The notes below the pieces were generated by a model that did no database searches, was not told where the DNA came from, and saw nothing but the letters and a program-made list of their open reading frames with translations. Positions 1-64,000 of a stretch of 64,000 nucleotides of DNA are shown one piece after another. The position numbers and the translations under genes are program-made. The first letter of the stretch is position 1, and each line of letters begins with the position of its first letter. This DNA comes from Streptomyces sp. V3I7 (GTDB taxonomy: Bacteria; Actinomycetota; Actinomycetes; Streptomycetales; Streptomycetaceae), in NCBI RefSeq assembly GCF_030817495.1, contig NZ_JAUSZK010000001.1:6410001-6474000 (forward strand), read 5' to 3'.

Positions 1-134
1 TCCCGCGGAGCCTGGCCGCCGCCATCGACGGCTGTCTTCGGCCCGAACCGTCCGACCGGCCCGCCCTCCACGACCTCGCCGACGCCTTCGACGCGACGCT
101 GCCGTGGCAGCGCCGACAGCGGCCACCGGCGTGA
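1..134 (+). CDS. C-terminal end of a Ser/Thr protein kinase-like protein (5' partial)
   Basis: Only the last 43 codons are inside the window; the stop is TGA at 132-134. Read in that frame, the peptide has the pattern CLRPEPSDRP followed by a Leu/Ala-rich helix, which is the usual end of a bacterial Hanks-type kinase domain (helix H/I, with the conserved Arg of the DRP motif). Nothing can be said about the N-terminal catalytic part or any extra domains. It faces the convergent anti-sigma gene with only about 20 nt between them. The assignment rests on this short motif alone, so it is tentative. Confidence 0.5.
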   Translation, partial: PRSLAAAIDGCLRPEPSDRPALHDLADAFDATLPWQRRQRPPA

Positions 135-156
135 CGATGCCTTAGGAGGGGGCGCG

Positions 157-915
157 TCAAGCTGACGACTCGAAGCGCGCCGTGGCCAGTGTCGTGCCGT
201 CGGCGTAGGTCAGCCGGGCGCCGGACAGCTTGGACGTGTCGACCGGCATCGGGACCTCCCAGACGCCGTAGCCGTCGTGCAGCGAGAACGTACGCACGGG
301 GACCGTGGTGCCGTCCGAATGCTCCAGCAGGCAGTTGATCTTGCCCTCGTAGTCGATCCCGGCGTCCTCCAGGTCGATGGAGACGTACACCCAGCCCGGC
401 GGTCCGGGATCGGCGAAGATCTTTCCCGCCGTCTGGCTGCCGGGGCCGGACGTCATCAGGTCGGCGTCCATGACGCCCGAGGCGACCTCGACCTGGCCGG
501 GCGGGGCGGCCGCGTTCTCGATGGCCGTGCCGACGGCCCAGCCGCCGAACCCGGCGATCAGCGCGAAGCCGGCCATGACGGACGCGACGCGCAGCCGTCC
601 GCGCTCACTGGACCAGGGACCGGACGAGGGGAACGGCCGGCGGTGCTTCCGCGCGCGCGGACGGCCCTCGCGCTCCGCCGCGGCGTGACTGAGCGACCGC
701 GCCACCCGGGACTCGAACCCGACCGGCGGCTCCCGGTCCGGCAGCAGGCCGAACAGCCCGTCGCCGACGAGGGTCAGCTGACCGATGGACTGCCGGCAGT
801 CCGCGCACCGGTCCAGATGCGCGACGGCCTCCGCACGCTCCCGGCCAGGCAGTACCCCCAGAGCCAGCTCGGGGCCGAGCTCCTGGAGCTTTTCGCACGT
901 CACGTTGCTAGCCAT
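157..915 (-). CDS. RskA-like transmembrane anti-sigma factor
   Basis: A 252-residue protein with a zinc-type anti-sigma N-terminus: H33, C37 and C40 form the HxxxCxxC motif of ZAS proteins. It is followed by a linker, one membrane helix at about residues 111-131, and an extracytoplasmic domain of RskA type (residues about 135-252). It should bind and silence the ECF sigma factor encoded immediately upstream; the two genes overlap by 8 nt (ATG at 915, sigma stop at 908), so they are translationally coupled. In known RskA systems signal-dependent proteolysis releases the sigma factor. The inducing signal cannot be read from the sequence. Confidence 0.88.
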   Translation of the reverse strand: MASNVTCEKLQELGPELALGVLPGRERAEAVAHLDRCADCRQSIGQLTLVGDGLFGLLPDREPPVGFESRVARSLSHAAAEREGRPRARKHRRPFPSSGPWSSERGRLRVASVMAGFALIAGFGGWAVGTAIENAAAPPGQVEVASGVMDADLMTSGPGSQTAGKIFADPGPPGWVYVSIDLEDAGIDYEGKINCLLEHSDGTTVPVRTFSLHDGYGVWEVPMPVDTSKLSGARLTYADGTTLATARFESSA

Positions 916-1501
916 CGTCGCCTCGCTTCGGAGACGGGAGCGTGTTCCGCAGTTTCCCCATCGCTGTCCTGATCCGTGTCTTGGCGGTGCCCAGCGGGAT
1001 GCCCTCCCGGTCGGCGATCTGCTGGGCCGTCATCCCGTAGATCCCCGCCATCACCAGGGCCCGGCCCTGTTCGCGCGGCAGCCCGGCCACGGCGGTACGC
1101 AGCCGGGACGCCGCCTCGTCCGCGATCGCCGCCTGCTCGGGCGTCTCGGTCACGGCGTCGAGGAGCGCGTCGAGATCCTCGGGCGCCAGCGGCTCCGGCC
1201 GGCGCGAGCGGACGGCGTCGATGGCCAGGTTGTGCGCGATCGTCGTCAGCCAGCTCAGCACCGAACCGCGCCGTGAGTCGTAGATCTGCGCGTGCCGCCA
1301 CGCGCGCTCGAAGGTCTGCTGGGCGATGTCCTCGGCGAGCTGCGGATCGCCGAGGACGGCGACCGCGACGCCGAAGACCGTGCGCTGGAAGCGCCGGACG
1401 AAGGTGACAGCGAGCTCCGGGTCACCGGTGGCCAGTCCGGAGAGCAGAGCCTCGTCCGGAAGACGGTGGCCGATCGGAAGCCCGGAACCCTGCATACCCA
1501 T
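908..1501 (-). CDS. ECF RNA polymerase sigma factor (SigK/ECF19-like)
   Basis: A 197-residue sigma-70 family ECF factor. Region 2 lies at about residues 30-100 (LAEDIAQQTFERAW followed by WLTTIAHNLAIDAVR). Region 4 lies at about 135-190 (LPREQGRALVMAGIYGMTAQQIADREGIPLGTAKTRI), with the helix-turn-helix at the end. The pairing with an RskA-like anti-sigma suggests the SigK/SigL (ECF19) class. No clear Shine-Dalgarno precedes the first ATG; a second ATG two codons downstream is possible, and an AT-rich TATATAT stretch sits at the start, so a leaderless message is conceivable. A short inverted repeat (CGGAC/GTCCG) lies at about 1507-1522. Confidence 0.9.
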   Translation of the reverse strand: MGMQGSGLPIGHRLPDEALLSGLATGDPELAVTFVRRFQRTVFGVAVAVLGDPQLAEDIAQQTFERAWRHAQIYDSRRGSVLSWLTTIAHNLAIDAVRSRRPEPLAPEDLDALLDAVTETPEQAAIADEAASRLRTAVAGLPREQGRALVMAGIYGMTAQQIADREGIPLGTAKTRIRTAMGKLRNTLPSPKRGDDG

Positions 1502-1651
1502 ATATACGGACCATTTCGTCCGGAGGATTGCCCGGCGGGGCCGCCCGCTCCTGCACGGAGTCGTTTCGTCGCCCCGCGGAGGCCGGCGGGGGCCGGCCCG
1601 GCGGGGGCCGGCGGAGGCCGCCCAGAGGTGGGGCGTGATCGCGGAGGCCGC

Positions 1652-2209
1652 TCAGAGGTTCAGCGTGATCGCGGACGCGATGCCGCCCAGCACGAGAGCG
1701 ACCCCGGCTGCGGCCCAGCCGCCCCTGCCCCAGGGGAAGAACCGGTCGAGGGCCAGCCGCCCGGGGCCGATGGCGGCGACGCCGATGGCCACGACGGCGA
1801 TGACGACGTTGAGCTCCACCCCACCGTCCGTCGACCACAGACCGTGGGCGCCGGTCACCGTCACCATGGCGTTGATCATCACGCCGACGAGGGCGGCGGC
1901 CGCGAGCGGGGTCAGCAGGCCGAGCGCGAACAGGAGACCCCCGACGAACTCGGACAACCCGCCGACCAGCGCGAATATCTCACCGGGACGGAAACCGAGG
2001 GCCTCGAGCCCCTTGCCCGTCGCAGCCAGCCCCTGACCGCCGAAGATCCCGAACAGTTTCTGGGCGCCGTGCCCCGCCATCAACAGCCCGACGGTCAGTC
2101 TGATCAGCAGAAGTCCGCAGTCCGCGGCGGTCGGTGCCGCTCTGGCGGCGTGCTGTGCCCCCGTCCTCGAGGGCTCCGGAGAACGGTGCGGGTCGTGTTT
2201 CGTATTCAT
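1652..2209 (-). CDS. DoxX family integral membrane protein
   Basis: A 185-residue protein with four predicted membrane helices. The first contains LLLIRLTVGLLMAGHGAQKLFG, the typical DoxX signature (Arg-Leu then GHG..K). Members are linked to redox or thiol stress membrane complexes, but the biochemical role is unsettled. The ATG at 2209 was chosen because AGGGG lies about 10 nt upstream and the upstream in-frame extension is Arg/Pro-rich and unlike the family. It is divergent from the CDF transporter, so the 134-nt gap holds promoters for both. Confidence 0.85.
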   Translation of the reverse strand: MNTKHDPHRSPEPSRTGAQHAARAAPTAADCGLLLIRLTVGLLMAGHGAQKLFGIFGGQGLAATGKGLEALGFRPGEIFALVGGLSEFVGGLLFALGLLTPLAAAALVGVMINAMVTVTGAHGLWSTDGGVELNVVIAVVAIGVAAIGPGRLALDRFFPWGRGGWAAAGVALVLGGIASAITLNL

Positions 2210-2343
2210 GGCGTACCACCCCTGCCCATCCTTCCGCAGGAGGGCCCGTCGCGCAGTCTGACCTGGGCGGCAGGCCGGGCGGGCCGCCGAGCGGGGCGGG
2301 TCGTTTCTGCCGTTTCCCACGCGGAGCACTTACTGTCCTGCGT

Positions 2344-3369
2344 ATGGGATCACAGGGCGGGCAGGAGCCGATGCGGGGGACAGGGGCGGCCGGGGCTGGG
2401 GCAGCGGCCGGTGGGGCGGGTGGCGGCGGAACCAGTGAGTCCATGGTCACCGTCATCGTCGCGGCGGCCGCCAACCTGGGCGTGGCGCTGGCGAAGGCCG
2501 TCGCGGGCGTCCTCAGCGGTTCGAGCGCGATGCTCGCCGAGGCCGGTCACTCGGTGGCGGACACCGTCACGGAGCTGCTCCTGCTGACCTCGCTGAAGCG
2601 CAGTGAGAAGCCCGCCGACGAGGACCACCCCTTCGGCTACGGCCCCGCGCGGTACGTCTGGGCGCTCCTCGCCTCCGTCGCCACCTTCGTGGGCGGCGGC
2701 GTGTTCGCCCTGTACGACGGCATCCACTCGCTGACCCACGGCGAGAAGCCCGGCAACCCGACGATCTCCTACATCGTGCTCGCCGTCGCCTTCGTGCTGG
2801 AGAGCATCTCCCTGCGCACCGGCCTCAAGCAGGCCGCCGGCCAGGCGCAGCGCCGCCGCCTGCCCATCCTGCGCCACCTGCGCCACACGCCCGACACCGC
2901 CGTCAAGGCCGTCGTGATGGAGGACTCGGCCGCCCTCGTCGGCCTGGTGCTCGCCGCGCTCGGCCTCTTCCTCACCCAGCTCTCCGGATCCGGCATCTGG
3001 GACGGCATCGCCTCGATCCTCATCGGCGTGCTGCTCGTCTTCGTCGCCTGGGAACTGGGCCGCTCCAACACCGAGTTCCTCATCGGCCGCGCCCTGGCGA
3101 AGCCGCTGCGGGACGCGGTACGGCATGAACTGCTGTCCGTGGGCCCCATCGAAGAGGTCCAGGAACTGACGACGCTCGTGCAGGGCCCGCACGAGGTTCT
3201 GGTCGCCGCGAAGGTCGGCTTCCGTGACGTCTCGACCGCCGAGCAGATCGAGTACGCCTGCGAGGACGCCGAGAACCGCCTGCGCGCCCTGCTCCCGTCC
3301 ATCAAACGCGTCTACCTGGACCCCACGCCCGGGCGGGGAACCCGCCGCGAGCGTGGCACGACCAGCTGA
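2344..3369 (+). CDS. Cation diffusion facilitator (CDF) metal transporter
   Basis: A 341-residue CDF family protein. Six membrane helices occupy about residues 35-230, with a cytoplasmic ferredoxin-like domain at the C-terminus (from about residue 245). Helix 2 carries AEAGHSVADT (the HxxxD metal site). Helix 5 carries VVMEDSAALVG in place of the usual HxxxD, the variant found in the ZnT9-like subgroup, so the substrate may be Zn or another divalent ion and is not predictable. It exports metal in exchange for protons. The start is the ATG at 2344; longer in-frame extension upstream is low-complexity and would overlap the divergent DoxX start. Confidence 0.88.
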   Translation: MGSQGGQEPMRGTGAAGAGAAAGGAGGGGTSESMVTVIVAAAANLGVALAKAVAGVLSGSSAMLAEAGHSVADTVTELLLLTSLKRSEKPADEDHPFGYGPARYVWALLASVATFVGGGVFALYDGIHSLTHGEKPGNPTISYIVLAVAFVLESISLRTGLKQAAGQAQRRRLPILRHLRHTPDTAVKAVVMEDSAALVGLVLAALGLFLTQLSGSGIWDGIASILIGVLLVFVAWELGRSNTEFLIGRALAKPLRDAVRHELLSVGPIEEVQELTTLVQGPHEVLVAAKVGFRDVSTAEQIEYACEDAENRLRALLPSIKRVYLDPTPGRGTRRERGTTS

Positions 3370-3377
3370 CGTCCGGC

Positions 3378-5132
3378 TCAGCCGGCGGGGCGTCGGCGGC
3401 CTCGGCCACCGGTGCCCGCGGCTCCGCCCTTGGCGCCGCCTGCTGCCGCCCGTCGGCCGGATCGGGCAGGAGCCGCGGCGTTGCCGGATGCGGATGCGGA
3501 TGCGGCACCGGTCGTCGACCGGCGTTCCGAGCCGCGTCCGCCCGTGCCGACCGCACCGGCGCTGGTCCCGCCGGATCCCGACCTACGGGCAGTACCGCGC
3601 CCGCTCGTCGCGGAGGTGCCGCGTCCGCCGGTCGCGGAGGTGCCGCGTCCGCCGGTCGTGGCGGTGCCGCCAGAGGCGGTCGCCTTGGCCGTGCCCCGGC
3701 TCTGCTTGCCCGTGGCGGCGGTACCCGTCGCCGTTTGCGCCCCGCCGCCGCTTCGGCGCGGACGGCCGGACCGCCCGCCGGGCTTGGTCCCGGGCTTCCG
3801 CTCCGCGCGGGTGGCCGTCGGCGTCGCGGGCTGGGGGACCTCGATGGTGACGGGCACGCCGGACGGCTCGCGGGCCCCGGTGAGGGTGGCCAGTTCCGCG
3901 TCGGTGGACGTGACGCGGGCGGTCTTCGGGCGGATGCCCGCGTCCGACATCAGCCGGGTGATGTCCCGCTTCTGGTCGGGCAGCACGAGCGTGACCACGC
4001 TGCCGGAGCCGCCGGCACGGGCCGTGCGGCCGCCCCGGTGGAGGTAGTCCTTGTGGTCGGTAGGGGGATCGACGTTGACCACCAGGTCGAGGTCGTCGAT
4101 GTGTATGCCCCGGGCCGCGACGTTCGTCGCCACCAGCGCGGTGACCTGACCGGTCTTGAACTGTTCCAGGGTGCGGGTCCGCTGGGGCTGGCTGCGGCCT
4201 CCGTGCAGTGCGCCCGCACGGACGCCGACGGCCAGGAGCCGCTTGGTGAGCCGGTCGGCGGACCGCTTGGTGTCGAGGAAGAGGATGACCCGGCCGTCGC
4301 GGGCCGCGATGCGCGTGGTGACGGCCTTCTTGTCGGTCTCGTCCAGGACGTGGAGCACGTGGTGCTCCATCGTGGTCACCGCTCCCGCGGACGGATCCAC
4401 GGAGTGCACCACGGGATCGGTCAGGAACCGCTGGACCAGGCGGTCGATGTTGGCGTCCAGGGTGGCCGAGAAGAGCATGCGCTGACCGTCGGGCCGTACC
4501 CGCTGGATCAGCTTGGTGATCTGCGGCAGGAAGCCCATGTCGGTCATCTGGTCGGCCTCGTCCAGGACCGTGATGCGTACGTCGTCGAGGACGCAGTCAC
4601 CGCGCTCCACGAGGTCGTTGAGCCGGCCCGGGCACGCCACGAGCACCTCGACGCCGCGCCGCAGCGTCGCCGCCTGCTTGGTGATGGACAGCCCGCCGAC
4701 CACGGTGGCCAGCCGGAGGTTCACCGCCGTCGCGTAGGGAGTCAGCGCGTCCGTCACCTGCTGGGCGAGTTCGCGCGTGGGCACGAGCACGAGGGCCAGC
4801 GGCGCCCTGGACTCGGCGCGCAGTCCGGCCGTACGGGCCAGCAGCGCGAGTCCGAACGCGAGGGTCTTGCCGGAGCCGGTGCGCCCCCGCCCCAGCAGGT
4901 CGCGGCCCGCGAGCGAGTTGGGCAGCGTGGCGGCCTGGATGGGGAAGGGCGCGGTCACGCCCTGCGCGGTGAGGGTCTTCAGCAGTCCCGCGGGCATGTC
5001 CAGCGCGGCGAAGTCCTCGACGGCGGGCAGAGCGGGGGTCGTGCTTTCCGGCAGCCGGAACTCCCGGGGCGAGGATGCGGGGGACGGGGCCGACGACGTA
5101 CGCCGGGGTGACTTCTGGGGCCTGCGGGGCAT
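3378..5132 (-). CDS. DEAD-box ATP-dependent RNA helicase with a repetitive RG-rich tail
   Basis: A 584-residue helicase with all core motifs: Walker A (GRTGSGKT), DEAD (VLDEADQM), SAT (SATLD) and HRGGRTARAG. The RecA-like core ends near residue 410. The remaining ~150 residues are Gly/Arg/Ser/Thr-rich with RGTSAT-type repeats, probably an unstructured RNA-binding tail; the DNA repeat is annotated separately. ATG 5132 has AGGAAGG 11 nt upstream. The gene follows the cold-shock gene in the same direction, separated by a perfect 18-bp hairpin, so partial read-through would give cold-induced co-expression. Likely roles are RNA unwinding, ribosome assembly or mRNA decay at low temperature (inference). 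Confidence 0.93.
   Translation of the reverse strand: MPRRPQKSPRRTSSAPSPASSPREFRLPESTTPALPAVEDFAALDMPAGLLKTLTAQGVTAPFPIQAATLPNSLAGRDLLGRGRTGSGKTLAFGLALLARTAGLRAESRAPLALVLVPTRELAQQVTDALTPYATAVNLRLATVVGGLSITKQAATLRRGVEVLVACPGRLNDLVERGDCVLDDVRITVLDEADQMTDMGFLPQITKLIQRVRPDGQRMLFSATLDANIDRLVQRFLTDPVVHSVDPSAGAVTTMEHHVLHVLDETDKKAVTTRIAARDGRVILFLDTKRSADRLTKRLLAVGVRAGALHGGRSQPQRTRTLEQFKTGQVTALVATNVAARGIHIDDLDLVVNVDPPTDHKDYLHRGGRTARAGGSGSVVTLVLPDQKRDITRLMSDAGIRPKTARVTSTDAELATLTGAREPSGVPVTIEVPQPATPTATRAERKPGTKPGGRSGRPRRSGGGAQTATGTAATGKQSRGTAKATASGGTATTGGRGTSATGGRGTSATSGRGTARRSGSGGTSAGAVGTGGRGSERRSTTGAASASASGNAAAPARSGRRAAAGGAKGGAAGTGGRGRRRPAG
3607..3654. repeat. 24-bp perfect tandem repeat in the helicase tail
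   Basis: Two identical 24-bp units (3607-3630 and 3631-3654), followed by a degenerate third copy, encode two GGRGTSAT blocks on the minus strand. The repeat suggests that the RG-rich tail length varies by slippage or unequal recombination. Confidence 0.85.
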
Positions 5133-5160
5133 GCGGTGTTCTGCCTTCCTGGAAACCGCG

Positions 5161-5201
5161 CAGACCGGGGTCCGCACCATGACGGTGCGGACCCCGGTCT
5201 G
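5161..5201 (-). terminator. Perfect 18-bp hairpin between csp and helicase genes
   Basis: Arms 5161-5178 and 5184-5201 are perfectly complementary with a 5-nt loop. It lies just after the cold-shock stop codon and before the helicase start. There is no U-tract, as is common in Streptomyces. It may terminate or attenuate csp transcription, or protect its 3' end. Confidence 0.8.
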
Positions 5202-5219
5202 CGGATACGCGTCCGGTGA

Positions 5220-5423
5220 TCAGGCGGGGACGATGTTCTCCGCCTGCGGGCCCTTCTGGCCCGGCGTGACGTCGAAGGAGACCCGCTGGCCCTCCTGGAG
5301 CTCACGGAAGCCCTGGGTGGCGATGTTCGAGTAGTGGGCGAACACGTCCGGGCCGCCGCCGTCCTGCTGGATGAAGCCGAAACCCTTTTCGGCGTTGAAC
5401 CACTTCACGGTTCCCTGAGCCAT
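5220..5423 (-). CDS. Cold-shock protein (CspA family)
   Basis: A 67-residue single cold-shock domain. RNP1 is GFGFIQQ and RNP2 is VFAHYSNI; the first residues [14 protein letters not shown] are standard for the family. It is an RNA-chaperone OB-fold protein that melts mRNA structure. ATG 5423 is chosen because GGAGAA precedes it and because all family members start at this point. The 5' leader contains a hairpin, and the downstream gene is a DEAD-box helicase, so the two form a cold-adaptation pair. Confidence 0.96.
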
Positions 5424-5479
5424 GATCTTCTCCTTCTGTAGGCAGAGGCCCCATCCGGAGATCCCGGAAAACAAATAAT

Positions 5480-5506
5480 GCGCCTGAGGACATTCCCGTC
5501 AGGCGC
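5480..5506 (-). promoter_or_regulatory. 8-bp hairpin in the cold-shock 5' leader
   Basis: GCGCCTGA (5480-5487) pairs with TCAGGCGC (5499-5506) around an 11-nt loop, 57-83 nt upstream of the csp ATG. Long structured leaders controlling temperature response are known for cspA genes elsewhere; a similar role here is inference. Confidence 0.4.
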
Positions 5507-6201
5507 ACATAGGTTCATGGGTACCACAACTGCAACACCGAGACCGTAGCACAGTTCGGCGGTCACGGTGGACGGAACCCGGTCGGACGCGGTCGGCCGC
5601 GGCCGGTGCGGTCGGCATCGGCGGCGCGGATCCCGCCGTCCCGCCCGTCGCGACGTACGCGGCCCACACGGCCTCACACCCCGTCACCGCCGGCGCGAGC
5701 CGTCAACTCCCCTCTGTGGCCGCCGACTTCGACCGCGGGGGCGCGCAAGTCGCAGGGGCGGAACGTTGCGGCGTGCCATGCGCCGCGCGGTGTTCCGCTC
5801 CTCACGAGAGCGAATGGTCCGACCTGTGGCGGGCGTCCACGGGTGTGTGACGCCGGTGGTCCGCCGCGCGAGAGGTGCTCCGTGAACCCGCCGGCAGGCC
5901 GGGCGACTTCACCGTCCGGCCGGCTTCGGCGCGTTTGCGACCGGAATCAGGGCGACGAAAAAGATTGTCGCGACGCATGGATACTACCGCCGGTTACACC
6001 GCGGACCCGATCCCGCCGTTTATGGTCCTCTGTCCCCCGGGCCCGTCACCGGATTTTCGGCGCAACTCCTCCGTGGCGCCCGCCAAGCGGAGATCCATTC
6101 ACGGTCGGAGGGGCCTTGGAAAGCGCCGCCGGCGAGGTGGCATTTCGACACGTTCAAACAGGGTCCAACCGGGCAGCGGCCATTGAAGTTGGCACGAACC
6201 G
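5507..6201. other. Gene-free intergenic region between csp and the RiPP cluster
   Basis: About 700 nt without a convincing coding region; the short open frames lack SD sites and family signatures. It must contain the csp promoter on one side and regulatory sequence for the RiPP cluster on the other. No regulator gene is present here. Confidence 0.5.
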
Positions 6202-6231
6202 TTGACGGAGTCGTCACAGCGGCTACACAAT
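6202..6231 (+). promoter_or_regulatory. Candidate vegetative-type promoter of the RiPP cluster
   Basis: TTGACG at 6202-6207 is followed 18 nt later by CACAAT (6226-6231), or 16 nt later by TACACA (6224-6229). This fits a sigma-70/HrdB-type promoter about 65 nt upstream of the first ATG. It is sequence-based only. Confidence 0.4.
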
Positions 6232-6297
6232 CCTCCCCGGTGGACGCGGGTAGCGGTGCCCCACCGTCGATATGCGCACGATCCTGCGAGGGGACAT

Positions 6298-8451
6298 ATG
6301 CAAATGATCGACAGTGCACCACTGACCGGGATAAGACCCCGCTTGCGCAACGACGTGGTTTTCCTTCGCGTCGACACCGGCATATATCTGAGAAGCTCCG
6401 AGACATCGTGTGTCCTCAAAGGCGCCGGCGCATATGAGTGGATGTCCGTCCTCGGTCCGCGAATGACGGGTGAGCACACCGTCGCGGAATTATGCGAGGG
6501 CCTGGACGACAACCGCCGCAAAACCGCCGTCGGACTGATGCGCACCCTGCTCGCCCGCGGGTTCGCCCGCGCCGTCCCCCGCCCCGACACGGGGATGCTG
6601 CCGGCCGCCGTACTGGACCGGTACGCGCCGCAGATCAACTTCGTCGAACACTTCATGCACGCGGACGAGCGGACGCCGCAGGAGCTGTTCGCCCGGTTCC
6701 GCGCCTCCCGCGTTCTCCTCAGCGGCCCGCCCGGAGGCGTCGCCGAGGCGGCCGTCCGTGGCCTGCTGCGCAACGGGCTCGCCGAGATATCCCTGGACGA
6801 CACCGCGTGGGGCGACGCGTTCGAGGCCGAGGCGGCCCGGCTCTCCGGCGCGGGCGTCCCGGCACGCGTCGTCGTGCTGCCCTCGCCCCCCGCCGAACTG
6901 GCCGACTTCGACGTCGTCGTGGCGGTCGCCGACGGCTCGGGCAGCGGCACGCTAGGCGAGTTGACCCACCGACTACGTCAACTCGCCGACGGTCCACGGC
7001 TGATCCCCGTCGTGGCCGACGCCCACCGCATGGTCGTGGGGCCGGTGTCCGGCCCCGCCGAGCAGCCGTGCTGGGTGTGCGCCCAACTGCGGCTGTCCGC
7101 CAACACCGACCCGGGGCTCATGGCCGACTTCTGGCGGGGACTTGCCGTCGGCCCGACCGGGTCCGAGGCGCCGAGCGGCAGCGCGGTGGCACAGTCCATG
7201 GTCGGCAACGCGCTCGCCTTCGAGGTCTTCCGGCTGCGCACCGGCCAGTTGCAGCCGGACGACGAACGCCACGCCGTCGTACAGGACTTGACGACCCTCG
7301 AATCCCGCCGCGAACGGGTCCTGCCCCACCCCGGATGCCCCATGCGGCACACACGAGCGCTCCCCGACACGTCCGTGCGCCCGCCCGCCGACGACAGCGA
7401 CGCCTACGGCCGCGCGGCCGTCCTGGTCTCCCCGGAGTTCGGCGTGCTGTCCGGCTGGACCGACGACGCGATCCGGCAGATCCCGCTCAAGACGGGCCGC
7501 GTACGGCTCGGCCCGGCCGGCTCCCTGGCCGACGGACCGCGCGAGATCGCCGGGTTCGACATCGACACGGTCCTCGTCGCCCGTACGCGCTCGGTGCAGG
7601 CGGCGGTGAGCTGCTACGTCGGCCGGCTCGGCCCCGTCGGACCGCCGGACGGAACACCCGCGGACGACGCCGAGACCGTCGCCGCCGAGCGACTCGACCT
7701 CTTCAGCGGCCTGCCTGAAGAGCAGGCGGCCGAACGGCAGTTGACCGCCGTGTCCCTGCACGACGGAACCCGCTGGCGGGTCCCCGCGGCCGCCGTCCAC
7801 CCGCTCTCCCCGGCCAACTCCCGCCTGGCGTACGAGCCGAGCCCCGCCGGCGCGGCGGCCGGGTGGACGACCGAGGACGTACAGGAACGCGGGCTGTGCT
7901 CGGCGCTCGCGTACCGCGGACTCCTCCGCGCGATCCGCGGCGAGGCCCCCGCCGTCCCGCTCGGCGAGGAATGGCTGGCCGGCGACGACGAGACCGCCTT
8001 CGCACTCGGCAGCCTCAGGCCCGTCGGACGGCGCGCCCGCGTCTACGCGCTGCCCGGCGCCGCACCGAGCTGCGCCGTCCTCGCCGTCGTCGAGGACGCC
8101 GACGGCACCGACGGCACCACGGTCGACTGGGCGACCGGCTCGGCCCTCTCGGTCCGCGCCGCCGTACGCCAGGCCGTGCGGGACGCCGTCGGCCTCGCGG
8201 TCGGCCGGCACTACGAAGGCGCGCCCCTGGACCCCGGGGATCCGCTGCTGGCGGACTTCGACCCCCGGGCCCTCGCCGAGGGCGACGCCAAGACCGAATG
8301 GTCCTTCGGCCAGCCGGACATGCCGATGTCCGAGGCGCTGGAGCGACTGGACGCGGAGGGCACGCGCGCGCTGTTCGTCGACACCACGACGATCGACCTG
8401 CACGCGGTCCACGGCATGGTCACAGGAACGATCCTGCTCGCTGGTAAGTAG
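6298..8451 (+). CDS. TOMM leader-peptide-binding cyclodehydratase partner (Ocin-ThiF-like)
   Basis: A 717-residue protein of the ThiF-like/Ocin partner family. It is expected to bind the precursor leader and present the core to the YcaO enzyme for Cys/Ser/Thr cyclodehydration. Residues about 10-95 look like a winged-helix RiPP recognition element. CWVC at 258-261 and a Cys in HPGCPMRH near 347 are candidate structural zinc ligands. ATG 6298 has GAGGGG 5-10 nt upstream; the longer upstream frame has no SD. Leu65 (bases 6490-6492) is encoded by TTA, so full translation should need bldA tRNA. It is the first gene of the cluster and lies directly upstream of the precursor gene. Confidence 0.82.
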   Translation: MQMIDSAPLTGIRPRLRNDVVFLRVDTGIYLRSSETSCVLKGAGAYEWMSVLGPRMTGEHTVAELCEGLDDNRRKTAVGLMRTLLARGFARAVPRPDTGMLPAAVLDRYAPQINFVEHFMHADERTPQELFARFRASRVLLSGPPGGVAEAAVRGLLRNGLAEISLDDTAWGDAFEAEAARLSGAGVPARVVVLPSPPAELADFDVVVAVADGSGSGTLGELTHRLRQLADGPRLIPVVADAHRMVVGPVSGPAEQPCWVCAQLRLSANTDPGLMADFWRGLAVGPTGSEAPSGSAVAQSMVGNALAFEVFRLRTGQLQPDDERHAVVQDLTTLESRRERVLPHPGCPMRHTRALPDTSVRPPADDSDAYGRAAVLVSPEFGVLSGWTDDAIRQIPLKTGRVRLGPAGSLADGPREIAGFDIDTVLVARTRSVQAAVSCYVGRLGPVGPPDGTPADDAETVAAERLDLFSGLPEEQAAERQLTAVSLHDGTRWRVPAAAVHPLSPANSRLAYEPSPAGAAAGWTTEDVQERGLCSALAYRGLLRAIRGEAPAVPLGEEWLAGDDETAFALGSLRPVGRRARVYALPGAAPSCAVLAVVEDADGTDGTTVDWATGSALSVRAAVRQAVRDAVGLAVGRHYEGAPLDPGDPLLADFDPRALAEGDAKTEWSFGQPDMPMSEALERLDAEGTRALFVDTTTIDLHAVHGMVTGTILLAGK

Positions 8452-8544
8452 CGGGGCAGCGAGCTGGTCCGCGCCCCCGAGGCGCGTCACGGTTCTCGGA
8501 ACACCCGTTCCGGGTGCACATCCCACCACGATGGGAGGATCACC

Positions 8545-8718
8545 ATGTCCGCTGAGCTCAAGGACGAACTGAGCGTTCTGGAGAGCGCGACGTTCGAGAT
8601 CGAGGAGATGACGGACGAGTCCGTCGAGCTGGCCTGGTCCAGCTCGTCCTGCTCCTGCTCCAGCTGCTGCTCCTGCTCCACCAGCAGCTGCTGCTCCTGC
8701 TCCACCAGCACGAGCTGA
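8545..8718 (+). CDS. RiPP precursor peptide with an all Ser/Cys/Thr core
   Basis: A 57-residue peptide preceded by GGGAGGA. The leader (about residues 1-30) is acidic, with LSVLESATFEIEEMTDES, which resembles thiopeptide and goadsporin leaders. After Trp31 the remaining 26 residues are 15 Ser, 8 Cys and 3 Thr and nothing else: SSSSCSC, then two SSCCSCST units, then STS. A perfect 24-nt tandem repeat underlies the two units. The position between the leader-binding protein and the YcaO gene makes it the obvious substrate. Cys and some Ser/Thr would become thiazoles or oxazoles, others dehydroalanine or dehydrobutyrine. The cleavage site (before or after Trp31) is a guess. Confidence 0.92.
   Translation: MSAELKDELSVLESATFEIEEMTDESVELAWSSSSCSCSSCCSCSTSSCCSCSTSTS
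8662..8709 (+). repeat. 24-nt perfect tandem duplication in the precursor core
   Basis: Bases 8662-8685 and 8686-8709 are identical, each encoding SCCSCSTS. The identity extends through synonymous positions, pointing to a recent slippage or duplication that enlarged the core. Confidence 0.95.
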
Positions 8719-8738
8719 CAGCCGGCCAAGAGTGAGAG

Positions 8739-8771
8739 ACCGGGTCGGTGGACTCCTGCCACCGGCCCGGT
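8739..8771 (+). terminator. Hairpin after the precursor gene (likely attenuator)
   Basis: ACCGGGTCGGTGG (8739-8751) pairs with CCACCGGCCCGGT (8759-8771), 13 bp with one G-U pair and a 7-nt loop. It lies 20 nt after the precursor stop. Partial termination here would give more precursor than enzyme mRNA, a common arrangement in RiPP operons. Confidence 0.75.
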
Positions 8772-8883
8772 CGTCAGGCCGGCACGTGCGGTTGCCCGGC
8801 GGACCCGTCGCCCGCGAGACGGACGGTCCCGCCGTACGACGGGGAGCCGCACACCCCCCTCTTCGAAGCGACTGGGCGGACGG

Positions 8884-10830
8884 ATGAATGTGGTGTCGAA
8901 CGCGGTGACCACCGCGGCGGTCCTGGACGAGCCCCGGGAGACCGAGGCCGTCCGCGGCTATCTGGCCGGACGTGCCGGTACCGGCGTCACGGTCGACGTC
9001 GGCGAGCTCGGCCTGCCGGCGCCCGCCGCGCCGAGCGGGGCGGGAACGGCCGAGGGACTCGTCTACCCGGTACGCCTGTACGGCCAGGCCGTGCTGCTGG
9101 GCCCCCTGCACCGCGCCGACGGCACCAGCCGGCCCTGCGGCCGCTGCCTGGAACGCCGCTGGCTGGCGCTGCGCCCCGTCGAGGAGCGCAAGCCCATCGA
9201 GGAAGGCGCCGACAGATGGGCGGCCGCTGCCTCCTCACTCACCCCCTTCGCCCTGGAACAGATCGCCCAGCTCGTCTACGCCGAGACGACGGACGCCCAA
9301 CTCGCCCCAGGTGCACGGGGGATCGGCCGGATCGTCGAACTGCGGACCGGCGACCTCACGGTCAGCCGCCACGACCTGATCGCCGACTCCGAGTGCGAGC
9401 ACTGCGCCACTCCGGTCCCCGACACCGCCGAGGCGGCGGCGCTGCCGCTGAACCCCCGGCCCAAGCCGGACCCGACCACCTACCGCGGCGCGTCCGCCGC
9501 CGACCTGACGCTGCCCACCGGCGGACTGGTGGGCGAGGTCTGCGGGGCGCTCGCGAGTGCCGCCCGCCGCGTCTACCAGTGCAGCGCGACCCTCCCCGTC
9601 AGCGGCTACTTCCGGGTGCGCAGCAAGTACGACTACCACGAGATGTGGTGGAGCGGTCAGTCACAGAGCTCGGCGAGCAGCGAGCGCTACGGCATGCTGG
9701 AGGGCCTGGAGCGCTACGCGGGCCAGTTCCCGCGCGCCAAGGACCCGAAGACGTACGGCAGTTACCGCGAGCTCGCGCCGGACGCCCTCGACCCGGCGTC
9801 GATGGGCGCGTACCGCCCGGAGTTCTACGCCGGGCACCACGACTACTACCAGCCCTACCACCCGGACGCCCCGACCCACTGGGTGTGGGGCTACTCCTTC
9901 GGCGAGCAGCGGCCGTTGCTCGTGCCCGAGCAGTTCGTCTTCTACCTCGACCGGCGCCCGGACCGGAAGTTCGTCCAGGAGTGCTCCAACGGCTGTGCCA
10001 GCGGCAGCAGTACCGAGGAGGCGCTGCTGCACGGCATGCTCGAACTCATCGAGCGCGACGCCTTCCTGCTGTGCTGGTACGGCTCCGCGAAGCTCCCCGA
10101 GATCGACCAGGCGACCGTCGTCGACGAGGAGGTCCAGTTCGTCCTCGACCGGGTCGCCCGACTCGGTTACCGGATGCGGCTGTTCGACATGCGCGTCGAC
10201 CTTCCCGTACCCGCCGTGATGGCGGTCGCCGAGCGGCTGGACGGCGGACTGGGCCGGCTGTGCTTCGCTGCCGGCGCGAGCCTCGACCCGGTGGAGGCGG
10301 TGCGCGCGGCCATCGCCGAGACCGCCTCGTACATCCCGGGCATGGACGAACGCGTGGAGGCGAAGCTCCCCGACCTGCGCGCGATGGTCACCGACTACGA
10401 CCGCGTCCACGAACTCACCCACCACGCCCTGCTCTACGGTCTCCCGGAGATGGCGTCGGTCTGCGACTTCCTGCTGGACGCGGCCCCGCCCCGGTCGATG
10501 GACGAGCTGTACGGGCCGTGGCTCGCGCAGCGCCCCGAGACCCTCGACCTGGCGGACGACGCGCGCTTCGTGATGGAGCGCCTGCGCGAGGTGGGCAGCG
10601 ACGTCGTCGCCGTGGACCAGACCTGCCCCGAGCAGGACGGCACCGGCATCCGCACGCTGAGCGTCCTGGCACCGGGACTGGTGCCGATCGACTTCGGCTG
10701 GGAGCGCCAACGTGCCCTGGAACACCCCCGGTTGAAGGCCTACCTCGACGGCGCGCTCGCCGAGATCCACTCCCGTGCGGCAGGGTTCGGACCCACCGGG
10801 CTCAACCGCCGCCCGCACCCGTTCCCGTGA
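8884..10830 (+). CDS. YcaO-domain cyclodehydratase (azoline-forming)
   Basis: A 648-residue protein. The N-terminal ~190 residues form a ThiF/E1-like remnant with two CxxC pairs (C85/C88 and C171/C174), a likely zinc site. The YcaO domain spans about 215-648 with the signature NGCASGSSTEEALLHGMLEL near 370-390. The C-terminus ends RPHPFP, the proline-rich tail that completes the active site in azoline-forming YcaO proteins. It activates backbone amides with ATP so that Cys, Ser or Thr side chains cyclise to azolines. It works with the leader-binding protein encoded two genes upstream. The start at 8884 has only a weak SD, and the upstream stretch is non-coding. Confidence 0.93.
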   Translation: MNVVSNAVTTAAVLDEPRETEAVRGYLAGRAGTGVTVDVGELGLPAPAAPSGAGTAEGLVYPVRLYGQAVLLGPLHRADGTSRPCGRCLERRWLALRPVEERKPIEEGADRWAAAASSLTPFALEQIAQLVYAETTDAQLAPGARGIGRIVELRTGDLTVSRHDLIADSECEHCATPVPDTAEAAALPLNPRPKPDPTTYRGASAADLTLPTGGLVGEVCGALASAARRVYQCSATLPVSGYFRVRSKYDYHEMWWSGQSQSSASSERYGMLEGLERYAGQFPRAKDPKTYGSYRELAPDALDPASMGAYRPEFYAGHHDYYQPYHPDAPTHWVWGYSFGEQRPLLVPEQFVFYLDRRPDRKFVQECSNGCASGSSTEEALLHGMLELIERDAFLLCWYGSAKLPEIDQATVVDEEVQFVLDRVARLGYRMRLFDMRVDLPVPAVMAVAERLDGGLGRLCFAAGASLDPVEAVRAAIAETASYIPGMDERVEAKLPDLRAMVTDYDRVHELTHHALLYGLPEMASVCDFLLDAAPPRSMDELYGPWLAQRPETLDLADDARFVMERLREVGSDVVAVDQTCPEQDGTGIRTLSVLAPGLVPIDFGWERQRALEHPRLKAYLDGALAEIHSRAAGFGPTGLNRRPHPFP

Positions 10831-10874
10831 GCCGCCCGCCGTCCCCGTCGATCCCGGCCGAAGGAGAAGACCCC

Positions 10875-12497
10875 GTGTCCGACAACCGCACGCAGGTCGT
10901 CAGCGACTATGTGGAGTCGGTGTTCCGGCGCGGCCGGGAGCCGATGGAGCCGATCGGATTCACCCCCGACTGGGCGGACCAGCCCTCCCGGCACAAGACC
11001 TACCTGGGCGTACGGCGCTTCCCCCTGCCCCCGGGGGCCGATCTGATGTCGGCGGGCGTGGCCGACGTCCTCTTCGGCGAACCCCCCGCCGGACACGGAC
11101 CTCCGTGGACCCTCGACTCGCTCGCCGCGCTGCTGCGCCTGTCGTACGGCGTCCTCGACCGCCGACTGCGGGTGAGCTGGAACCAGGACAGCCACGTCCG
11201 GGTGCTCTACCCGGAGGCGCTGTGGGGGAGGGGCACCGCCTCCGGGGGCGGGATGTACCCGCTGGAGGTGTACTGGGTGGCGGGACCGGGCGGCCCGCTC
11301 ACCCCCGGCGTCTACCACTACTCCACCGCCCACCACGGCTTCGAGCGGCTGCTCGCCGGTGACCTCACCGACGAGGTGCGCGCGGCGTGCGGAAGGGAAG
11401 CCGGTGACGCCGACGGCTACCTCGTCGTCACCGTCCGCTTCTGGAAGAACTCCTTCAAGTACAACAGCTTCTGCTACCACGTCGTCACCCAGGACTCCGG
11501 TGCCCTGCTGGGGAGTTGGGAGCTGATCGCGCGAGGGCTCGGCAGGCGGCTGACGCGCGTGCTGTGGTTCGACGACGAGCGGCTGAACGGCCTCCTCGGG
11601 CTCGACACCGCCGAGGAGTGCGCGCTGGCCGTGGTCCCGCTGCCGTGCGCCGCGCCCGCCGAGCCCAGCGCCGACCCAGACCCCGTTCACTGCGACGGCA
11701 GCACCACCGGCCTGATCGACCGGCCGAGCTTCGAGCGGTCCGCCCGCCCGCGCACCTTCGAGCAGATCGAGCAGGTGCACCAAGCCGTCCTCGCGGACCG
11801 GCGCGCCCGCCCGGACACCGAGGTCGCGGGGAGTCTCGTACCCGTGCCGCCCGCCACCGGCGAGGACATCGAACTGCCCGAGCCGCTCACCGACCGCCTG
11901 GCACCGGACCTCGCCGCCACGATCCGCTCCCGGCGGACCAGCTTCGGCTCGTTCACCCGCTCCCGCCCGCTCGGCCTCGACGAGCTCGGCACCGTCCTGG
12001 CCGGCACCGCCTCGGCGCACCGCTACGTCGCCGACGTGGTGCCGGGCGACGTCGGGCTGACGGGACTGTACGTCCTCGCCAACCGGGTCACCGGGCTGCC
12101 GAGCGGCACGTACCGCTACGACGGCACAGGCCACCGGCTGCGCGTGGTACGGGAGATGCCGCTCGCCGAGAAGCTCCAACGCGCCTACTACCTCAGCAAC
12201 TACAACCTCGAGCAGGTCGGCGCCGTCCTGGCGATCTCGGGGCGCTGGCGCAGCACCCTCGACGCCTACGGCAGCCGCGGCTACCGGGTGCTCAACTCCG
12301 AGGTGGGCGCCGTGGCGCAGACGGCCTACACGGCCGCCGCCGCGCTCGGCGTCGGCTGCGGGGCCGTCCTCGGCTTCGACAACATCGCCATCGACGAGTG
12401 GGCCGGCCTCGACGACGGCGACGAGCGCACCTTCCTCTTCGTGCTGCTCGGGCACGAACGCGCGGACAGCGCGGACTTCGACTACCGGCTGGTCTGA
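10875..12497 (+). CDS. SagB/ThcOx-type azoline dehydrogenase, tandem nitroreductase folds
   Basis: A 540-residue FMN-dependent dehydrogenase expected to oxidise azolines to thiazoles and oxazoles. Two nitroreductase-like halves are visible: residues about 60-250, with SGGGMYPLEVYWV, and about 340-535, with IRSRRTSFGSF and LNSEVGAVAQTAYTAAAALGVGCG. GTG 10875 is preceded by AAGGAGAAG, so the long upstream open frame is rejected. It follows the YcaO gene by 44 nt. Two-fold architecture is common in thiopeptide and lantibiotic-like azole clusters; which half binds FMN is not resolved here. Confidence 0.88.
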   Translation: MSDNRTQVVSDYVESVFRRGREPMEPIGFTPDWADQPSRHKTYLGVRRFPLPPGADLMSAGVADVLFGEPPAGHGPPWTLDSLAALLRLSYGVLDRRLRVSWNQDSHVRVLYPEALWGRGTASGGGMYPLEVYWVAGPGGPLTPGVYHYSTAHHGFERLLAGDLTDEVRAACGREAGDADGYLVVTVRFWKNSFKYNSFCYHVVTQDSGALLGSWELIARGLGRRLTRVLWFDDERLNGLLGLDTAEECALAVVPLPCAAPAEPSADPDPVHCDGSTTGLIDRPSFERSARPRTFEQIEQVHQAVLADRRARPDTEVAGSLVPVPPATGEDIELPEPLTDRLAPDLAATIRSRRTSFGSFTRSRPLGLDELGTVLAGTASAHRYVADVVPGDVGLTGLYVLANRVTGLPSGTYRYDGTGHRLRVVREMPLAEKLQRAYYLSNYNLEQVGAVLAISGRWRSTLDAYGSRGYRVLNSEVGAVAQTAYTAAAALGVGCGAVLGFDNIAIDEWAGLDDGDERTFLFVLLGHERADSADFDYRLV

Positions 12498-12509
12498 GAG
12501 GGCTGATCC

Positions 12510-15236
12510 GTGAACTCCAGCGCGATGCCATCGACGATGCCGGTCACGGCGTCGGCCGCGACGACCCCCACCGAGCACGCGAGGTGGAACCTCGTACCCA
12601 GGTTCATGCTGCGCGTGGCCGGGCTCCCCTTCGAGACCGCCGCCGCGCTGGTCTCACCGGCGAGCGCCGCCTGGGCGGACGGCGTGCTCGACGCGCGGCT
12701 GCGGCTGCGCGCGCGGGGCGCGGCGCTGGCCGACGCCCTCCAGGAACGCGTGGCCCACCACCTCGACGACCCGGCCGCGAGCCGGACGCTGATCAATCTG
12801 CGCCGTGACGTCTTCAACGCCCGCGCACCTCGCGGCCTCGCGGCCGCTGAGCCGCTGCTGCCGCCCGCCGAACTCGCCGAACTGCGCGGCTGGTTCGCCC
12901 AGCGGCAGCAGCTCGACGCGCTGCTGCGCACCGGCTCCGGCATCCTGGCCGACGACATCGCCTCCGGGCGCCGGGAGTTGCGTGGCGCGGCGACGGAGAC
13001 GGACCTGCGTCACGGCATCCAGCTCTCCTCCCCGTCGCTCGACGAGTACCTCGACGGCTATCTGCACCGCGCCGACGGCCCGCTCAGCAAGAAGGAGCGG
13101 CGGATCGAGCGGTCGCTGCTGGAGTACCTGCTGCGCACCGCCTGCAAGACCAGCCCGTTCAGCACCCTGACGGCCGTCTCCGCGGGCGAGTTCACCGAAG
13201 CCGGCGGCCTTCCGCTCACCGCGTCCGTCAAGGGCTGGGACAAGCGCGGCAGCACCCGGCTGAACATCGCGGTCCTCGCCCGGCTCTCCGAACTGCTGAC
13301 CGCGGATCCCGAGGTCCGCCGCGATCTGCCGGTCCGGGCCACCAGCGGGATGCAGGTGCACGGCGACCGCGTCCGCTATCTGCGCAAGCTGCGTGGCGCC
13401 GACGGCAACGCGGACGCGGCGGTCACCCTGGACGCCGTCCACGAGAGCCTGTTCTACCTGCCCAGCGGCGTCGCCCTCGCCGACGTGCTCACCCTGTTCG
13501 GCGACGACGGCACGACGACCCTGCGCTTCGGCGACGCCGTACGGCGGCTGCGCGCGCTGGACGACAGGCGCCCCGAGCCCGAAGTGGAGCGCTATCTCGC
13601 CCAGTTGCTCCGGCTCGGCCTGCTCGTCGTCCCCGACCTGCACCTCGACATCCACGACCCCGACCCGGTCGCCACCTACCGCCGCGGACTGCGGCGCCTG
13701 GGCGCGGACTGGGCCGACGACCTCGCCGCGCTCGTGGACCGCATGGGCGCGGACGTCGCCCGCTTCGCCGGAGCCGGACTGCCCCGCCGGCGTGAACTGC
13801 TGTCGCGGATCAAGGAGTCGGTGGCCGACACCCACCGCCGCCTCGGCCGCGACGACATCCCCGTCCTACGCACCCTCGTCTACGAGGACACCACCCTGCC
13901 GGGCCTCAAGGCGACCGGCGACGCCGACACCTGGGACCGGCACATCACCCCCGGGCTGGAGCAACTCACCCGGATCCTCCCGGCGTTCGACGGAAACGCC
14001 GTCCGCAGACTCGTCACCAAGGGATTCTTCCGGGCGCGCTACGGCACCGGCGGCCGCTGCGACGACTTCCTCTCCTTCGCCCACCAGTTCAACCAGGACT
14101 TCTACGACAACTACAACCAGCGCCTGATGCGCCACCAGCGCTTCGACGGCACCGAGTTCCGCACCTACGACAACTGGTTCCGCCAGGACGAGATCGCCGG
14201 CATCGACCGCGCCCGGCGCACGGTGGCCCAGGAGATGCGGCTCCGGTACGAGAGCGCCGCCGAGAGAGGCGGCGACCTGGAACTGGACGAGGACTTCCTT
14301 ACCGCCGTGGAACGGGAGTTGCCGCGAGCGGAGGACCTGCGCTCGCTGTCGTTCTTCCTCCAGGTCGCCGAGAACGGCACCGAGGACCCGCTCGTCGTCG
14401 TCAACCGGATCTACTCCGGACTCACCCTGCTCTTCTCCCGGTTCGCCCACTGCCTCGACGACGGACTCACCGCCTCCCTGCGCCGCTCGCTGGCCGACGC
14501 CGTCCCCGAGGGAGCCGTCTTCGCCGAGCTCAAGGGCGGCTACGACGCGACCAACCTCAACCTGCACCCGTTCGTCACCCCGTACGAGATCGTCTGCCCC
14601 GGCGAGACCAGCTTCCGCCCGGCCCGGGAACGGATCCCGGTGGAGGATCTGATCGTCGAGCACGACCCGGCGGGCGACCGGCTGCGCCTGCGCTCCCGGC
14701 GGCTCGGCGTCGAGGTGATCCCCGTCTACCTCGGCTTCCTGCTGCCGATGGCGCTGCCCGAGCTGCAGCAGGTGCTGCTGAACTTCTCCTGCACCACCAT
14801 GGTCCAGCTCGACCTGTGGGAGGGCACCGGCGTCCAGGAGGCCGCCGGCGGCGCGCTGCCCCGCGTACGGCTCGGCAACGTCGTGCTCCAGCGCCGCTCC
14901 TGGAGGTTCACCCCCGACCAGCTCCCGCCGGCGGTGGCCCGGCAGAGCGACGAGGAGTGGTTCCTGGCCTGGCGGGAGTGGCAGCGGGCCGCCGGACTGC
15001 CGCGCCATGTGTTCGCAAGCCTCGGCGGCGAACACAAGCCGCAGTACGTCGACTTCGACTCGTACATGTGCGTCCGGCTGCTGGAGACCGCGGTCCGCAA
15101 GAGTGACGCGGCGGTAGTGCTCACCGAGATGCTGCCCGGCCCCGACGACCTGTGGCTGAGAGACGGTCCGCACCGGTACGTCACCGAACTCACGGTCCAG
15201 CTCGACGGCGTCAACGGAACGGATACGGAGCGGTGA
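12510..15236 (+). CDS. LanB-type dehydratase, glutamylation (N-terminal) protein
   Basis: A 908-residue protein matching the Lant_dehydr_N (tRNA-dependent glutamylation) part of class I lanthipeptide dehydratases, without the C-terminal elimination domain. Typical family segments are visible: KKERRIERSLLEYLLRTACKTSPFSTL near residue 190-215 and FNQDFYDNYNQRLM near 530. It should transfer Glu from Glu-tRNA to core Ser/Thr. GTG 12510 has GAGAGGG upstream. It overlaps the next gene by one base (TGATG), so the two dehydratase halves are made together, as with TbtB/TbtC in thiomuracin and GodF/GodG in goadsporin. Confidence 0.92.
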   Translation: MNSSAMPSTMPVTASAATTPTEHARWNLVPRFMLRVAGLPFETAAALVSPASAAWADGVLDARLRLRARGAALADALQERVAHHLDDPAASRTLINLRRDVFNARAPRGLAAAEPLLPPAELAELRGWFAQRQQLDALLRTGSGILADDIASGRRELRGAATETDLRHGIQLSSPSLDEYLDGYLHRADGPLSKKERRIERSLLEYLLRTACKTSPFSTLTAVSAGEFTEAGGLPLTASVKGWDKRGSTRLNIAVLARLSELLTADPEVRRDLPVRATSGMQVHGDRVRYLRKLRGADGNADAAVTLDAVHESLFYLPSGVALADVLTLFGDDGTTTLRFGDAVRRLRALDDRRPEPEVERYLAQLLRLGLLVVPDLHLDIHDPDPVATYRRGLRRLGADWADDLAALVDRMGADVARFAGAGLPRRRELLSRIKESVADTHRRLGRDDIPVLRTLVYEDTTLPGLKATGDADTWDRHITPGLEQLTRILPAFDGNAVRRLVTKGFFRARYGTGGRCDDFLSFAHQFNQDFYDNYNQRLMRHQRFDGTEFRTYDNWFRQDEIAGIDRARRTVAQEMRLRYESAAERGGDLELDEDFLTAVERELPRAEDLRSLSFFLQVAENGTEDPLVVVNRIYSGLTLLFSRFAHCLDDGLTASLRRSLADAVPEGAVFAELKGGYDATNLNLHPFVTPYEIVCPGETSFRPARERIPVEDLIVEHDPAGDRLRLRSRRLGVEVIPVYLGFLLPMALPELQQVLLNFSCTTMVQLDLWEGTGVQEAAGGALPRVRLGNVVLQRRSWRFTPDQLPPAVARQSDEEWFLAWREWQRAAGLPRHVFASLGGEHKPQYVDFDSYMCVRLLETAVRKSDAAVVLTEMLPGPDDLWLRDGPHRYVTELTVQLDGVNGTDTER

Positions 15237-16312
15237 TGGACGGCATGAACGGCAAACGAGACACGCACGACGGTGGCTGCGTCGAGGCGGATCCGGGCGA
15301 CGACGACCACTGGATCAGCCTGCACGTCTTCTACGCCGCGAACGCCAACCCGGTGCTCGTGCACTGCGTGCGGCCGCTCGTGGCCCACTTGAGCGAACAG
15401 GGCCTGCTGCGCTCCTGGTTCTTCATCCGCTACTGGCTGGATGGCCCGCACATCCGGGTGCGCCTGCTGCCCGCCGACGCCTCGGCGGCCGCCGAGGTCG
15501 AACGCACCGCCCGGCAGGCCCTTCAGGACTACCTGCGCGTGCGCCCCGCCCTCTACGAGGAGGACCGCAACGCCAGCGGCGACCTGTACAAGAACATGTT
15601 CCTCGCCGAGTACAGCGAGGAGCGGTGGGACGAACTCTACGGCGCCGAAGGGGAGATGCCCTTCAGGGACAACAACAGCGTCGCCGCCCTCGCCTACGAA
15701 CGTGAACTGGACCGCTACGGAGGCCCCGCCGGCATGGAACTGGCCGAGTGGCACTTCCGGCACTCCAGCGAGACGGTGATCACGCTGCTGGAGACCACCA
15801 ACGTCCACGTCCGCACCGTCCTGCTCGGCCAGGCCGCCCAGTTGACGGCCGGACTCTGCTTCACCCTGCTGCCCGACGAGGAGGCGGTGACCCGCTTCCT
15901 CCAGCGCTACCGCACCATGTGGGAGACGTCGTACCAGGAGCCCAGCGACGCCCAGCACGAGCGCTTCGACCGCAGCTACGCCCGCATGAAGGACCGCCTG
16001 GTCCCGCGCCTGAGGCACGTGCGCGACAGCGCCCGCGGCGATACGGCCGCCTCACCCACCCCGCTGGAGCGGTCCTGGCTCGCCCACTGCGCCGAACTGC
16101 GCGACCGCGTCCTGAAGTCGGCCGACGACGGACTCCTGTGCTTCCGCGACGGCGCCGTACCGGAGCCGCAGGACGCCCTCGCCATCGTGCTCAGCTCCTA
16201 CGTCCACATGACCAACAACCGCCTCGGCGTGAGCATCCTCGACGAGATCTACCTCTCCTACGTCCTGTGCAAGGCGCTGACCGACCTGGCCCCACAAGAG
16301 GCGCTGCGGTGA
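15236..16312 (+). CDS. Thiopeptide-type SpaB_C elimination protein
   Basis: A 358-residue protein of the SpaB_C family. The opening WISLHVFYAANANPVLVHCV and the segment SWFFIRYWLDGPHIRVRL are diagnostic. In split dehydratases this protein removes glutamate from glutamylated Ser/Thr to give dehydroalanine or dehydrobutyrine. Related paralogues instead catalyse the [4+2] pyridine-forming step in thiopeptides. Only one SpaB_C protein is present, and the neighbouring glutamylation protein needs an elimination partner, so elimination is the more likely job. ATG 15236 overlaps the upstream stop, and its own stop overlaps the next GTG. Confidence 0.88.
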   Translation: MDGMNGKRDTHDGGCVEADPGDDDHWISLHVFYAANANPVLVHCVRPLVAHLSEQGLLRSWFFIRYWLDGPHIRVRLLPADASAAAEVERTARQALQDYLRVRPALYEEDRNASGDLYKNMFLAEYSEERWDELYGAEGEMPFRDNNSVAALAYERELDRYGGPAGMELAEWHFRHSSETVITLLETTNVHVRTVLLGQAAQLTAGLCFTLLPDEEAVTRFLQRYRTMWETSYQEPSDAQHERFDRSYARMKDRLVPRLRHVRDSARGDTAASPTPLERSWLAHCAELRDRVLKSADDGLLCFRDGAVPEPQDALAIVLSSYVHMTNNRLGVSILDEIYLSYVLCKALTDLAPQEALR

Positions 16313-17568
16313 CCGGGACGGCCAACGGGGCCGACACGTCGTACGACCGGCCCCGCCTGCGGCCCGACGTCGTCCTCGGTCCCGCCCTGCGCTCCGGCCC
16401 GAAGACCGTGCACCACGTCAAGGACGCGCGCACCGGCTGCTACTACCGCGTCGGCCCCCGCGAGTACTTCGTCATGGGCCTGATGGACGGCAGCCACACC
16501 CTCGACGACATCGGCCGCAAGTACACCGACACCTACGAGCGCCGGCTCGGCCCCGCGCACTGGCAGCAGATGTTCACCATGCTCGGCCGCTACCAGCTCC
16601 TCGACGGCCACACCGACGACGCCGTCCTCGACAAGCTCCGGCAGGCGCACGAGTCCCAACAGGCCGCGCGGCAGGGCCTGTTGCGCCGCCGCTGGGTGAT
16701 CCTGCGCCCCGACCGCCTGTGCGCCGCCCTCGCCGCACGACTCGCGTTCGCCTTCCACCCCGCCTTCCTCGTCCCGGCGTTCCTCCTGCTCGCCGCCGTC
16801 CAGGTCTTCGTCTGGACGCACCTCGGTACCCTCAGCCAGGAGGCGACGCACCAGCGGTCCTGGGCGATCACCCTGCCCCTGTCGATGACGCTGCTCTGGG
16901 GCATCACCGTGCTGCACGAACTCGCCCACGGCGTGACCTGCCGCCACTTCGGCGGCACCGTCACCGAGATCGGACTGAGCTGGCGCTTCCCGATGCTCAC
17001 CCCCTACTGCCGCACCGACGACATCATGCTGTTCCACCGGCGCAGGGCCCGCGTGGGCACCGCCTTCGCCGGCGTCTTCGTCAGCCTGCTCGCCCTCGTC
17101 CCGGTGCTGGCCTGGTGGTATCTCGCCGGCGACGGCGGGATCGGCAGGCCGCCCGCGGCCGGACTCCTGCTGTTCGGCAGCGGCGCGGCCGTGATCAACC
17201 TGCTGCCGGTCCTGCGCTCGGACGGATACATGATGCTCACCCACGCGCTGGACATCGCCGACCTGCGCCGCGAGTCCTACCGCTTCTGGCGCCTGCGCCT
17301 GCGCCGCCGCGACCCCGCCGCCCGCGAACGGCTCGACGCCTACCCGCCCCGCGACGCCCGCGCCTACGCGCTCTACGGCGTCACCTCGCTGCTCCTGCTC
17401 CTGCTCGCCTACGGCGGACTGATGTGGGTCTGGTTCAGCACCCTGCGGCGCTGGGTAGGGCCGGTGTGGGCGGTGGTGATCCTCGCCGCGGAGACCGCCC
17501 TGGTGGCGGCCATCCTGTCCCTGGCCGCACGCGGCCGCGACGCAGAACGGCGGACCGCCGATGCCTGA
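16309..17568 (+). CDS. M50-family membrane metalloprotease with PqqD-like N-terminal domain
   Basis: A 419-residue multi-pass protein. Residues about 15-105 (YYRVGPREYFVMGLMDGSHTLDDIGRKY onward) resemble a PqqD/RRE-like winged helix. The membrane part follows from about residue 140, with the zinc motif HELAHG (about 204-209) and a later NLLPVLRSDGYMM segment that supplies the third ligand Asp, as in site-2 protease relatives. It is a good candidate for leader removal or coupling cleavage to export. GTG 16309 overlaps the upstream stop (GTGA), and the end overlaps the ABC gene by 8 nt, so it belongs to the cluster. It could also act in self-protection. Confidence 0.85.
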   Translation: MTGTANGADTSYDRPRLRPDVVLGPALRSGPKTVHHVKDARTGCYYRVGPREYFVMGLMDGSHTLDDIGRKYTDTYERRLGPAHWQQMFTMLGRYQLLDGHTDDAVLDKLRQAHESQQAARQGLLRRRWVILRPDRLCAALAARLAFAFHPAFLVPAFLLLAAVQVFVWTHLGTLSQEATHQRSWAITLPLSMTLLWGITVLHELAHGVTCRHFGGTVTEIGLSWRFPMLTPYCRTDDIMLFHRRRARVGTAFAGVFVSLLALVPVLAWWYLAGDGGIGRPPAAGLLLFGSGAAVINLLPVLRSDGYMMLTHALDIADLRRESYRFWRLRLRRRDPAARERLDAYPPRDARAYALYGVTSLLLLLLAYGGLMWVWFSTLRRWVGPVWAVVILAAETALVAAILSLAARGRDAERRTADA

Positions 17569-18556
17569 ACGCACCGACACGAGCGAACGCACCGACACGA
17601 GCAGCACCGACAACAGCGACGACTTGGTGATCCGCACCAGCGGACTCACCAAGAAGTACGCACCCGACACCGGCGTCTTCGACCTCGCCCTGCGGGTGCG
17701 CCGCGGCGAGGTCTACGGCTTCCTCGGCCCCAACGGCTCCGGCAAGAGCACCACCATGCGCATGCTGGTCGGACTCATCCGCCCCACCTCCGGCACCGCC
17801 ACCGTCCTCGGCCACCCGGCCGGGACCCGCCCCAGCCTGCGCGGAGTCGGCGCCCTCATCGAGGCCCCGGCCCTCTACCCGCACCTCTCCGGGCGGGACA
17901 ACCTGCGCGTCCTCGCCGGATACGCCTGCGTACCCGCCGCCCGCGTCGGCGAGACGCTGGCGGAGGTGGGCCTGACCGCCAAGGCCGACGTCGCCTTCCG
18001 CGCGTACTCCCTCGGCATGAAACAGCGCCTCGCCGTCGCCGCCGCCCTGCTCAAGGACCCCGAACTGCTCATCCTCGACGAGCCGACCAACGGCCTCGAC
18101 CCCGAGGGCATGGCGAGCATGCGCGACCTCATCGACAGCCTGCGCCGCGCCCACCGCACCGTCCTGCTCTCCAGCCACCTCCTGTCCGAGGTGGAGCACC
18201 TCTGCGACCGCGTGGGGGTGATCCGCCGGGGCCGGCTGATCGCCGAGGGCACCGTCGCCGAGCTGCGCCGCAACGTCGGCGAGAGCGGACTGGCGCTGAG
18301 CGTGGACGCGCCCGAGCGCGCCGCCGAGCTCCTGCGGACGCTGCCGGAGGTCCGCTCGGCGACGGTCGTCGACGGACAGCTGCGCGTGGGCGCCGACCCG
18401 CGCGAGGCCGCCGCCGTCAACCGGTATCTCGTGGTGAACGGCGTCCAGGTCAGCGAACTGCGCAGGAACGTCCTCTCCCTGGAGGACGTGTTCCTCGACC
18501 TGGTCGAGGACGAACGGCCGGCCGGGACGGAACCCGTGGAGGTGATGGGCGGTTGA
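17561..18556 (+). CDS. ABC transporter ATP-binding protein (RiPP export/immunity)
   Basis: A 331-residue ATPase: Walker A GPNGSGKST (about residues 58-66), a degenerate ABC signature around RAYSLGMKQRLAVAAALL, and Walker B LLILDEPTNGLDPEG. The C-terminal ~80 residues match the extension of drug/bacteriocin-type ATPases (CcmA-like). It pairs with the permease encoded next and would export the mature peptide or confer self-resistance. The start overlaps the protease gene by 8 nt. Confidence 0.93.
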   Translation: MPERTDTSERTDTSSTDNSDDLVIRTSGLTKKYAPDTGVFDLALRVRRGEVYGFLGPNGSGKSTTMRMLVGLIRPTSGTATVLGHPAGTRPSLRGVGALIEAPALYPHLSGRDNLRVLAGYACVPAARVGETLAEVGLTAKADVAFRAYSLGMKQRLAVAAALLKDPELLILDEPTNGLDPEGMASMRDLIDSLRRAHRTVLLSSHLLSEVEHLCDRVGVIRRGRLIAEGTVAELRRNVGESGLALSVDAPERAAELLRTLPEVRSATVVDGQLRVGADPREAAAVNRYLVVNGVQVSELRRNVLSLEDVFLDLVEDERPAGTEPVEVMGG

Positions 18557-19398
18557 ACGGCGTCCTTCAGGCAGAGCTGCTGGCGACCCGCAAGCGTCCC
18601 GGCGTGTGGATCGTCGGCGGGGCCTGGGCCGGGCTCGCGGTGGCGTTCGGCATGGTGGTGCCGTACATCGTCTGGCTGGCCGTCAGGAACCACCCGACCG
18701 GCTCCTCCGGCGACCCCGAGAAGCTGATCAGCGGCCTGCTCCCGGACAGGTTCCTGTCCGGCACCGTGGACCTGTACCCGATGTTCGGCAGCGCCCTGAT
18801 GCTGATCCTCGGCGCGGTCCTCGTCGGCGGCGAGTACCGCTGGGAGACCTGGGGCACCCTGCTGGTCCAGGGCCCCGGCCGCGGCAGCGCCGTCCTCGGC
18901 AAGGCCGCCGCGACCGCGGTGGCTGTCCTGTGCATCACCGTGCTCGTGCTCGCCGCGAGCGCCGGGGCGAGCGCCCTCGTCGCCGCGGTCACCGGCCGGT
19001 CCGCGCCCTGGCCGGACGCGGCGACCCTGCTCGGCGGCGTCGGCGCCGTCTGGCTGATCAGCATGGCCGCGGCCAGTGTCGGCATCCTCCTGTCGATCCT
19101 GCTGCGCGGTACCGGACCCGCCATCGGCGTCGGCCTGCTGTGGCTGCTCGCCGTGGAGAACCTGGTCACCGGGCTCGCGGGCACCCTGCCCGCGCTGAAG
19201 GGCGTCCAGCGGCTGCTGATCGGCCCGAGCGCGGGCTCCCTCGCCACGGCCCTCGACCCGTCGGGCAAGCCCAACGCCTCGGTCCCCGGGGTCGTTTCGG
19301 TCTCCGGCCCGCTGACGGCGAGCCTGGTGCTCGCGGCGTACGTCGTGGTGTGCCTCGCGGTGTCCTCCGCGCTCGTCTCGCGCCGCGACGTGAGCTGA
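18553..19398 (+). CDS. ABC transporter permease (ABC-2 type)
   Basis: A 281-residue membrane protein with about six helices, partner of the ATPase upstream. The start codon is TTG at 18553, overlapping the upstream stop as TTGA. It is supported by a near-perfect SD (GGAGGTGA at about 18538-18545) 8 nt away. It is the last gene of the cluster; the next gene has its own SD after a 100-nt gap and an unrelated family. Confidence 0.85.
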   Translation: MNGVLQAELLATRKRPGVWIVGGAWAGLAVAFGMVVPYIVWLAVRNHPTGSSGDPEKLISGLLPDRFLSGTVDLYPMFGSALMLILGAVLVGGEYRWETWGTLLVQGPGRGSAVLGKAAATAVAVLCITVLVLAASAGASALVAAVTGRSAPWPDAATLLGGVGAVWLISMAAASVGILLSILLRGTGPAIGVGLLWLLAVENLVTGLAGTLPALKGVQRLLIGPSAGSLATALDPSGKPNASVPGVVSVSGPLTASLVLAAYVVVCLAVSSALVSRRDVS

Positions 19399-19497
19399 GG
19401 GTCCGGCCGGCAGGGCACGCGTAACACTCCTGGCGCGCGCCGCGATGTGCGCACCGTCGGTCCGGACCGGGCCGACGCCACACCACCAGGAGGTCAC

Positions 19498-20139
19498 ATG
19501 CCGGCCGCGACGCGGACCCTGCCGCCCCTCGGCGACCAAGCGGACCGACTGATCGAACTCGGCGTCCACGAGAGCGCCGGCCTACGCCCCACCGAACTGC
19601 GCTCCCTGGCCGCGGGCGCCGGAACCCGCGAGGGCCTCCTCGTGATCCACCCGGACCGGGCCCCGGCGTCGGCCCTCGCACCCCTGCTCCGACACCAGGA
19701 CAAGCCCGGCTTCGTCGTGGAGGACATGACCGACGTCGACGACTTCGCGCCCCTCGACACCGTCAAGGTCCCCGAGGACCCGGCGTACGTGCTTCAGGAC
19801 GTGGACCGCGGCGACGAGATGGCCGACTGGAGCCCCGACGAGGCCCTGCCCGCCCTCACCGGCGCGGGCCGGACCCCGCTGCTCCTGACGGAGGGCATCC
19901 ACTGGCTCCTCCAGCGCCCCGACGTCCTCGAACGGGGCCACTGCTTCATGACCATCGGCTCGCGCGTACGCAAGCCCGACGGCACTCTCGACGCCCGTAC
20001 CCCCGCGCTCTGGATCAGCAACGGCACCGGACGCGACGGCCGCGAGCGCCGCAACGCCCCCAAGGTCGGCTGGTGTTGGGCCGGCAACCGGCACACCTGG
20101 CTCGGCTTCGCCTCGGCGGCCGCGCGCTGCGCCCTGTGA
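19498..20139 (+). CDS. DUF5701 family protein
   Basis: A 213-residue conserved actinobacterial protein. Strong family segments include KPGFVVEDMTDVDDFAP, DVDRGDEMADWSPDEALPAL and GRTPLLLTEGIHWLL. No function is established. ATG 19498 has AGGAGGTCAC directly upstream, a near-ideal SD. It is adjacent to, but probably not part of, the RiPP cluster. Confidence 0.85.
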   Translation: MPAATRTLPPLGDQADRLIELGVHESAGLRPTELRSLAAGAGTREGLLVIHPDRAPASALAPLLRHQDKPGFVVEDMTDVDDFAPLDTVKVPEDPAYVLQDVDRGDEMADWSPDEALPALTGAGRTPLLLTEGIHWLLQRPDVLERGHCFMTIGSRVRKPDGTLDARTPALWISNGTGRDGRERRNAPKVGWCWAGNRHTWLGFASAAARCAL

Positions 20140-20182
20140 CCCGACGGCCGGGCCGCCGGGCCGGCCTGAGATCCTTGCACCC

Positions 20183-20368
20183 ATGATCACACCACCGGAC
20201 GGCCTGCCCGTCTATCGCGTCCTGACCGGCCCGGACGACGCCGCGTTCTGCCGCCGCGTGAGCGAAGCCCTCGCCCTCGGCTACGAACTGCACCAAGGCC
20301 CGTCCGTCACCTTCGACGGCGACCGGGTCATCGTCGCCCAGGCCGTGCTCTGGCCGTCGGCGGGGTAG
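20183..20368 (+). CDS. DUF1737 family small protein
   Basis: A 61-residue protein with YRVLTGPDDAAFCRRVSEAL and VIVAQAVLW, typical of DUF1737. The function is unknown. A stand-alone small gene of this kind is common in Streptomyces. Confidence 0.85.
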   Translation: MITPPDGLPVYRVLTGPDDAAFCRRVSEALALGYELHQGPSVTFDGDRVIVAQAVLWPSAG

Positions 20369-20724
20369 TGGGCGCAGGTCAGGCGGCGGCCGCGATGCAT
20401 GCACTCGATCGGGCCGCTTTCCGTCAACGGCGGCCAGTGGAAGGCCGACTACTGCTCGCCGTGCGGACCATCCGTCGGTGAAGGACCCGGGCACCCTGCC
20501 ACGACTGGGCGCCCGGGCCGGCTCGCGTGCACGAGCGGGGTCAGCACGGGGAGCCGCTCCTGCTCCTGCACGCCGGGGCCCGCCGGCCTCCCCCAAGAGG
20601 TTGGGCCCCAAGACCCGCATGATCGGGTCACTCCTTCCAGCGTCGGCGGCGGCAGGAGTGTCACAGGGGAGATGAAAGGCCATATCAGGCCCGGTGGAGG
20701 CGTACTCCCGGCCTACAAACGCCC

Positions 20725-20762
20725 CAGGGCCCAACTCCCGGGAATCCGGGGGCTGGGCCCTG
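20725..20762. repeat. Long imperfect inverted repeat
   Basis: CAGGGCCCA (20725-20733) pairs with TGGGCCCTG (20754-20762), and the interior extends the stem with CTCCCGG/CCGGGGG around a GAAT loop. It is a very stable hairpin of unknown role. Confidence 0.7.
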
Positions 20763-20796
20763 TCTCGAGCGCCGGGCAGGCCTTGCACCTGCATTT

Positions 20797-20821
20797 CCCC
20801 GCAGGAAGCGGGGCGTCTTTC
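20797..20821 (+). terminator. Terminator-like hairpin with T-rich tail
   Basis: CCCCGC (20797-20802), loop AGGAA, GCGGGG (20808-20813), then CGTCTTTCCTT. It may be an intrinsic terminator or the end of a mobile element. Confidence 0.5.
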
Positions 20822-21034
20822 CTTGGACCACCGACGCACTGCGCACCGTCCGCTCCTCGAGCGGCGGCGTGCTCAAGATCCACCGTAGCGCATTCCGGCG
20901 CTCCGATGAAGCCGGCAGGTCATCGGGCCGGTTCGCGGCCGCAAGTCCCGCGTGCGATCAGCGCGTTCGCCGTAAGGTGTCCGCGCGCCGCGCCGCTCGG
21001 CGTGTCGCATCGGGCGAGTCCTGGGGGAGTACGG

Positions 21035-22006
21035 ATGCGGGTGGCACTCTTCGCGCTGGGCGGGACGATCTCGGTCACCGGCGGCGAACCCCGGCTGACC
21101 GGCGAGCAGATCGTGGCCGCGGTGCCGGGGCTGGAGCGCGTCGGGGCGCGCATCGACGTCCAGGACGCCGAGGCGGTGCCCAGTTCCGGGCTGACGTTCG
21201 TGAAGGTGCTGGAGGTCGTGGACGCGGCGTCGCGCGCGGTCGCCGACGGCGCCACGGGAGCCGTCGTCCTCCAGGGCACGGACACCCTCGAAGAGACGGC
21301 GTTCCTGGCCGACTTGGTCTGGCCGCACCCCCAACCCCTCGTCCTGACCGGCGCGATGCGCAACGCCTCGCTGGCCGGCGCCGACGGAGCCGCCAACGTC
21401 CTGGCGGCGGTGCGTGTCGCCTGCGCCCCCGAGGCCCGCGGGCTGGGCGCGCTGGTGGTCTTCAACGACCAGGTTCACGCCGCCCGTTGGGTCCGCAAGA
21501 CCCACAGCACGAGCACCGCGACGTTCGTCTCGCCCAACACCGGCCCCCTCGGTCACGTCGTGGAGGACCGCGTACGGGTCCTGGCCGCACCCCCGCGCCT
21601 CGACCCGCTGCCCTACCGGCCCACCCCCGCTCAGCTCGCGGCCACCCGCGTGGGCGTCTACACGGCGGTACTGGACGAGGAGGACACGGTCGTCGACGAC
21701 GCGGCGCGCGGCTGCCAGGGGCTGGTGGTCGCCGGGTTCGGCGCCGGCCACGTCGCCGGCGCCCTCGCACCGCGCCTCGGCGCCCTGACCGACCGCATCC
21801 CCGTCGTCCTGACCTCCCGCACCGGCAGCGGTTCCGTCCTGCGCGCCACGTACCGCTCACCCGGCTCGGAGAGCGACCTGCTCTCCCGCGGCCTCATCGA
21901 CGCGGGGATGCTCGACCCGTGGAAGGCACGCGTCCTGCTGCGCCTGCTTCTCGCCGGAGGTGCCGGGCGGGACGAGATCGCCGCCGCCTTCTCCCGATGG
22001 GGCTGA
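21035..22006 (+). CDS. L-asparaginase family amidohydrolase
   Basis: A 323-residue type I/II asparaginase. The N-terminal LGGTIS (residues about 7-12) holds the nucleophile Thr, and LQGTDTLEETAFL near 88-100 holds the second catalytic Thr-Asp pair. It hydrolyses Asn to Asp and ammonia. No signal peptide is visible, so it is probably cytoplasmic. ATG 21035 has GGGGGAG upstream; the long open frame before it is unsupported. Confidence 0.92.
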   Translation: MRVALFALGGTISVTGGEPRLTGEQIVAAVPGLERVGARIDVQDAEAVPSSGLTFVKVLEVVDAASRAVADGATGAVVLQGTDTLEETAFLADLVWPHPQPLVLTGAMRNASLAGADGAANVLAAVRVACAPEARGLGALVVFNDQVHAARWVRKTHSTSTATFVSPNTGPLGHVVEDRVRVLAAPPRLDPLPYRPTPAQLAATRVGVYTAVLDEEDTVVDDAARGCQGLVVAGFGAGHVAGALAPRLGALTDRIPVVLTSRTGSGSVLRATYRSPGSESDLLSRGLIDAGMLDPWKARVLLRLLLAGGAGRDEIAAAFSRWG

Positions 22007-22095
22007 GCCAAGCCGAGCCGAACGGAACTGTTCGCCGCCCGCTGACGTGATTGCTCTCCAGGACGCGACAACCGCGTTCCGGAGGGGGTGTCCGT

Positions 22096-22863
22096 ATGCG
22101 CACGGATGCGAAGGCGGCATCGGGTACGGCTGACACGACCATTGAATTCGCCAAGTGGGTAAGGCATTTCGAGGAGGAGCGCGAGCGCGGAGAGGCCCAG
22201 GGCGACCCGGACTGGGCGCAGCGCGCCACGCTTCCCCCGACCGTCTGGGCCAGCATCCAGCGCTTCCAGGTCGGCGAGGACGGCGACGGCGCCAACCTCG
22301 TCGGCAAGGCGGACGAGGCCGGCGACGCCGCCTACGCGCAGGCCGTCCGCCTCTTCGTCGCCGAGGAGCAGAACCACGCCCGCCTGCTGGCACTCCTGCT
22401 GAGCGCGGGCGGCATGCCGACGCTGGGCGGCCACTGGAGCGACACCGTCTTCGTACGGCTGCGGCGCCTCATGGGCCTGCGCCTGGAGCTCCTGGTGCTG
22501 ATGATCGCGGAAGTGGTGGCGCTGCGGTACTACCGCGCCCTGCGCGACGGCACCGGCGACGCGCTCACGAGCGAGGTCGCCGGACGGATCCTGGCCGACG
22601 AGCAGCGTCATGTCCCCTTCCACTGCGAGCGGTTGCACGCCTCCATGGCCGAGCTGCCCCGCATCACCCGCCGACCGGTGCTGGCTCTGTGGCGCGTCCT
22701 GCTGCTCGCGGCCTGTCTCGTGGTCACCGCGGACCACGGCTCCGCCCTGCGCCGGCTCGGTGTGGGCCGCCTGCGTTTCGCGGCCGACGTCATGGCCTCG
22801 TCCCGCGCGGTGGTCACGGCGATACGCACGCCCCGGCCGGACGCCTGGGGGAGCGTGGGCTGA
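22096..22863 (+). CDS. Ferritin-like diiron domain protein
   Basis: A 255-residue mostly helical protein with carboxylate/His pairs spaced as in ferritin-like four-helix bundles: EEQNH at about residue 92-96, a Glu-rich helix with EVVALRYYRAL, and DEQRH at about 170-174. It would bind a di-metal centre and may act as an oxidase or desaturase-like enzyme; the substrate is unknown. ATG 22096 is preceded by GGAGGGGGTG. Confidence 0.7.
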   Translation: MRTDAKAASGTADTTIEFAKWVRHFEEERERGEAQGDPDWAQRATLPPTVWASIQRFQVGEDGDGANLVGKADEAGDAAYAQAVRLFVAEEQNHARLLALLLSAGGMPTLGGHWSDTVFVRLRRLMGLRLELLVLMIAEVVALRYYRALRDGTGDALTSEVAGRILADEQRHVPFHCERLHASMAELPRITRRPVLALWRVLLLAACLVVTADHGSALRRLGVGRLRFAADVMASSRAVVTAIRTPRPDAWGSVG

Positions 22864-22929
22864 CGGTGTTGCGCCGAAAGGCGGTAGGAAGGAACAGGTG
22901 ACAGTTCTGGAGCAGGAGACGGGGGACGA

Positions 22930-23571
22930 ATGAGCCTGAAGAACGCCTACCTGGACGTAGCGGCCCGGGCGGTGAACCTGCTGGACACCTCCGAGGTGGC
23001 CGCGGCCTGGGATCGCCCGAGCGCCCTGCCCGAGTGGAACGTCAGCGGTCTGTCGGGCCACCTCGCGTACCAGATCCTCAGCGTGACCCCGGCCCTCCGA
23101 CAACCCGCCTCCGATGAAGAGGCGAAGCCGGTCCCCGTCCTGGAGCACTACACACGCGCCGTCTGGATCGACGCGCCACTGGACGGCGAGGTCAACTCCG
23201 GAATCCGAGCCAAGGGCGAGGCACTCTCCGTGGAGGGAGTGGGCCCCCTCATCGACCAACTCCGCACCACCCTCGAAGCCCAACGCCCCCGCCTGGCCGA
23301 ACTCCCCTCCAACCATGTGGTGTTCATGCCCCAGACAGGCTGGTCCCTGACCCTGGACGACTTCCTGCTCACACGCATGGTGGAACTGGCAGTCCACCTG
23401 GAAGACCTCGCGTCCAGCACCGCAATGACCCCACCGGAACTCCCCGAGGCCGCCTTCGCCCCAGTCCTGACGGTCCTGACGTCCCTCGCCGCCCGACGCC
23501 ACGGCCAAGCAGCCCTGCTGAGAACACTGACCCGCACGGAGCGAGCACCGGGCGCGATCAACGTGTTCTGA
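22930..23571 (+). CDS. Maleylpyruvate isomerase/DinB-like mycothiol-dependent protein
   Basis: A 213-residue protein of the MDMPI_N/DinB-like family: LPEWNVSGLSGHLAYQI near residues 32-48, with the conserved His, and a second metal-binding His in MVELAVHLEDLA at about 150-161. Members use mycothiol as cofactor in actinobacteria; the substrate is unknown. Confidence 0.8.
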   Translation: MSLKNAYLDVAARAVNLLDTSEVAAAWDRPSALPEWNVSGLSGHLAYQILSVTPALRQPASDEEAKPVPVLEHYTRAVWIDAPLDGEVNSGIRAKGEALSVEGVGPLIDQLRTTLEAQRPRLAELPSNHVVFMPQTGWSLTLDDFLLTRMVELAVHLEDLASSTAMTPPELPEAAFAPVLTVLTSLAARRHGQAALLRTLTRTERAPGAINVF

Positions 23572-23606
23572 GGACGGTGGCGTTGGTGACCAGCGAAGCC
23601 GCGTCG

Positions 23607-23774
23607 CTACAGCGACGTCTGCAACGTCACGGACCGGGGCGCGAAACCGTTCCGCTCGTAGAACCGCGTGTCCTCCGTCACGATCCTGCTCGTGCTGCTC
23701 CAGGCCGGCGCCGCCATGACCTCCACCTGGCTCGTGTGACCGGCCTCGGCCGCGGCCCTCGTGTCCTTCCTCAC
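23607..23774 (-). pseudogene. C-terminal remnant of a GNAT acetyltransferase
   Basis: In one minus-strand frame the end reads FYERNGFAPRSVTLQTSL then TAG, the standard last strand and helix of GNAT enzymes. Only about 55 codons are open (nearest possible start GTG 23774) and the acetyl-CoA-binding half is absent. It is judged a degraded gene. Confidence 0.5.
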
Positions 23775-23914
23775 CGGTGGAAGCCCTGCCGTACGAACAA
23801 CCAGCGACCGGCCCCGCCGAAGCTGTAGGCATGGTCAACTAGCCTGGGTACGTTGTCCGTTGCGTCATCCAGCGCACTGCATCGCACCGCACCGCACAGC
23901 CTCAGGAGCGTCCC

Positions 23915-24739
23915 ATGACGACGAACGAACCGCTCAGCCGGACCGGACAGAGCTCCGGTCACTTGGTCGGGACCGGCGTTCCGCACTCGCCGCGGATCTG
24001 GAACTACTGGCTCGGCGGCAAGGACAACTACGTGGTCGACCGCGAGGTCGGTGACCAGTTCAGCGCCATCTACCCGGACATCGTGGCCGTGGCACGCCAG
24101 TCGCGGGCGTTCCTGCAGCGGGCGGTGACCCACCTGACGGGCACGGTCGGCGTCCGCCAGTTCCTCGACATCGGCACCGGCCTCCCCACCGCCGACAACA
24201 CGCACCAGGTCGCCCAGCGGGTGGCGCCTGAGGCTCGCGTCGTCTACGTCGACAACGACCCGATCGTGCTGGCGCACGCGCGCGCCCTGCTCACCGGCAG
24301 CACCGAGGGCACCACCCAGTACATCGACGCGGACCTGCGGGAACCGGAGGCCATCATCGCCGCGGCCCGCGAACTGCTGGACTTCGACCAGCCGATCGCC
24401 CTGATGCTGCTGAACATCCTGGGCCACATCGAGGACACCTCCGAGGCCCGCTCGATCGTCAAGCGGCTGGTCGACGCCCTGCCTGCGGGCAGCTACCTCG
24501 TCACGGCCGACGGCACCAACGTCATCACCGGCGAAGTGTTCGAGCAGGCGATCGACCTGTGGAACCAGAACGGCAAGCCCACGTACCACCTGCGCGACAC
24601 GGACGCCCTCGCGCAGTTCCACGAGGGTCTCGAACTCCTGGAGCCCGGCATCGTCTCGTGCCCGCGCTGGCGTCCCGAGGACGGCACTCCGGCCGCGCCC
24701 GACGTGGACGAGTTCTGCGCCGTCAGCCGCAAGCCGTAA
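23915..24739 (+). CDS. SAM-dependent methyltransferase (DUF574 family)
   Basis: A 274-residue protein of the large streptomycete DUF574/Methyltransf_19 family. Markers are PHSPRIWNYWLGGKDNY near residues 26-42, the SAM-binding FLDIGTGLPT (about 88-97), and YVDNDPIVLAHARAL. Its substrates are unknown. It is well conserved in length. Confidence 0.92.
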   Translation: MTTNEPLSRTGQSSGHLVGTGVPHSPRIWNYWLGGKDNYVVDREVGDQFSAIYPDIVAVARQSRAFLQRAVTHLTGTVGVRQFLDIGTGLPTADNTHQVAQRVAPEARVVYVDNDPIVLAHARALLTGSTEGTTQYIDADLREPEAIIAAARELLDFDQPIALMLLNILGHIEDTSEARSIVKRLVDALPAGSYLVTADGTNVITGEVFEQAIDLWNQNGKPTYHLRDTDALAQFHEGLELLEPGIVSCPRWRPEDGTPAAPDVDEFCAVSRKP

Positions 24740-24753
24740 CCCCGGCCGGTGCG

Positions 24754-25215
24754 TCAGTCGGCCCGGGCGTCGGACGGTGAACTCCCCGGTGTCCGGGCCG
24801 CGTTGTCGGCGTCGAGCTGGTGGTCGGCCCAGACGTAGCTCTCGGGCAGCAAGTCCGCGATGAGGACGGTCAGGACGCGGCCCTCGTCCCCGACGATGAC
24901 CTTGACGTCGGGGAAGTAGTCGAGCAGGACCTGACGGCACCGGCCGCACGGAGGGACGACCCCGCGGTCGCGGTCGCCCACCGCGACGATCGTGTCGATC
25001 GAGTAGACGCCCTGGGCGGCTGCCGCACCGATCAGGACCAGCTCGGCGCACGGCCCTCCCGTGAAGTGGTAGGCGTTCACCGCGGTGACGATCCGGCCGT
25101 CCTGGGCGCGGGCCGCGGCTGCCATGGTGTGGTTGTCGCCCCTGCAGCGCGTACGGGCGACGTGGGCCGCCGCCTCGATGAGTTCGTGGTCGACGGGATA
25201 GGGCTGCGTGGTCAT
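24754..25215 (-). CDS. Cytidine/blasticidin-S deaminase-like protein
   Basis: A 153-residue zinc deaminase. Zinc ligands and the proton shuttle are CAE (residues 56-58) and PCGRC (89-93), the CDA-fold signature in which the first ligand is Cys. It deaminates a cytidine-type nucleoside; closeness to blasticidin-S deaminase is possible but unproven. ATG 25215 has GGAG 7 nt upstream. Confidence 0.85.
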   Translation of the reverse strand: MTTQPYPVDHELIEAAAHVARTRCRGDNHTMAAAARAQDGRIVTAVNAYHFTGGPCAELVLIGAAAAQGVYSIDTIVAVGDRDRGVVPPCGRCRQVLLDYFPDVKVIVGDEGRVLTVLIADLLPESYVWADHQLDADNAARTPGSSPSDARAD

Positions 25216-25269
25216 CTTCTCCGCCTTCGTCAGATGTCGGGCGAGGCGACGTTGACCCGGGCGACGCCG

Positions 25270-25873
25270 ATGCGCAAGCGAATATCGGCGGGCTGCCGAC
25301 CCGGTCTTCCTCGCCCCGACGGCCGCGCTGGCGGCGGCGACCGCGGCCCTGTCGGCCGGAGTCGGCTTCCTCCCGGTCTCGGGCCGGGACGCCGGGCTCG
25401 GCACGGTCGCCACCGGTGCGGCGGTGTCGGTGCTCGCCGGCTGCGCCGCTGTCGTCCAGCCGACAGCCGGGCGCACGCTGGACGACGGACGGCTCACCAC
25501 GCGCTCCGGCCTGGCCGCCGGGCTGCTGGTCACCGCCGCCGGGCTGGGCTTCGCGATGCTGCCCGGTCTGACCGGCATCCTCCTCGGCGCCGCCCTCATC
25601 GGCGTCGGCACCGGGCTGATCACCCCGCTCGGCTTCGCCGCCCTGGCCACCGGCACGCCCACGGAGCGCCTCGGCCAGACCATGGGCGCCGCCGAACTCG
25701 GCCGCGAACTCGGCGACGCGGGCGGCCCCCTCCTCGTCGCCACCATCGCCTCGCTCACCACACTCACGTACGGCTTCGGTGTGCTCGCCGCGCTGATCGG
25801 GGCGGGCGCGGTGGTCGCGTACGTCCATCGGCGCCCGGTGGTGGCGGTGCCGCCACCCGGGGCGGAGCAGTGA
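25270..25873 (+). pseudogene. 5'-truncated MFS transporter
   Basis: An open frame from about 25283 encodes roughly 195 residues equal to the C-terminal half of an MFS exporter: helix-rich segments such as GLLVTAAGLGFAMLPGLTGI and ALIGVGTGLITPLGFAAL. The first six helices and a start codon with SD are missing. A GTG at 25424 could start a 149-residue fragment, but function is unlikely. Confidence 0.75.
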
Positions 25874-25894
25874 ACCGGGACCCCCGTCCATCGA

Positions 25895-26100
25895 TCAGCC
25901 GGGCAGATCGAGCGTGACCGCGGTGCCGTCGCCGGTGTTCTCGGCGCGCGCGGTGCCGCCGTGGGCGATGACGACGGCCCGGACGAAGGCCAGACCCAGG
26001 CCGGAGCCCTCGCTGGTGCGGCTCGCCTCGGCGCGGGCGAAGCGGTCGAACGCGCGAGGCCGGAACTCCGGCGGGAAACCGGGCCTGGCCAAGGTACTCA
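25895..26100 (-). pseudogene. C-terminal fragment of a sensor histidine kinase
   Basis: The fragment encodes an ATP-lid/G2-box end of an HATPase_c domain: FDRFARAEASRTSEGSGLGLAFV, then AHGGTARAENTGDGT and the final strand. Upstream in the frame the sequence becomes unrelated near 26100. With the truncated MFS gene beside it, this marks an old rearrangement. Confidence 0.7.
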
Positions 26101-26373
26101 CGGACTGGTGGACCGCCCGCCGAAGTGGCTGCTCCGAGGGCGTGTAGCGCCGCCGATGTTTCGCCAGGAGGAACAGGCGGCCGACTCGGCCGCGTTCGCC
26201 GACTGCGGGAACTGAAGACACGCTCACGTGATAGCCAATGACGGACGCGTCCGTGAGGTGCTCCGCATGCTGACGAGGCCGCCTGCTGCCAGGCCGACGA
26301 AAACCGGCACTGCCCCCGATCGACCAAGAAGCCGAACCGATGGCCCGTGCTTAAAGCAACCGCATTGGCGGCC

Positions 26374-26757
26374 TCAGGCCCCCGACGAGCCCCCGCCGGA
26401 ACCGTCATCCCCCGCCGCGGAATCACCCCCAGTCACAGAACCATCCCCCGCCCCACGCCACTGCAACGAAATCTCCAGATGCACCCCGGCCTTCGTACTC
26501 GCGATGACCGCCCCCAACTTGCTGTCCAGTTGCACCCCGAACTTCACCTGAACCTCGTCGGGCCTCCGGGCTTGCGCCCGGATCGTGCTCATCACCTCCT
26601 GGGCGGTGGCGGCGATCGGCGCGAGTGCCTGCTGAAGGGAGCGCGCCGCGTCCTGCACATGGTCGCTCATCCCGACCAACTGGTCGCCGGCCCGGCCCGG
26701 CGGGGCGACGAGGACGGAGGTGCCGTCGGAAAGGGTGAACCGCACGATGTCTGCCAT
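26374..26757 (-). CDS. CU044_2847 / trypsin-co-occurring domain 1 (TCAD1) protein
   Basis: A 127-residue protein opening MADIVRFTLSDGTSVLV, a beta-rich segment, then a helix (VQDAARSLQQALAPIAATAQ) and a strand pair with VQVKFGVQLDSKLGAVIAST, the CU044_2847/TCAD1 pattern. The Gly/Ser/Asp tail (from about residue 105) is low complexity. In known genome contexts this family sits with trypsin-like proteases and NTPase conflict systems. It is the last gene of the six-gene minus-strand set, 35 nt after the lipoprotein gene. Confidence 0.8.
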   Translation of the reverse strand: MADIVRFTLSDGTSVLVAPPGRAGDQLVGMSDHVQDAARSLQQALAPIAATAQEVMSTIRAQARRPDEVQVKFGVQLDSKLGAVIASTKAGVHLEISLQWRGAGDGSVTGGDSAAGDDGSGGGSSGA

Positions 26758-26791
26758 GGAATGAGGACCGTCCTTCGCCGGGGCGCCCGGC

Positions 26792-28039
26792 TCACGAGGG
26801 GATGGAGCACAACTTGGCCCGCGGAACGGGGGAGCCGTGCAGTTTCCCCTGGACCACGTCGAGGTTCTTCAGGAGCGTCCCGAGCAGGCCCGGGTCGGCC
26901 GAGTAGTCGAGCACGGCCCGGTAGAAGGCGGCGGACACGTCGGCCTCCATGGCGTCGGCGGCACTGAAGCACAGGGTGTAACCCGCCTCGGGGCGCAGCA
27001 TCTTGGCGATCCCCTGCCGGGCGGCGTCCGTGTACTCGCCCGGTGACACCTGCCCGTTGGGGCTGAGCGCCGAACCGCCCTGCTGCTCCACCCAGAGCCG
27101 CTGCGCCGCCGCACCCGCGAGGTACCTGAGCAGCGCCATGGCGCTCTGGTCGTTGTCGTCGGTGAACTTGCCGATGAAGTCGGCGGACACCTCAAGGGCA
27201 CGCGTGGGCGACGAGGGGACGAAGCGGTAGCGCGCGCCCTCCAGCCCGAGGGCCGAGCGTGCGCCATGGGCCAGGGCGCACTTCGGGGGAGACGCCGTCA
27301 TGCCGTGCGCCGCCTCTGAAGGACCTTGCGTCGCCGCGGACTTGGTGCTGTCCCGGACCAGGTCGTGCCAGGCGGTCCAGGACTTCCTCACCGCGTCCGA
27401 CGTCCAGGCGCGGTCCTTCGTCAGCCAGTCCTCGTACGCCCGCGTCCCCCCGGGCCGGGCGAGCAGGAGGTCGGCGATCCAGTCGGCGCCCGGCCAGCCG
27501 GACGTCGGTCCGGACTCAAGACCCAGGCACCAGGTCCGGCCCTTGTCGCCGAGGGCAAGGAGCAGGCCGGGGAGGGAGGCGTACGTACGGGGGGTACGGG
27601 GCGTCCGCTCGGAGTCGTACCAGACGAGGCTCTTGACGTCGGCCTTGACGGGCAGCGCGTAGACCCCGCCGTTCTCTCCGGTCGCCAGCCCGCGGAAGGG
27701 CTGGAGGAAGGCGCGCGTGCTCACGCCCTTGAGCGCCTTCGCGGCGCCCGTCTCGGCGTAGTGCGTGACGGCGGCCGGGCTGGGGAGCACGGCGAGGTCG
27801 GGCGGGGCGTCGGCCGACACCGCGGCATCGAGCTGCTGGGTCTGCGCCCGGGTGACCTGCACGTCGACGTCGATGCCGGAGCTGAGCTCGAACTGTCTGA
27901 GCACGGTGTAGAACGCCGCGAACTCCTGCCCCGACCACGGCACCATGATCGTCACCCGGCCGTGCCGCGGCCCGCCGCCGCAGCCCGCGACCGCGAGCAG
28001 GAGAGCGAGGACCAGCGCCGCGCGCAGCATCCGGATCAT
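26792..28039 (-). CDS. Solute-binding-type lipoprotein
   Basis: A 415-residue protein with a lipoprotein signal: hydrophobic MLRAALVLALLLAVAGC, Cys20 being the lipid site (lipobox AVAGC). The rest resembles family 1 extracellular solute-binding proteins (ITIMVPWSGQEFAAF-like start, later residues with a Trp-rich pocket). No transporter permease or ATPase is nearby, so it more likely senses a ligand or binds a partner than feeds an ABC importer. ATG 28039 overlaps the upstream stop as ATGA. Confidence 0.78.
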   Translation of the reverse strand: MIRMLRAALVLALLLAVAGCGGGPRHGRVTIMVPWSGQEFAAFYTVLRQFELSSGIDVDVQVTRAQTQQLDAAVSADAPPDLAVLPSPAAVTHYAETGAAKALKGVSTRAFLQPFRGLATGENGGVYALPVKADVKSLVWYDSERTPRTPRTYASLPGLLLALGDKGRTWCLGLESGPTSGWPGADWIADLLLARPGGTRAYEDWLTKDRAWTSDAVRKSWTAWHDLVRDSTKSAATQGPSEAAHGMTASPPKCALAHGARSALGLEGARYRFVPSSPTRALEVSADFIGKFTDDNDQSAMALLRYLAGAAAQRLWVEQQGGSALSPNGQVSPGEYTDAARQGIAKMLRPEAGYTLCFSAADAMEADVSAAFYRAVLDYSADPGLLGTLLKNLDVVQGKLHGSPVPRAKLCSIPS

Positions 28040-29037
28040 GCGCGGCCCCGCGCGTCCGGGAACGTGTACTCGGCGAGACGGGGACGGTAGCCGAGATGGA
28101 CCAGCGCGCCCGCGGCGCTCAGCAGGATCAGCGCGCAGGCCATGGTCGCCGGGGAACTCGCGGCCGCGTCCCGGGGCAGGTGGTACGTGTCGCTGTGGAC
28201 CAGCAGGCCGGTCCCGACGGCGACCCCGGTGGTGATCAGCAGCGCGGCGGCGAGACAGGGACTCGGGTAGCGGCGGAAGTGCCGGGCGACGACGTACCCC
28301 GTGGCGAGGACCAGACCCAGCAGGACGGCCACCGGGACGAGCAGCAGGGACCAGACGAGCACCGGGTCGAGCCAGCCCGACCCGCGCAGCCGGGTGAGCG
28401 CGCTCTGCTGGAGGTCCTCGAGATCGATCAGGGACTCTGTCAGACCGCCCGTGCCCCGGATCGGCCCCTCCTCACCCTCGAAGCCAACTCCACGGGCTCG
28501 CTTGGCAGTCAGGGCCGCACGGGCGATGCCCATGCCCGCCTCCTTCGTACGGTCGTAGTCCCGCACCGCCGTGTCCGCGAGCCGTACGCAGGTGGTCAAC
28601 TGGCCCTGGACGAACTGGAACTCGATGAGCCCCTCCCTGCCCGCCGCGTTCCCCTCGGCCGCCTGGGTCACCCAACTGCTCACGCGAGCGGTCGCGTTGG
28701 TGAACCGGCTGCCCGTCCCGATCAACGGCACCTGCCGCGAGGCGACCGCCTCCGCGAGGGCCTGGTCCGCCCGCACCGCCTCCGCACGGGCCTGCTCGAC
28801 GTCCTCGACGGCCTCGTGCGCACAGCGCGCGGCGGCCACCTGGCGGTCCGCCTCCACGGAGACCAGCAGGTACATGAGCGCCGTCACGAGCACCATCACC
28901 ACCGTCCCCGCGCGCAGCGCCCGCAGCACCGCCACCGGATGCGCCCCGCGCAGCCGCCGCGCACGCCACCGGGCCGTCGTCGCCGCGGTCGTCCCCGTGG
29001 CCGCCGTCGCACGAGTCAGGGAGCCGGGACCGCTCAC
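28036..29037 (-). CDS. Multi-pass membrane protein with large extracytoplasmic loop
   Basis: A 333-residue protein of no recognised family. One helix near residues 40-60 (AGTVVMVLVTALMYLLVSV) precedes a ~150-residue Ala/Glu/Arg-rich loop, then three helices follow (about 232-256, 268-290, 300-320). GTG 29037 overlaps the vWA stop as GTGA, and its stop overlaps the lipoprotein start as ATGA, so it is locked into the operon. It may anchor the lipoprotein or relay its signal to the cytoplasmic kinase and protease (inference). Confidence 0.75.
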   Translation of the reverse strand: MSGPGSLTRATAATGTTAATTARWRARRLRGAHPVAVLRALRAGTVVMVLVTALMYLLVSVEADRQVAAARCAHEAVEDVEQARAEAVRADQALAEAVASRQVPLIGTGSRFTNATARVSSWVTQAAEGNAAGREGLIEFQFVQGQLTTCVRLADTAVRDYDRTKEAGMGIARAALTAKRARGVGFEGEEGPIRGTGGLTESLIDLEDLQQSALTRLRGSGWLDPVLVWSLLLVPVAVLLGLVLATGYVVARHFRRYPSPCLAAALLITTGVAVGTGLLVHSDTYHLPRDAAASSPATMACALILLSAAGALVHLGYRPRLAEYTFPDARGRA

Positions 29038-30584
29038 CGGGATCCCCCCGCGACGGAGCGCCCGCACTTCTCGCAGAACGCGTCGGCCGCGGCGACCGGT
29101 CTCCCGCAGTGCGGGCACGGCTGCCGGGCCTGCTCCGCCCCCTCCGGCCCGGGCGCCGTCGACGCGCCGGGGCGGTGCGGGCGCGTCGTACGGGCCGAGA
29201 GCACACCGAGGGCCTGCATCTCGCCGCGCGGCACGCCGTCCCGCAGCCGCCATCGCCCGTCGGCCCCCTGGTGTGCCACCGCCCGCAGCGCGCCCAGCCG
29301 GCCGGTGTCCCCGAGTTCCTCGGCCCTGCCCAGCGCCCGGCGCAGCGCTCGGTCGGCCCTGTCCCGGTCGTCCGCAGCCCAGGCATCGATGCAGTCGCTG
29401 ATCGCCTCCCCCAGCTCACGCATGTTCTCCGCATGCGTGAGCCCCGCCGGCGGAGCGATGCCGACGCCGGGTGTGGGGAGGCGCTCCACGGCGATGTGCT
29501 GCTCGGGAACACAGGGGGAGTCCGGGGAGTCCCAGGAGTCCGGGACGTCGGGGGAGTCGGAGGAGCCCAGGGCGCCACCCGTCTCGGCGTGCAGCCCGAG
29601 GCGCAGCACCCGGGTCTTGGCACCGACGGTGAGCAGATCCGGCGCGTACGCCAGCGACACCTGGTAATGGCGCTCCTGCGCGGACCAGGAACCGAGCGGC
29701 ACACGCACCCCGCCGCCGTCCTCCCGCTGCACGGCCAGGTCGGCCTCCACGGGATAGGTCTGCCGGACGAAGACCACCCTGAAGCCGGCCCTGGGCCTCA
29801 GCCGCAGGTACACGCGCGGCACCACGATGCCCTGCACCCGCCGCATGAGCTGGGTGAAGTCCTCGGTGAGACCGGTGAGTTCGACCACGGCCTCGGCCTC
29901 GCCGTGCAACGCCTGGGCGATGCGCAGCACTTCACGGTAGTTCCAGTCCTCGCCGAATCCGCGCGCGTCGCAGACGAAGTGGTCGGCGCACGCCGTCAGC
30001 GCGGCGGCGAGTTCCTCGGGCGTCTCGTGCTCGTCGATGCCGTCCGTGTAGAGCACGGCATGGCGTACGGTGCCGCGCGCCGAGGCCGCCTCCGAGGCGA
30101 CGAAGAGCCGGTCGGCCCGCCGGAGCCAGGAGCCGATCCGTGTCCCGCCGGAGGGGACGACCGCGGCGATACGGGCCTTGGCCGCCTCGCGCACCGCGGC
30201 GTCGACCGGCGCCAGCCCGCCGCCCGGCGGATAGATCACCTCGGCCTCGTGGTGACCGGCGACGACACCCAGCAGGGTGCCGTCGCGCACCGCGTCGACC
30301 GCAGCCGCCAACGCGCTCTGCGCCGCGGCGAGTTTGCCGCGCGCGGCCATCGACAGGGAGCGGTCCATGATGAGGACCTCGGCGCTCGGCGCCGCGGCAG
30401 CCGGTGTCTCGCCGGCGTGTGCCCGGACGGTGACGAGTGCGTCGAGGCGCGTCTCGTCGTACGCCACTTCCCTGGGCGCCTCCGGGAGCAGGGTGAAGGC
30501 CAGGCCCAGGCTCTCCGCATCCCCCAACGGAAAACCCCCGGTCGCATCGTCGCGTGTGCCACGTGTATCCGCGCGTAACCTCAC
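29034..30584 (-). CDS. vWA-domain protein with C-terminal zinc ribbon
   Basis: A 516-residue protein. The vWA domain (about residues 60-240) has a MIDAS-like MDRSLSM (normally DxSxS) and TDGIDEHET. The middle is beta-rich. The C-terminus has CPHCGRPVAAADAFCEKCG, a zinc ribbon matching those in the kinase encoded upstream. GTG 30584 overlaps the kinase stop (GTGA); an ATG 75 nt further upstream would overlap the kinase gene deeply and is less likely. Codon 3 is TTA (30578-30576), so bldA may limit it. vWA proteins often organise AAA or conflict complexes. Confidence 0.8.
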   Translation of the reverse strand: MRLRADTRGTRDDATGGFPLGDAESLGLAFTLLPEAPREVAYDETRLDALVTVRAHAGETPAAAAPSAEVLIMDRSLSMAARGKLAAAQSALAAAVDAVRDGTLLGVVAGHHEAEVIYPPGGGLAPVDAAVREAAKARIAAVVPSGGTRIGSWLRRADRLFVASEAASARGTVRHAVLYTDGIDEHETPEELAAALTACADHFVCDARGFGEDWNYREVLRIAQALHGEAEAVVELTGLTEDFTQLMRRVQGIVVPRVYLRLRPRAGFRVVFVRQTYPVEADLAVQREDGGGVRVPLGSWSAQERHYQVSLAYAPDLLTVGAKTRVLRLGLHAETGGALGSSDSPDVPDSWDSPDSPCVPEQHIAVERLPTPGVGIAPPAGLTHAENMRELGEAISDCIDAWAADDRDRADRALRRALGRAEELGDTGRLGALRAVAHQGADGRWRLRDGVPRGEMQALGVLSARTTRPHRPGASTAPGPEGAEQARQPCPHCGRPVAAADAFCEKCGRSVAGGSR

Positions 30585-32767
30585 GAGGAGCTTAACTGCC
30601 GTCGGGACGAATCGGAACGGGACTGACGACTCCGGCCACTTCGCCCCCGCCAGCTCCAACTCAACGGCGGACGCAGCCGGTTGACGAGGTCGACGAGAGC
30701 GACGTACTCGCGTTCCCCGGGAGCGTGCGGGGCCAGCGCGCGGACCGTCTCCGACAGTTCGAGCCGGTCCTGGCCGCGCAGGAACGCGGCGTACTGGATC
30801 TCCGCCTCCAGCCCCGCACGCCCCGCGTCGTCGACATCGAGCCCGGCCAGGGCCGCTCGCGCCGCCGCCAGATCACCCTCCGCCGCCAGATCACCCTGCG
30901 TCGGCACCGCGCCGTGCGGTGGCCCGATGACGGCGGTGCGCAGTCGTACGGCGGCGATGCGGGCCTCGCGCTGGTAGCGGAACTCCTGCGCCAGCCGATC
31001 CACCACCTCGGCCGCCGCGTTCCGCCGCCCGGTGTGCAGATGGACACGGGCCATGCCGAAGCCGGCGGCGGCGAGCGCGGGGGCGGTCTCGAACACCGTG
31101 CGGTAGTACATCAGGGCGGCGGCGGCGTCACCGGGAGGCGCCGAGGCCGTTGATTCCCGTACAGCATCGGGGAGTTCGGCACACAGCCCGAGCGCGAGGA
31201 GCGGAAGCAGCTCGCCGGGCAGCGCTGCGCGGACCACGTTGAAGTGACCGGCGGCGGCCGGTACGCGACTGCCGAGCAGGGCGACCAGACCCGAGTACCA
31301 GGCATGCAGCCAATGCCACTGCGGCAGCCCCGTTCCCGCGAGGGCATGCCGAGCACCCTCCGCATCGCCGTCGCGTACGGCCTGCCGACAGGCGGCGAGG
31401 GCACCTTGGGTCGCGGCGGGGAGTCCGGGATCGTCGGGGTCGGTCACGGGCGTGGGCAGCGCGGACGCGATCTCCGGGGGCCGCGGGCAGGAGAACGGGG
31501 CGGCGAGGACGGGCGATCCGGCCGTGTCCGTACGGGCATCGGTCCAGTCGCTGAGCGGCCGCAGCGAGCCGAGCCCGCCGTGCAGCGGCTCGCGCATCGG
31601 CCCGAACAGAGCGGAGGGGCGGGTGACTTGACGCCCGGTGGGCGACACGGCCACCACCTGCCGTACGACACCACTGAGTTGCTCCGCGAACTGCCGCGCC
31701 GACACGAACCGCCGCCCGGGTACCTCACGGTCCGTGGCCCGCTCCAGCAGGAGCACGAGCGCGCGCACCCCGGGCGCCGACAGGTCCCGTACATGGGCGG
31801 CGCACACCTCCTGCAACGTCCTGCCGACGGTGAACAGGTCGAACCCGGGGGAGGGTTCACTCCGCTCCGGATCGTTCGGGGGCGGCGCGTAGAACTCCGT
31901 GTACGCCTGGAGCGGCCGCCTGTCCCGCAGCCTGCGCACGGCACCGAAGTCGATCACCCGCACCCGGTCCAGCGCGGTGCCGCCCCGCTCGTCCGCGAAA
32001 CGGATGATGTTGAGCGGCTTGACGTCGCAGTGCAGCAGCTCGCGGTCGTGAAGGTACTCCAGCGCCTGGAGGATGCGGATGCCGTGCGCCAGCAGGGTCT
32101 CCAGACGGTCGTCACGATGCGCGGTGAAGGGGGCGCCCGGCACGTACTCCAGGGCGAGGTACCGCCCCTCCTTCGCGTAGTCGAGGATGCGCACGATCGC
32201 GTCGTGCCGGAGACTGACGAGCGCCTCCCGCTCCTCCTCGGCCGTCTCGGCCACGGAGGCCGCCAACTCCTTGATGACCACAGGGGCCTTGAGATTGCGG
32301 TCCCAGGCGAGGTACGCCGCCCCGTACGCCCCGGAGCCGAGCAGCAGCCGAAGCTCGTACCGATCGCCGACGACACGGCCCCACACATCGGTGAAGTCGA
32401 AGGCCGTACCGCATCTACCGCAGTAGCCGCGGGTGAGCCCCGGCTCCCCGTCACGCGCGCGCCCGACGGGTAGTTGGCAGGCCGGGTTGGGACAGTACCG
32501 GTGCTCCTCCGCGACGGGACCGGGGGACCGGGCGGCCGGGAGGGAGGGAAGCGGACGGTCAGGAACGAGCCCGAGTCCGTACCAGGGATCGGGCCGTACG
32601 GGCGCCACCCCGACGGCGCCCTGCGGCAGGGCCCGCGGGCCCTGCGCGGACGACGGGGAGCTGCCCCCGTCCGCCCCGTCCCGGGGGAGCGGCTCGCGGT
32701 CGCAGACGGAGCAGAAGCCCTCGTCGTCGACGTCGCCCTGACCGCAGTCGTCGCGATTGCACCGCAT
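30581..32767 (-). CDS. PknG-like Ser/Thr kinase with zinc ribbons and TPR-like C-terminus
   Basis: A 728-residue soluble kinase. Two zinc ribbons precede the kinase domain (C3/C8/C19/C22 and C92/C97/C116/C119). The kinase domain runs about 137-395: glycine loop LGSGAYGAAY, K166, HCDVKPLN with catalytic D248, and DFG at 273-275. The C-terminal ~280 residues are helical, TPR-like. This rubredoxin/zinc-kinase-TPR order is that of PknG. ATG 32767 overlaps the protease stop (TGATG). The fourth codon before the stop is TTA (30595-30593). Confidence 0.88.
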   Translation of the reverse strand: MRCNRDDCGQGDVDDEGFCSVCDREPLPRDGADGGSSPSSAQGPRALPQGAVGVAPVRPDPWYGLGLVPDRPLPSLPAARSPGPVAEEHRYCPNPACQLPVGRARDGEPGLTRGYCGRCGTAFDFTDVWGRVVGDRYELRLLLGSGAYGAAYLAWDRNLKAPVVIKELAASVAETAEEEREALVSLRHDAIVRILDYAKEGRYLALEYVPGAPFTAHRDDRLETLLAHGIRILQALEYLHDRELLHCDVKPLNIIRFADERGGTALDRVRVIDFGAVRRLRDRRPLQAYTEFYAPPPNDPERSEPSPGFDLFTVGRTLQEVCAAHVRDLSAPGVRALVLLLERATDREVPGRRFVSARQFAEQLSGVVRQVVAVSPTGRQVTRPSALFGPMREPLHGGLGSLRPLSDWTDARTDTAGSPVLAAPFSCPRPPEIASALPTPVTDPDDPGLPAATQGALAACRQAVRDGDAEGARHALAGTGLPQWHWLHAWYSGLVALLGSRVPAAAGHFNVVRAALPGELLPLLALGLCAELPDAVRESTASAPPGDAAAALMYYRTVFETAPALAAAGFGMARVHLHTGRRNAAAEVVDRLAQEFRYQREARIAAVRLRTAVIGPPHGAVPTQGDLAAEGDLAAARAALAGLDVDDAGRAGLEAEIQYAAFLRGQDRLELSETVRALAPHAPGEREYVALVDLVNRLRPPLSWSWRGRSGRSRQSRSDSSRRQLSSS

Positions 32768-34572
32768 CACGCGTTCTCCTCCCACTGGTTCGGCTCCGGT
32801 GGCCGGTCGTGCGGGTCCTGCCGCTCCTCCTCCCGCGCGTCCTCAGCGATACGGCGGTCGACCTCCCGTACGTAGTCTTCGACGGCCCGCCGCGCCGCGG
32901 CGAGGTCGACGGGCTCGTGCCGCAGCGCCTCGGCGGCGGGGCCGTGCAGGGCGCCGAGCGAGGGGTCCTCGGCGCCGAATCGGTCGGCGGCGCGTACCCG
33001 GTGCAGCTCCAGCGTCCGCACCAGGTCGCGCCACGCCTCCGTCATGCGCAGCGACGTCCGTACGTACCCCTCGGCAGCCTTGCGTGCACGCTCGGCGAAC
33101 GCGCACGCGGCGGCGAGCTCGGTGTTGGGCCCGGTCTGCCGGGCGAAGGCGAGGCGGACCCGTACCCGGGGCGCGGCGGGCGCGGGAAGCCGCGGCGCGG
33201 CGAAGAACTTCACCCCCCACTCCAGATGCTGCCGAAGCGCCTCGTCCTCCGCCGCGCAGAGGGCGTCCAGAGCTTGCAGCGCCTGCTCGGCGGAGGCGAT
33301 GCCGGGTCCGGCGGTGGGTAGCGGTAGCGGTTCGGGGTCGAGGAACACGTCGTAGGGCAGCTGTTCGGGCGGCCGCCCCGCGAAGCCGAGCACGAGCCGC
33401 AGCCCGCGCGAGCGGGCCCGCCGGGCGAGAGGCCCGAGCAAGTCCTGTACCAGCACCGCGGAGTCCACGGCCCGGTCGACCCCGCCCACCACGATGCAGG
33501 GCGGCGGCCGCCGTCTGGCCAACTGCATGGCCAGGTCGCCGTCGGCGGCGAGCCCGAAGCGCTCGGTCAGATATGTACGTACGTCGGCGAGGGACTTCCC
33601 GGCCGCGTCGTAGGCGGCGTCGATGGTGCCCGGGGCGAGGGCGGTGTCCTCGCGTACGGTGGCGTGGGCGTGGGCGTGGGCGTGGGCGTCGGTGCCGGCG
33701 TCGTTCGAGGCCGTGGCGCGCGCGGTGGGATCGGCCGTGCGCACCAGCCGTACCAGCCACGAGGCACCCGCCGAGGTCCTGGTCCCGGTGCCGACCACGA
33801 CGGTGCCCGTCCACCCGCTCTGCAGAAGCCGCGTGAGCTCTTGCGTCAGCGCGAGCCGCAGCGGGTCGCCCAGCACCTCACCATCGGCCGGACTGTCGGC
33901 GGGATCGAAGGCGTTGGTGCGCGACCCGGCGGCGTACGCCTCCAGCCGGGGCAGGTAGCCGGTGATCGTCTCGGTCGGCAGCATCCAGGCGCCCTCGACG
34001 TCGTCGTCCCTGTGGTTCGCCACGACGATCCCGATCAGGCACTCGGCGAACTCGTCGCCCTGCGCCACCACCCCGGCGCCCGAGTAACCCGGCACGATCC
34101 ACTGCGCCCGTCCCAACGGCCGGATCAGCTGCCCGAGTTCGCCCCGGTAGCCTCCCGAACCGGTCAACTCGGCCAGCGCCCACATGCCGTCCCGCGCACT
34201 CCCCTTGAACCCGTATGCACGCACATGCCCACCGGACAGCGGCACCCGCCACAACGACACACGCTCAGCACACGCCACCGGCTCCTGCAGCTCCAGCAAC
34301 GTCACATCACCCGGCGGCACCCGGTTCCGCGGCAGGACGCCCTCCTGAACGACCCAGGTCCCGGGAACGACCCGCGCCGTACGGCTCCACTCCGGCGTAC
34401 AAGCCACACTCCGGATCCGCAACGGGACGTCACGGCCCCCGGCCCCGACGACGACATGCGCGCAGGTGAGCACATGCGCCTCGTCGAGCAGCACCCCGGC
34501 TCCGTGAGGCTCACCGCGCGTGTCGTCCACTCTTACGCGCCACGGGTGCTCTCTGTGTCTGTGATCCCCCAT
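32767..34572 (-). CDS. Trypsin-like serine protease with degenerate P-loop-like C-terminal domain
   Basis: A 601-residue protein. The trypsin domain is at residues about 10-190 with an intact triad: H39 in LTCAHV, D89 in PPGDVTLLEL, S164 in PGYSGAGV. The C-terminal part has an NTPase-like pattern, GTVVVGTGTRTSAGASWLVR, where a Walker A would be, but without the Lys/Ser, so ATP binding is doubtful; a long helical region follows. It is the first gene of the operon. ATG 34572 lacks an SD and is only a few nt from a possible -10 (TACTAC), suggesting a leaderless mRNA. The upstream in-frame extension is Arg/Pro-rich and rejected. Confidence 0.8.
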   Translation of the reverse strand: MGDHRHREHPWRVRVDDTRGEPHGAGVLLDEAHVLTCAHVVVGAGGRDVPLRIRSVACTPEWSRTARVVPGTWVVQEGVLPRNRVPPGDVTLLELQEPVACAERVSLWRVPLSGGHVRAYGFKGSARDGMWALAELTGSGGYRGELGQLIRPLGRAQWIVPGYSGAGVVAQGDEFAECLIGIVVANHRDDDVEGAWMLPTETITGYLPRLEAYAAGSRTNAFDPADSPADGEVLGDPLRLALTQELTRLLQSGWTGTVVVGTGTRTSAGASWLVRLVRTADPTARATASNDAGTDAHAHAHAHATVREDTALAPGTIDAAYDAAGKSLADVRTYLTERFGLAADGDLAMQLARRRPPPCIVVGGVDRAVDSAVLVQDLLGPLARRARSRGLRLVLGFAGRPPEQLPYDVFLDPEPLPLPTAGPGIASAEQALQALDALCAAEDEALRQHLEWGVKFFAAPRLPAPAAPRVRVRLAFARQTGPNTELAAACAFAERARKAAEGYVRTSLRMTEAWRDLVRTLELHRVRAADRFGAEDPSLGALHGPAAEALRHEPVDLAAARRAVEDYVREVDRRIAEDAREEERQDPHDRPPEPNQWEENA

Positions 34573-34586
34573 GTACCCACGGTAGT

Positions 34587-34643
34587 ACTGGAGTTGTGCG
34601 AGGGCGTGGGGTGTGCCGGAAGGTGTGCACTGGAGTTGTGCGA
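34587..34643 (-). promoter_or_regulatory. 15-bp direct repeat upstream of the protease operon
   Basis: On the minus strand, TCGCACAACTCCAGT occurs exactly twice (34643-34629 and 34601-34587), start to start 42 bp, about four helical turns. The proximal copy abuts a TACTAC -10-like element next to the ATG. It is a plausible binding site for a regulator of the operon. Confidence 0.7.
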
Positions 34644-34897
34644 CAGCGTCCAGTGAGCCGCAAGGTCTGCGGGGCGAGTTGGCACAGCCGCCGGGGTGCA
34701 GCCGCCGGTGTCGCACGGCTTCCCGCCGCAGGCGCCGCGTGTTCCGCGGCGGTCGGGGGCGGGTCGGCTCTGCCACACGACCTACAGGGCGAGCAGAGTG
34801 GCCGGCTTTGAGCTGGCGCGGACGGAGGGGACCAAACCCCCGGCCCAGGTGATGACCCCGTCCGCTCCCGTCCGTCCGGCGTTCTCCGTCGTCATCC

Positions 34898-35782
34898 TCA
34901 ACTGACTTCCGGTGATGCGGCGCACGAGAAGTCGTACGCCGCCCAGTCGGTGAGCGTGCGATAGCCGAGGCGCTGGTAGAGGGCGTTGCTGGTGGGGTTG
35001 GACAGGTCCGCGAACAGGACGACGTCCCTCGCGCCCGCGGCCAGCGCCGCCCGGCTGACCTCCGCCGCCACGGCGCCCGCGTAGCCACGCCCGCGCAGGT
35101 GAGCGGGGGTGTAGACGATGTCCACCTGGATCTGGCCGCCGATCAGCGGGTTCATACCCGCGATGGAGACGGGCACTCCGTCCGGGGTCTCCCAGAGCGT
35201 GTAGCGCTTGTCGGCGTAGCGGGTGCCGACCCACGTGTCGGCGTCGATGGTTACGTCCTCCTCGACGGCCTTGGCGAACTCGCCGCACCAGAACATGACT
35301 TGTTCAAGGTCCTGCTCGCCCAGGACACGGCCGCGGCCAGCCGGCATCGGGTCCGGCGGGGTGAGGGTGCCGAGGCGATATAGACGCAGCCGCGTGTCGC
35401 GGGGTTCCGGCGTCACGCCGGTGTGCCGCTGCCAGGCTTCGGCGAAGGCGGTGGCCGAGTCGTGGTCCGCGCTGACGGAGGGAACGGGGTGCCCGAGGGC
35501 GGCCAGGCGGGCGGCGAGGGAGTCGGCCTGCTCGGGCGTGAGCGGGGAGAGGCCGACACCACGGCGCGGGAGGCGGTAGAAGGTGGCGTGGACCTCGCCT
35601 GCCCGCTCCAGCACGCCGAAGAGGGGGGCTTCGGTGCCGAACGCCCCCGCCTCACGCACCCGCACTCTCTCGGCCCAGGTCAGCTGCATGACGTGCGGCC
35701 CGGGCCGCGAGCGCAGGAAGTCGCCGGCCCGGGCGAGAAAGTCGTCGACGTCTTCGGTGAGGTGCCAGTCATCTGATCGCAT
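34898..35782 (-). CDS. GNAT family N-acetyltransferase
   Basis: A 294-residue protein with a GNAT domain in the C-terminal half: strand QVDIVYTPAHLRGRGYAGAV (acetyl-CoA loop RGRGYAG), then FADLSNPTSNALYQRLGY. The N-terminal half is a less conserved GNAT-like region. The substrate is unknown. Its 3' end lies 300 nt from the protease operon start, so it is separately transcribed. Confidence 0.82.
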   Translation of the reverse strand: MRSDDWHLTEDVDDFLARAGDFLRSRPGPHVMQLTWAERVRVREAGAFGTEAPLFGVLERAGEVHATFYRLPRRGVGLSPLTPEQADSLAARLAALGHPVPSVSADHDSATAFAEAWQRHTGVTPEPRDTRLRLYRLGTLTPPDPMPAGRGRVLGEQDLEQVMFWCGEFAKAVEEDVTIDADTWVGTRYADKRYTLWETPDGVPVSIAGMNPLIGGQIQVDIVYTPAHLRGRGYAGAVAAEVSRAALAAGARDVVLFADLSNPTSNALYQRLGYRTLTDWAAYDFSCAASPEVS

Positions 35783-36235
35783 GCTTCATGCTTCCCTGTG
35801 CTGGAAAGTGCCCAACGGTTTTCCGCCAGGGGGAGGAGACAGACGGAGCAGGGATGGGCCTCAGAACAGGTCGGACTCGGTGCAACCGCGGGATTCGCCG
35901 AGGCAGAAGGCAGGAGCTTGCCGATCGACGCGGTTGAGCGCGCCAGGCCACCGGCCGAACGTCGCGACCGGGAGGGTGGCCGAGAAAGGAAGGAGCGCGC
36001 CGTGCAAGGAAGTTGGTCGAAACACATAGGCTGGAACTGATCCTGGCCCTTGACCGGCTGCCCCTGCCAACTCGACCGCCCCGAAGACGGCGCAACCTCC
36101 CTCACTCTCACCGCCGTACGGTCATTCTTCTCGGGCTGCGCCCAGGTCAGCGGCAACGGCAGCCTGCCCCACTTTCTCCACCGGGTGATCGGAATGCCTC
36201 GGAAGGCAGGACGCGGGTGTTGAGGACTTGACCAA
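35783..36235. other. Gene-free stretch
   Basis: About 450 nt without a recognisable gene. Several short open frames exist on both strands, but none has an SD or a family signature. It borders a decayed gene, so it may be further decayed coding sequence. Confidence 0.4.
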
Positions 36236-36953
36236 GGGTGGGACCGGCACCCCGTGATGGTGCTCTTCTTTCGCGGCCAGCGCCTCAGCAGCGGGCGGCA
36301 GCGTGAATTCTCCCGTGTCTGGGGTGAGTTGGAGACGAACCCCTCCTGGAGCCTGGTGGCGGGATGGGTGGTGGGGTTCGGTAGGAGGGTCGTGTCGGTG
36401 TCCGGTTTCGAGATTGTGTGGCATGTGGTTGTTGCTTTCCGTGAGCGGCGGCCCGGGATGGGTGTCGTGCTTCGGCTGGGTGTGGTTCCGTCGTTCGGCG
36501 GGGATACTCTGTGGGCTGACATGGCCGCTGCCTGCGACAACCTGCCGGACGGGGTGAGAGCGCGCGTCGACGGGGTTGTGGTGGAGCACGTTTTCGTGCC
36601 TGGCTTCCGGTGCTTGTTCGGGGTGCGGCGGCTTGCCCGTCGGCAGGACGTGTTCCCCGCTGGTGGCTCATCCTGTCGTACGGCGGTATCCGGAGACCGG
36701 ACGGCGGGTGTTGTTTGTGGACACGTCGTTCACTACTTGGATCCTCGGGTTCGAACGGGCCGGGAGTGACCGGTGGTTGTGCCTGTTGTTCCAGCGGGCG
36801 TATGTGCCGGAGTTCGAGGTGCGGTTTTGCTGGCAGGCCGGGGACATCGCGTTCTGGGACAACCGGGCCACGCAGGCCTACGTGGTGGCCGACTACGGTG
36901 ACGCGCGCGGGGTCGTCGAGCGTGTCGCGATCGCGGGGGGCCGGCCGTACTGA
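36236..36953 (+). pseudogene. Decayed TauD/TfdA-type dioxygenase
   Basis: Two overlapping frames together cover a TauD-like protein: frame 1 has VMVLFFRGQRL, FGGDTLWADM and DGVRARVDG; frame 2 has HPVVRRYPETGRRVLFVD and GDIAFWDNRATQAYVVADYGDARG. A frameshift near 36650 separates them. The iron motif HxD has become WHVVV, and the distal iron His is replaced (VERVAI), so catalysis would be lost. Codon use is less GC3-rich than neighbours, and the N-terminus is missing. Confidence 0.82.
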
Positions 36954-37403
36954 TCCGCCCCCTGGCCCGTTAGGTCGGCCGGCGTTGTCGACGAGGACGA
37001 GATGCCAGGCTGCTGCCGTATGTGCCGCGACGTGTTTTGGATGCCAGCGTCCTGTGTGCGGTCAACGCGTTCACGGTGACGTCGGCCGGTGACGCAGGGG
37101 CTCGGGGGCGTGCCCCGTATTCCGCCGGGCCTGCGCATTCGCCTGCTGGTCAGGCCACCGGTGCGATTGGGCGTCCTGCCCACTGCGGTGCCGGTTCCAC
37201 CAGGGGGGTGAACCGGTCACGGACGTCACCAGGGAACTCCGTTGCCCGGCCGGCCTGTCGGTCGACGCACCCTTCCCTCTGGCGTTCGAGGAGCGGGGGC
37301 GGGGTCGGATCTCCGTGCCTTTCGCACCGTGGGGGCGAGTCGCTTGTTCGTGGGTTCGGGTTCGTCGTAACCGGTCGCGATGACAAGGCGGAGCCGCTCC
37401 TGG

Positions 37404-37435
37404 GTCCGGCAGGGGACCCGGGCCCCCTGCCGGAC
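37404..37435 (-). terminator. Terminator-like hairpin after the TetR gene
   Basis: GTCCGGCAGGGG (37404-37415) pairs perfectly with CCCCTGCCGGAC (37424-37435), loop 8 nt, immediately after the TetR stop. Confidence 0.75.
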
Positions 37436-37437
37436 CT

Positions 37438-38118
37438 CTACGGGGTCACCAGGAGCGCGGACCTGATGTGTGCCTCCAGTGCCGCGTGCATGGCATCCGC
37501 GCCATCGGCGCCGGTGGCGCCTGACGCCAGCACCTGTGTGGCCAGGCCGTCGATCAGGGCGGTCGGCGTCAGCGCCGCCGCCTCGGGATCGATCGTCGCG
37601 CGGAACACACCCTCTGCGACGCCTCTTTTGATGACGTCGGCGACGGTCTCGCGCCACTGCCGGTAGTACTCGGTGTGCAGCCGGCCCACCGCGGTGGAGC
37701 GTGCGGCCTCGGCCCACACCTCGAGCCGGACCGCCCACTGGCGGCGCTGCTGCTCGGTGCGCGGTGTCTGCAGGGCGATGAGCTGACGCAGCTCCGCGGC
37801 CGCGTCGTCCGCCTCGGCGAGCCGGGCGGCGCGGTGCGCGGTGTCCTCGTCCATGCACCAGCGCACCGCCGCCTCCAGGAGGTCGGCGCGGCCGGGGAAG
37901 TGGTGGTGGATCGCGGCGGTGCTGGTGGCGCAGGCGCGCGCGATGTCCGCGACCGGCACCGGGTGGAAACCGTGCTCGGCGACAAGCCGGACCGTCTCGC
38001 GGACGATCTGCAGCGGCCGCCTGCCCTCGACCGGCGCGGCGGGGGTCGCCCGCCGGGCGCCCAGCGCCCGCGGCGCGCGTACCGCGCTGCAGGCGTGTGT
38101 GATTCCCGAGGTGGTCAT
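37438..38118 (-). CDS. TetR family transcriptional regulator
   Basis: A 226-residue regulator. The helix-turn-helix is at about residues 45-85 (VADIARACATSTAAIHHHFPGRADLLEAA). The C-terminal ligand domain is TetR_C-like, with EVWAEAARS. The 30-residue N-terminal extension before the HTH is low complexity; an internal start is possible. The neighbouring TauD-like gene, a possible past target, is dead. Confidence 0.88.
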   Translation of the reverse strand: MTTSGITHACSAVRAPRALGARRATPAAPVEGRRPLQIVRETVRLVAEHGFHPVPVADIARACATSTAAIHHHFPGRADLLEAAVRWCMDEDTAHRAARLAEADDAAAELRQLIALQTPRTEQQRRQWAVRLEVWAEAARSTAVGRLHTEYYRQWRETVADVIKRGVAEGVFRATIDPEAAALTPTALIDGLATQVLASGATGADGADAMHAALEAHIRSALLVTP

Positions 38119-38710
38119 GACGGTGTGAGTTCCCGGCTTTGTGCTGTGTCTGAGGGGGTGTTGAGCTGGGGAGTCGGGGCAGATCTGGATTCTCATGAGG
38201 TGTTGGTGTGCTGATCTGACCAGCTTGAACTGCGGAGTGTTGACCTCTGGTTAGAGGTGCATGAGTCTGTGACCTGCTGATACGTGGTAGATCTGGAATG
38301 TCGCGGATACCTCGGGAACTCCTGTGAATGTGGCGGCGTTTGCGCAGGTCAGGGAGCTGATGGAGTGCAGGGGTGGTTTGCTACTTCGTGGGCGGCCGTC
38401 CTGAGAGGCGGCAGGCGTCTCGCACTGTCGGGGCGTTTTCGATCATGGCTCGCGACCGGGCCGTGAGTCCCCGTCCGGTCAGTGGTGCGGTCCCGAAGAG
38501 CGCTGAGCACGGCCCCGGTGGTGGCAGAGCTCATCCTCGTGCCGCCGCACGATCCGGTGGACCCCACAGGACCAACCGGCCCCCCGTCCGTGACTCGTGG
38601 ACGGGGCCCTTCGCGTGCGCGGCGGGGCTCATGGCCGGTTGGAAAAGCGGCGGTGGCGGGACGTCCAGCCCGGCAGAATCGGGTGATCGACACGTCCCTT
38701 TGGGGGAGCT
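38119..38710. other. Gene-free stretch of lower GC
   Basis: About 590 nt with T-rich patches, unlike the flanking coding DNA. Only short frames without signatures occur. It is probably decayed or regulatory sequence between the TetR gene and the next orphan gene. Confidence 0.4.
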
Positions 38711-39529
38711 ATGCAGGAACTTCGCTTCGACGACGACATCCGGTTCACCGCAACGGTCAGCAGCGATCAGACGTGGCTGAAGCGTGCGCTGGGAGCCCAC
38801 GAGCTGAGCGTCCAACTCGCCCTTGGAGTGTCGCCCTTCACCGAGGCTGGGAAGATCCTCGCCCTGGAGACGGACCTGTTCGGCTTCGACACGACAGGGC
38901 AGCGCCACCGGCTCGCCCGGACCACGGCGAACCTGGCGTACACTCCGAAGATCACCGTCCACCGTGTGAACCTGTCCTTCCCGCTGACGTCACTGCAGGT
39001 CCATGCGATCGAGGAAGGCCGCACCGGCGACGTACGGTTTGAGATCGACCTCAACGCGACGCTGCCGCAGGCGCCCGGCTACCCGGGGAGCGCCCAGGAC
39101 ACGGCGCACATCACCATCGCCAAGAGCCGGTGGGAACAGCAGCTCGCGCAGCTGGGGCCGTCCGCGGCGTTCGAGATGGCCGTGCCGTATCCGCTCGGCG
39201 ACCCGGAGAGGGACGAGGTCGGCCGGACCCTGCGAGAAGCGCAGCGTCTGCTGACCATGGGTGAGATCCCCGCGTCCATCCTGCAGATCAGGCGGGCACT
39301 TGAGTGGGTCCGGGAGAACGCGGGATGGGACAACCCCGGCAGGAAGGTCCCCAGCCAGTGCAGCCAGACCGAGCGGTGGTGGCGGATCCTGGACGCCCTG
39401 TACGGCCAGACGTGCGGCGCTCTGCACAATGACGCGGTCACCAGGGACTTCGCATACGACCGGGCCGAGGCCGAGACGCTCTTGGCGATGACCGCCGCAC
39501 TACTGCGGAACGTACGCACCGCTGCGTGA
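38711..39529 (+). CDS. Hypothetical protein, beta-rich N-terminus and helical HEPN-like C-terminus
   Basis: A 272-residue protein that I do not recognise. Residues 1-130 alternate polar and hydrophobic (FTATVSSDQTWL, VHRVNLSFPLTSLQVHAI) as in a beta-sandwich. Residues about 165-272 are helical, with WVRENAG and GALHNDAVTRDFAYDRAEAETLLAM; the Leu-His-Asn followed by an acidic helix resembles the second half of HEPN-like domains, but the Rx4-6H motif is not clear. GGGGGAG precedes ATG 38711. It lies next to an NLR-like locus, which makes a defence role conceivable but unproven. Confidence 0.6.
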   Translation: MQELRFDDDIRFTATVSSDQTWLKRALGAHELSVQLALGVSPFTEAGKILALETDLFGFDTTGQRHRLARTTANLAYTPKITVHRVNLSFPLTSLQVHAIEEGRTGDVRFEIDLNATLPQAPGYPGSAQDTAHITIAKSRWEQQLAQLGPSAAFEMAVPYPLGDPERDEVGRTLREAQRLLTMGEIPASILQIRRALEWVRENAGWDNPGRKVPSQCSQTERWWRILDALYGQTCGALHNDAVTRDFAYDRAEAETLLAMTAALLRNVRTAA

Positions 39530-39696
39530 TGTGAAGGCGTCATTCCCGGCGGTGGAGCCCGTTGTCGTGATGCCGGCACGTTACGCTCGCCGTCTGGCGC
39601 GACGGGCCGCACGGCGGCGCCACGCTTCTGGGCCCGAACGGCGTCAGCCGCCGCATCCACGCCCGTATCGGTGGTCGTCTGGGGGCGCTGGATCAC

Positions 39697-40143
39697 TCAC
39701 CCGGCGCCGGACGCCCAGCGCTCAAGCTCTGGGAAGGCGGTCTCCCACGCGTCGCGGACGTGCCTGCTGATCATGGTCCTCATCGTGGGCCATAGCGCGA
39801 GCAGGAGATCGCGGTTCAGGAAGCAGGTGATGTCCTCGCGCTGCCCTTCGGCGAGCACGGAGCGGTAGAGGCTCATGCGCTGGCGGGGCCGGTCGAGGTC
39901 GTAGGTGCGCAGCCCTGACCAGGCGATGTGGAGCGGCAGATCGACGAGGCCGTGCTCTGGTCCGGCGAGGGCCTCCAACGTGTCGGGAAGGCGTCCCGCA
40001 TACCGCTCGTACAGCACCGCGGCGACGGGCGGCCTGGCACCAGGGCGCGGCTGCTGAACCATGGTCCCAGTATTCCGCGTGGGCCAGCAGAGAAGTGAGT
40101 CAGGACCGTCGGGAGCTGCTGCTGGGGCCGCATGACGTGTCAT
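39697..40143 (-). CDS. Small hypothetical protein coupled to the NACHT gene
   Basis: A 148-residue protein, function unknown. The first ~35 residues are low complexity; the rest is helical and includes YRSVLAEGQREDITCFLNRDLLLALWP. The ATG at 40143 overlaps the stop of the large NACHT gene as ATGA, which decides the start and shows co-translation. A second start (ATG 40062) is possible. It may be an accessory or regulator of the NACHT protein. Confidence 0.68.
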   Translation of the reverse strand: MTRHAAPAAAPDGPDSLLCWPTRNTGTMVQQPRPGARPPVAAVLYERYAGRLPDTLEALAGPEHGLVDLPLHIAWSGLRTYDLDRPRQRMSLYRSVLAEGQREDITCFLNRDLLLALWPTMRTMISRHVRDAWETAFPELERWASGAG

Positions 40144-43100
40144 CGCCCTGTTCCTGACTGCAGCATGCGCAGCAGGAGAGCGGGGACGGAGATGTCTGTG
40201 GCGGTGACGAAGTCGTGCACGGCATCGGGCAGCTGAAGGCCTTGCCGGTGGAGCCGCTGGCGCAGGTTGTCCGCGACGTCCGGGGACAGGGTGGTGGCCG
40301 CGCTCCGGAGAGAGGCGAGCTGCGCGGCCTGGGCATCGGAGGTGTCCGCACTGGTGATGGCGGCGTCGGCCTGAGCGCGAGCTTCGGGATCACGTTCCAG
40401 GCGGCGGATGACGGCCTGGGCGAACGGCGGGTCGACGTCCTTGGTGAAGTGACTGCAGATCCATGCGCTGTCGTGGGCTACCTGGTCCACGAAGCCGGCA
40501 GTCTCGACGGCTGCGTAGGCCAGCGGGTAATACACCGACACGTCCACCTCGACGTGTCCGTGCAGGTCGCGCTCGCGTTGGAGGGCCTCCCAGGCGCCGG
40601 CGACGGCTGTGTCGTCGGGGAACCCGGCGGCCAGGGCGAGGAACGCACCCGAGGCGGGGAGCGGGTAACCGCCGCGTCCTGGGCCCAGTTCGGTGTGCAG
40701 TGCGCGTTGCACGCTCGCCGGGTCGAGGCCGAGGACCAGGGGGTCGGCCAGGAGCAGGGGTGCGACGTCCCGGCTTCCGGTGTCGCTCGGCCGGAGGTTG
40801 TCGATCAGGGTTCGCAGCAGGTGCGGCTCGCCGCGGTGAGTGTGGGCGTACCAGGCGAGCACGGTGTCGTGGGTGAGGAGGTCGGGTTGCTGGTCGACGG
40901 CCGCGGTGAGTTCTTGCGCGAGCTGGGGGTGGCGGTCGGCGACCAGCGCAAGATACTCCCAGGCCGTGTCCGTGGCGGGGGAGAGCATGTCGCCGGTGAG
41001 GCGTGTGAGGAGGGTGTCGCCGAAGTGGGCGCATAGAGCGGGCCAGTGGTCGGCGATCTCGCCGAGCACGAGCAGGTCGAGGTCGGTGCTGATGAATTCA
41101 CCCAGGGGCAGCCGGATGGGGCGGCCGTCGTGTTCGACGAGGTCGTCCAGCAGGCCGAGTTGGCCGGTCAGCAGGATGCCCACCCATGCGGCACGCCGCC
41201 GTGCCCAGTTGTTGTGGCCGAGGCCTGAGGCGGTGTCGCGGAGTACGGACTGGGCCTGCTGCCATTCCAGTTCGGGAAGCGCGCCGCGGTCGTGGTCGCG
41301 CAGCAGGTGGGTGTGGAACACGGCGGAGGCGGCGGGGCGGATGAGGTCGTGGGGCTCGTTTGGCCACTGAGCGGTCAGCTGCCGGATGAGGCTGCTGTCG
41401 CCGGGATGGTCGCGTAGCAGGGTGCACAGGTGCAGGCGGGCGGCGGTGGGCAGGACCGGGTGGGCGGCTCGCACCCGGTCGAGGACGGGCTCGAGGGCGG
41501 AGGGCTCGCTGCCGTAGCCGGCCAGAAGCGATCCAAGTGGGGCCTGCGGTCTGCGCAGCATGCTGGCCGCGCGGTCGCGGGCCGAAGCGGTTGCGGGCAG
41601 GGCGGCGATGACCGCGGCTTCGGCAGTGAACTCGTATTCGTTGGCGGGTTCTTGCACCGCCTCCAGGCACACTCGGGCGATCTGCTCGGCCACCGGCCCC
41701 GAGGTCAGGGACTGGTGCTGGCAGCTCTCCAGCAGCGCATGGATGACGATTTCCTTGCGGAAGCGGCTGTCTTGTGCCGGTGCTGGTATGGCAAGGAGGG
41801 CGAGCAGCCGCTCCCGGGCCTGCTCGGCGCCCAGGACTCGCACGGCCGCGTTGGCCACCCGTGATGCCCGGCCTGCCTCGCCGTTCAGCACCGCGCACAG
41901 CGCCTGCTGCACCTCGGCGTCGTGGGCCCAGTGCTCGGCCAGGGCATCGGCGGCCCAGTGCGGGACCTCGCTGTCGTGCAACTCCTTCAGCAGCACGGAC
42001 CGCAGCACCGGGCCCTGGTCCAGGGCAACGAGGGAGGGGAGCTCGAAGTCGAGGAAGGCCCGTGGATCCTGTTGCAGGAGTTCCTCGGCCGCGGCGGCCA
42101 CGACCGTATGGCCAGGGTAGGCGCGGGCCAGCGCCCCGATGCCAAGGAACCGGATCTGGTGCGGGTCGTTCACCAGCGTGGTGCAGATGTAGTCGATGAC
42201 GGTCGCATCCTGGGACCAGGCCAGCAGCAGCACACTCCAGGCCACAGCTCGGTCGCCCTGTTCGGGGCGCTGGCCGGACACGATGGACAGGCAGGTGTCG
42301 CGCACCTGTTCGGCCTCGCCGGGAGCTTCACGCAGGGCGGCCGCGATCGTGTCGGCGAGCACAGGCTTCCACACGTCGTCGGTGAAATCCTCGGTGTCGA
42401 GTCGGCTGACCAGCCAGGCGCGCTCTTCGGCCGTCACGGCCTTCGGCTGCGGGCCGCCGGCCTTGCGGCCGGTGGTGTGCTGCCCAGGCAGTACGCCCAG
42501 GACGGCGGCCAGGGCCGTCAGCCGCAGCCCCAGCACCTGCTGCTGCCGGGCAGCTGCAGCCGCGGCCGTGACCCGGTCATCATCGGGCCAGCCCAGCAGC
42601 AGACCGTGCAGGGTCACGGCTGCGTGATCGGCACTGGCTGCGTGGCGCAGCGCCGTCAGCATCGCCTCAACTACGTGCTCCTGCCCGTCCCCCGTCCCGT
42701 AGCGGGCGGCGAGCGCGCGGGCGGCCGCCCAGGCCACGTGCACGTCCTCTGACCTCAACGCGGCCACCAGCAGTGGCCAGACGGGCTTGGCCAGCTGCCG
42801 GTCGTCGGCCACCTGCCCGAGCCGGTAAAACACCTGCCACGGCAGCGGCTGACCGGCCGCAACCCAGCGTGACAGGTACGGCACCAGATCACCGCTCACT
42901 GATGGATCGTCCAGCCCGGCCACACACGCCGACAGCAGCCGCTGTCGGTGCCCGACGAGGGGGTGGCTGTCGACCGCTTCCAGGATCGTGGCGGCGTGAC
43001 GCCGAGCCTGGGGGAGAGGCAGCCGGATCCCGCCGAACACGACCTGTGCCACCAGCTCGCGCACTGCCAGTGCTTCCGGTTCCGGCCCGTCGGCCTGCTC

Positions 43101-45386
43101 GGCGAGTTCCTTAAGCAGCAGGCTGGTCTCCTCGGCGCGCTGCAGCTGCCACAGGATGGCCAACAGCACCTCATGCCAGCGTGGGTCCTGGGCGTGCTGG
43201 GCGAACAGGCGGCGCAGTTCGTCGAAGGACAGCTGCTGTGCGGCCTGTTCGGCGGCCAGCTGTTCCAGCAGGACCCGGTGCAGGAAGCCGATCTCGCGCG
43301 GGCCTTGGCGGACCAGCACGCCGAGCTGCCCCTCGGCGATGTCGACAAACCCTCGCGCCTGCGCGGCGGCTCCCGAGGCATCCAGCGCGAGGTGTCGTGG
43401 ATCGCGAAGCGCGTCGATGATGTCCGCGCGGACTGTCTGTTCGGGCACGGCCTGGACATCGCCGCGCTGCTGGTGGGCCAGCGCAACGTGGGCCAGGACC
43501 TGACGGATGTCGTCCGGGTGCAGTGCGGTGTGCTCCGCGGTAATGCCGGCCGCCGTCTCACGCCGGGCGGGATGTTCCCCCAGCAGATGATCAATGGCGC
43601 CCGCGTACACCTCGAACCGCCTGTGCGGCAGGGCAGTCCCGGCCAGGCGCATGCCGGTGAGCAGGAGCAGGAAGAGCGGAATCCGGGCCAGCTGGCGAAG
43701 GTCCCGGACGCCGGACAGTTCCTTCACGAACGCCTCGGCCTGCGGGCCGCCGTCCGTCTCAGCGGCGCCGAGCCAGTGAGCCACCAACTCCCGCTGCTGG
43801 CGCGACGTGAGCGGGGCCAGCGAGGCGTACTGCCACACTCCCGTCGGCTGCAGCCGCGACAGGCCGTAGGGGCGGGTGGCGGCCACCGCGGGCAGCTGGC
43901 GTTGGTCCAGGAAAGTCTCCAGTGCGGTGAGAGCCCTGCGCGCAGCACTCTCGCTCACCCATTCGTCCAGGCCGTCGATGACCAGCAGCAGCCGGTCATC
44001 GGCCAGTGCCTTCTCCACCAGCGGCCACAGATGCCCGACGTCGTACTGCTCCAGCCAGGCCCACAGCGTCGCCGCCAGCGAGGCCTCGGCGCCGTCGTAG
44101 CGGGCCAGCCGGCGGGTGAAGAACGGGAAGGGAACCCACAGGGGCAGCCGGCCGCCGAACCGTTCGGTCCAGCGCGGCAGGGCAGGGGAGTCGGCGAACA
44201 GGTCCAACAGCGCGAAACGCAGAAGACTGCTCTTGCCCGAGCCTGCTTCCCCGATCAGGACATGGCGTCGGGCCCCGGCCAGCCAGGCGTCCGCGCTGGT
44301 GCGGATCCCGGTGGCCTCCCCGGTCACTGCCGGGGACGCGGTGCTGACGGCCACTATCTGCTCCCCGACCTCGGAGCCATGCACGCTGAGCGCCTTCCCC
44401 AGCTCGTCGGGATGGTGGCCGAAGGCGGACGCTCGCGCCTTGCGGTACCAGGCCGTGGGGGACATGCCGGGGGAGAGCGCGTCTGGTGGTGACAGATGGG
44501 CAGGCCAGCGGCCCAGTCGGTGCAGCGGGAGCACGTCGGGAAGGACGAATCGCTGCCGCAGATCCGGCTGGGCCTGGGCGTGCTGCAGGGCGATTGCGCC
44601 GGAGTCGGTGTGGGCGAAGAAGGTGGCGTAGAAGGAACCGAGCTGTGCACGCAGATCGGCGACCTGCACGGCATCGAGCCGGGTCGCCAAAGCGGTCACC
44701 TGCTCGGGCCCGAACAGTTCCTCCACCCATGCGCGGCCGAAGAAGTCGTGGACGACTTGCGGGCGTTGCTTCAGCCAGGCCGACAGATACTCCGCATCCC
44801 ACACCTCGAAGGTGATGCCCGCACGCGCCAGCCGTTTACGCTGCGTCACCACCTCGTCGGCGGTCTTTTGCGGGACGGCCGACAGACTGGTGGCGTAGAC
44901 GAAGACCCGGCTGACCGCAGCCCACGTGCCGTCCAGGAAGTCAGTGACGGCCTCCTTGAGCTGCCTGGCGGTCAGCGACTTCACCCGCCGCGACTGCAGA
45001 CTCAGGTAGACGCGCTCGGGATCAGAGCCGTTCTCCGCGGAGGCGTCAGGCAGACGGACATACAGATCGATGCCCTGCTGCTCCTGGCCCCGAGTGCCGT
45101 ACAGGCTTCCCTGCGCCTGGGCGTCGTAGGCGCTCAAGCGCCCGGTGACACTGTCGCCCCCGGCGTGATCGGCGGAGTCCTCGACCGTCCCGCGCTCCAC
45201 CGCCCGCTTCAGGCACAGCCGCTCGAAGTTCTCCCACGCCAGATGCTCCAGCGGCAGGAGCTGCTCGCTCGTATGGACGGGCAGCGGAACCGTCTGCGGC
45301 GATACCAGCGTGTGCAGCCGGGCCGGCGCCTTGGTGTACTGGGACGGGCTCATCGAGAGTGTGTGCCGCATGCACCCCATCATCAA
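40140..45386 (-). CDS. Giant REase-like / NACHT / HEAT-repeat protein (NLR-like)
   Basis: A 1748-residue STAND NTPase. Residues about 48-170 look like a PD-(D/E)XK (Mrr/REase-like) effector: GTRGQEQQGIDLYV with D107, then YLSLQSRRVK where Q131-S-R133 replaces the usual (E/Q)xK. The NACHT domain is at about 375-700, Walker A GEAGSGKS (379-386) and Walker B LLLVIDGLDE (466-475). The last ~1000 residues are leucine/alanine-rich helical repeats (HEAT-like), the expected sensor. This layout is shared by bacterial antiphage NLRs (Avs/bNACHT). The start is uncertain among the clustered ATGs at 45386-45371. Confidence 0.85.
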   Translation of the reverse strand: MMMGCMRHTLSMSPSQYTKAPARLHTLVSPQTVPLPVHTSEQLLPLEHLAWENFERLCLKRAVERGTVEDSADHAGGDSVTGRLSAYDAQAQGSLYGTRGQEQQGIDLYVRLPDASAENGSDPERVYLSLQSRRVKSLTARQLKEAVTDFLDGTWAAVSRVFVYATSLSAVPQKTADEVVTQRKRLARAGITFEVWDAEYLSAWLKQRPQVVHDFFGRAWVEELFGPEQVTALATRLDAVQVADLRAQLGSFYATFFAHTDSGAIALQHAQAQPDLRQRFVLPDVLPLHRLGRWPAHLSPPDALSPGMSPTAWYRKARASAFGHHPDELGKALSVHGSEVGEQIVAVSTASPAVTGEATGIRTSADAWLAGARRHVLIGEAGSGKSSLLRFALLDLFADSPALPRWTERFGGRLPLWVPFPFFTRRLARYDGAEASLAATLWAWLEQYDVGHLWPLVEKALADDRLLLVIDGLDEWVSESAARRALTALETFLDQRQLPAVAATRPYGLSRLQPTGVWQYASLAPLTSRQQRELVAHWLGAAETDGGPQAEAFVKELSGVRDLRQLARIPLFLLLLTGMRLAGTALPHRRFEVYAGAIDHLLGEHPARRETAAGITAEHTALHPDDIRQVLAHVALAHQQRGDVQAVPEQTVRADIIDALRDPRHLALDASGAAAQARGFVDIAEGQLGVLVRQGPREIGFLHRVLLEQLAAEQAAQQLSFDELRRLFAQHAQDPRWHEVLLAILWQLQRAEETSLLLKELAEQADGPEPEALAVRELVAQVVFGGIRLPLPQARRHAATILEAVDSHPLVGHRQRLLSACVAGLDDPSVSGDLVPYLSRWVAAGQPLPWQVFYRLGQVADDRQLAKPVWPLLVAALRSEDVHVAWAAARALAARYGTGDGQEHVVEAMLTALRHAASADHAAVTLHGLLLGWPDDDRVTAAAAAARQQQVLGLRLTALAAVLGVLPGQHTTGRKAGGPQPKAVTAEERAWLVSRLDTEDFTDDVWKPVLADTIAAALREAPGEAEQVRDTCLSIVSGQRPEQGDRAVAWSVLLLAWSQDATVIDYICTTLVNDPHQIRFLGIGALARAYPGHTVVAAAAEELLQQDPRAFLDFELPSLVALDQGPVLRSVLLKELHDSEVPHWAADALAEHWAHDAEVQQALCAVLNGEAGRASRVANAAVRVLGAEQARERLLALLAIPAPAQDSRFRKEIVIHALLESCQHQSLTSGPVAEQIARVCLEAVQEPANEYEFTAEAAVIAALPATASARDRAASMLRRPQAPLGSLLAGYGSEPSALEPVLDRVRAAHPVLPTAARLHLCTLLRDHPGDSSLIRQLTAQWPNEPHDLIRPAASAVFHTHLLRDHDRGALPELEWQQAQSVLRDTASGLGHNNWARRRAAWVGILLTGQLGLLDDLVEHDGRPIRLPLGEFISTDLDLLVLGEIADHWPALCAHFGDTLLTRLTGDMLSPATDTAWEYLALVADRHPQLAQELTAAVDQQPDLLTHDTVLAWYAHTHRGEPHLLRTLIDNLRPSDTGSRDVAPLLLADPLVLGLDPASVQRALHTELGPGRGGYPLPASGAFLALAAGFPDDTAVAGAWEALQRERDLHGHVEVDVSVYYPLAYAAVETAGFVDQVAHDSAWICSHFTKDVDPPFAQAVIRRLERDPEARAQADAAITSADTSDAQAAQLASLRSAATTLSPDVADNLRQRLHRQGLQLPDAVHDFVTATDISVPALLLRMLQSGTGR

Positions 45387-45562
45387 TCACAACTTGCGAG
45401 CTCACCGCTGGTCGCTGGGCGCCGGGCAGCACGAGGTCGGCGATACGGGGTTTGCGGTGCATGGTCTGCCCAGGGGCCGCCGAAGAACCGGGCTGTCGTC
45501 TTATCGGCCGTCTGAGGACAGGGCTGCACCGGGCGGGTTTATGGCCCGCGCAGTGCTTCGCT

Positions 45563-48019
45563 CTACTGCGCGGCGAGTCTTTCGACGATGCGCCGTTGGT
45601 GCTGGATGTCGTAGGCCTGGTCAGGGGTGACTTCGTAGTGATCGAGGCTGTCGAGTTCGGCACGGGCGGCGGCGATGTCTCCGAGGTAGGCGAGTACGAC
45701 GGCGCGCTGGGAACGCAGCCCGATCATGTCCTCAGGCAGGTTGTAGTCCTCAGCCACGGGGATGAGCTGACGGTTTATCAGGTCCAGGGCTGCTCGGGTT
45801 TCGTCGGCTCGCATCAGGGACTCGACGACGTCCTGGCCCAGGTCGATGGCGGAGCGCCAGGCGGCGGTGAACAGATACAGCTTCATCGCGGGGAAGGCCA
45901 TCGGGCCGTAGTCGAGGCCGAGTTGGCGGCAGGACTTGACGAACAGGGCGAAGCAGTCGGCCAGGCGCTTGTAGTCGTCGGGGTTTTCGCTGGTCTCGCA
46001 GGCCTCTTGCAACGCCTCGGTGTTGCCGAGGATGTGGGTGATCTCCAGGCCGAGGTGGCGGCGGTAGATATCGGCGAGCTCCATCGCGGCGTTGCCCGCG
46101 TCCTGGTAGGCGTCGGCGAGAAACAGGCTCTGCGCGTAGGCGTAGCGCAGAGCTCGTTCGTGGGGCGAGGGAACAGGGATCCCGGCGAGCGCGGTGTGGA
46201 AGGCCGAGTCGAGTGCGTCGACGTCGCATGCCTGCCCGTACAGGATGAATTGCCGGGTGGCCAGCAGGACTTTCTCCCGAGGGCCGATCTGGTTGCTGGT
46301 CTCGGCGAGGGTCTCCATGGCGTGCACGTGCTGTGCGCAGGTGTCCCAGTCGTCGTCCCCGTATGCCCAGGTGGCCAGTGCGTTGTGGGCTTCCAGGCGG
46401 CTGATGGCGTCGCGGTTGGTGTCCTGGGCCACCTCTGCGATCACGGCGCGCAGTTCACGAGGGTAGCCGCCCTGGAAGAAGCCTTCCTGGCCGGTGAGCT
46501 CGAGCAGGATGTCGATCCGTCCGGTCTCGGCCAGCAGGCGCATCCACCGGGCCAGCCGTGCGAGTCCCCGGTGTCCCTCCAGTAGGCCAACCAGGGCTTG
46601 CCTGACGGCGTCGGTGGCCTTCGCGGGCAGGTCTTCGGCTGCCTGGGCGGCCAGGGGGCGGATTGCGTCGTGGAGTTGACAGTGGCCGTCGGCGAAGGCC
46701 TGTGTTAGGCCGCGGCCAGCGAGTTCACGTACGGCCCGAGCCGCGGCCGGTCCTGTGCTCCCGGCGGCCGCGGCCAGCTGCTGGAGCTCGGCGGCGGTCA
46801 GGGGGACCTCGGCGATCGACAGCAGCCCGGCGGTGATGCGTGCCGGTGCGGAAAGCTGCTCGAAGATCTGCGCCAGGATGACTTCCTGGGTGGTGGGGGT
46901 GAGATGGGTCTGTGCCTGAACGGCGTCGCAGAAGGCGGCTCCGTCGCCCGCGTGCACGGTGCGGGCCAGGTGCACGGAGTTGAGCACGTACAGGGGCAGG
47001 CCGGCCGTCAAGGCCAGGATGCGCTGGGCGGTGGGGTAGTCCAGGATGCAGCCTTCGGTGGCGAAGACGGCGGCCACGGTGTCGGTGTCCCAGCCGGGCA
47101 GGGACTCGGCGGAGATCCCCAGATGCGCGGCGAGCGGGTTCTGCTCCGGGTGGGGGTGGCCCAGCAGTGTGATCCGGGCCGTCGGCAGCGCCTGAACAAG
47201 CAGCCGCACGTCGTCGGATGGGAGGTCGTGCACGTTGTCGATGACGACCGCGATGGCTGTGCCGTCGTGGGCCAGTCGGCCGTGCACGGCCCGCAGGACG
47301 TCGATGCCGGCCCCGCTCGGCAGGCTGACGGCATCGGGCCCGCTCAGGTGCCGGGCAGCGACCTCCCGGGCCAGCGCGCCGGGCACCACCGCGGGCGGCA
47401 TCTTCCCGGCATCGAAGTAGGTGACCGGGAGCGGGCACCGGGCGGCGGCGTGCGCCGCCCAGGTCGTCTTGCCGGCCCCGGAGAAGCCCGTCACCAGCCG
47501 CACGCGCTGCTCGCCCGTCAGCTCCGGTTCGCTGCCATGCGGCCAGTAGACGTCGGGAATCTGCGGAAAGGCCTGCAACTCCTCGACGAACTGCTCATAC
47601 AGGGCGGGCAGTTCACCAGCATGAAAGGCTCGTCCATGGGCTCCGGCACTCGCGTACTGCACGCGGGCAGCCAGCTTCCACACCAGCGTCTGCGCTTCCA
47701 GGGACCCAAACGGGACCTGAGCGGCCTGCTCGGTGCACCACTGCAGGACACCGGTGAGATCCGCAGCAGCGGGCGGCAGCCACGTCTCCTGCGGATCGGG
47801 ATGACCCGGCCACAGCAGCGACACGTCCGCCGGCCAGCCCGGCTGCTGGGTCCGTTGCAGCAGATCCGGACCCGGTGCGGTATTGCTGACCACGACCAGC
47901 CTGGGTGTGCCGGGGCGCCGCCCTGCCGTGTGCTCCGCGCTGGTCCGGGCGGTTGTGTCGGGTGGCTTCGGGTGGCGAAGGGTGGCGAACAATTGAGCGA
48001 CAAACGTGACGTCCATCAC
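45563..48019 (-). CDS. STAND-like P-loop ATPase with helical/TPR C-terminus
   Basis: An 818-residue protein. Walker A is GFSGAGKTT (178-186) and Walker B is IAVVIDNVHD (256-265). A winged-helix-like region (ASLTAAELQQLA-type helices near 390-450) and a long TPR-like helical C-terminus follow. Residues 1-60 are low complexity and 60-160 match no family I know, so an N-terminal effector may be lost or divergent. It lies 176 nt upstream of, and parallel to, the NACHT gene, and divergent from an ECF sigma operon. Confidence 0.75.
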   Translation of the reverse strand: MMDVTFVAQLFATLRHPKPPDTTARTSAEHTAGRRPGTPRLVVVSNTAPGPDLLQRTQQPGWPADVSLLWPGHPDPQETWLPPAAADLTGVLQWCTEQAAQVPFGSLEAQTLVWKLAARVQYASAGAHGRAFHAGELPALYEQFVEELQAFPQIPDVYWPHGSEPELTGEQRVRLVTGFSGAGKTTWAAHAAARCPLPVTYFDAGKMPPAVVPGALAREVAARHLSGPDAVSLPSGAGIDVLRAVHGRLAHDGTAIAVVIDNVHDLPSDDVRLLVQALPTARITLLGHPHPEQNPLAAHLGISAESLPGWDTDTVAAVFATEGCILDYPTAQRILALTAGLPLYVLNSVHLARTVHAGDGAAFCDAVQAQTHLTPTTQEVILAQIFEQLSAPARITAGLLSIAEVPLTAAELQQLAAAAGSTGPAAARAVRELAGRGLTQAFADGHCQLHDAIRPLAAQAAEDLPAKATDAVRQALVGLLEGHRGLARLARWMRLLAETGRIDILLELTGQEGFFQGGYPRELRAVIAEVAQDTNRDAISRLEAHNALATWAYGDDDWDTCAQHVHAMETLAETSNQIGPREKVLLATRQFILYGQACDVDALDSAFHTALAGIPVPSPHERALRYAYAQSLFLADAYQDAGNAAMELADIYRRHLGLEITHILGNTEALQEACETSENPDDYKRLADCFALFVKSCRQLGLDYGPMAFPAMKLYLFTAAWRSAIDLGQDVVESLMRADETRAALDLINRQLIPVAEDYNLPEDMIGLRSQRAVVLAYLGDIAAARAELDSLDHYEVTPDQAYDIQHQRRIVERLAAQ

Positions 48020-48202
48020 AGCACAATGCGTGCGCGCAGGTCACACCGTGAGTCACAAGCGGATCGTTGCGCTCCGTCGAAAACGTGTGCCGCAGAGTTA
48101 ACCCTGGGGGTGCTGCGCAGCGGTGAAGGGGTGAGGCCGCAAGGCTTCCCCTCGCTCAGCAATGACGCGGTGCGGGGGCCAAGTTGAGCAAAAGGAGGGT
48201 CC
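48020..48202. promoter_or_regulatory. Divergent promoter region of the STAND and sigma-factor genes
   Basis: This 180-nt gap must carry the promoters for the minus-strand ATPase gene and the plus-strand sigma operon. It is AT-richer than its surroundings (for example AAACGTGTGCCGCAGAGTTA). No firm -35/-10 pair was chosen. Confidence 0.35.
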
Positions 48203-48427
48203 GTGGGGCTTCACTGGGCCTGGCACGTGCTGGCTGTGGCCGGCGTGTGCCGGATGACCGCAGTTGCCTTCGACGCCGTCGTCCGACGCGTCGTCCGCAT
48301 CGCCTCGCTGGCTCGCGACGAGCACTGCTCCCGCGCACGCGTATTCGCACCACCCCCTGTCTTGCCCGCCGGACTGCGCCCCACTGGGGGGACCGCCGTT
48401 CCGCCGCCCGCCGTGGAGGAACAGTGA
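48203..48427 (+). CDS. Possible small protein upstream of the ECF sigma factor
   Basis: A 74-codon open frame starting GTG 48203 with a strong AGGAGGG 5 nt upstream. Its stop (TGA 48425-48427) overlaps the sigma GTG as GTGA. The N-terminus is hydrophobic (LHWAWHVLAVAGVC), the C-terminus Pro/Arg-rich. There is no family match. It could be a real leader peptide coupling translation to the sigma factor, or chance. Confidence 0.4.
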   Translation: MGLHWAWHVLAVAGVCRMTAVAFDAVVRRVVRIASLARDEHCSRARVFAPPPVLPAGLRPTGGTAVPPPAVEEQ

Positions 48428-48993
48428 CCAGTGCCGACGAGCACGACTTCGACGTGATCGAACCCGCTGAACTCCCGACCGACTTCGAGGCGTTCTTCAG
48501 CCAGCACATGGGCGAATTCATCAGGGTCGCGGGCGCTCGCACGCGCAACCCGCACGACGCGGACGAGGTGCTCATGGACGCGGCTGTGGTGATGTACCGC
48601 AAATGGGAGCGGATCCTGGCGCATCCCAACCCGATTGCGCTCGCCCACCGCATACTCGAAGGCGCCATCGTCGACTTCTACCGCCGACGTGCCCGCACCG
48701 CCGACCGGGAGGTCAGCTACGGCGAACTCACCTACGCCGACGTGCCCACCGCAGACGATCTGCTGCTGCTACGCGGCCACGACCGCCTGGACCGCGCCCT
48801 GGCCGAACTCGAGCAGCGCGCTCCGCTTCAGGCGAGCTGTGTCCGCCTGCGCTACCTCGCCGAACTCGGCTTCGCTGAGATCGCTGCCCGCCTGGACATC
48901 ACGTCCAACGCTGCCAAGGCCAACGTTCACCTGGGCCTGAAAAACCTCAATCGCCTCATCGACCTCCCGGATTCGGGGAAAGGGAAGTCCTGA
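48424..48993 (+). CDS. ECF-type sigma factor
   Basis: A 189-residue sigma-70 family protein. Region 2 is at about residues 22-85 (FEAFFSQHMGEFIRVAGART and ADEVLMDAAVVMYRKW). Region 4 is at about 120-180 (LEQRAPLQASCVRLRYLAELGFAEIAARLDITSNAAKANVHLGLKNL) with the HTH. GTG 48424 has GGAGGAA 4 nt upstream. No membrane anti-sigma gene is adjacent; the coupled next gene may regulate it. Its position, divergent from STAND genes, suggests it may control them. Confidence 0.8.
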   Translation: MTSADEHDFDVIEPAELPTDFEAFFSQHMGEFIRVAGARTRNPHDADEVLMDAAVVMYRKWERILAHPNPIALAHRILEGAIVDFYRRRARTADREVSYGELTYADVPTADDLLLLRGHDRLDRALAELEQRAPLQASCVRLRYLAELGFAEIAARLDITSNAAKANVHLGLKNLNRLIDLPDSGKGKS

Positions 48994-49706
48994 TGCTGGA
49001 AGATCTCCTGCGCGCCGAAGCGCAGGCTCTGCACCGTACGTACGACAACCACGACACCGACGACTTCATGCGACGCCTCGCTGTGCGCATTGCCCAGAAT
49101 GCCGCGCGACCGCCCCGAGTCACACGTGCCCTCATCGCACCCACCTTCCAGTCTTCCCGGGTGCCGCCGCCTGCGGCGGCGCCCGCGCCCAGCCACCCGG
49201 GCGGCACACGGCCACGCACGCGCCGTGGCATGCGTCGGCGTCCCACGCCGATCCTCAGCCCAGACCCGGCCGCCAGCCCGATGGCAGTGGTCGATCACGT
49301 GCGGCGGCTGTGCGATTTGGTGCTGCGGTCCAACGACATCGACTCCCTAGCCGACTTCGCCGCCGACTACGACCCCAGGGGCGCGCGCACCTTCGCCTGC
49401 CTCCTCTACACGCTCGACCGACGCGAAAGTGCCCTGTACTGGTGGCGCTTCGCCGCCGGCGGAGAGGACCCCCTCGCCGCTCACCTGCTCGCCGCCCACC
49501 ACGCAGCTATCGGAATCAGTCCCGACGCGCGCCTGTGGCGAGCACAGGCTCGCATGCTGGGTTTCACCCGCGACCGCCACCTACCCCAGCCCGTACGCTC
49601 CAGCACCCATCTCGCCGAGGGGTTCGCTCGCGCCGTCCCCTGGGGAACCGAGCTCAGTACCTTCATCAAGACCGCGCGACTGCCCAGCGAACTGGCAACC
49701 CGCTGA
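48993..49706 (+). CDS. Hypothetical protein coupled to the ECF sigma gene
   Basis: A 237-residue protein, not recognised. N-terminal helix (LRAEAQALHRTYDNHDTDDFMRRLAVRIAQ), a Pro/Ala/Arg-rich linker (about 45-95), then a helical domain with RRLCDLVLRSND and ALYWWRFAAGGEDPLAAHLLAAHHAAIG, resembling a small TPR-like unit. ATG 48993 overlaps the sigma stop (TGATG). It may be a cognate regulator of the sigma factor (inference from position). Confidence 0.65.
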   Translation: MLEDLLRAEAQALHRTYDNHDTDDFMRRLAVRIAQNAARPPRVTRALIAPTFQSSRVPPPAAAPAPSHPGGTRPRTRRGMRRRPTPILSPDPAASPMAVVDHVRRLCDLVLRSNDIDSLADFAADYDPRGARTFACLLYTLDRRESALYWWRFAAGGEDPLAAHLLAAHHAAIGISPDARLWRAQARMLGFTRDRHLPQPVRSSTHLAEGFARAVPWGTELSTFIKTARLPSELATR

Positions 49707-49744
49707 ACCGGGAACGACCTGCTGGTGAGAGAGGGAACCGCAGC

Positions 49745-49782
49745 TCTGCTCGGTGGCAGGGAAAGTACGGCCACCGAGCAGA
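49745..49782 (+). terminator. 13-bp perfect hairpin terminator
   Basis: TCTGCTCGGTGGC (49745-49757) pairs with GCCACCGAGCAGA (49770-49782), loop 12 nt, 40 nt after the sigma-operon stop. It is the probable transcription end. Confidence 0.8.
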
Positions 49783-49953
49783 TTACAGATCGTGACGGCG
49801 GTCGGTGACGAGGGCCGCCATTGGTCGCGAACGGCGTCCTCGCTGCCGTGACATCGAGCAGCGTGTACGCCCCACGAACGTCTCGCCGATCTGGACACGC
49901 CGGCCGCCCTCCGACCCGGGCGGGTAGATCACGACAGGCGGTGCGGTACTCAT
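49783..49953 (-). pseudogene. Fragment of a small conserved protein, frameshifted
   Basis: From ATG 49953 the minus strand reads MSTAPPVVIYPPGSEGGRR, as at the start of a family of ~70-residue streptomycete proteins. After about 25 codons the expected AYTLLDVTA continues only in the +1 frame and then ends. It is judged a remnant; the family assignment is from memory of the N-terminal pattern. Confidence 0.3.
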
Positions 49954-50049
49954 GGCACCAGCGTGCGATCTGCGCCGACAGCGCGCATGCGAGCCGCCTG
50001 TGGCGCTCATACGCTGGTGCTGCTCGGGGACTGCCGCGGAGGTACTCCC

Positions 50050-50913
50050 ATGACCCGAGCCATCTGGTCCGGAGCCATCTCGTTCGGCCTGGTCACCGTG
50101 CCGGTCCAGGTGGCCACCGCAACCGCCGACCACAGCGTCCGCTTTCACCAGTACCACTTGTCTGATCAGGGCCGGATCCGCTACCGCAAGGTGTGCGAGC
50201 TGGAGGATCGCGAGATCCCTGAAGGCGAGATCGGCAAGGGGTACGAGCTGACGAAGGCGCGAATCATCCCGATCAGCGACGAAGAGCTGCACGATCTGCC
50301 GCTGCCGACGGCCAGGGCGATCGAGATCGTCACCTTCGTCTCGTGGGCGTCCATCGATCCGATACGGATCGGGGAGGGCTACTACCTGGCGGCACGCGAG
50401 CAGTTGGCCGCCAAGCCGTACCGGCTGCTGGTCGAGGCGCTGCGCCGCTCCTCACGGGTGGCGGTCGTGAAGTGGGCGTGGCACGGCCGCGAGCGCCTCG
50501 GCTTGCTCCGGGTCCGCGAGGACGCGCTCGTCATGCACGTCATGCACTGGCCCGACGAGATCCGCGACCCGTCCGAGCTGGTGCCGCCGCCGGTCGAGGT
50601 GAGCGACGCAGAGATCGACGGGGCCCTCACCCTCATGGACGCGATGGCCGTCGACAGCCTCGAAGGGCCTGAGTTCGGCGACCGGTACACCGAGGCGCTG
50701 GAACAGGTCATCGACGCGAAGCGCGAGGACCGTCCGCCGCCCGAAGCACCCGAGCCGGCTGCCGGACCGGGCACGGTGCTGGATCTCATGGCGGCGCTCC
50801 AGGAGAGCGTGGCCAAGGCGCAGGCCGCGCGCGGCGAAGCACCCGAGCAGAAGAGAACGGCCGCGCGGAAGCGGCCGGCCAAGAAGACGGCGCCGACTCG
50901 GAGAGGCAGCTAG
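50050..50913 (+). CDS. ku: Ku protein for non-homologous end joining
   Basis: A 287-residue bacterial Ku. It begins MTRAIWSGAISFGLVTVPV, contains the Ku core beta-barrel (about 10-190), and has a basic Lys/Arg/Ala C-terminal tail (KRTAARKRPAKK) for DNA binding. It should bind broken DNA ends and recruit a LigD-type ligase; no ligase gene is in the window. GGAGGTACT precedes ATG 50050. The stop codon TAG lies inside the target duplication of the IS481 element just downstream. Confidence 0.95.
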   Translation: MTRAIWSGAISFGLVTVPVQVATATADHSVRFHQYHLSDQGRIRYRKVCELEDREIPEGEIGKGYELTKARIIPISDEELHDLPLPTARAIEIVTFVSWASIDPIRIGEGYYLAAREQLAAKPYRLLVEALRRSSRVAVVKWAWHGRERLGLLRVREDALVMHVMHWPDEIRDPSELVPPPVEVSDAEIDGALTLMDAMAVDSLEGPEFGDRYTEALEQVIDAKREDRPPPEAPEPAAGPGTVLDLMAALQESVAKAQAARGEAPEQKRTAARKRPAKKTAPTRRGS

Positions 50914-51866
50914 GTGTATTGACCCGCAGCGTTGTTCACGCGGCTGATGGGTGGTTGGCCGCCGAGTGCGGTGTGGCAGCGGTGGTGGTTGTAGGTGTGG
51001 AGGAAGTCTGGCAGGGCTTCGGCGCGTTCGGTGTTGCTGATGTAGGGCCGCAGGTAGGCCCATTCGTCGAGCAGTGTGCGGTTGAAGCGTTCGACCTTGC
51101 CGTTGGTCTGCGGCCGGTAGATGCGGGTGAGCTTGCCGGCCGCACCGAGGTCGGCCAGGGCTTGCCGCCAGGCGAAGCTTTTGCGGTAGGGCCAGGCGTT
51201 GTCGGTCAGAACGCGTTCGATGTGCTCGATGCCGCAGGTGGCGAAGAAGGCTGCGGCCCGGCGGAGGAAGCCTGCGCAGGTGTCGGCCTTCTCGTCCGGG
51301 TGGATCTCGCTGTAGGCGAGACGGCTGTGGTCGTCGACGGCGGAGTGGACGTAGTCGAAGCCCATGCTGCTGCGTCGGACACGGCCTGCCTGGCGGCCCA
51401 GGACCTTGTGACCGCCGCCGTCCGGGATCCGGCCGAGTTTCTTGACGTCGACGTGGACGAGCTCGCCGGGGCGGTCGCGTTCGTAGCGGCGGATGACCTC
51501 ACTCGTGGGCCGGTCAAGATGGGCCAGGCGATTCAGGCCATGGCGGACCAGGATGCGGTGCACGGTCGAGGCGGGCATGCCCAGGACGGGGCCGATGCGG
51601 GCCGGGCCGAGCTTGCGGGCCTGACGCAGTTGGCACACGTGGGCCTCCACCATCGCGGGCGTGCGGTGGGGTGTCGTCCGCGGCCTGCTGGAACGGTCGT
51701 GCAGGCCCGACTCGCCCTCTGCCCGCCAGCGGCGGACCCACTTGTGAGCCGTGGCCCGCGAGATGCCCATCTCCGCCGCGACATGCGCAACGGGGCGACC
51801 TGCGCAGACACGTTCAACGAGAAGCCGCCTGCCGTGAACGGTCAGCCGGGCATTACGGTGGGACAC
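50910..51866 (-). CDS. IS481-family transposase
   Basis: A 318-residue DDE transposase. An N-terminal helix-turn-helix (VAAEMGISRATAHKWVRRW) is followed by the rve-type core with catalytic residues in VHVDVKKLG, LTDNAWPY and KVERFNRTL. GTG 51866 is chosen as start (VSHRNARLTVHGR opens family members). The TAG stop at 50912-50910 is formed by the target duplication, just outside the inverted repeat. Confidence 0.93.
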   Translation of the reverse strand: MSHRNARLTVHGRRLLVERVCAGRPVAHVAAEMGISRATAHKWVRRWRAEGESGLHDRSSRPRTTPHRTPAMVEAHVCQLRQARKLGPARIGPVLGMPASTVHRILVRHGLNRLAHLDRPTSEVIRRYERDRPGELVHVDVKKLGRIPDGGGHKVLGRQAGRVRRSSMGFDYVHSAVDDHSRLAYSEIHPDEKADTCAGFLRRAAAFFATCGIEHIERVLTDNAWPYRKSFAWRQALADLGAAGKLTRIYRPQTNGKVERFNRTLLDEWAYLRPYISNTERAEALPDFLHTYNHHRCHTALGGQPPISRVNNAAGQYT

Positions 51867-51966
51867 GAAGACCTCCGTGCGGTGCAGTCCTAGACAGCTC
51901 CACCACACCGGAGGTCTTCGCCATGATCAAGCCCAGCGAGTGTCAACAACGCTCGTGATCAATACA
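50915..51966. mobile_element. IS481-family insertion sequence with 6-bp target duplication
   Basis: A 1052-bp element. Ends: TGTATTGACCCGCAGCGTTG on the left and the inverted TGTATTGATCACGAGCGTTG on the right (about 20 of 25 match). It is flanked by GCTAGG at 50909-50914 and 51967-51972. A single transposase gene lies inside. Insertion is precisely at the ku stop codon, leaving ku intact. Confidence 0.92.
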
Positions 51967-52119
51967 GCTAGGTCCTGTCTGGAGTCCAGATCATGAATGC
52001 GGTGCGATGCTGCGAAGCCAGGTCGTGTGAGACCGGCCGGCGGGCGTAGGGCGCGGCCACGCGAGGACCGTTGCATAGGCTGGCCGTCTCATCCGACGCA
52101 CCGCGACGAGGATCAGCCC

Positions 52120-52647
52120 ATGCACAGCAGCACCAGGATCCGCCTGATCGAGCCCACCGACGCCGCCCCGATCGCAGCGCATCGGGTGCGGGACGTCGAG
52201 GCCTTTCGGCCATGGGAACCGGTCCAGCCGGACGACTTCTTCACCCCGGAGGGCCAGGCGGAGCGGATCGACAGGCTACTGGCCGGATACCGGGCCGGCA
52301 CGGTCTGGCCAGGCGTGGTACTTGCCGACGACCAGGTGATCGGGCAGGTCACCGTCGGAGGCATCCTGCCACAGCCGCACCTGCGCCGCGGCTCCGTCGG
52401 ATACTGGATCGCCAGTGTCGCCCAGAATCAAGGCCACGCCGGGCGCGCTGTCGGGCTCGTACTCCAAGTGATGACCGACAAACTCGGGTTACACCGCGCC
52501 GAGGCGTCCACCAATCTGGAGAATCTGCCGTCGCAGCGGGTGCTGCGTCGCAACGGGTTCAGCCCGTACGGCGTCGCGCACTCCTCGATCTTTCTCGACG
52601 GGCGCTGGCGGGACGGGCTGCTGTGGGAGCGGCTCCTCGGCAACTAG
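52120..52647 (+). CDS. GNAT family N-acetyltransferase (RimJ/RimL type)
   Basis: A 175-residue protein: IRLIEPTDAAPIAAHRVRD at the start, VGYWIASVAQNQGHAGRAVGLV (acetyl-CoA loop), then ASTNLENLPSQRVLRRNGF, the RimJ/RimL pattern. Leu in KLGLHRAE is a TTA codon (52489-52491). The likely substrate is an N-terminal or small-molecule amine. It lies between the IS481 and the IS5 remnant and is intact. Confidence 0.88.
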   Translation: MHSSTRIRLIEPTDAAPIAAHRVRDVEAFRPWEPVQPDDFFTPEGQAERIDRLLAGYRAGTVWPGVVLADDQVIGQVTVGGILPQPHLRRGSVGYWIASVAQNQGHAGRAVGLVLQVMTDKLGLHRAEASTNLENLPSQRVLRRNGFSPYGVAHSSIFLDGRWRDGLLWERLLGN

Positions 52648-52698
52648 GGCCGGTGGATCCCCTGCGCGCGGAGGTTCGTTTTTGATAAGCCGTCAGTC

Positions 52699-53535
52699 AT
52701 GGCGCGAGGCGATCTCACCGACGAGCAGTGGACCCTGATCGAGCCCCATCTCCCGATCGCCGCGATCGGTCCTTTCCCTGACCTGCGGAAACACTTCAAC
52801 GCGGTGATGTGGCGCTTCCGCGTCGGCAGCCCCTGGCGCGACCTGCCTGCCGAGTTCGGGCCCTGGTAGAGCGCGTACGACCGGTTCCGAATCTGGGCGA
52901 AGCAGGGCGTCTTCCAGCAGCTGATGGAAGCGGTGATCGCCGAGGCCGCGGCCCGTGGCGAGACCGACCTGGGCCTGGTCAGCGTGGACTCGGCGACCGC
53001 ACGGGCCACCACCACGCCGCCGGGATGGCCTTGGACTCCGAGCAGTTGGCAGCCCTGGAGGCTGCCGTCGAGTCCGAAAAGGGGGCGATACGAAGGCACA
53101 ACAGTCGCAAGACGGACCGGCCGAGGACGACTCGCGCGTCGACCGGCGACGGGGCCGCGGACGGCACCGAGCCCGCTTGAAAGGCGCTGAGCTGGGGCGT
53201 TCCCGGGGCGGGTTGACCAGCAAGATTCATCTGGCGGCCGACCGGCGCTGCCGCCCCCTGGCGTTCGTTCTCACGCCGGGACAGACCGGCGACAGCCCGC
53301 AGTTCGTTCCGGTCCTGGAGCGCGTCAAGGTGCGTGGACCGGTCGGACGCCCGCGGACCGGACGCGGTGGCCGCAGATAAGGCGTACTCGTCTCGGCGTA
53401 ACCGTAGCTACCTGCGGCGACGCGGGATCAAGGTAGTGATCCCGGAGAAGGCCGACCAGGCCGCGAACCGCAAGAAGCGCGGCAGCGTCGGCGGCTGGCC
53501 GATCTCGCACGACGCGACGCTGTACAGGGAGCGCA
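52699..53535 (+). pseudogene. IS5-family transposase, 5' part, broken
   Basis: It begins MARGDLTDEQWTLIEPHLP, standard for IS5-type enzymes. Codon 57 is a TAG (52867-52869) where relatives have Gln in GPWQSAYDRF. Frameshifts follow near 53050 and 53190. The last readable part, SVGGWPISHDATLYRER, is cut at 53535 by the IS21-type element; the missing continuation is found at 57946. Confidence 0.9.
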
Positions 53536-53565
53536 TGAGTATGGCGATGATGGGCAGCAACGCCT

Positions 53566-53629
53566 GTCGGTGAGTTCCAGCAACGACTGGATGAGGTCGG
53601 CGTCTGGAATGTCGGTGAGTTCCAGCAAC
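53566..53629. repeat. Sub-terminal direct repeats of the IS21-type element (left)
   Basis: GTCGGTGAGTTCCAGCAAC occurs at 53566-53584 and 53611-53629, 45 bp apart. Inverted GTTGCTGGAACTC copies lie at 57848-57860 and 57913-57925 at the right end. These are transposase-binding sites of the IS21 type. Confidence 0.85.
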
Positions 53630-53800
53630 ACCGCCGGGGCCGCCGGAGCACCGACGAAAGTTCTGCTGACGCGCCGACGGAACGGGCGGCATCATGACCT
53701 CGTGCCGCCCGTTCTGTCTCGTCAATCGTCGCGGCGGCCGGGCAGCTCCGGGCGGTGGTCCGCAGGTGGAAGACAGCCCAGGCACAAGCGGCCCGCGCCT

Positions 53801-55102
53801 CTACACCTGCTTCGATCCCGAGACACGCGGCGGCGAGCCCTCCGCCCTGTCGTGGGGAGAGCCGGTACTGTCCATCTGCCTCCAGACCGGGAAGATCAAC
53901 GGGCACAGCGTGGCGAGCAGATACACACCGCCAACCGCCAACATCGTGGAAGGCAGACCGACCGAATCCACGAGGAAGCCCGCAGCCAGTCCGCCCATCG
54001 GAGTGACCAGCTGGACCGAGGCCGTTGTCGCACTCAACACGCGGCTGCGCAGTTCCTCCGGCACCATCTCGTACGTCACTGTGGCCATGATGGGGTTGAG
54101 TACACCGAAGGCGAGACCCTCAACCGCCATGATCACGGCCAGCGGCGCGAATGTGTCGGTGAAGGCGGCGACCACGAAGCGCGGCAGGCCTCCGATGAGA
54201 AAGGCGATCGTGAACACTGGCCACCGCCGAAAGCGGCTGCCGACCGCCCCATAGACCAGCGCCCCCGTGAGTGCACACACCCCGAACGCTGCGTTCAGCA
54301 GACCGAGATCGATGGAACCATCAAGCTCCACACGGGCATCCACGGGGAGGAGCACGGCGCTCCATCCCTGGTCGAGGCCCCTGGTGACTAGCGTCATCAG
54401 GCACAGGCCCAGCAGCAACGGAGTGGCTGCCAGGAAGCGATAGCCTTCCGCGAGTTCACGACGGTAGGCACGCAACGATGTCGGCTCGACCTGCCGCTGG
54501 GCTTGTGCCTCGGGCAGGCCGCGCACCCCGAACGCGAACAGCGGCGCGGACACAGCGAAGGTCGCGGCATCCACCCACAGGACGTTCTCGGCTCCGAGTA
54601 CGGCGATCAGCACACCTCCGAGAGCGGATGCCGTCAGCGCCGCGCAGCGTGCCGCACCGTCGTACAACCCGGCAGCCCTGGTCAGCGGCATTCCGGCGCG
54701 TTCGGCGAGCGTGGGCAGCAGCACGCTGCGAGCGGTTTCACCCGGCGCACGGAACAGCCCTGTCACCGCCATGAGCACGCACAGCATCCAGAAACGCAGG
54801 ACGCCGGCGAACTGCAGCAGCGGGATCGCCGCAACTGCGACTCCGCAGGCGAGATCCGAGGCGACACTCACCCGCCGTCGCCCGATCCGGTCGATGACCG
54901 GACCACCGACGAGCGCAACGAGTACCGCGGGCAGCAGTGTGCAGAACGCGACGATCCCGGCCTTGGCGGCACTGCCCGTGCTCTGCAGCACGAACCACGG
55001 CACGCCCATATATGTCAGGCAATTCCCAGTGATCGAAAGGAGGTTGGCGGCAAGAACCGTTGTCAGAGGACGGCGATCAACCGTCCCGAAGTCTTCGGGC
55101 AC
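53801..55102 (-). CDS. MFS efflux transporter (transposon passenger)
   Basis: A 433-residue protein with 12 predicted helices of the MefA/DHA-like type. It opens LTTVLAANLLSITGNCLTYMGVPWFVLQSTGS and has GGPVIDRIGRRRVSVASDLACG between helices 2 and 3 (motif A). The likely substrate is a macrolide-like or other small hydrophobic drug, not determinable from sequence. It lies inside the IS21-type element between the left end and istB, in the same direction as the transposase genes. The ATG start lacks a clear SD. Confidence 0.88.
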   Translation of the reverse strand: MPEDFGTVDRRPLTTVLAANLLSITGNCLTYMGVPWFVLQSTGSAAKAGIVAFCTLLPAVLVALVGGPVIDRIGRRRVSVASDLACGVAVAAIPLLQFAGVLRFWMLCVLMAVTGLFRAPGETARSVLLPTLAERAGMPLTRAAGLYDGAARCAALTASALGGVLIAVLGAENVLWVDAATFAVSAPLFAFGVRGLPEAQAQRQVEPTSLRAYRRELAEGYRFLAATPLLLGLCLMTLVTRGLDQGWSAVLLPVDARVELDGSIDLGLLNAAFGVCALTGALVYGAVGSRFRRWPVFTIAFLIGGLPRFVVAAFTDTFAPLAVIMAVEGLAFGVLNPIMATVTYEMVPEELRSRVLSATTASVQLVTPMGGLAAGFLVDSVGLPSTMLAVGGVYLLATLCPLIFPVWRQMDSTGSPHDRAEGSPPRVSGSKQV

Positions 55103-55381
55103 TACGGTGGTCTCCCATGAAGGGAAGCGCCCACCGCGGACGAAGCAGGTCAGCCGGTGGGCGAAGCGAAGTGGTCAGCGTCTGGCGCGCACAGCGAGGC
55201 GCACCGCGATGCGGTGTTCACAAGCAGCGCCTCCAACACTTCGCCGGGATGACCACCCGGCACCTCCACGCATTGTCACCTCGGACAGCCGTACTCCGCA
55301 ACGATGATCCGTTCGCAACGGGCAGCTCGCACAGGGAGTCGTCCGAGATGCGCAGATGAAGGCCGTCGGTGCCCCCTGCGG
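55103..55381. other. Spacer between passenger and istB
   Basis: About 280 nt inside the IS21-type element without a convincing gene. It probably holds the promoter of the MFS gene. Confidence 0.4.
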
Positions 55382-56176
55382 TCAGGTATCGGCTGACCGC
55401 CCGGCCTTGCTCCGGGTGTGGGCGAGTCGGTAGGAGTCGGTGCCGGTCTCGATGATCGTGCCGTTGAAGGTGAGTCGATCGACGATCGCGGTGCAGAGCC
55501 TGGGATCGGTGAAGGTCTTCGTCCAGCCGCCGAAGGACTCGTTGGAGGCGATGGCGATGGCCTTGTTCTCCTCCCGTTCGGTCAGTACCTGGAACATCAA
55601 CTCGGCGCCATGACGGTCGAGTTCCATGTAGCCCAGCTCATCAATGCACAAAAGATCGACGCGTCCGTAGCGGGCGATGGTCTTGCTCAGCTGCTTCTCG
55701 TCCGCTGCCTCGACAAGCTCGTTCACGAGCTCGGTCGCCAGGGTGTACTTCACCCGGAAACCGGCCATCGCGGCCTCGGTTCCCAACGCGATCAGCAGGT
55801 GCGACTTGCCGGTGCCGGAATCGCCGATCAGGCAGAGGGGCTGCGCCTTCTTCACCCACTCGGAGGTGGCCAGGGTGTGGATCACGGCGGGGTCGATGTT
55901 GGGGTTGGCGTCGAAGTCGAACTCCCTGACCGACTTCTGCCTCGGGAACGCGGCGGCCTTGATCCGGCGCTCGGAGCGACGCCGGGCCCTGTCGTCGCAC
56001 TCGGCCAGCAACAGCTCGGCGAGGAAGGTGAGGTAGGACATCTGCTCGCGGGACGCCTGCTCGGCCAGGTCGGGGAACTTCGCGCGGATGGTGGGCAGCC
56101 GCAGCATGCGGCAGGCGCCGACCACGGCGGTCTCCGCCGCCTGTTCGCTCATCCGGTGACGGTTGGGAGTACTCAC
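55382..56176 (-). CDS. istB: IS21-family ATPase IstB
   Basis: A 264-residue AAA+ helper. Walker A is GDSGTGKSHLL (about residues 118-128), Walker B is LLCIDELGYM. IstB assists transposase target choice and assembly. ATG 56176 overlaps the istA stop by 4 nt (ATGA), as in other IS21 elements. It appears intact. Confidence 0.95.
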   Translation of the reverse strand: MSTPNRHRMSEQAAETAVVGACRMLRLPTIRAKFPDLAEQASREQMSYLTFLAELLLAECDDRARRRSERRIKAAAFPRQKSVREFDFDANPNIDPAVIHTLATSEWVKKAQPLCLIGDSGTGKSHLLIALGTEAAMAGFRVKYTLATELVNELVEAADEKQLSKTIARYGRVDLLCIDELGYMELDRHGAELMFQVLTEREENKAIAIASNESFGGWTKTFTDPRLCTAIVDRLTFNGTIIETGTDSYRLAHTRSKAGRSADT

Positions 56177-57792
56177 GGCAGCGACTCCTTCGGTGCGGCG
56201 GGACGACGGTGCAGCAGCTGGTCATAGACGGCCGGCGAGGGCAACGGCCGAAGGTCGGGCGGAAGGTGCGCGAGACGGCGCTGCGTCAACGAGGCCACGG
56301 AAGAGAGCTCTTGGGGCTGGACCGGGGTGGAGTCATCGTCGGCTTCGGCGGCCTTGCGGGCCTCCAGGGCGACGGCATCCGCGGTGAGGGCGCCCACCCG
56401 TAAGGATGCGGCGAGCCCTGCTACCAGGTGCTCGTGCGGGATGCGACGGTGCAACAGCAGCACTTCGATCAGGGCCTTCGTGCCGTCCTTGTCGCCGCGG
56501 GCCTTGCGGGCAGCGGACCACCACGCGTCGTGGATCGGGGTGAACCTGCCCGCTTGGCGGGCCTGTTCCAGCGCGGTCGCCCCGGGCAGGGCGCCCGGCT
56601 TGCGCAGCAACGTCTCCAGCTAGTGGTCGAGTTCGAGACGCTCGCCAGCCTTGGCGACCAGCCGCTCGTGGCGGGCGATCTCGGTGGCGCCGTCGTAGAC
56701 GGCCAGCTCGTTGGCGTGCAGCACGATGCGGACCCGGCGCTCGATATAGCGGGCCGGCACCGAGTAGAAACCGGCGCGGGCCCAGACGCGGCTGTGCCGG
56801 TCCACCCGGGTCTCGATGACTTGTCCGGCGTCGAACGGCTCGGTGGGCAGCGGCGCCAGCAGCGGCTGTTCGACAGCGAAAGACTCACCGACCGTGCGCG
56901 GTCGCATCCGGATCCGGCGGGCCTCGTCCTCCTCGTCCTACCGCTCGACCAGCGTGTTCAGCTCAGCCAGCGAGCCGACCTCCGGGACGGGGACGAAGTG
57001 GTTGCGCCGGAAGCGGCCGATGTCACCCTCGACCCCACCCTTCTCGTGGGCGCCGACCAGGCCGGGGCGGCAGTAGAAACTGTCAACGCCGTAGTGCTCA
57101 CGGAAGGCGAGCCACCGTGCACTCTCCTTGCGTTCCCGGGCGAACCCGATCACCTTGGCGACCGCCGCCTTCAAGTTGTCGTAGCGGACCTTGCCCCGGG
57201 GCACCCCGCCGAGCACGCTGAAGGCGTGGACGTGCCCCTCCAAGAACGCCTCCTGCCCGCTGGTGGCGAAGACGCGGTGCACCGCCTTGCCGGAGTACGA
57301 CAATCGCAGGCTGAACAGGCTGCAGACCAGAGTCTGCCCGGCCAGGTGAACAGTAACGTCCCCGAAGTCGACCTCGGCTTCCTGCCCCGGATGGTGGGAC
57401 TGCGGCACGAACACCTCCGCGCTGCCGCGTCCGGCCTCGGCCCGGATCTCGCCCCGGCGTACCGCAACATAGGCCCGGACGATGCCGTAGGAGATCCCGT
57501 CCGCATGATGCTCATCGACCAGACGATCAAAGACACGCTTGGCGGTGTGCTGCTGCTTGCGCGGGGCGTCCAGGTCCGCCCGCAGCATCTCGTCCACCAG
57601 CGACTTGAACGGATCGAGCCGGGTCGCCCGGGGCGGGAGCTTCTTCCGCGGCTGCGGCCACGCGGATTCCAACGCCTTCTGGACCGTGGGGTGTCCCACC
57701 CCGTACTTGCGCATCAGAGCGCGCTTGCCCAGCCCGGCACGATGGTCACGGCGGATCGCCGCGTACAGATCAGACCTCGACTTCGACGCCAT
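56173..57792 (-). pseudogene. istA: IS21 transposase istA with two in-frame TAG stops
   Basis: A single frame of 540 codons has normal IstA content: HTH (KRALMRKYGVGHPTVQKALES), rve-type core with VDFGDVTVHL and KGGVEGDIGRFRRN, and a C-terminal domain. It is broken by TAG at 56940-56938 (after LVER, where relatives have Trp) and by TAG at 56622-56620 (after LDH). No frameshift is present. Unless TAG is read through, only the first 284 residues are made, so the element is probably immobile by itself. Confidence 0.9.
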
Positions 57793-57945
57793 CGGCGGCC
57801 CCCAGCGGTATGGAGCAACCTCATGCTCCCACCGCAAGCCCCCGACTGTTGCTGGAACTCATCAACACCGTTCCCCACGAACTCCCGGTGTTGCCCGCGC
57901 TGAACGACAACCGTTGCTGGAACTCGCCCACATACTCAGAGCGCA

Positions 57946-58050
57946 ACACCGTGGAACGGTGCATCAACCGACTGCGGAACTGGCGCGGCATCGCGTTCCG
58001 CTTCGACAAGACCCGGAGAGCTACGAGGCCGGAGAACAGGTTTTGAGAAC
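57946..58050 (+). pseudogene. IS5-family transposase, 3' part
   Basis: NTVERCINRLRNWRGIAFRFDKT continues exactly where the fragment ending at 53535 stops. A one-base deletion then shifts the frame; PESYEAG is readable in the next frame, after which similarity ends. It shows that the host gene of the IS21 insertion was an IS5 element. Confidence 0.85.
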
Positions 58051-58156
58051 GAATCCGGGATCGGCGAGGTTCAGCGGCTCGTGATTGATCTTGCTCGTGC
58101 AAAGGGCCGTTTGTGAGACCGCTCGAAGACACCTCGATCGGAGTCCTATCGGTTGG

Positions 58157-58627
58157 CTAGACGCGGAGTGAGAACCTGACCTTCGGGGATGCCTGGGCTC
58201 CTGCTCGGTTGTAGAAGCGGATGGCGTCGGCGTTCCAGTCGGGCGTCTGCCATTGCACCTGTGCCGCGCCGAAGGCTTCTGCTGTGCGCTTCACGGCGTC
58301 GAGCAGTAAGCGCCCCCAGCCTTCCCCGCGGTGTGGCTCGGTAATGAACAGGCAGTCCAAGTGAAGGTAGTCAGCTGCCTGCCAGGTGGAGAATTCAAGT
58401 GAGCATGTTGCGTAACCGATGAGCTCTTCCCTGAGATCGGCCACGAAACACCAGGCCCTCGGATGGGTCGAGAACAAGGCGGACTCCAGGCGGGCCGCGA
58501 GGTCGGCAGGGACAGGCGCGGCGCGCTCGAACGCGGCATGGGCAGCGCACAGTCTCGCCACCGTAGGCAGGTCGGCCAGGATGGCTGGGCGGACCGTGCC
58601 GCCCAGCCGTGCGGTGTCCGTCAGCAC
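58157..58627 (-). CDS. GNAT family N-acetyltransferase
   Basis: A 156-residue protein: VRPAILADLPTVARLCAAH at the start, LHLDCLFITEPHRGEGWGRLLLDAV (acetyl-CoA site RGEGWG), then NADAIRFYNRAGA. GTG 58627 overlaps the rhodanese gene end by 7 nt, so it is co-translated with it. A TTA codon encodes a Leu in GRLLLDA (58309-58307). The substrate is unknown. Confidence 0.88.
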   Translation of the reverse strand: MLTDTARLGGTVRPAILADLPTVARLCAAHAAFERAAPVPADLAARLESALFSTHPRAWCFVADLREELIGYATCSLEFSTWQAADYLHLDCLFITEPHRGEGWGRLLLDAVKRTAEAFGAAQVQWQTPDWNADAIRFYNRAGAQASPKVRFSLRV

Positions 58628-59094
58628 GCGCAGGTGATGGAGCCGATCGGAGCGGTCAATGGGTCCGCCTCGCGCTGCTCGGTACCGGTCAGCGATTCGA
58701 CCGGGAAGCCCTCGCGGATCCAGTATTCGATACCACCGATCATCTCCTTGACCCGGTAGCCGAGCTGGGCAAGGGCGAGTGCTGCGCGGGTGGCGCCGTC
58801 GCAGCCAGGCCCCCAGCAGTAGGTAATGACCGGGATCCGCGGGTCGAGCAGGCTTGCGGCTCGAGTCGGGATGTCGGCGGTGGGCAGGTGGACCGCGCCC
58901 GGCACATGACCTTGCTGCCAGCCGGCGCTCCCGCGCGAATCGACCAGAACGAACCCCGGGTCGCCGGAGTCGAGTGAGGCGCGGACGTCCGAGACGTCCG
59001 CCTGGAAGGCGAGGCGTGCGGCGAAGAAGGTAGCGGCTTCGGCGGGGGCCGCGGGCGGTACGTACAGCGCAGGGCTTGCAGCAGTGTTCGTCAT
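58621..59094 (-). CDS. Rhodanese-domain sulfurtransferase
   Basis: A 157-residue single rhodanese domain. FVLVDSRGSAGWQQGHVPGA is at about residues 48-67, and the active-site loop is YCWGPGCDGATRAA with Cys at about 101 as sulfur acceptor. It transfers sulfane sulfur to thiols or proteins. The start ATG 59094 is supported by family length. Divergent from an Lrp-type regulator and coupled to a GNAT gene, it forms a small regulated operon. Confidence 0.92.
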   Translation of the reverse strand: MTNTAASPALYVPPAAPAEAATFFAARLAFQADVSDVRASLDSGDPGFVLVDSRGSAGWQQGHVPGAVHLPTADIPTRAASLLDPRIPVITYCWGPGCDGATRAALALAQLGYRVKEMIGGIEYWIREGFPVESLTGTEQREADPLTAPIGSITCAC

Positions 59095-59187
59095 GGATGA
59101 AACATTACGAAGCGTAGCCACACGCTGGAACGGGTGATCACCGGCATTCCATGGCCATGACCGGGGATACCGTGGTATGTCTCGTCT

Positions 59188-59679
59188 ATGGCCGCTGATT
59201 CCGTTGACGAGACTGATATGCGCATCCTGGAAGCCCTGCAACAGGATGGGCGGGCCAGCTACGCCGAGTTGGCACGCACCGTGTCCATGTCGGCCAGTGC
59301 TGTCACCGAACGGGTACGGCGGCTGGAAGAAAGCGGTGTGATCCGCGGCTACTCAGTCGTCGTGGACCCGGAACGACTCGGACTCGGCATCCTGGCCTTC
59401 GTCCGCCTCCGCTACCCCACGGGCAACTACAAACCGTTCCACGATCTGATTGCGACCACGCCCGAGATCCTGGAAGCCCACCACGTCACCGGTGAGGACT
59501 GCTTCGTGCTCAAGGTCCTCGCTCGTTCCATGCGCCACCTGGAAACAACGACGGGCCGAATCGCCGGACTCGGCTCCGTCACGACCAGCGTCGTCTACTC
59601 CAGCCCACTCTCCGACCGCGCGATCACGACGATGACCTCATCGCCAGAGCGGCAAGATCGGGCGCATCGGCCTGCATGA
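59188..59679 (+). CDS. Lrp/AsnC family transcriptional regulator
   Basis: A 163-residue regulator: winged HTH at about 8-60 (DMRILEALQQDGRASYAELARTVSMSASAVTERVRRLEESGVI) and the RAM effector domain at about 68-150 (HHVTGEDCFVLKVL). Divergent from the rhodanese/GNAT pair by 93 nt, it is the likely regulator of that operon and of itself. Confidence 0.92.
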   Translation: MAADSVDETDMRILEALQQDGRASYAELARTVSMSASAVTERVRRLEESGVIRGYSVVVDPERLGLGILAFVRLRYPTGNYKPFHDLIATTPEILEAHHVTGEDCFVLKVLARSMRHLETTTGRIAGLGSVTTSVVYSSPLSDRAITTMTSSPERQDRAHRPA

Positions 59680-59900
59680 CGATCTTGTGGCCCATCGAGG
59701 CTGACGAGCTGACCCATGCCTGTGCTCGTCCGCGAACCGCACCACTACGGCGGGCATCACCGCCAGGCCCTCGGTGGGAAACACCCCGCGCATCGCCTCC
59801 TACAACACCGCGAACCCGAGCCGGTACCTCGGTCAACGATCGAGCCGGCCGCCGGCGACGCCGGGGCACCGGTTCTTCAGGATGCCGACCCGGCCGCACC
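59680..59900. other. Gene-free stretch before mobile-element debris
   Basis: Nothing recognisable on either strand; it borders the Tn3 fragment and is probably decayed DNA. Confidence 0.35.
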
Positions 59901-60080
59901 CTCCGCCGCCGGTTCAGGAGTCCGCGTGTCGGGTGCGGTGCGAGGGCCGGGCACCATGGCCGCCGCGGCGAGGGCGAGGTGGGAGTTCATGTCCAGCTCG
60001 AACCGGTCGTAGGGGTTCACGTGCGTCCAGAACAGCGGGGACAGGGCCCGCCGGTCGGCATCGGTGAGTCGCATCGCGCC
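59901..60080 (-). pseudogene. C-terminal fragment of a Tn3-family transposase
   Basis: The minus strand reads AMRLTDADRRALSPLFWTHVNPYDRFELDMN, the conserved end of Tn3 TnpA proteins (LFWxxVNPY and F.LDM). The rest of the ~1000-residue transposase is absent. It is fused directly to an IS5-type N-terminal fragment. Confidence 0.8.
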
Positions 60081-60225
60081 ACGGGACACCGGTACGGACC
60101 CGGAACCGTATGCCGTCAATCAGCTGCCGCCGAGGCCAGACGGGCGGCCGCTCCGCCCTGGCCCCCTTCGGCAACAACGGCTCCAGCACCGCCCACTGCT
60201 CGTCCGTGAGATCCCCCCGACACAT
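60080..60225 (-). pseudogene. N-terminal fragment of an IS5-family transposase
   Basis: It opens RGDLTDEQWAVLEPLLPKG and runs to RFRVRTGVPWRD, where similarity stops and the Tn3 fragment begins. It is a different IS5 copy from that at 52.7 kb (about half the residues differ). Confidence 0.82.
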
Positions 60226-60270
60226 GAATCATGATCATTCACAATCCAAGATCCACTTTCGATGCACGGC

Positions 60271-60606
60271 CTAGTCGAGGTAGCCCAGCTCGGAGTCGGG
60301 TCGGCAGTGCATGCACGCGGGTACGCCGTCGGCGAGTCAGTGGAGGGCGTCGCTGCGGGTGATGCCGCGGGTCCGTTTGCCCGCCATGTGACAGCCGCCG
60401 ACGTGCACCGCATTGGGGGGTGCGTCTCGGTTGAGGCCGATTTCGAGCAGCCAGTCTGGGGCGGGCGGTCGCTGCTCCTGCCCGTGCCGCTGCTCGACCT
60501 CGCGGCGCTCAAGGTCTGCGATCTGCTGCCACGCCCGGCCGAGGGTGAACTCCAGCCAGGTCTCCAGGGTGCGGAGACGTGGCAGGTCAGGCGGCAGATC
60601 GTTCAC
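60271..60606 (-). pseudogene. DUF6233 family gene with an internal TGA
   Basis: The frame starts MNDLPPDLPRLRTLETWLEF and includes the typical VHVGGCHMAGKR. A TGA at 60339-60337 interrupts it after SDALH; the expected end, CMHCRPDSELGYLD, follows in the same frame up to a TAG at 60273-60271. One nonsense mutation therefore removes the last ~20 residues, with a zinc-type CxxC-like part. The function is unknown; it could still make an 89-residue product. Confidence 0.75.
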
Positions 60607-60709
60607 ATGTTCGATAATAGGGGGATGTCAGTTCATCTGACTCACCCATCGACCGGATCCCGCGGAACCTGTAGCAGCGGGCACCCATCAACGACCATGC
60701 TGTCCGACT

Positions 60710-61225
60710 ATGGGAAACCAGGCGCCGCGCAGCCCACTCAAGACAGCAGTGGCCGTAATCCTCGCGATCACGGCAGCAGCCGCGCCGGCCGCGTTGACCA
60801 ACGTGTTCTCCTCCGACTGGCATCGCTTCGATGCGGCCACATCCACTGTCATTGCTGGGGTTACCTTCGCCATTTGGCAGAGCGTGAAGGAAGTGCGGTC
60901 CATCGAGCAGGTACGCGCGCGAGTTCACGAAGCCGAGCGAAGCGTTGAAGGCGCCCTCTCCGGACCCGCTGCCAGACCTGTAGGACGGTTGCCGCGCCCC
61001 TCATCCAGCCAGGACTCTGACGAACCTGGCCGCAACCGATCCGCTCACCCCGAGCAGAGCGAGGCGGAGACGGAAGCGCGCCGCGAGCGCCGCGACCTTG
61101 CGCTGGCCCGACTGTGGACGCTGACTCGGCGCCGCCTGGACCTCTACCACCAGATCGCCCCCAACCAGGCGAGACGGTCATTCATCAGTGCTCAAGTCTC
61201 AATAATTGTCGGCTTTGCCCTGCTA
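60710..61225 (+). pseudogene. TRADD-N-associated membrane protein, 5' part (split by IS)
   Basis: A 172-codon piece. Two N-terminal helices (AVAVILAITAAAAPAALTNVF and ATSTVIAGVTFAIWQSV), a charged linker, then LARLWTLTRRRLDLYHQIAPNQARRSFISAQVSIIVG, the pattern of the TRADD-N-associated membrane domain seen in bacterial conflict proteins. The third helix is cut at 61225 by an IS630-type element. Joined to 62975-63250 the frame is continuous, about 263 residues. As it stands a truncated 177-residue product ends inside the element. Confidence 0.72.
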
Positions 61226-61295
61226 CTGAACTTGATTGGGTGATGTCGGGTCATCAGCCTGACAGTTGGGTGTCGGGTCCGGTAGTTCTGGGTGG

Positions 61296-62359
61296 GTGAG
61301 ATACGCGCAGGGTGGCGGGCTGACCGACGCCGGGAGGGCCGCGCGGGAGCGCATTCGGCTTCAGGCCGTGGACCGCTTCGAGCGTGGGGAGAAGAACAAG
61401 GACATCGCCGCTGCGTTACGGGTGTTGGAGCGGTCGGTGGAACGCTGGCGCAAGTCCTGGCGCGAGCAGGGGGAGGCCGGGGTTCGATCGAAGGGCTCGC
61501 CGGGGCGGCCGAGGCTGGGGCCGGTCCAGATAGAGCGGCTGGAGCGGGAGTTGGAGCGTGGTCCGCTCGCGCACGGCTGGCCGGACCAGCGGTGGGCCCT
61601 GGCGAGGATCAAGACGCTGATCGGCCGGCTGTTTCACGTCTCGTACACGGTCGAGGGCACCTGGCTGCTGTTGAGGCGGCACGGCTGGTCCTGGCAGCAG
61701 CCGGTCCGTCGCGCGATCGAGCGGGACGACGGCTCGGTGGAGCTGTGGAAGAAGGAGGTCTGGCCGCAGGTAAAAGAGAAGCGGCGGCCCGGGGTGCGTG
61801 GATCGCCTTTGAGGACGAGGCCGGGCAGTCGATGACGCCGCCGCGAGCCAGGACCTGGGGCCGGGTCGGCCGCACCCCGGTTGTGAGGGCCCGTAGCCGG
61901 GGAACTGGCCGTCTGTCGATGGTGGGCATGTGCTGCTTCAAGCCGGGGTCCAGGTCGAGGCTGATCTACGGGCTACGGGAGTACCGGGGCCGCAAGGACG
62001 AGCCGAAGGGCTTCGGATGGCGCGATTTCTGCCGTCTCCTCACGAGGGCCCACATCCAGCTCGGCGGCCCGATCGTGCTGGTCTGGGACAACGTCCGTCT
62101 CCATCTCACCTTCGGCATGCGGGAGTTCATCGACCGGAACTCCGACTGGCTGACCGTGTTCCAGCTACCCACCTACGCTCCGGACCTCAACCCGCAGGAA
62201 GGCATCTGGTCGCTCGTCAAACGCGAGATCGGCAACCTCGCCGCCGCGGAACTCACTCAGATCAGCCGAGCCGTGAAGCGTCGGCTCAAGAGGATCCAGT
62301 ACCGCCCGGAACTGGTCGACGGCTGCCTAGCGGCCACGGGTCTGCTGTTGGAGGGCTGA
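61296..62359 (+). CDS. IS630-family transposase, two frames with likely -1 frameshift
   Basis: Frame 1 (GTG 61296 to 61835) has the HTH part (ERSVERWRKSW). Frame 2 (to 62359) has the DDE core: IAFEDEAGQS, VLVWDNVRLH and NPQEGIWSLVKREIG, all three acids present. The frames join by a -1 step at the A-run in GTAAAAGAGAA (61772-61775), giving VWPQVK then REAAARGAW. Programmed slippage at such runs is usual in the family, so the enzyme may be active. A mutation is the alternative reading. Confidence 0.85.
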
Positions 62360-62365
62360 CGTGCT

Positions 62366-62875
62366 TCAGTCCTCCCAGTTCGCGTAGTCGCCCATCGCGA
62401 CGTCGTCGCACAGGGTCTCCCATAGCCCGTTGTGTGCGAGTGCGGTGTCATCGAGGGAGGCCAGGAGCTCGCGAAGGTCGTCCGCCGCCTCTTGGAATCT
62501 GTCTTCCTCGCCTTCCTCGTAGAACGGGAAGCAGGCGATGGTGGCTGCGACGCACCGGTGGAAGGTTCCGAGGTCCCTGTTCACGTGATTGGCGGCCGCA
62601 GACTCGATCTTGGGGATGTGCACGACGCGATGCGAATCCACGTCGATGCCGAGTCGTCCGAGCAGGCCGCTGGTCCCGAAGACGACCAACCCGCTCTCGC
62701 CGATCCCGCCGAGGAGTGTCGCCTCGGTCAGCGGTTGGTACTCGTAACCAATCAGCCCTGCCGGGACGCCGACCTGTCGCAGATCGGTGGCGATCTCAGC
62801 GGGCACCTCTGGTGAACAGTCGATACGGACCACGGCGTACTGGGGCAACGGCAACGGCGGCAGGTCTCGAATCAC
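62366..62875 (-). CDS. SUKH-family (SUKH-4-like) protein, transposon passenger
   Basis: A 169-residue protein from GTG 62875 (GAGGATG 10 nt upstream; the earlier ATG would lie inside the inverted repeat). The SUKH-like core is LVVFGTSGLLGRLGIDVDSHRVVHI and later VNRDLGTFHRCVAATIACF. SUKH proteins are often immunity partners of polymorphic toxins or general protein-binding modules. It converges on the transposase, with 6 nt between the stops. No toxin gene is adjacent. Confidence 0.62.
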   Translation of the reverse strand: MIRDLPPLPLPQYAVVRIDCSPEVPAEIATDLRQVGVPAGLIGYEYQPLTEATLLGGIGESGLVVFGTSGLLGRLGIDVDSHRVVHIPKIESAAANHVNRDLGTFHRCVAATIACFPFYEEGEEDRFQEAADDLRELLASLDDTALAHNGLWETLCDDVAMGDYANWED

Positions 62876-62974
62876 GCGAACATCATCCTCGCGCTCTGGC
62901 CACGCCGGGAAGGCGTGAGCTGAGCCCGGCACGACCGAGCGGCAAGCCCCGACATCACGCATTCAAGTTCAGTA

Positions 62975-63250
62975 GTGGTGTTCGTGCTGCTGGCCCTGAA
63001 GGTGAGTAACACGGCCGGTGCCATTGTGACGGGCGGCCTCGGAGCCGTCGCCGCCGCGCTGGCGGGATTCATCAGCAAGACCTTCAAGAGTGCCCCGCTG
63101 GACGCGAAGGGGCTGGCGGCGCAGTTGCAGGAACTTCTGCCTGGCCAGGGTAGTGACAGGGGGCACAAGGCCGGTCATCCGACTTATCGACCGATCGGGC
63201 GAGCTGGCCGGACGAGGCGTAGCCGTCTGCCGTCCTGGCCCGATGATTGA
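62975..63250 (+). pseudogene. TRADD-N-associated membrane protein, 3' part
   Basis: The frame resumes VVFVLLALKVSNTAGAIVTGG then GAVAAALAGFISKTF, the last helix pair of the domain, directly after the TA at 62973-62974. After GLAAQLQELLPG the similarity fades, so a second lesion near 63150 is possible. Confidence 0.72.
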
Positions 63251-63366
63251 AGTCCGCGAGAAGAGTTGGACGAGGACGGCTTCGAGGATGTCGTGAGCGA
63301 GGCGCCGCGCGTCGGCGACTACCAGGTGTCGACCCGCCGAGCGGCGCCCCCGAACCAGGCGAGCCG

Positions 63367-63612
63367 CTACTCCGCCGGGTCCTCCTGGGCGTGCCGTGCG
63401 GCCCTCTTCGCCGCCTGCTCCACCTCGTAGCGCGAGGCGGTCACATCATCGCGGGCCGCGTACTCGGTGACCGCGGCCTGGAAGGCGGTGGCCGCGTCGC
63501 GCCACGCGCGCCACTGCGCGTCATACGCCTCGCCGTCGAGGCCGGCGAGCTTGGCGCGCGCCTCTTCAGCGGATCGTTCCAGATTGATCAATTCGTCGGG
63601 GATGTCTGTCAT
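63367..63612 (-). CDS. Small conserved actinobacterial protein
   Basis: An 81-residue helical protein opening MTDIPDELINLERSAEEARAKL, then AQWRAWRDAATAFQAAVTEYA and an acidic end. It is a recurring Streptomyces small protein of unknown function, probably a coiled coil. ATG 63612 is chosen as the family start; the longer frame upstream is unlike it. Confidence 0.7.
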   Translation of the reverse strand: MTDIPDELINLERSAEEARAKLAGLDGEAYDAQWRAWRDAATAFQAAVTEYAARDDVTASRYEVEQAAKRAARHAQEDPAE

Positions 63613-63761
63613 GACCTGGGATTTTAAGCTGCACGGTGCGACTGGCTGACGATCACGCTTACCGTCCGATCGGGTACAGCCGCCGTCAACCTCCGCGCGC
63701 AGCTCCGTGGGGCCCGCTACGAAGATCACGTCCCGTTCGTGATCTCCGAGAGGATCCCCGA

Positions 63762-64000
63762 GTGCGTCTCGCCCGCACCACTGTCGCCGCGGCCGCCGTT
63801 GCCGTACTGCTCAGCCCCGCCACCGCCCACGCCGCCCCCACCGCTGGCCACGTTCCCGGTGAGACGGTCACCGCTCCCGTCCATGACGCCCTCGCCAGCC
63901 TGCCCGTCCGTACCGAGGACCGCACCGGCTACTCCCGCAACCTGTTCAAGCACTGGGTCGACGCCGACCGCGACGGCTGCAACACACGCGCGGAGGTCCT
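63762..64000 (+). CDS. Secreted HNH-type endonuclease-like protein (3' partial)
   Basis: 79 codons to the window edge from GTG 63762 (GAGAGGATC upstream). The N-terminus is a Sec signal peptide: VRLARTTVAAAAVAVLLSPA then AHAA, with cleavage near residue 25. It is followed by RTGYSRNLFKHWVDADRDGCNTR, the opening of actinobacterial secreted HNH/DUF1524 proteins. The nuclease motif itself is outside the window. Confidence 0.8.
   Translation, partial: MRLARTTVAAAAVAVLLSPATAHAAPTAGHVPGETVTAPVHDALASLPVRTEDRTGYSRNLFKHWVDADRDGCNTRAEV

Follow-up and report, generated by a model that had tools for sequence, protein, structure and literature searches.

A Streptomyces precursor peptide with a core made only of serine, cysteine and threonine, probably matured into a linear dehydro-polyazole RiPP

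We describe a gene of Streptomyces sp. V3I7 that most probably (we estimate a probability of about 0.7) encodes the precursor of a linear dehydro-polyazole RiPP, i.e., a product that is not macrocyclised through a pyridine. The sequence evidence consists of the precursor, a complete set of modifying enzymes, and a single LanB-C protein (the elimination half of a split LanB dehydratase) of the eliminase type, while no TbtD-family pyridine synthase was found in the genome or, by profile, in the close loci defined below. We rate the system as a goadsporin-like linear use of thiopeptide-type enzymes, to which an S2P-like protease and a wholly modifiable, frozen core have been added. All coordinates refer to the window, the whole stretch of 64,000 nucleotides that was analysed.

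The precursor gene is located at 8545..8718 on the forward strand, with a ribosome-binding-like GGGAGG upstream of its ATG. Its translation is MSAELKDELSVLESATFEIEEMTDESVELAW, followed by SSSSCSCSSCCSCSTSSCCSCSTSTS and a stop codon, giving a peptide of 57 amino acids that we divide into a leader (residues 1-31) and a core (residues 32-57; 8638..8715) based on the translation, on 116 relatives and on the core columns. Translation and counting confirmed the claim of the initial annotation that all residues past Trp31 (26 of 26) are Ser (15), Cys (8) or Thr (3), and the unit SSCCSCST occurs twice, as core residues 8-15 and 16-23. Across the window's six reading frames, every other run of these three residues stops at 9 or fewer, and at the S/C/T fraction of the eight cluster proteins (0.121) a run of 26 would be expected at about 1e-24 per site, so that the run cannot be attributed to chance.

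The operon (6202-19398) contains, in this order, the genes for the F protein, the precursor, YcaO, SagB, LanB-N, LanB-C, an M50 protease, an ABC ATPase and an ABC permease, all on the forward strand; the YcaO, dehydrogenase and split dehydratase that had been named at the outset are thus all present by profile matches. The TOMM F-type, ocin-ThiF-like protein (6202..8451, 6202 being the first of several candidate starts) has a predicted role in leader binding and matches TIGR03882 with 55.3 bits (cut-off 36.9) and TIGR03693 with 78.2 bits, under the cut-off of 561.9. Its YcaO-like C-terminal part (residues 514-742) matches PF02624 with 33.5-35.7 bits (cut-off 25.7). The fused C/D YcaO cyclodehydratase (8884..10830; TIGR03604 298 bits, cut-off 219.25; TIGR03882 90.9; PF02624 269.8) ends in PHPFP. 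A C-terminal PxPxP is typical of azoline-forming YcaO proteins, and it was present in 60 of the 64 YcaO homologues from the loci. The following genes encode a SagB-family dehydrogenase with two nitroreductase-like halves (10827..12497; TIGR03605 163.6 bits, cut-off 78.4; PF00881 52.1), a LanB glutamylation half of the TbtB/GodF type (12510..15236; PF04738 169.3 bits), for which two solved relatives were found (TbtB, 6ec7, 105.4 bits, and GodF, 9jhq, 58.7 bits), and a LanB elimination half of the TbtC/GodG type (15236..16312; PF14028 167.5 bits), whose start was placed at 15236 because its relatives are about 354 amino acids long.

The next gene (16309..17568) encodes a membrane zinc metalloprotease of the daptide/S2P type with the motifs HELAH ... 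NLLPVLRSDG, which by its sequence is the probable leader peptidase and which gave matches below cut-off to PF02163 and PF11667. An intramembrane site-2 protease with an N-terminal RRE is described for daptides (PMC10036551), and the M50 protein matches NF041824 over nearly its full length (residues 16-408); the score of 138.9 bits, however, misses the cut-off of 300, and no other daptide feature occurs among the scanned cluster proteins. The last two genes encode an ABC transporter ATP-binding protein (17561..18556), predicted to act in export or self-protection, with matches to PF00005, to PF13732 (DrrA C-terminal domain) and, both under cut-off, to TIGR03740 (222.6 bits) and TIGR01188 (221.4 bits), and an ABC-2 type permease (18553..19398), with weak matches to PF12679/PF12730 under cut-off, whose gene overlaps the ATPase gene by 4 bases.

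From the YcaO gene onward, the genes overlap or are 12 bases apart. The gap between the precursor and YcaO genes holds a stem-loop (8719..8800, forward strand) with an MFE of -51.7 kcal/mol and a z of -4.58, 0 of 200 shuffles being as stable, and no T-run terminator was found in 5400-9000. The hairpin is a possible attenuator or processing hairpin, and it might favour the formation of more precursor than enzyme. On the same strand, a DUF5701 gene (19447-20139) starts 48 bases past the permease gene. Elsewhere in the window, adjoining genes for a VWA protein, a PknG-like kinase, a trypsin-like protein and a GNAT protein (29034-35782, reverse strand) look like a signalling or conflict module, and a 1748-aa protein with a NACHT domain (40140-45386, reverse strand) is a possible defence or signalling ATPase.

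In the biosynthetic scheme that we propose, the F protein and YcaO would bind the leader and convert the core Cys (8) and Thr (3) into azolines, which SagB would oxidise to thiazoles and methyloxazoles. The split LanB would glutamylate Ser and then eliminate it to dehydroalanine, azoles coming first and dehydration second in this cluster, and the nine Ser directly before Cys or Thr would most likely be the first to be dehydrated. The S2P-like protease would separate the core from the leader, with a cut assumed after Trp31, and the ABC pair would export the product or may protect the cell. Dehydroalanines and azoles would be expected to alternate along most of the product, which would keep few or no free side chains. 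Its simplest form would combine 9 dehydroalanines with 11 azoles, giving a neutral mass of 2068.324 for a cut after Trp31; the upper prediction would be 13 dehydroalanines, corresponding to all 13 Ser-only columns, besides the 11 azoles (neutral mass 1996.282).

Azole formation is reported to precede dehydration in thiopeptides and goadsporin (PMC10676384). When the azole enzymes were left out, GodF yielded no glutamylated product, and peptides with Ala in place of either azole residue beside a goadsporin dehydroalanine were no longer substrates (PMC5303826). The carnazolamide dehydratase is described as processing only Ser preceding an azole, and dehydroalanine before an azole has precedents in both goadsporin (PMC5303826) and carnazolamide (PMC10676384). 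As the initial annotation had proposed, the peptide is a RiPP precursor, encoded in a complete azole-plus-dehydration operon, and the comparative data support the dense product that it had envisaged, in the form of an azole/dehydroalanine peptide.

One search found 116 relatives of the precursor at E <=0.01, one of which (P0002) may stand for the window's own cluster. A run of at least 24 S/C/T residues is present in 95 of the 116, an uninterrupted terminal S/C/T core of at least 24 in 20 and the identical core in five, others finishing with a short tail, for example SSCG or GCGGG. Searching the GTDB species genomes with two patterns yielded 172 stretches, 163 of which encode a relative; 80 were kept, and they are not all of the same family, since the last ones reach 27-30% identity. 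Enough flank was available for 57 of these loci (23 were without), and a recognisable precursor was found in 44 of the 57. In each of the 25 close loci, defined by a LanB-C protein of at least 500 bits plus enough flank, we detected F, YcaO, SagB, LanB-N, M50, at least one precursor and one LanB-C protein, with one precursor in 4 loci, two in 4, three in 15 and four in 2. Precursors with the same core (at most 9 differences) numbered 84 in 36 of the 80 loci, the other 44 giving none close enough. The suggestion of a product outside the known families is not supported as it was put, since the peptide has company in the 116 relatives, the 84 same-core precursors in 36 of 80 loci, and the thiazolylpeptide models passed by six of ten hand-picked relatives.

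Most hosts are actinobacteria (Streptomyces, Micromonospora, Actinomadura, Kribbella, Jiangella, Saccharothrix and others), the closest named LanB-C relatives being from Streptomyces; a precursor named as Ktedonobacteraceae (P0080) has most of the core. The A1 profile matched at least five of 396 phylum genomes, all five of the same genus and including the genome studied here, a figure that is not used as a prevalence because the first pass scores no more than 16 candidates per genome. A protein search within the genus matched 13 of 101 genomes including our own, the other 12 weakly (23.9-28 bits). Many of the loci L019-L037 (Micromonospora, Phytoactinopolyspora, Kribbella and others) have two to four tandem precursors of distinct conserved core types, which suggests a multi-component product. 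More distantly related loci from Streptomyces, Kitasatospora, Nocardiopsis and Catenulispora (L048, L050, L051, L055, L057, L059-L061 and L070) encode an additional YcaO and S/C/T-rich cores of a different kind, GSSTSCSSTSTCSSTTSTTSCTA among them, some lying on the opposite strand; these nine loci are a second branch of the family.

The core is more conserved than the leader. In an alignment of 59 hand-chosen precursors out of 117, the mean pairwise identity was 0.87 for the core (33-56) versus 0.50 for the aligned leader (8-31). The frozen state of the core suggests that the product has a single, fixed target or shape. Cores could be aligned for 111 of the 117 precursors (query included), the other six differing at more than 9 positions or carrying a long tail. 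Ser was found in 111 of 111 sequences at core columns 2, 4, 6, 8, 9, 12, 14 and 16, and in 106, 107, 101, 106 and 103 of them at columns 3, 17, 20, 22 and 24. Column 15 was always Thr (111/111) and column 13 Cys (110/111). Cys and Thr shared column 5 (101 Cys, 10 Thr, no Ser), column 7 (79 Cys, 32 Thr, no Ser) and column 10 (108 Cys, 2 Thr, 1 Ser). At columns 1, 11, 21, 23 and 25, Ser occurs beside Cys or Thr, column 11 exchanging Cys with Ser and not with Thr. From these sequences we read two chemical classes in the core, a Ser-only class and a Cys/Thr class that is less strict in five columns, and the pattern would fit two fates, with Ser going to dehydroalanine and Cys/Thr to azoles. This split is not clean, since columns 1, 11, 21, 23 and 25 also take Ser, and Thr could give dehydrobutyrine and some Ser oxazoles.

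Codons were compared on the DNA of the 84 precursors from the 36 loci. A switch between TCN and AGY Ser codons by single bases passes through Cys or Thr, whereas the change from Cys to Thr takes two base changes, with Ser as the one-step neighbour of both. At column 12, TCN and AGY were equally frequent (42 each) and no other residue occurred, column 6 had 44 TCN, 39 AGY and one Ala, and the TCN/AGY ratio was 8/76 at column 14 and 77/7 at column 16. Ser was nearly missing from the Cys/Thr columns (1 of 84 at column 5, 0 of 84 at column 7). Exceptions in the Ser columns were single (Cys at 3, Ala at 4, Ala at 6 and Thr at 8), and the end of the core held further ones (9 Gly at column 20, 17 Thr at 22 and 6 Cys at 24). 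Kinship inflates such counts of relatives, the effective sample sizes being about 42 and about 15. In the locus set, a single paralogue type, from 20 loci, accounts for every Thr at column 5 (20) and for 20 of the 24 Thr at column 7. On a quick LanB-C tree, the state of one precursor type (29 loci) changed at least seven times at column 21 and at least twice at column 7.

These data bear on the most credible of the alternatives, a true polyazole of the cytolysin or telomestatin kind in which most Ser would also become oxazoles and the dehydratase would act on few residues. YcaO enzymes can act on Ser, the telomestatin core CTTSSSSS being converted to five oxazoles (PMC5469769), and CcaB is described as not chemoselective (PMC10676384). 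The eight Ser columns, however, took neither Cys nor Thr in 111 sequences (in the locus set, one Thr in 84, at column 8), TCN and AGY replaced each other in most of these columns despite Cys or Thr as one-base intermediates, and the split LanB was present in 25 of the 25 close loci, so that we regard such a polyazole as unlikely.

Thiopeptides carry two LanB-C-like proteins, an eliminase and a pyridine synthase. In an ordinary thiopeptide two dehydroalanines are joined into a pyridine and the leader is expelled with it, and the cluster resembles those of thiopeptides (pyritides, e.g., thiomuracin, TbtA-G) in its F protein, fused YcaO, dehydrogenase and split LanB, TbtB being the best solved relative of the glutamylation half and TbtD that of the LanB-C protein. 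The NCBI precursor models for "thiazolylpeptide-type bacteriocin" also reach relatives: precursor P0001 matched neither TIGR03892 nor NF033400, and six of ten hand-picked relatives exceeded a cut-off, while Pfam gave only chance matches on 59 precursors. The cluster differs from thiopeptides in that no TbtD-family synthase was found, an S2P-like protease is present and the core holds S, C and T only. The only PF14028 match in the whole genome (99.84% complete) is the LanB-C protein of the cluster, and a single LanB-C protein was encoded in 56 of the 57 flanked loci. The exception is L088; a weak second LanB-C protein was also seen in L065, outside the 57, and the two matches in L076 belong to a single broken gene read in overlapping frames. 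In L088 and L065, the second protein has Tyr at the key position discussed below, so both loci may be true thiopeptide clusters; both fall outside the 25 close loci.

The window's LanB-C protein scored 100 bits on the pyridine synthase model NF045556, of 325 needed. In a control with this model on 150 genomes of the genus, six exceeded the cut-off (396-482 bits), each with an adjoining second LanB-C match at 52-102.5 bits, and the profile of the window's family detected both LanB-C proteins in these six loci. The score of 100 bits is thus in the range of the control eliminases and not in that of TbtD, although this score alone is not decisive, because several of the 150 genomes had matches of 101-190 bits that were under the cut-off and left unclassified. 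His324 of the LanB-C protein corresponds to NisB His961. His occupied this position in all 28 aligned members of the family (a hand-picked spread over the best 120 of at least 694 relatives at 1e-10, the 7999 best candidates having been scored) and in all six TbtC-like eliminase partners, as opposed to Tyr in all six TbtD synthases, and precursor nisin stays undehydrated with NisB H961A (PMC4341554).

An M50 relative was present in 25 of 25 close loci and in none of the six control loci (16-20 kb); a further control locus, L110, with a TbtD match of 190 bits under the cut-off and left out of the six, had one LanB-C and no M50. HExxH was found in 60 of 60 M50 proteins and both motifs in 54, the misses being variants (L011-L013) and short ORFs (L018, L046 and L058). 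The leader of thiopeptides is removed during ring formation (PMC10885120); here the S2P-like protease probably frees the leader in place of pyridine formation. With one LanB-C protein, the eliminase His and no TbtD-family synthase found in the genome, we rejected the thiopeptide macrocycle, which we consider clearly improbable, although a pyridine could still be made by an enzyme of another family.

Lanthionine rings, formed from dehydroalanines and Cys, are more improbable still. The core is rich in Cys, LanB halves are present and the genome has a LanC-like gene (contig C1:5400513-5401382, reverse strand). That gene, however, is about 1 Mb away, the scanned cluster proteins included no LanC, YcaO and SagB occur in 25 of 25 close loci, and Cys exchanges with Thr, which is incapable of forming a thioether, so this candidate was also rejected. 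That the gene is a spurious ORF or a simple-repeat expansion, as its few Ser, Cys and Thr codons, its internal repeat and similar short stretches elsewhere in the genome might suggest, is hardly conceivable and was rejected, because relatives conserve most residues of the core with different codons, Ser switching between TCN and AGY in many columns, and because precursors sit between the F and YcaO genes among the close loci listed.

The reading as a linear dehydro-polyazole can be set against several known systems. Goadsporin has a length of 19 residues. It is likewise made with a YcaO, a dehydrogenase and a split LanB without a pyridine synthase (PMC4603692, PMC5303826), but it carries six azoles and two dehydroalanines, and its cluster is described as having an acetyltransferase and a peptidase-ABC fusion, whereas the present cluster has a separate protease and exporter and 26 of 26 modifiable core residues. 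A GodH-type N-acetyltransferase and a GodB-type peptidase-ABC fusion were not among the scanned cluster proteins (6202-19398). Spongiicolazolicins, linear azole peptides with dehydroalanine, were set aside as the product by comparison with their description, as they have 28-29 residues and are described as containing tripeptide blocks with an unmodified residue. The dehydrazole carnazolamide is a peptide of 30 residues with 8 azoles and 8 dehydro amino acids, the dehydro residues standing before azoles as proposed here (PMC10676384). Dehydrazoles differ in using a LanM-type DUF4135 dehydratase instead of a split LanB, and Pfam (E <=0.01) showed no DUF4135 LanMbC dehydratase among the cluster proteins.

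Coryneazolisins, by their description, also have azole genes together with LanB-like ones but no [4+2] enzyme, and a core of nearly only C, S and T (10 residues, then Ile, then 5-7) (PMC4603692). The Ile, which the present core does not have, sets them apart. They use two D proteins, and the cluster here encodes one full YcaO plus the YcaO-like end of the F protein, which exceeds the PF02624 cut-off. Cytolysins are a near-precedent for an all-C/S/T core (PMC4603692), and the telomestatin core consists solely of these residues (PMC5469769); telomestatin, on the other hand, is described as macrocyclic, with 8 residues and azol(in)es only, and the excerpted text on it mentions no LanB-type dehydratase. 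An all-S/C/T core as such has thus been preceded by that of telomestatin, while the length of this all-modifiable core is still unmatched and no characterised product was found. The searched literature text, without figures and supplements, contained no paper with this core and no product of the family.

Because relatives occur in many bacteria and no known product was found, an unusually heavily modified natural product may await isolation. Going further, we tentatively consider that the family could be a class of linear RiPPs that is widespread but has gone unrecognised and whose cores consist of modifiable residues throughout, a view that is possible while the balance is slightly against it. 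Over their 26 residues, such products would carry 9-13 dehydroalanines and about 11 azoles in a strict sequence, and practically no side chain would stay unmodified. In actinobacteria and in a ktedonobacterial relative, leaders and enzymes would diverge around a frozen core, and the two to four paralogous precursors often found per cluster may act together. If this class is real, many entries labelled "thiazolylpeptide-type bacteriocin" would be linear rigid oligomers and not thiopeptides. The product would have more backbone modifications per residue than goadsporin with its six azoles and two dehydroalanines, and more than carnazolamide, with 18 reported on 30 residues (PMC10676384). It would also show how one YcaO and one dehydratase share a core of which nearly all residues are possible substrates of both. 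Overall, if true, a database label would be corrected and chemists would gain a conserved family of compounds with predicted masses.
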